Shown: positions 1-18,765 of the stretch, one piece after another
Layout: each line of letters starts with the position of its first letter
How positions within the stretch are numbered: the stretch's first letter is position 1
Assembly (NCBI GenBank): GCA_028065725.1
Contig: JAPTVL010000052.1
Coordinates: forward strand, 43,840-62,604
Length of the DNA stretch: 18,765 bases
Reading direction: 5' to 3'
DNA from: Betaproteobacteria bacterium
Lineage (GTDB): Bacteria; Pseudomonadota; Gammaproteobacteria; Burkholderiales; Rhodocyclaceae
Position numbers and translations under genes: made by a program
Notes under the pieces: generated by a model
The model's input: only the letters and a program-made list of their open reading frames with translations
Database searches by the model: none
What the model was told of the DNA's origin: nothing

Positions 1-127
1 CGCCCACCAGGGCTTCCACCGAACTCATGGTCATGCCCGAGGTGGTCACCGTGTTGGTGCCGCCGATGCTCATCGTGTTGGCCGTGGCCAGGCCCGTCAG
101 TGTGTCGGTGCCGCTGCCTCCGGTCAG
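1..127 (-). repeat. Exact 127-bp direct repeat in tpsA, second copy at the window edge
   Basis: This is the second copy of the segment at 301-427. It starts at the window edge, so the identical tract may be longer and further tandem units may follow outside. Zero differences over 127 bp suggests recent unit duplication or gene conversion. Confidence 0.95.
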
Positions 128-3100
128 CGTCTCCATGTTGCTGAAGACGGTGTTGGTGTTGAAGGTGCCCGCGTTGGCTCCGGTCACCTGCCAGGCGTTG
201 GTGCCGTCGGTGGCTTTGAGTTCGTCGGTGTTGCCGGCACCGTCGATGGTGCCGCTGAAGGTGATGCCCGAGGCCAGCGTGAAGGTGTCCGCCGCCGCGC
301 CGCCCACCAGGGCTTCCACCGAACTCATGGTCATGCCCGAGGTGGTCACCGTGTTGGTGCCGCCGATGCTCATCGTGTTGGCCGTGGCCAGGCCCGTCAG
401 TGTGTCGGTGCCGCTGCCTCCGGTCAGATTGGTAATTGCCGAGAAACTTATAATGGTGTTCAGCGTACCTGCGTTCGGACCGGTCACGACCCAAGCGTTG
501 TTGACATTGCGCCCTATCAGGGTGTCAGTGCCCCCGCCTCCCGCAATCGTTGCCGCGAACGCCGTCGCACCAGAAAGATCGACGATATCGTCTCCGATAC
601 CCCCATTGATAGCGACGGACGTTCCCGTTATGCCGGCGCTAGTCGAGAAAGTTCCAGCAGCTTCCTGACCGAAATCAAGGGTAGTCGTACCGCCGGCAGT
701 GACTGACGCGTTCAGTGTCAGATCCTTGCCCGCTGTCATTTGCACGGCACCCGCACCGGCGTTAACAGTGCCGGCCGCGGCCGATGTGATGTTGCCGCCG
801 GTTCCGGTTGCTGCCAGTGTGACGCCGGCACCTGAAATTGCCTGATTGATGGACAGCACGCCGGGCGTCAGAACGTTGATGGCCGCGCCAGTGTTGCTCA
901 GACCGGTAATGCCGCTATGGGTCCCGACGGCCAGGTTAGTCGCCGCGTTCTCGACATATATGCCGTAAGCACCAGTCACACTTGCCGCCAGCCCACCGGC
1001 ACTGACGTTGATCGGGCTGCCCGAACCGCCGATACCGTAGGGTGCGGAACCAGCGGAAGTCGCCGAGTGCAACGCCACGCTCCCGGTGGTGGTGATGGAC
1101 ACGGCGCCCGAGGCGTCGGTGATCGTGCCATTGGCTCCCAGAAAGACGTTGCCGCTGCCGACCTGAATGGCGTTGTCGGCCAACGCGAGGTGTGCGCCTG
1201 CGACGCCAAAACTCAAGGATGTCAGGCCGCTCGTCTTGACAAGGCTGGTGATCGTAACCGTGCCACCCGCATCGGCCACCGAGTGCGTAAGGCCGTCTGC
1301 CGTCAGCAATCGCTGGTCGGTCGCCCCTCCTCCACTGTAGGTCTGAAAGCCAAGTTCGGTAAGGTCGGTGCCGGGTTTGACTTGTATGTTGTATTTGCTG
1401 CCTGAGACGCTCAGCCGGCCGGCATCCACGATGATCGCATTGCCGGCCGGGTCGCCGGCCTGCGACCCCTGCGTGATGATGAAGTCAACCTTGCCGGTCG
1501 CTCCGGCGGTCAGCGTCGCCAGACCCAAGCCTGCGGCAGCAACACTGCCCGCGGCGACAAAGTCAGTCGCAGCGCTCCTACGCATATTGAGCGTAATCGT
1601 GCCGCCATTACCAACGGTGATGTCCCTCAGTACCGCACCGCCAGTACCGGTGCCACCGCCGTTATTCAGATCGACCTCAACCGCGCTGACGCCGGCGTTG
1701 GTGGTCACGATCGAACTGCCAGCCGCCATGGTGAAAGCGTCGGTACCTGCATTGTCCTTGTTCGCCCAATAAAGCTGCGTCGCATCGCCCGAATTGACTG
1801 CCCCGTTCAGGGTGATGGCGTTCTGGGCCTGAACCGAAACCGCCCCACCGCTCGTCGTGCCGTCCGTGCTGATGGCTGCAACCGAAATGCCGCCGGAGCT
1901 TGCCGTAAGGGTCACCGCTCCACCCGCAGTCGCAGATGCCGTGTTGGTGGCGATGGCTCCCGAGGCAGCGATGCTGGACGCGGAAATACCTACGTTGCCT
2001 CCGCCGGTAGCGAGCCCTCCGATGGTCGCGACTCCAGTCGTGGTGATATTCAGCGCGCCGCCTGCGGTGGTGATCGTATCCGTGGCAGCGCCATTCATTA
2101 CGAATCCACCGGAGCCGGCGTTGAAGGACACGGAATTTCCAGCGGTTTGTGCCAGGTTCAGATTATTGTCGGTGAGGTCATCAACCGTGATGCTGTTCGA
2201 TGCGGTTAATGCAATGTTGGTCGTTGCAGCGATGCCTTCCAATTCGCTCTCGTAAATCGTTGTCGGACCGGCATCTGTCGAAAGTACCGTTCCCAATCCG
2301 CCAGCGGTGCCGGTGAAGGTCGTAGTCGAGGTGTCACCGTCTCCAGTGCCGTTTCCCGAGCCATTCAGTATCGTTATGTCCGCCGGGTCAAGCAGCAGGA
2401 TGCCGGTCTTGCCATTTGACGCCAGGGTGTTCACCGTGCCTTTGAACGTCAGATACTTTTTGCCGGAAACCTCCACAGAACCGCCATCACCAGACTGGGC
2501 GCCACCTCGCGCACCGATATCACCGTAGAAGCGCGTGCTGTCATCCGCCCAAACCACCACCTTGCCGCCGTTGCCGGTCCCAACCGCGTCGGCATTGATC
2601 GTCACGCCCTTGCCAACATAGGTCGCGCTGGCGTTCTGCTCCGGCCCTTTACCCTGCCAGTTGCCGCCAACCAGCGCCGTACCGCCGGCGCCGACTCCCG
2701 AGACGTCGATGCTCGCCTGGCCGAAGAGGCCGACCTTGTCGCCCAGCACCTTGACCGCGCCACCGCTTTGACCATTTGCGGTGCCGGAGGCGTCGAGGGT
2801 GCCGGTGACGCTGACCACGCCGGAATTGCCGCCGCCCAGCCAGATTTCGCCATTGCGGGTTTCGAGGCTGCGCGCGCGGATGACGCCGTCGTTGTTGAGT
2901 ACTGTGGACAGCAGGGCATCCTTGGCCTGCGCGTTCATCACTACACGGCCGCCGTCGGCGATCAGCACGCCGCTGTTGTCGGCGCGTGCGCCTGCCGCGG
3001 CGAGGTTGACCTGGAAGCTCAGCAGACCGTCGTGATCGAAGTCGAGATTGACCGAGTCGCCGGCGGCAAGGCCGATGCTGCCGCCGGGCGCGTGGATGGT

Positions 3101-3745
3101 GCCGCTGTTGGCGACCTGCGGCGCAATCAGGGCGACGAAACCACCGTCGGCGACATTGATGTTGCCCTGATTCGTCACCGTACCGCCGGCGCCGACTTTC
3201 GCAAAGTTGTATCTGCCGGCGAGAAAGTTGGCATCGGAAATGCCCAGCGAGGAGGCGACCAGACCGCCGACATCGACCTGCGCGCCGGGCGCAAACAGGA
3301 TGCCGCCGGGGTTGCTGATGAAGACATTGCCGTTGGCGGTCATGCGGCCGAAGATCGCCGAGCCGTCGCCGCCCAGCACGCGGTTGAGGATGACGGAGGA
3401 AGCAGCGGGCTGCGCGAAATTGACGTGGGCCTGACTGCCGATGTTGAAGCTGTCCCAATTGACGATGGCGCTGCCGGACGACTGGGTCACGTCCATGCGT
3501 GCGCCGCTGCTGCTGATGCCGACCTGTCCCGCCGCCACCTGCCCGCCGGTGGGCAGCGCGGTTGGCGCCGGCGCATCGGCCGCTGTCACGCCACCGGCAC
3601 CCAGCGCCAGCAAGGTACCGGCGACTACCGCGCAGGTGGTGCGCTTGCCGCGCGTACGGGCAAATTCGGCGACGGCGACCCAGGTGGCGTGCAGTTCGCT
3701 CCAGACCAGACGGTAGGCGCGATTCAGGGTAGCGTGCTTGAACAT
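1..3745 (-). CDS. Two-partner secretion exoprotein (TpsA), filamentous-haemagglutinin type, 3' end outside window
   Basis: A single minus-strand frame stays open for 1248 codons and leaves the window without a stop, so the protein is C-terminally incomplete here. Residues 1-36 form an extended signal-peptide region (NRAYRLVW, WVAVAEFAR, TRGKR) typical of type V secreted giants. A hydrophobic stretch at about 37-56 (VVAGTLLALGAGG) completes the signal. Residues about 70-300 are the TPS haemagglutinin-activation domain with the NPGGILF motif at 145-151. Gly/Ala/Thr/Ser-rich beta-helix sequence follows, and the last ~150 residues are repeats carrying GGSGTDTLTG. By family knowledge it crosses the inner membrane by Sec and the outer membrane through its TpsB partner, encoded immediately upstream, and acts as a surface adhesin or large secreted protein. 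The ATG at 3745 is preferred over the one at 3751 because AGAGGA lies 7 nt upstream of it but only 1 nt from the other. The ligand cannot be inferred. Confidence 0.93.
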   Translation of the reverse strand, partial: MFKHATLNRAYRLVWSELHATWVAVAEFARTRGKRTTCAVVAGTLLALGAGGVTAADAPAPTALPTGGQVAAGQVGISSSGARMDVTQSSGSAIVNWDSFNIGSQAHVNFAQPAASSVILNRVLGGDGSAIFGRMTANGNVFISNPGGILFAPGAQVDVGGLVASSLGISDANFLAGRYNFAKVGAGGTVTNQGNINVADGGFVALIAPQVANSGTIHAPGGSIGLAAGDSVNLDFDHDGLLSFQVNLAAAGARADNSGVLIADGGRVVMNAQAKDALLSTVLNNDGVIRARSLETRNGEIWLGGGNSGVVSVTGTLDASGTANGQSGGAVKVLGDKVGLFGQASIDVSGVGAGGTALVGGNWQGKGPEQNASATYVGKGVTINADAVGTGNGGKVVVWADDSTRFYGDIGARGGAQSGDGGSVEVSGKKYLTFKGTVNTLASNGKTGILLLDPADITILNGSGNGTGDGDTSTTTFTGTAGGLGTVLSTDAGPTTIYESELEGIAATTNIALTASNSITVDDLTDNNLNLAQTAGNSVSFNAGSGGFVMNGAATDTITTAGGALNITTTGVATIGGLATGGGNVGISASSIAASGAIATNTASATAGGAVTLTASSGGISVAAISTDGTTSGGAVSVQAQNAITLNGAVNSGDATQLYWANKDNAGTDAFTMAAGSSIVTTNAGVSAVEVDLNNGGGTGTGGAVLRDITVGNGGTITLNMRRSAATDFVAAGSVAAAGLGLATLTAGATGKVDFIITQGSQAGDPAGNAIIVDAGRLSVSGSKYNIQVKPGTDLTELGFQTYSGGGATDQRLLTADGLTHSVADAGGTVTITSLVKTSGLTSLSFGVAGAHLALADNAIQVGSGNVFLGANGTITDASGAVSITTTGSVALHSATSAGSAPYGIGGSGSPINVSAGGLAASVTGAYGIYVENAATNLAVGTHSGITGLSNTGAAINVLTPGVLSINQAISGAGVTLAATGTGGNITSAAAGTVNAGAGAVQMTAGKDLTLNASVTAGGTTTLDFGQEAAGTFSTSAGITGTSVAINGGIGDDIVDLSGATAFAATIAGGGGTDTLIGRNVNNAWVVTGPNAGTLNTIISFSAITNLTGGSGTDTLTGLATANTMSIGGTNTVTTSGMTMSSVEALVGGAAADTFTLASGITFSGTIDGAGNTDELKATDGTNAWQVTGANAGTFNTNTVFSNMETLTGGSGTDTLTGLATANTMSIGGTNTVTTSGMTMSSVEALVG
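301..427 (-). repeat. Exact 127-bp direct repeat in tpsA, copy nearer the N-terminus
   Basis: This segment is identical base for base to 1-127, at a spacing of exactly 300 bp (100 codons), so the reading frame is preserved. It encodes about 42 residues including GGSGTDTLTG and TMSSVEALVG. The flanking parts of the 100-residue unit (NAWxVTGxNAGT) are recognisably similar but diverged. Confidence 0.95.
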
Positions 3746-3752
3746 GGCCATG

Positions 3753-3758
3753 TCCTCT
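3753..3758 (-). promoter_or_regulatory. Ribosome binding site that decides the tpsA start
   Basis: AGAGGA is separated by 7 nt from the ATG at 3745. The in-frame ATG at 3751 would be only 1 nt away, too close to be used. Confidence 0.6.
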
Positions 3759-3769
3759 TGCTTTTTGCA

Positions 3770-3801
3770 CGCGCCAATCCATGTGGGGTCGGATTGGCGC
3801 G
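3770..3801 (-). promoter_or_regulatory. Strong hairpin in the tpsB-tpsA intergenic gap
   Basis: GCGCCAATCC and GGATTGGCGC are perfect inverted arms around a 10-nt loop, with one more C-G pair making an 11-bp stem. It lies inside the 71-bp gap between the tpsB stop and the tpsA start, just upstream of the tpsA ribosome binding site. There is no long T-run after it on the minus strand, so a full terminator is unlikely. A role in transcript processing, partial attenuation or translation control is inference. Confidence 0.55.
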
Positions 3802-3816
3802 GCAACGATTCGCGAA

Positions 3817-5589
3817 TCAGAAAAACTTGCTGAACTGGAAGTAGAAGCGCGGATAGCGCAGCAGATGATCTGCGGTTGCCCGGGTGGTGTCACGAAAAGC
3901 CAGTGTAGTCCGCAAATACCAGTCGTTGGGAACTTCCCAATTGAGTCCGATACCGGGACCGGCCACCCGGCGCAGGCGTTCCGCATTGGCGGCGAAATCA
4001 GCCGCGGCTGGACGCTTGATCAGAATGGCGCGGCCGAAATCATAGAAGCCGGCAAGCACCATGCTGCCGGGCAGGCTTTCCTCGAGCGGCAGGCGGTAGC
4101 GCAGTTCGAGACTGGCAACATAGCCTTCGTCGCCGGCGCCTTCGCCCTGCGGGTAGGCGCGCACGGCGTTCGGACCGCCGAGACTGAATTTTTCGCTCGG
4201 ATCGAGGTTCTTGTTGGTGAATTGCTGGCTGTAGGAACCATACAGCGCCAGACGCTCGGAAATTGCCTGCAGGCGCGATAGCGAGATATTGGTCTTGCCG
4301 TAGAGGCCCCGGGTCCGGCGTCCGGCCAGGTCGGCGGCTTCCAGCGCGGCATTGCCGAATTTCAGTTCGCCCAGGGTATAGGCCACGTTGAAAACATTGA
4401 TGCCACCGCCGCCGAGACGATCGCGGAAGTCGCCCGACAGGCCGAGCGAGCTGACGTCGGTTTTCTTGAGGGTCTCCGGAGACGGGGAAACGCCGAGCTG
4501 GATATCATAAAATTTCCGTTTGTCATACTGGGCGATCAACATCAGGTTGGTGTTGCGCGAACGGATGAAGGGATGGATCGCGGTCAGCGAATTGACTGCC
4601 GCCGCGCCATTGACCTTGAGCGGCACGAACAGCGGTGTGCCCAGGCGGTATTTGAGTTCGGAGTAGGCGGCGCCAAGCTTGGTGCCCCAGCGACCGACCG
4701 GAAACAGGACCGAGGCACGGGCAAAGCGCAAATTGCCGTCGATGGCGTTGGTGGCGCGCAGACTGATGATTTCGCCGAAACCCAGCAGGCCGTTGCCGTC
4801 AACGCCGGCGCCGATACGATGCAGGCCGGTGTAGATCGAGCCGTTGGCGTCGAAGTCGAGATTGGCATCGAGTTTCTTGCCGGCGCCGACCCGAATGGTC
4901 AGGTCGGCGGTTCCCGCCGCCGTCCCGGGTGCGAAACTGCTGGTGGCCACGATGCCGCGCAGGTCATGAATCTGGAACAGGGCCCGCTCCACCACCGAAG
5001 TCTGGATCAGGCCACCTTCTTCCAGCGAGCCCAGGTAGGACTCCAGCAGGGCGCGATTGATCGAAACTTCCGGCGCGACTTCGAGGCGAACCTTGCCCAG
5101 ACGGCCTTCGAGCACCCGCAGTTCGACGATTCCGTCGGCGATCTTCTGTTCGGGAACCGCCACGTCGGCAAGAAAGTAGCCGCGCCCGGCAATCTCCCTG
5201 CGGACCACCGCGGCGGCATCGAGCAGATCCTGGAAACGCTTGTCCTTGCCGACGAATGGCGCCAATGCCTCCGTCATTTCCAACTCGGATGCGATGGTCA
5301 GGCCGACGATGCGAAAACCCTTGATCTCCAGACGCATGCCTTCGACATCGGCAATCGCACGCGGCTTGGAAAATTTGTCCTCGATACTCGGGCCGGAATC
5401 GGGACGGGCTGCCGGCGGTGGCACCGTCTTCAGGATTTGACCGACATCGGGGGCGGATTGCGCCACGGCGGCGCCCCACGACAGCACAAGTGCCGCAGCG
5501 GCCAGCTTGAAACGCCATGCCCGACCGGTCTGCGATGCATCCGGCCGATGCTTTGCATTTACCGTGCTGATGATCCCTCCCCCAACCAA
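3817..5589 (-). CDS. Two-partner secretion transporter (TpsB), ShlB/FhaC/HecB family
   Basis: This is a 590-residue outer-membrane beta-barrel of the Omp85/TpsB superfamily that exports the adjacent TpsA. After a signal peptide (hydrophobic core about residues 29-45, ending AVAQSA) comes a short proline-containing linker. Two POTRA-like domains lie at about 80-230 (MRLEIKGFRIVGL; VPEQKIADGIVELRVLEGRLGKV), and the rest is a 16-strand-type barrel. The conserved lid-loop motif is seen as GGPNAVRAYPQGEG with the invariant Arg. The protein ends in Phe (FQFSKFF), as expected for a BAM-assembled barrel. Length matches FhaC. The start is uncertain: the frame opens at TTG 5589, no in-frame ATG precedes the signal peptide, and no strong Shine-Dalgarno is visible. 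It lies 71 bp upstream of tpsA in the same direction, the usual B-A order. Confidence 0.93.
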   Translation of the reverse strand: MVGGGIISTVNAKHRPDASQTGRAWRFKLAAAALVLSWGAAVAQSAPDVGQILKTVPPPAARPDSGPSIEDKFSKPRAIADVEGMRLEIKGFRIVGLTIASELEMTEALAPFVGKDKRFQDLLDAAAVVRREIAGRGYFLADVAVPEQKIADGIVELRVLEGRLGKVRLEVAPEVSINRALLESYLGSLEEGGLIQTSVVERALFQIHDLRGIVATSSFAPGTAAGTADLTIRVGAGKKLDANLDFDANGSIYTGLHRIGAGVDGNGLLGFGEIISLRATNAIDGNLRFARASVLFPVGRWGTKLGAAYSELKYRLGTPLFVPLKVNGAAAVNSLTAIHPFIRSRNTNLMLIAQYDKRKFYDIQLGVSPSPETLKKTDVSSLGLSGDFRDRLGGGGINVFNVAYTLGELKFGNAALEAADLAGRRTRGLYGKTNISLSRLQAISERLALYGSYSQQFTNKNLDPSEKFSLGGPNAVRAYPQGEGAGDEGYVASLELRYRLPLEESLPGSMVLAGFYDFGRAILIKRPAAADFAANAERLRRVAGPGIGLNWEVPNDWYLRTTLAFRDTTRATADHLLRYPRFYFQFSKFF

Positions 5590-5660
5590 CCCGGACGTCT
5601 GCCTTATGGGCAGAACGCTGGACTGCCTGCCTGAATATTATGCTGAGGATGCGCTAACTC

Positions 5661-5674
5661 GTTGACCTTTCAAC
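5661..5674. promoter_or_regulatory. Short palindrome upstream of tpsB
   Basis: GTTGA-CCTT-TCAAC is a perfect 5-bp inverted repeat in the AT-rich gap before tpsB, next to a possible -10. It could be an operator half-site pair. No regulator family is recognised. Confidence 0.25.
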
Positions 5675-5675
5675 A

Positions 5676-5705
5676 ATAATACAATGAGCACGGCCGCTGC
5701 GTCTA
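5676..5705 (-). promoter_or_regulatory. Possible sigma-70 promoter for tpsB-tpsA
   Basis: TATTAT (5681-5676, 5/6 match to the -10 consensus) is preceded at 18 bp by TAGACG (4/6 to -35). This AT-rich patch in the 149-bp gap is the best promoter candidate before tpsB. It is weak and read by eye only. Confidence 0.25.
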
Positions 5706-5738
5706 TAAGCACATGCGGCAGGTTTTGTCCCGGCCGGA

Positions 5739-6617
5739 TCAGTAACCGCGGGTCGGCAGCCGGAACGGGGGGCGATAACCCTGGTCCAGGGCCTTTTTCT
5801 CGAAGCGGGCGGCATCGGCGACGAATCCGCCGTAATTGTAGAACTCGGCCAGTTCCCAACTCGCCGCTCCGCTGCCCAGTTCGGCGGCGAAACGCAGCCA
5901 CTGCTCCATCCGCCGGGGATTGGCGGCAACGCCGGAAATACCGGCCCGATAGGCAAGAGCCAGGCTGTAGGCCGCATCCTTGTCGCCGCGCACGGCCTTG
6001 CCAAGATTGGTGCGATACGCCTCGTCGCCAATCGCCTCCTCGAAGAAGTCTCCGGAAAGTCCGGTGGAACGCTGGATATCCAGCGCCTGACGGGCGGCCG
6101 CGGCGATATGCCTGATTTCAACGGCGAACTGGCTGGCAGGAAAATCGCGTTCGCACTCATCGACCAGTTTGATCAGGCGGGACGGCTGCAGCACGGACTG
6201 GATTTGCTGGCGACATTCCGCCATCCTGGCGGAGCGGTCGTTGGGTTCTGCCACCGGCTCGGCAGACGGGATACGCTTCCCCATCGCAGTGTGCAGAATC
6301 CCGGCCTGCGCCTTGAACTCGGCTTTCAGCTTGGTGTTTGGACTGAGCTTGTACCGCGGCCGAGTCTTGCGCTCCGGCTGACTCACTTTGTCCGCCACCT
6401 CCGTTGCCGCGTGAGCTTCCGTCATCGCGGGCGACGGAATGCCCCGGCTCTGGAGTCCGTTCCCGGCCAGCGCGAAAGCCGGTGCCAGGAGCATCGCCAG
6501 AATCGCAAAGCCGCGGCAGAAACCGCGAGCGGCGGCGCACGTCGCACGAGTCGGCGCTGGCGGAACGGCGGCTGGTGTCGCCCCGCGCCGGTCTTCACGG
6601 GGGAACTCAATAACCAC
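5739..6617 (-). CDS. Exported Sel1-repeat protein, protease-less paralogue of the neighbouring caspase
   Basis: A 292-residue reading if started at GTG 6617, which overlaps the stop of the upstream caspase gene by 11 bp (translational coupling). An ATG 41 codons later at the start of MLLAPAFALA is an alternative. A hydrophobic segment at about 37-51 ending AFALA looks like a Sec signal, so the protein is probably periplasmic. Residues about 80-135 are charged and low in structure. Residues 145-292 align without gaps with the last ~148 residues of the caspase-Sel1 protein, about two-thirds identical by hand alignment. They contain Sel1 motifs (DAAYSLALAYRAG; MEQWLRFAAELGSGAASWEL). Both proteins end in TRGY. 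There is no caspase domain. Sel1 repeats mediate protein-protein contacts, so a scaffold, decoy or regulator of the caspases is inferred. Confidence 0.75.
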   Translation of the reverse strand: MVIEFPREDRRGATPAAVPPAPTRATCAAARGFCRGFAILAMLLAPAFALAGNGLQSRGIPSPAMTEAHAATEVADKVSQPERKTRPRYKLSPNTKLKAEFKAQAGILHTAMGKRIPSAEPVAEPNDRSARMAECRQQIQSVLQPSRLIKLVDECERDFPASQFAVEIRHIAAAARQALDIQRSTGLSGDFFEEAIGDEAYRTNLGKAVRGDKDAAYSLALAYRAGISGVAANPRRMEQWLRFAAELGSGAASWELAEFYNYGGFVADAARFEKKALDQGYRPPFRLPTRGY

Positions 6618-8058
6618 GGGTCGCCAGCCTGGGTGGCGGCCGGTAGCCGAGGTCAAGAGCCTTCTTCTCGAACCGGGCGGCTTCGCCGACCAGCCCGCTC
6701 TGGTTATAGCTCTCGGAAAGCTCCCAGCTGGCAATGCCGTTGCCCAGTTCGGCGGCAAAGCGCAACCATTGTTCCATCCGGCGCGGACTGGCCGCCACGC
6801 CGGAAGTGCCGTCGCGGTAGGCAATGGCGATCCGGTGTGCCGCGTCCTTGTCGCCGCGCAGGGCCTTGATCAGATCGTCGCGATAGCCTTTGTCGCCTGC
6901 CGACTCCTCGAAAAGATCGCCGGAAAGTCGTGCCGAGCGCTGGCTTTCGAGGGCCTGCTGGGCGCCGGCAATCGTCACCCGGATCTGCTGGCTGAATTCG
7001 CTGCCGGGGAAATCCCGCTCGAAATCCTCGCACAGGCGAATCAGGCGTGCCGGCCTCAGGGTAGTCAGCAGGGCTTCCCAGCGTTGTTCCATCACGGTCG
7101 GATCGACGCCGGTCAATGCCGTACCTTTCGACCGGCTGCGTTGCAATTCCAGCTGCCGATTGCGGATCACGAAGCGGCCGCGCAGATTGGAAGAGCTTTC
7201 GGGAAACTGGGGCAGGATGGTCAGCTTGACCTTGTCGAACTCGGCCTTGACGCGCGCCTGGCAGTCCAGGGCGGCGATCCGGAACAAGTCGTCGATCGGC
7301 GTCACGCCGTTGGCTTCGCGCAGCACATCGATCAAGGCAGCGGCAAAGAAAGTATTGCGGTCGGGGCTGATGGGAGCCAATGCAGGACGGCCGGCGCGTG
7401 TGGCAAAAAACACCAGCGTGCCTTCAGGGGCCGCGATCTGGTTGAAATCATCGACTCCCTTGCGGACGAAGGGGTCGGTGCGGCAGGCGTCGATCAATGC
7501 GATGCTGATGCCTGGATAACGCTGCGGCAATCCTGCCAGGATATCCTCGTTCAGTCGCAGCGAGGAGCTGAGGGCTTTTTCCGAGGATGGATCGACCCGC
7601 GCCGGGACCAGATAGTTGCGTCCGGCCGACTGAAAACCGTGGCCGCAGAAATAGAACACCACGGCAACGCCGCCCGGCAGGTTGGCTTCACCGACCGATC
7701 GCAGCTCCGCGCTGAATTCGGTCAATACCCTCATCGTTTCCAGGGCATCAAGGTCGCGATAATCCCTGACCTTGAATTCATAGTACTGGAGGACATCCTT
7801 CAGGTCGGCGACGTTCTTGTGGGCCGGCGCAATGTCCTTGCGGTTCGGATAGTCGCGGTTGCCGATCAGCAGGGCGAACTTGGCGCGCGGCGCGTAAATG
7901 TCCTGGATCGGCTGTCCGCCGGAAGACTGGGCGAGCAACTCCGGAGCCAGGGCTCCCAGGGCCAGGCCGGCGCCGCCGCCCAGCAGCAGGCTGCGGCGCA
8001 GCGAACTGCGTGGCGCGTCCGTTGCCTGGTTCCGCATGTCGAATTTACCGCTGGTCAC
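6607..8058 (-). CDS. Exported caspase-like (C14) protease with C-terminal Sel1 repeats
   Basis: A 483-residue protein. Residues 17-43 form a twin-arginine-type signal (LRRSLLLGGGAGLALG, ending LLA), suggesting Tat export; the ATG at codon 8 is an alternative start. The caspase/metacaspase p20-like domain spans about 58-285: the first strand is FALLIGNRDY (61-70), the catalytic His is H140 in YFCGHGFQ and the catalytic Cys is C192 in LIDACRTDPF. Both are present, so it is predicted active. Residues about 335-483 are Sel1-like repeats and match the whole C-terminus of the next gene. The start codon shares ATGA with the stop of the upstream caspase-FGE gene, and its own end overlaps the next gene, so the three are probably co-translated. 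Substrate specificity is unknown; bacterial C14 relatives often cut after Arg/Lys or Asp. Confidence 0.87.
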   Translation of the reverse strand: MTSGKFDMRNQATDAPRSSLRRSLLLGGGAGLALGALAPELLAQSSGGQPIQDIYAPRAKFALLIGNRDYPNRKDIAPAHKNVADLKDVLQYYEFKVRDYRDLDALETMRVLTEFSAELRSVGEANLPGGVAVVFYFCGHGFQSAGRNYLVPARVDPSSEKALSSSLRLNEDILAGLPQRYPGISIALIDACRTDPFVRKGVDDFNQIAAPEGTLVFFATRAGRPALAPISPDRNTFFAAALIDVLREANGVTPIDDLFRIAALDCQARVKAEFDKVKLTILPQFPESSSNLRGRFVIRNRQLELQRSRSKGTALTGVDPTVMEQRWEALLTTLRPARLIRLCEDFERDFPGSEFSQQIRVTIAGAQQALESQRSARLSGDLFEESAGDKGYRDDLIKALRGDKDAAHRIAIAYRDGTSGVAASPRRMEQWLRFAAELGNGIASWELSESYNQSGLVGEAARFEKKALDLGYRPPPRLATRGY

Positions 8059-10058
8059 GGCAAGGAACGCGCGACCCGGAAACCCACGTTATCGTGACGT
8101 TCCTCCCGCGAATCGCGATCCCGGTAGGCCGCACGCACCGTAGTCGGATTGCTGTTCCAGGCGCCACCACGAAACACCCGCTCGGTACAGGATCCGGAAA
8201 GGCGGGGTTTGGCCACGTCAGGAGCGCCGGCATAGCCTTCGTTCCAGCAATCCTCGACCCATTCCCATGCATTGCCCAGGATGTCATGCACGCCGAAGGA
8301 ATTGGCCGGGAAACGGCCGACAGGCGAAGTCAGGGCGAAACCATCCGAACACGGAAACATCTGCGCGCCCGGCGTAACGCTTTTCAGCGACGTATCGGCG
8401 ACGCTGGCATAGCGACACACCGCGGCATTGTCCGCCTCGGCCCAGTAGCGGCTGCCGGTACTGCCAGCACGGGCGACATACTCCCACTCCGCCTCGTTCA
8501 GCAGCCGATACTGCTTGACCGCCTTCTTGCTCAGCCACGCGGCGTAGGCCTGGGCATCCTCCCAACTGACGCAGACGACCGGCTCATCGTCCTTCTGCTC
8601 GAAACCGGGGTGCTGCCAGGTGGCCTTCGGATTCTTGTGGAAGACGCCGCCGCGGGTGGAATGGCAGCCGGGCTTGTGCTCGCGTCCGGTGTCCTTGACG
8701 AAGGCGGCATATTGCGCACGCGTGACTTCGAACTTGCCGACGGCAAAGGGGGCCGCAACGCGCACCCGATGGGCCGGCTCTTCGTCGAGTTCGCGCATTT
8801 TTTCCTTCGGGCCGCTGCCCATCGTGAAATCGCCCGCCGCCACCGCGACCAGGTCGGGACATTCCGGACAATCCTGAATCAGGGTTCCGGGCGAGGGGAT
8901 GGCCCCCGCGGCGACCGCGAGCGCCGGTAGCGGCTGCACCGGCGACGGCGCCGCCAGCGCCAACTGCTCCGGCCTCGCCGCCATGGCAGGCGTCGCACGC
9001 CGCGCAGCGGCGGGCGGCACCACTCCGCCGTGCTTCTGCACCATCCAGCGGGCATAAGCCGCCCGCTGCGCCCCGGAAAATTTTTCCAGGTAGGCGATGA
9101 AGTCCGCCGGATTCTTGCTGTCCTTGATCCGCTCCCAGAAGGCCCGCTCCTGTACCGGATCGTAAGGCAGTGCCACCGCCTCCGCCGCCGCCTCATGCGT
9201 CGCCGCCACGGAGACGTTCGGACGCCGTAGCGCCGCAAGGTCTTCGGCAGGATCGAAATAGAAACTGCCGATCACCGAACTCGAGGTCCAGGGCACCTGC
9301 TCGCCGTTGGTATCCTGGACGACGCCGGTACGCACGCGACCGAATACCTTGTCGATGTCGGTATCCCTGGTTTCGAGCGCGCGCAACAGATGCTTGGTAT
9401 AGAGACCGTTGCGCCCCGTGCCGTCGGCGGCGGTGGAACCCGGCGACGTGGCATAGGCGATAAAGGTGCCCTTTTCCGCCCGGCCGACGTTCATCACCCC
9501 GAGGCCCTTGTTGATGGTTTTCCGCGCCAGCTGCAAGGGGTTGTTGCGGCAGGCATCGAGAATCACCACGTTGATGCGGTTGCCTGCCTCGGCCATGCGC
9601 GAGAGCACGTACTCGGCACTGATCGACTTGAAGGCGATATCGGTTTCGTTGTCGAAGCCGACATCCACGGGAAGCAGGAAGTTCTGGTCCTTCAGCTGAA
9701 TGCCATGGCCGGCGAAGAAGAACAGTCCGATGCCGCCTTTTTTGAGATGCTTGGAAAAGATATCGACGGCTTCCTTGAGCCCCCGTTCGCCGACATTTTC
9801 GCGCACCAGGACGGTGAAGCCCCGCTTTTCCAGCACACTCGCCAGATCGCTGGCATCGTTCGCCGGATTGTCCAGCGGAGCCGCCTTGTAGTCGGAATTG
9901 CCGATGATCAAGGCGACGCGGGCTTCTTGGGATTTCGCCTGTCCGAACACCTGACCGATGGTGCCAAGCAGCATCAGACCGAGCGCAATGGCGCAACACC
10001 ATCGACCGAAGTAAGTCGATGGTTTCCCGGCTGAATAAGGTAACGCGCTGATCGGCAT
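8055..10058 (-). CDS. Exported caspase-like protease fused to an FGE-sulfatase-fold domain
   Basis: A 667-residue protein from ATG 10058. The frame is open to a TTG at 10121, but that codon lies within the likely promoter. Residues about 18-40 form a signal peptide (CAIALGLMLLGTIGQVFGQA). The caspase domain is at about 47-269 (VALIIGNSDY; His118 in FFFAGHGIQ; Cys170 in ILDACRNNPL), with both catalytic residues present. A linker at about 299-345 (FWERIKDSKNPADFIAYL) resembles the helical segment found in many bacterial caspases. It is followed by a Pro/Ala-rich stretch and an FGE/SUMF1-like domain at 397-667 (GDFTMGS, KFEVTRAQYAAF, LLNEAEWEYVARAG, LGNAWEWVEDCW, RGGAW, GFRVA). The paired cysteines expected near RGGAW in catalytic FGE are absent, so this domain probably binds rather than modifies. 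Other cysteines (CPEC, CHSTRGG, FPCSDG, EDCWNEG) could form periplasmic disulfides. Confidence 0.88.
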   Translation of the reverse strand: MPISALPYSAGKPSTYFGRWCCAIALGLMLLGTIGQVFGQAKSQEARVALIIGNSDYKAAPLDNPANDASDLASVLEKRGFTVLVRENVGERGLKEAVDIFSKHLKKGGIGLFFFAGHGIQLKDQNFLLPVDVGFDNETDIAFKSISAEYVLSRMAEAGNRINVVILDACRNNPLQLARKTINKGLGVMNVGRAEKGTFIAYATSPGSTAADGTGRNGLYTKHLLRALETRDTDIDKVFGRVRTGVVQDTNGEQVPWTSSSVIGSFYFDPAEDLAALRRPNVSVAATHEAAAEAVALPYDPVQERAFWERIKDSKNPADFIAYLEKFSGAQRAAYARWMVQKHGGVVPPAAARRATPAMAARPEQLALAAPSPVQPLPALAVAAGAIPSPGTLIQDCPECPDLVAVAAGDFTMGSGPKEKMRELDEEPAHRVRVAAPFAVGKFEVTRAQYAAFVKDTGREHKPGCHSTRGGVFHKNPKATWQHPGFEQKDDEPVVCVSWEDAQAYAAWLSKKAVKQYRLLNEAEWEYVARAGSTGSRYWAEADNAAVCRYASVADTSLKSVTPGAQMFPCSDGFALTSPVGRFPANSFGVHDILGNAWEWVEDCWNEGYAGAPDVAKPRLSGSCTERVFRGGAWNSNPTTVRAAYRDRDSREERHDNVGFRVARSLP

Positions 10059-10107
10059 CGAAAAATGCTGGATAAAAATGTCCCCGGACTCAAGGCTGGA
10101 TTTTTTG

Positions 10108-10135
10108 ATTATCCCACCCAAACTAGAAATTTCAA
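10108..10135 (-). promoter_or_regulatory. Sigma-70-type promoter of the caspase operon
   Basis: TTGAAA (10135-10130) and GATAAT (10113-10108) are separated by 16 bp in a markedly AT-rich patch. Each matches its consensus in five or so of six positions. Transcription would start near 10101, giving a leader of about 43 nt before ATG 10058 and arguing against the TTG at 10121. The caspase genes can therefore be expressed apart from the cyclase gene upstream. Confidence 0.55.
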
Positions 10136-10193
10136 CTATTCATGCAAGATCGACAGGATCCGATTGTTTGGGTTCCCGCCCTGTCGCCGATTC

Positions 10194-13238
<3,045 letters not shown>

Positions 13239-13273
13239 GCCACCCCGATTTGCCGATTGCGGAGCGGTCTGTC

Positions 13274-13831
13274 GTGAGCAAACGCGCCCCACCTTCCGCC
13301 GAGGAGCGCGCCGTGTTCCGCGATGCGGTGGCCGATGTCGAGCGGCTGCAATGGGACCGCGTGCACCACGAACCGCCGCTGCCGCCGGCGATTCCGCGTC
13401 AGCACCTGCACGACGAAGCCGCGGCGCTCGACGAATCGCTGCATGGTCCGGTGCTGATCGATCTCTATCTGGAAGGCGGCGACGAAGCCGCCTGGCGCCG
13501 CGACAGCCTGCCCAAAGCCTGGCTGCGCGATCTGCGTCGAGGGCGCTGGGTGACGCAGGAAAAGCTCGATTTGCATGGCCTGAATCGGGATCAGGCGCGG
13601 ACTGCGGTCCTTACGTTCCTGGCCGAAAGCCGGCAGCACGGCTATCGCTGTGTGCGCATCGTGCATGGCAAGGGCCTGAGTTCGCCCGGCCGCGAGCCGG
13701 TGCTGAAGAAGCTGGTGCTCGGCTGGCTGAGCCAGCGTCAGGAAGTGCTGGCCTTCTGCCAGGCCCGCGCGGCCGAAGGCGGCGCCGGTGCGGTGGTGGT
13801 ACTGCTCGCCGCTCCCAACAAACGAGCGTAG
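13274..13831 (+). CDS. Smr-domain protein (putative DNA/RNA endonuclease)
   Basis: A 185-residue protein started at GTG 13274, with GGAG 9 nt upstream. The N-terminal half is charged, with conserved-looking segments (ERAVFRDAV, YLEGGDEAAWRRDSLP) typical of the bacterial Smr/YdaL/SmrA-like group. The Smr domain occupies about 95-180 and shows LDLHGLNRDQA (98-108) and RIVHGKGLSSPG (128-139), the two signature motifs. Related proteins are structure-specific nucleases or act on RNA in ribosome rescue; which applies here cannot be decided. It follows trxB on the same strand and may be co-transcribed. It ends 3 bp from the stop of the convergent glnB gene. Confidence 0.88.
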   Translation: MSKRAPPSAEERAVFRDAVADVERLQWDRVHHEPPLPPAIPRQHLHDEAAALDESLHGPVLIDLYLEGGDEAAWRRDSLPKAWLRDLRRGRWVTQEKLDLHGLNRDQARTAVLTFLAESRQHGYRCVRIVHGKGLSSPGREPVLKKLVLGWLSQRQEVLAFCQARAAEGGAGAVVVLLAAPNKRA

Positions 13832-13834
13832 CGG

Positions 13835-14191
<357 letters not shown>

Positions 14192-14237
14192 TCAATTTCA
14201 ATGTCCTGAAGCCGTGCAAGCGGCTGAACCTCAATCA

Positions 14238-14259
14238 CCCCCTTCCCCGGGAAAGGGGG
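14238..14259. repeat. GC-only hairpin between nadE and glnB
   Basis: CCCCCTT and AAGGGGG are perfect 7-bp arms around an 8-nt loop, followed on the plus strand by a run of G broken by one C. It resembles the short intergenic palindromes scattered in many GC-rich proteobacterial genomes. It may also slow transcription after nadE, but there is no T-run. Confidence 0.5.
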
Positions 14260-14273
14260 CGGGGGGGGATGGC

Positions 14274-15896
14274 TCACCATTCTTCGGCGTAAGCCGATGT
14301 TATCGGATAGCGCCAATCCTTGCCGAATCCGCGTCGCGTGATGCGGATGCCCACCGGCGCCTGGCGCCGCTTGTATTCGTTCTTCTTCAGCATGCCGACC
14401 ACCTTGCGCACATCGGCTTCGCTGACGCCGCCGGCAATGATCTGGCGCGGGCTTTCGTCGCGCTCCATGTAGGCTTCGATGATCGCATCGAGCACCGCGT
14501 AGGGTGGCAGCGTGTCCTGGTCGGTCTGGCCGGGCTTGAGCTCGGCCGAGGGCGGGCGCGTGATGATGTTCCGCGGAATCACGTCCGAAACCGAGTTGCG
14601 CCAGCGCGCCAAGTCATAGACGAAGGTCTTCGTCACATCCTTGATCACCGCAAAGCCACCGGCCATGTCGCCGTAGAGCGTGGCGTAGCCAACCGCCATT
14701 TCGCTCTTGTTGCCGGTGGTCAGGACGATGCGTCCGGTGCGGTTCGACAACGCCATCAGCAGCATGCCGCGGATGCGCGCCTGCAGGTTTTCGTCGGTGG
14801 TGTCCCAGGCCGGCTTCGGCCCGAGCTGCGCAAAAGTCGGCGCCAGCAGCACGGCAAACTGGTCCATCGCCGCCGCAATCGGTATCTCGTCGTATTGCAC
14901 GCCGAGCCGTCGCACCATCTCGCGCGAATCGTCGAGGCTCATCTGCGCGGTCCATGGCGAAGGCATCATCACGCAACGCACCCGCTCGGCACCCAGCGCA
15001 TCGACTGCGATGGCCAGCGTCAGCGCGGAGTCGATACCACCGGAAAGACCGATGATGGCGCCGGGAAAGCCGTTCTTGCCGAGGTAGTCGGCCACCCCCA
15101 GCTTCAGCGCGGCGTAGACCTCCGCTTCGCGCGACGGCGGCTCGACCATGCGGCCGGGCAACAAATGTCCGTCGGCATAGTCGACGAATTCGAGCGCCTC
15201 GGCAAAGGCCGGCAACTGATGCGTGAGGCGGCCCTGCCCGTCCATCGCGAAGGAGGCGCCGTCGAACACCAGTTCATCCTGTCCGCCGACCAGATTGGCA
15301 TAGATCACCGGCTTGCCGGTGGCCGCCACCCGGTCGCGCAGCACCTCGTAGCGTCGCGCCTGCTTGTTCATGTGGAAGGGCGAAGCGTTGAGCGTCAGCA
15401 TCAGTTCCGCCCCGGCCATGGCGGCCGCTTCGGTGGCGCCGGATTCCCAGACATCGGCGCAGATCGCCAGGCCGCAGCGGATGCCTTTGAGGTCGATCAC
15501 GCAAGGTTCGCTGCCCGCGGCGAAGTAGCGTTCCTCGTCGAAGACCTCGTAGTTGGGCAGGCGGTGCTTGCGATAGGTTGCCGCCACCTTGCCGTCGACC
15601 AGCAGCGATGCCGCGTTGTAGCGCTTGCCGGCCGACTCCTCGGGATAGCCGATCACGATCGGCAGCGCAGCAACGCGAGCCAAAGCATCGAGTTGTGCCG
15701 CGCAGGCGCGATAAAAATCCGGCCGCATCAGCAGATCTTCGGGCGGGTAGCCGGAGAGCGCCAGCTCCGGCGTCAGCAAGACGTCGGCCCCCGCGTCACA
15801 GGCACGGACAGCCAGTTCGAGAATCCGGGCGGAATTGCCGGCAAGGTCGCCGACATGGGCGTTGAACTGGGCAATGGCGACGCGAAGGCGGCTCAT
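14274..15896 (-). CDS. nadE: Glutamine-dependent NAD+ synthetase
   Basis: A 540-residue two-domain enzyme for the last step of NAD+ synthesis: nicotinate adenine dinucleotide is amidated using ATP and glutamine. The N-terminal nitrilase/glutaminase domain (about 1-245) has the catalytic triad Glu44 (TPELALSGY), Lys110 (YRKHRLPNY) and Cys146 (AICADVWE). The C-terminal synthetase domain (about 262-540) has the ATP-pyrophosphatase loop GLSGGIDSAL at 283-292. Downstream motifs TGNKSEMAVGYATLYGDMAGG and PPSAELKPGQTDQD are present. Everything expected is intact. It lies 72 bp after ppa on the same strand and 100 bp before glnB, an arrangement that links NAD and nitrogen genes in betaproteobacteria. 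Confidence 0.97.
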   Translation of the reverse strand: MSRLRVAIAQFNAHVGDLAGNSARILELAVRACDAGADVLLTPELALSGYPPEDLLMRPDFYRACAAQLDALARVAALPIVIGYPEESAGKRYNAASLLVDGKVAATYRKHRLPNYEVFDEERYFAAGSEPCVIDLKGIRCGLAICADVWESGATEAAAMAGAELMLTLNASPFHMNKQARRYEVLRDRVAATGKPVIYANLVGGQDELVFDGASFAMDGQGRLTHQLPAFAEALEFVDYADGHLLPGRMVEPPSREAEVYAALKLGVADYLGKNGFPGAIIGLSGGIDSALTLAIAVDALGAERVRCVMMPSPWTAQMSLDDSREMVRRLGVQYDEIPIAAAMDQFAVLLAPTFAQLGPKPAWDTTDENLQARIRGMLLMALSNRTGRIVLTTGNKSEMAVGYATLYGDMAGGFAVIKDVTKTFVYDLARWRNSVSDVIPRNIITRPPSAELKPGQTDQDTLPPYAVLDAIIEAYMERDESPRQIIAGGVSEADVRKVVGMLKKNEYKRRQAPVGIRITRRGFGKDWRYPITSAYAEEW

Positions 15897-15931
15897 GGGC
15901 CTAACTATAGCGGATGCCGCCAGCAGAAAGT

Positions 15932-15945
15932 CCGCCTCGCGGCGG
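15932..15945 (-). terminator. Small GCGA-loop hairpin in the ppa-nadE gap
   Basis: CCGCC-GCGA-GGCGG on the minus strand is a 5-bp all-GC stem with a GNRA-class tetraloop, followed by ACTTTCT. It could be a weak terminator or attenuator between ppa and nadE. The short T content makes full termination unlikely. Confidence 0.3.
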
Positions 15946-15968
15946 GCTCAGACGGGGCCGGATGAAAC

Positions 15969-16517
15969 TCAAAACGCCGGCTTGTCCTTGGCGGCCTCGT
16001 ATGCGGCTACGCCTTCCATGATTTCCTTCTTGGCGTCTTCCGCGCCCAGCCAGCCCTGCACCTTGACGAACTTGCCCGGCTCCAGATCCTTGTAGTGCTG
16101 GAAGAAATGCGAGATTTGGTCGAGCACGATCTGCGGCAGGTCGCGCGGACTATCGACATCGCGGTACATCGGCGTCAGTTTGTCCACCGGCACCGCCAGC
16201 AGTTTGGCATCCTCGCCCGCTTCGTCGGTCATCTTCAGCATGCCGATCGGACGGCAACGGACCACCACCCCGGGCGGCAGGGCGAACTGCGACAGGACCA
16301 GGACATCCACCGGATCGCCGTCGCCGGCGATGGTGTGCGGAATGTAGCCGTAGTTGCAGGGGTAGTGCATGGCGGTGGACATGAAGCGATCGACGAAGAT
16401 GGCGCCGGACTCCTTGTCGACCTCGTACTTGATCGGCTCGGAGTGCATCGAAATCTCGATAACCACATTGAAATCATTCGGCAAATCCTTGCCGGAAGGA
16501 ACGCGATCAAGGCCCAC
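15969..16517 (-). CDS. ppa: Inorganic pyrophosphatase, family I
   Basis: A 182-residue soluble enzyme that hydrolyses pyrophosphate to phosphate and pulls biosynthetic reactions forward in the cytoplasm. The family I signature DGDPVDVLV carries the three metal-binding aspartates at 66, 68 and 71. Other active-site segments are KYEVDKESG (30-38), [11 protein letters not shown] (52-62) and the C-terminal [17 protein letters not shown]. The start is GTG 16517 because a near-perfect Shine-Dalgarno, AAAGGAG, lies 5 nt upstream. It is divergent from the hemP iron operon and first in the ppa-nadE-glnB series. Confidence 0.97.
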
Positions 16518-16522
16518 GGCTA

Positions 16523-16529
16523 CTCCTTT
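16523..16529 (-). promoter_or_regulatory. Ribosome binding site fixing the GTG start of ppa
   Basis: AAAGGAG lies 5 nt before GTG 16517. It is nearly full complementarity to the 16S rRNA tail and outweighs the poor start codon. Confidence 0.75.
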
Positions 16530-16627
16530 GTGCGAAAGTGCGAATTATAGCCCTGCGAAGATTTCGCCTTCCTGACACCCGGAAGTCGCCTCTCCCCGGA
16601 TTTGCCGACAAAAACTGCAACCCCCTG

Positions 16628-16656
16628 TTGACAATATGGATCAAATCAATGAGAAT
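16628..16656 (+). promoter_or_regulatory. Sigma-70 promoter of the hemP-bfd-bfr operon
   Basis: A perfect -35 TTGACA (16628-16633) is followed at exactly 17 bp by GAGAAT (16651-16656, 4/6 to the -10 consensus). The start point would be near 16663, about 30 nt before hemP. The -10 is embedded in the Fur box. Confidence 0.65.
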
Positions 16657-16663
16657 CATTCGC
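16645..16663 (+). promoter_or_regulatory. Fur box over the hemP promoter -10
   Basis: This 19-bp site has the core AATGAGAATCATT and matches the classical Fur consensus at 13 of 19 positions. It covers the -10 and the likely start point, so iron-loaded Fur would block polymerase. The downstream iron genes agree with this reading. Confidence 0.75.
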
Positions 16664-16693
16664 ATTAAGTTTTAGATTGAAACACAGTCCGCA

Positions 16694-16876
16694 ATGAAGA
16701 CCGACACCCAGCCAGCCAGCACCAGGCCCGAACTGCCGCGCAGCGGCGTCGAAGCGCCGCGCCCGCTCGACAGCGCCGCCCTGCTCGGTGCGAAGGGCGA
16801 GATCGAAATCACCCATCGGGGCGAAACCTACCGCCTGCGGCGCACCCGCCAAGGCAAGCTGATCCTCACCAAATAA
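16694..16876 (+). CDS. hemP: Hemin uptake protein HemP/HmuP family
   Basis: A 60-residue protein. The N-terminal half is polar and variable; the C-terminal half carries the family core, LLGAKGEIEITHRGETYRL followed by RRTRQGKLILTK. Small HemP/HmuP proteins accompany haem and iron uptake loci and in some rhizobia and Burkholderia-type bacteria are needed for expression of the haem receptor. The molecular role is not settled. It is first behind the Fur-controlled promoter and 13 bp upstream of bfd. The ribosome binding site is poor. Confidence 0.85.
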   Translation: MKTDTQPASTRPELPRSGVEAPRPLDSAALLGAKGEIEITHRGETYRLRRTRQGKLILTK

Positions 16877-16889
16877 TCCGGGAGCCATC

Positions 16890-17102
16890 ATGTACGTCTG
16901 CATCTGCAATGCCGTCACCGAACGCGATATCGGCAGCGCCGTGGCCCAAGGCTGCGGCAGTCTGCGACAATTGCGCGAGCAACTCGGCGTCGGCGCCTGC
17001 TGTGGCCGCTGCACGGGTTGCGCGCGCGACGTGCTGAAAAATTCCCTGCACGCTCACACGCCCCATCGACCCGCTGCCGCCGGGCAACTGGCGGCGGCCT
17101 GA
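16890..17102 (+). CDS. bfd: Bacterioferritin-associated ferredoxin
   Basis: A 70-residue [2Fe-2S] protein that donates electrons to bacterioferritin haem to release stored iron as Fe(II). The cluster cysteines match the Bfd pattern: Cys4 and Cys6 ([10 protein letters not shown]), then Cys38 and Cys41 (CCGRCTGC). Cys37, Cys44 and Cys22 are extra. The BFD-like fold ends near residue 52, and the last ~18 residues are a His/Pro/Ala-rich tail. GGGAG lies 6 nt before the ATG. It sits between hemP and bfr, so storage and release proteins are made together. Confidence 0.93.
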
Positions 17103-17119
17103 ACGACGAGAGGCTCCCC

Positions 17120-17602
17120 ATGAAAGGCGACAAGAAAGTCATCCAGCTCCTCAACAAGTGCCTGGTCAATGAGCTGACCGCGATCAACCAGTATTTCCTG
17201 CACGCCCGCATGTACAAGAACTGGGGCTTTGCTACCCTGGGCAAGCACGAGTACGAGGAGTCGATCGAAGAGATGCACCACGCCGACAAGCTGATCGAGC
17301 GCGTGCTGTTCCTCGAAGGCCTGCCCAACCTGCAGGCGCTGAACAAGCTGATCATCGGCGAAAACGTGCCCGAATGCCTGGCCGGCGACCTCACGCTGGA
17401 ACAGGGCGCGCACGCCGATACCAAGGCCGCGATCACCTATTGCGAAAGCGTGCACGACTACGTTTCGCGCGAGATTCTGGAAGACATCCTGGAAGATACC
17501 GAAGAACACATCGACTATCTCGAAACCCAGCTCGAACTGATCGCCAAGGTCGGCGTGCAGAACTACCTGCAGTCGGCCATGGGAGAGTCGCCCGCTTCCT
17601 GA
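17120..17602 (+). CDS. bfr: Bacterioferritin
   Basis: A 160-residue subunit of the 24-mer haem-containing iron store. Haem-ligand Met52 is present (IEEMHHADK). Of the di-iron ferroxidase ligands, Glu18, Glu51, His54, Glu94 and His130 are present. The position of the bridging glutamate 127 is Thr127 ([12 protein letters not shown], where classical Bfr has Glu three residues before the His). The alignment has no gap. This may reduce ferroxidase activity or mark a subunit type that works with a partner, as in bacteria with two Bfr subunits. GAGAGG precedes the ATG at 17120; the frame is open earlier, but bfd occupies that region and the family N-terminus MKGDKKVI fixes the start. It lies 17 bp after bfd. 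Confidence 0.95.
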
Positions 17603-17612
17603 TATCCGCATT

Positions 17613-17638
17613 GCCGGGGCCGGTTGCACCGCCCCGGC
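17613..17638 (+). terminator. GC-rich hairpin after bfr
   Basis: GCCGGGGC and GCCCCGGC form a perfect 8-bp stem with a 10-nt loop, starting 10 nt after the bfr stop. No T-run follows, so it may be a 3'-end stabiliser or a Rho-linked or partial stop rather than a classic terminator. It separates bfr from the P19 gene. Confidence 0.45.
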
Positions 17639-17723
17639 TGCAGTCCGCACCACCAGCCAGCCAGCCGGCGCATCGCGACGCACGGCAAGCCAGCGAAGGA
17701 TTCTTTACCTTTGGAGGTTTGCC

Positions 17724-18272
17724 ATGCATCTCGTCCGTTCGCTGCTTCTCGCCTGCTCCGCCCTCTGGGCCACCACCGCCCTGGCCCTCGAATACCCGAT
17801 CGGCTCGCCGCAGCATCTGGCCGGCATGGAAGTCGCCGCCGTCTATCTGCAGGCCGTGGAAATGGAACCCGATGGCCACATGCGCAAGGCCGCCGAATCG
17901 GACATCCACCTCGAAGCCGATATCCACGCCCTGGCCAACAATGCCAACGGCTTTGCCGAAGGCATGTGGGTACCCCACCTGCTGGTCAAGTACGAACTGA
18001 CCAAGGTCGGCAGCAGCGAAGTCATCAGGGGCGACATGATGCCGATGGTGGCTAGCGACGGCCCGCACTACGGCGACAACGTCAAGCTCAAGGGCCCGGG
18101 CAGGTACAAGCTCAAGTTCATCGTCTATCCGCCCAACGCGAAAGAAAACGCTGCCGGCAACCATTTCGGCCGCCACACCGACCGCGCCACCGGCGTGCGC
18201 CCCTGGTTCAAGCCGGTCGAGGCCGAGTGGGAATTCACTTACGCCGGCATCGGCAAGAAGGGCGGATATTGA
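17724..18272 (+). CDS. Periplasmic iron-binding protein, P19/FetP/Tp34 family
   Basis: A 182-residue protein with a Sec signal (about 1-21, ending TTALA) and mature start near LEYPIGSP. The sequence has the P19-family core: GMEVAAVYLQAVEMEP, DIHLEADIHA, NGFAEGMWVP, MMPMVASDGPHYG, RHTDRATGVRPWFKP. By comparison with Campylobacter P19, His62, Glu64, Met106/108, His115 and His151 are the likely metal ligands; this mapping is from memory of the family. Such proteins bind Cu/Fe in the periplasm and support Fe(II)/Fe(III) uptake through an FTR1-type permease, which is not seen in this window. GGAGG lies 6 nt before the ATG. It follows bfr by 121 bp, and the next gene starts 2 bp after its stop. Confidence 0.9.
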   Translation: MHLVRSLLLACSALWATTALALEYPIGSPQHLAGMEVAAVYLQAVEMEPDGHMRKAAESDIHLEADIHALANNANGFAEGMWVPHLLVKYELTKVGSSEVIRGDMMPMVASDGPHYGDNVKLKGPGRYKLKFIVYPPNAKENAAGNHFGRHTDRATGVRPWFKPVEAEWEFTYAGIGKKGGY

Positions 18273-18274
18273 TC

Positions 18275-18760
18275 ATGCGCGCCGGAGTGATTGTCGCCCT
18301 GCTGGCAGGGGGAATCGCCTTGCCCGCACAGGCCGATGACATGGCCACCGTGCTGGCCGAGATGAAGCGGCTCGCCGCACGCGTCGAGGCGCTGGAGCAG
18401 CAAAACAAGGCAATGGAGCAATCGCTGGCCAGCGAACGGCTGTCCGAAAAGGAACCGGAAATCGCCACACGTCTCAAGGCAGTGGAATTCCAGACCCTCT
18501 CCATGCAGAAGCAGGCGCGCCAGATCGAGGCGCTGGAAGGCATCACGGTCGGCGCCAGCCTGACCGGCGTGGCGCAGAAAGTTATGCAAAGCGGTACACC
18601 CGGGGGCGGCGCCGGCAACACGGCGAGCGGCGTGGACGAAACCCGCGCCAATTACCGCGGCGACATTTCCGTGACCCTGCCGGGCGGCGAGATCGGCAAT
18701 GCCGAAGGCAAGATCTTCGGTCACGTCCGTTTCGGCCAGGGCACCGGTATCGGCCTGTGA
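18275..18760 (+). CDS. Porin-like protein with coiled-coil N-terminus, possibly interrupted
   Basis: A 161-codon frame beginning 2 bp after the P19 stop, so probably translationally coupled. Residues 1-21 are a signal peptide (VIVALLAGGIALPAQA). Residues about 23-90 are a heptad-rich coiled coil (LAEMKRLAARVEALEQQNKAMEQ). A Gly-rich linker (GTPGGGAGNTASG) follows, then strand-like sequence (YRGDISVTLPGG, GKIFGHVRFGQG). This resembles the start of trimeric carbohydrate-porin-like outer-membrane proteins with a periplasmic coiled coil, which are normally several hundred residues long. The TGA at 18758 comes just as the barrel should begin. Premature stop, frameshift or a genuinely short protein cannot be told apart because the window ends 5 bp later. 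Confidence 0.55.
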   Translation: MRAGVIVALLAGGIALPAQADDMATVLAEMKRLAARVEALEQQNKAMEQSLASERLSEKEPEIATRLKAVEFQTLSMQKQARQIEALEGITVGASLTGVAQKVMQSGTPGGGAGNTASGVDETRANYRGDISVTLPGGEIGNAEGKIFGHVRFGQGTGIGL

Positions 18761-18765
18761 GCGGT

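Follow-up and report, generated by a model that had tools for sequence, protein, structure and literature searches.

Caspase-like proteins predicted to be exported lie beside two-partner secretion exoproteins with a common C-terminal tail in many betaproteobacteria and likely cut that tail

Among the closest described systems to the locus reported here is CdrA-LapG of Pseudomonas aeruginosa, in which, as we propose below for our locus, a two-partner secretion (TPS) exoprotein has a periplasmic tail and a protease frees the adhesin by cutting it, under the control of a nucleotide second messenger, there c-di-GMP (PMC5422565). A second likeness is found in HMW1 and HxuA of Haemophilus influenzae, which carry a cysteine pair near the C-terminus of the exoprotein, TpsA (PMC5422565, PMC8151025); when closed by a disulfide, this C-terminus locks in the pore of the transporter, TpsB (PMC5422565). 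In Bordetella, the C-terminal part of the TpsA protein FhaB is likewise removed in the periplasm in a regulated manner, with DegP, CtpA and SphB1 as the proteases (PMC8263021). According to a 2017 review, TPS operons do not appear to include dedicated maturation proteases (PMC5422565), and the word ‘caspase’ occurs in the main text of neither that review nor a second one (PMC8151025).

In a 2012 account of polymorphic toxins, caspase-like peptidases were proposed to free parts of exported proteins, much as we suggest here, but the processing domains described there lie inside the toxin itself, and the row for T5SS toxins gives HINT, not a caspase, as the processing protease (PMC3482391). A metacaspase survey of the same year catalogued metacaspase-FGE and metacaspase-Sel1 proteins, which are the domain pairs of two of our genes, some of them starting with a helix that may serve as a signal peptide; ‘hemagglutinin’ is absent from its main text (PMC3501461). 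The domain composition, for which the first-pass annotation of this DNA knew of no characterised system, is therefore not new in itself. In a 2005 Campylobacter paper, the legend of supplementary Figure S7 marks metacaspase-like proteins in putative TPS loci, and the passages on them give no function, tail or pairing (PMC539331). A further paper names ‘two-partner secretion’ and ‘metacaspase’ only in its reference list (PMC11077975). None of the best-matching open-access titles and abstract openings describes a caspase gene in a TPS locus. To our knowledge, few bacterial caspases have a known substrate.

The window, by which we mean the whole stretch of 18,765 nucleotides that was analysed, encodes a caspase-FGE protein (g1), a caspase with a C-terminal domain (g2) and a caspase-free paralogue of that domain (g3), all three real genes on the minus strand; the first-pass annotation had read them as caspase-FGE, caspase-Sel1 and Sel1-only proteins. 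The set is larger than these three, with a TPS pair directly downstream of g3 and a CHASE2 cyclase directly upstream of g1:

10194..12089, minus strand: CHASE2-domain membrane sensor with an adenylate/guanylate cyclase domain (Pfam CHASE2 5e-29, Guanylate_cyc 2.7e-23)
10108..10135, minus strand: promoter-like site before g1, TTGAAA-16-GATAAT with TG (10/12 matches)
8055..10121, minus strand: g1, caspase-FGE protein with a Sec-like signal (Pfam)
6607..8058, minus strand: g2, paracaspase-like protease; twin-arginine-like signal, C-terminal domain helical and Sel1/TPR-like (Pfam, predicted model)
5739..6617, minus strand: g3, Sel1-like, caspase-free protein with a signal-like N-terminus (alignment A2, signal-like segment)
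3817..5589, minus strand: TpsB, ShlB/FhaC-type outer-membrane transporter that includes a POTRA domain (Pfam ShlB 2.8e-21, POTRA_2 1.2e-11)
2..3805, minus strand: TpsA, filamentous-haemagglutinin-type exoprotein, incomplete at the left edge (Pfam TPS 2.3e-33, ESPR 1.4e-9)

The POTRA and ShlB-type barrel of TpsB, together with the N-terminal TPS domain (PF05860, 2.3e-33) of a TpsA adjoining tpsB, identify the pair as a two-partner secretion system. Co-occurrence, which had been put forward as a check on the gene set, bears it out: g1 and g2 are found together in 19/19 close loci and relatives of g3 in 16/19, the cyclase keeps its strand and its place upstream of g1 in 16 of the 19, and all six genes (cyclase, g1, g2, g3, TpsB and TpsA) are present in 14. 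The idea of an envelope protease complex stands to the extent that this is a genetically coupled, envelope-directed set, but as a closed assembly of three proteins we rejected it, since it misses the TPS exoprotein partner. The gene ends do overlap; provided that g2 starts with the GTG at 8058, the first overlap reads GTGA rather than ATGA, and the likely start of g1 is the ATG at 10058. The single good promoter is also present as a site, but positions 1-12600 hold three such sites against 2.3 expected by chance, and we dropped the count as evidence. Searches of the window with Rfam and for tRNAs gave no match, and of 132 plasmid records that partially matched g2 none covered 80% of it.

By its caspase domain (Pfam C14, 1.1e-20), its His/Cys pair and its predicted fold, g2 belongs to the C14, paracaspase-like proteases. 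MALT1 matches best both by fold, against the predicted model (pLDDT 83, pTM 0.83), and, among solved structures, by sequence profile (6.6e-20), and g2 shares with MALT1 and the bacterial C14 caspases the fold and the catalytic His and Cys, while differing from them in its predicted export, its C-terminal Sel1-like domain and its TPS partner. The first-pass annotation was right that both caspases keep the catalytic pair: H140, D190 and C192 of g2 are conserved in 109/109 aligned caspases, and H139 and C191 of g1, along with N88-D89, in 20/20. Relatives that are arginine-specific have an acidic residue where g2 has Asn82 and g1 has Asp89. The acid D190 is kept, but Asn82 replaces this second acid in 106 of the 109 caspases, so that a P1 arginine for g2 is uncertain. 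The two domains of g1 are clear (Pfam C14 1.6e-37, FGE-sulfatase 1e-62); by eye, no cysteine follows the RGGAW motif of its FGE domain, a presumed place of the catalytic cysteines in a true FGE.

Export signals on all three proteins, also claimed at first pass, are again suggested by their N-termini. Of 34 aligned g2 relatives, 29 have an RR pair before the caspase domain (the RR of P0094 falls inside the domain), and the N-terminal hydrophobic segments of g1 and g3 exceed any internal segment. The label ‘Sel1’ fared less evenly: g3 is Sel1-like, but the Pfam match is below the cut-off (0.062), and Pfam gives none for g2. By alignment, g3 is a paralogue of the C-terminal half of g2 (43% identity, alignment A2), and among the matches listed extra stand-alone copies of this domain occur elsewhere in at least 7 of the 23 genomes introduced below.

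The tail of the window’s own TpsA lies outside the window, and a 96% relative has it (complete TpsA, L001:14360-18412). TpsAs beside a g2-type caspase share at the C-terminus a tail roughly 100 residues long whose end carries two cysteines (alignment A3, built from 28 of 45 tail-motif ORFs, hand-chosen and all from loci found via the caspase). This tail had no Pfam match in four complete TpsAs and no NCBIfam match in two of those four. In all 16 complete tail-bearing TpsAs examined, the stretch from residue 120 to the final 60 residues is free of cysteine, and exactly two cysteines, 8-11 apart, lie near the end. Among the 82 tail ORFs that score above 60 bits, 80 likewise have exactly two in the final 60 residues; in five tail ORFs truncated at a locus edge, one or two more cysteines lie ahead of those 60. 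The relatives thus carry the HMW1/HxuA type of cysteine pair, which may form a disulfide. The likeness lies in the cysteine pair, and the tail differs in its sequence conservation across about 100 residues and in its link to the gene of a protease. Within it N66 and C98 are invariant in 71/71 distinct tails (those among 87 matches above 30 bits, the second cysteine falling outside the aligned columns in four). R72, in an LR-x-GV motif (alignment A3), is present in 61 of the 71; it is missing in the six tails whose caspase sits in a T6SS cluster, three others have an Arg at the next position instead, and the tail of L146, whose caspase is adjacent, has lost it without a substitute. The predicted model of the tail is poor (pLDDT 57). 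Tail-bearing TpsAs have slightly less arginine and lysine than controls (median 3.9%, n=14, with the Limnobacter-type L081 at 4.3% and L082 at 7.1% left out, against 4.8% in 20 controls, each the longest ORF on the strand of a Pfam TPS match), a difference so small that we dropped it as a sign of protease avoidance.

Of 80 loci kept as the best out of 106, 68 have TPS genes flanking the g2-type caspase, in three arrangements, with the caspase upstream on the same strand, divergent, or downstream of TpsA. The linkage is sharper in scans of 399 genomes of one family, which were not restricted to loci found through the caspase (some of the genomes that matched are also sources of the 80 loci). 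A strong tail (at least 92 bits) was found in 23 of the 399, and a full-length caspase (at least 419 bits) in exactly the same 23, with at most 11 candidates per genome scored in the tail scan and 4 in the caspase scan, so that misses are possible. Tail and caspase share a contig in 22 of the 23, where the gap between the profile ends is 6-228 bp (median 72.5), and in the 23rd the pair is located at contig ends. Another caspase, more diverged (233-261 bits), occurs in three of these genomes, each time next to a diverged tail of its own (35-36 bits). In all six genomes whose caspase sits in a T6SS cluster, a tail-bearing TpsA is still encoded elsewhere. The conserved tail is no general feature of TpsA: at least 219 TPS-domain matches fell in at least 95 of 200 genomes, and 11 of the 95 have a strong tail. 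Two cases depart from the one-to-one linkage, namely locus L014, which keeps g1-g2-g3 with no TPS genes in the 10.8 kb downstream and no tail found in the genome, and genome G544, with a weak tail match (24.9 bits) without a caspase. Other TPS loci, in which TpsA lacks the tail, contain a caspase of a different kind, with TPR and CsgG/FlgT_C domains. Distances between tails and between caspases are correlated (Mantel r 0.89 over 57 loci; 0 of 999 permutations reached it), which we do not take as proof, since common descent would produce this too; part of the agreement between tail and caspase reflects shared ancestry.

Alongside the gene order, domain content, catalytic residues and shared tail that we observe, this one-to-one linkage leads us to the reading that the three genes are part of a TPS locus and that their g2-type caspase, for which export is predicted, probably cleaves the tail of the giant TpsA exoprotein and would thereby release or mature it, a reading to which we give about an even chance. 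TpsA would be threaded through TpsB, and its cysteine-closed tail would stay in the periplasm as a plug, as for HMW1 and HxuA. Exported by Tat, g2 would bind the tail through its helical C-terminal domain and cleave it, with R72 as the first candidate cut site. The other two proteins may form an added layer in the Sulfuritalea group, g1 as an activator or second protease and g3 as a competitor or adaptor for the tail, and the upstream CHASE2 cyclase may supply the signal. The full release switch, with TpsA, a giant surface filament, held in the TpsB pore until a dedicated, Tat-exported paracaspase cuts a conserved arginine on the signal of the CHASE2 cyclase, is a more tentative proposal, possible rather than probable. 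Compared with CdrA-LapG, the protease here has a caspase/paracaspase fold (it matches C14 caspases and no LapG-type family in Pfam) and its gene lies inside the TPS locus, a CHASE2 cyclase is the signal enzyme encoded nearby, and the conserved tail differs from that of CdrA; the DegP, CtpA and SphB1 of FhaB processing belong to other protease families. A C14 family tied one-to-one to a defined partner stretch offers a specific, testable substrate with a candidate site. If tail cutting is true, type V secretion would have a dedicated maturation protease built into TPS loci and bacterial caspases would have a role in secretion, not death; caspases placed in envelope biology bear on the annotation of bacterial caspases and of ‘cell death’.

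The same linkage fits a regulator as well as a substrate. The direction could be reversed, with TpsA sensing surface contact and its periplasmic tail switching the caspase on against other envelope proteins, and such a role would suit the helical repeat-like domain of g2 and the invariance of N66 and C98, which R72 does not share. We nevertheless consider this unlikely, as no other target of the caspase is apparent and cleavage of a TpsA tail by a protease is simpler and has a precedent (PMC5422565).

Less probable still is contact-dependent competition together with the T6SS, in which TpsA would bind a neighbouring cell and the caspase would be a delivered effector or a processing enzyme. TssC, ClpV, TssF, TssG or TagF occur in 17 of the best 80 of 106 loci, and the caspase is directly beside ClpV in six, but the other 63 have none of these five genes (many end at contig ends). 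By eye, the six caspases of the T6SS type retain the RR and hydrophobic N-terminus. Pfam finds no VENN-type pretoxin domain in the four complete TpsAs, whose ends are conserved rather than variable, which also led us to reject their identity as a CDI toxin (CdiA).

That the caspases are death effectors of an anti-phage or self-killing system, with the cyclase making the alarm signal, is very unlikely. The PADLOC caspase model matches weakly (g1 7.1e-11, g2 5e-4) and its Pycsar cyclase models match the cyclase domain (best 3.2e-30), but these matches are partial, no named caspase or Pycsar system is matched in full, and no other PADLOC defence model matched among the five proteins scanned; export-like N-termini on all three proteins, the CHASE2 sensor of the cyclase and a TPS exoprotein as the tight partner all speak against it. 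It is equally doubtful that the caspases are non-proteolytic assembly factors or chaperones of TpsA whose active site serves another process, since the conservation of H140 and C192 in 109/109 argues for catalysis, even if g3 is a caspase-free copy of the C-terminal domain of g2 and lone copies of that domain occur elsewhere.

The first-pass annotation had read g1, g2 and g3 as an operon of three exported proteins; all three genes are present, but they form only the middle of a six-gene row that runs from a cyclase to the transporter (TpsB) and exoprotein (TpsA) of a two-partner secretion (TPS) system:

12089-10194, minus strand, CHASE2 cyclase, first in order of transcription
10121(10058)-8055, minus strand, g1, caspase-FGE (Pfam: caspase domain, FGE)
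8058-6607, minus strand, g2, caspase with a C-terminal helical domain (Pfam: caspase domain)
6617-5739, minus strand, g3, Sel1-like (weak Pfam Sel1 match)
3817-5589, read 5589-3817, minus strand, TpsB
3805 to beyond base 1, minus strand, TpsA

Of the domains the annotation had named, Pfam recovered both caspase domains and the FGE domain; Sel1 was found weakly and in g3 alone. Given GTG starts, the 11-bp overlap of g2 and g3 stands, but that of g1 and g2 is GTGA rather than ATGA. At the window edge (window 1-700), a block of ~110 residues is repeated in the translation of TpsA. The region 5′ of the cyclase (window 12100-18760) looks housekeeping-like by eye, with genes for a thioredoxin reductase, an Smr domain, P-II, NAD synthase, a pyrophosphatase and bacterioferritin.

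The TpsAs adjoining the caspase share a conserved C-terminal stretch (alignment of 28 sequences), the tail. Pfam searches of the complete TpsAs of loci L001, L026, L027 and L121 returned TPS, ESPR and repeat domains only, and NCBIfam searches of those of L001 and L026 returned nothing beyond these. N66 and C98 occur in every one of the 71 distinct tails, E65 and G74 in 69/71 and R72 in 61/71; all 67 tails with the end aligned also have the second cysteine. The 16 complete tail-bearing TpsAs examined, 1070 to 4601 residues long, are all cysteine-free from residue 120 to the last 60, where each has exactly two cysteines, 8 to 11 apart. Exactly two cysteines also occupy the last 60 residues in 80 of 82 tail ORFs scoring above 60 bits, and five tail ORFs truncated by the locus edge have one or two extra cysteines further up. 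Any cysteine at all in the last 60 residues was seen in 3/19 TpsAs without the tail. Two small proteins (L084:3994-4593 and L085:3900-4544, both plus strand; 200 and 215 residues between stops) contain two half-tails each, end as the TpsA tail does and lie directly 3′ of a TpsB; no g2-type caspase was found within the 9-10 kb examined at these loci.

Of 399 genomes drawn evenly from one family, 24 matched the tail profile, 23 of them scoring at least 92 bits and G544 24.9; the g2 profile matched 112, of which 23 at full length with at least 419 bits. The strong-tail and full-length-caspase genome sets are identical, 23 = 23 (Fisher 7e-38, kinship ignored). Twenty-two pairs lie on one contig, with 6-228 bp between the profile ends, and in the 23rd (G573) tail and caspase each lie at a contig end. 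G571, G692 and G633 each have another caspase (233-261 bits) next to a second, weak tail (35-36 bits). Among the matches listed, the remaining g2-profile hits reach at most ~150 bits; most of them cover just the caspase domain, and a lone g2 C-terminal domain lies elsewhere in 7 of the 23 genomes. TPS domains are frequent: 95 of 200 genomes from this family have them, with 219 among the matches listed, and 11 of those 95 have a strong tail. Wider samples gave 3 of 300 genomes at the level of the order, two of them the seed genome and a previously known one, and 1 of 274 at the level of the class, which was the seed itself. Lone g2 C-terminal domains without a caspase also occur at L093:6342-7502, L094:5824-6972, L095:7054-7851 (minus strand), L096:6323-7159 and L097:5022-8084; no TPS match was found in the locus sequence examined, and a Pfam scan of the L093 and L095 domains gave no match.

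The predicted structure of g2 (pLDDT 83, pTM 0.83; residues 1-51 below 50) has the MALT1 paracaspase as best match, both by profile (6.6e-20) and by fold. MALT1 and metacaspases cleave after basic residues. An acidic residue, D190, stands next to the active-site cysteine in 109/109 caspases, whereas the second position is Asn82 in g2 (106/109) and Asp89 in g1 (20/20); g1 thus looks, from its residues, like a standard basic-specific enzyme, and g2 may or may not be one. The N-termini look export-like: the 13-residue N-terminal stretches of g1 and g3 have mean Kyte-Doolittle values of 2.36 and 2.45, against at most 1.71 in the interior of the proteins, and that of g2 averages 1.72 with RR just before it, a pair found N-terminal to the caspase domain in 29/34 aligned g2 relatives. 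Hydropathy and RR are consistent with Sec, Sec and Tat signals on g1, g3 and g2, respectively.

PMC5422565 describes the disulfide-closed C-termini of HMW1 and HxuA as holding TpsA fast in the TpsB pore, and the periplasmic tail of CdrA as cleaved by LapG at low c-di-GMP; FhaB is trimmed by DegP, CtpA and SphB1 (PMC8263021). By analogy, the simplest reading is that the locus follows the same logic with a caspase as the protease: the TpsA tail would be the plug, g2 its cutter and the CHASE2 cyclase the input. It would function like CdrA-LapG, but does not belong with it because the protease family differs. Parts of the earlier literature touch on the components: a 2012 catalogue of 671 sequences counts 33 caspase-FGE and 40 caspase-Sel1 proteins (PMC3501461), and a 2012 proposal gives a releasing-peptidase role to caspase-like domains that are part of polymorphic toxins; its table row for T5SS toxins names only HINT (PMC3482391). 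Among the open-access papers listed in the searches, we found none that describes the conserved tail, a caspase with export-like features paired one-to-one with it, or the release mechanism.

A second kind of caspase (C14, TPR and CsgG/FlgT_C) precedes TpsB-TpsA and shares their strand, in overlapping frames in L088 (10457-12862, minus strand) and ~0.8 kb away in L091 (8994-11936, plus strand). The TpsAs beside it have no tail, so TPS loci may have acquired caspases on more than one occasion.

A g2 profile scan of the genome collection gave 106 loci, of which the best 80 were retained. TPS parts (TpsB, TpsA or tail) occur in the locus sequence of 68 of these best 80, T6SS ClpV adjoins the caspase in place of TPS in 6, and neither was found in 6, 5 of which end at most 334 bp from the caspase on the relevant side; T6SS genes occur in the locus sequence of 17 of the 80. 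There are three gene orders: in the Sulfuritalea group the caspase precedes TpsB-TpsA and shares their strand; in Zoogloea, Accumulibacter and others it is divergent from TpsB; and in Aquabacterium, Rubrivivax and others it lies immediately 3′ of TpsA.

In the six ClpV loci (L043, L052, L066, L075, L076 and L078) the N-terminal RR of the caspase is still present, and each genome has one tail-bearing TpsA elsewhere. In all six the tail has lost R72, which fits either loss of the cut site once the pair had separated or a cut site other than R72.

Among the best 80 of 106 loci, g1 and g3 were found in no group but that of Sulfuritalea, and the nearest named relative found is a Sulfuritalea bin (L001; g2 96% identical). 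g1 and g2 stand together in all 19 close loci (L001-L018 and L063); g3 is absent from L015 and L016, and in L016 the cyclase is also inverted. The full six-gene set is present in 14/19. Contig ends interrupt L008 and L017, and L014 has no TPS genes, a genuine absence among the best 80 of 106 loci. Behind TpsA in L001 lie two genes, 18548-19108 for an OmpA-family protein and 19105-19767 for one with no Pfam match; both may belong to the locus as well, in the part that lies past the left edge of the window.
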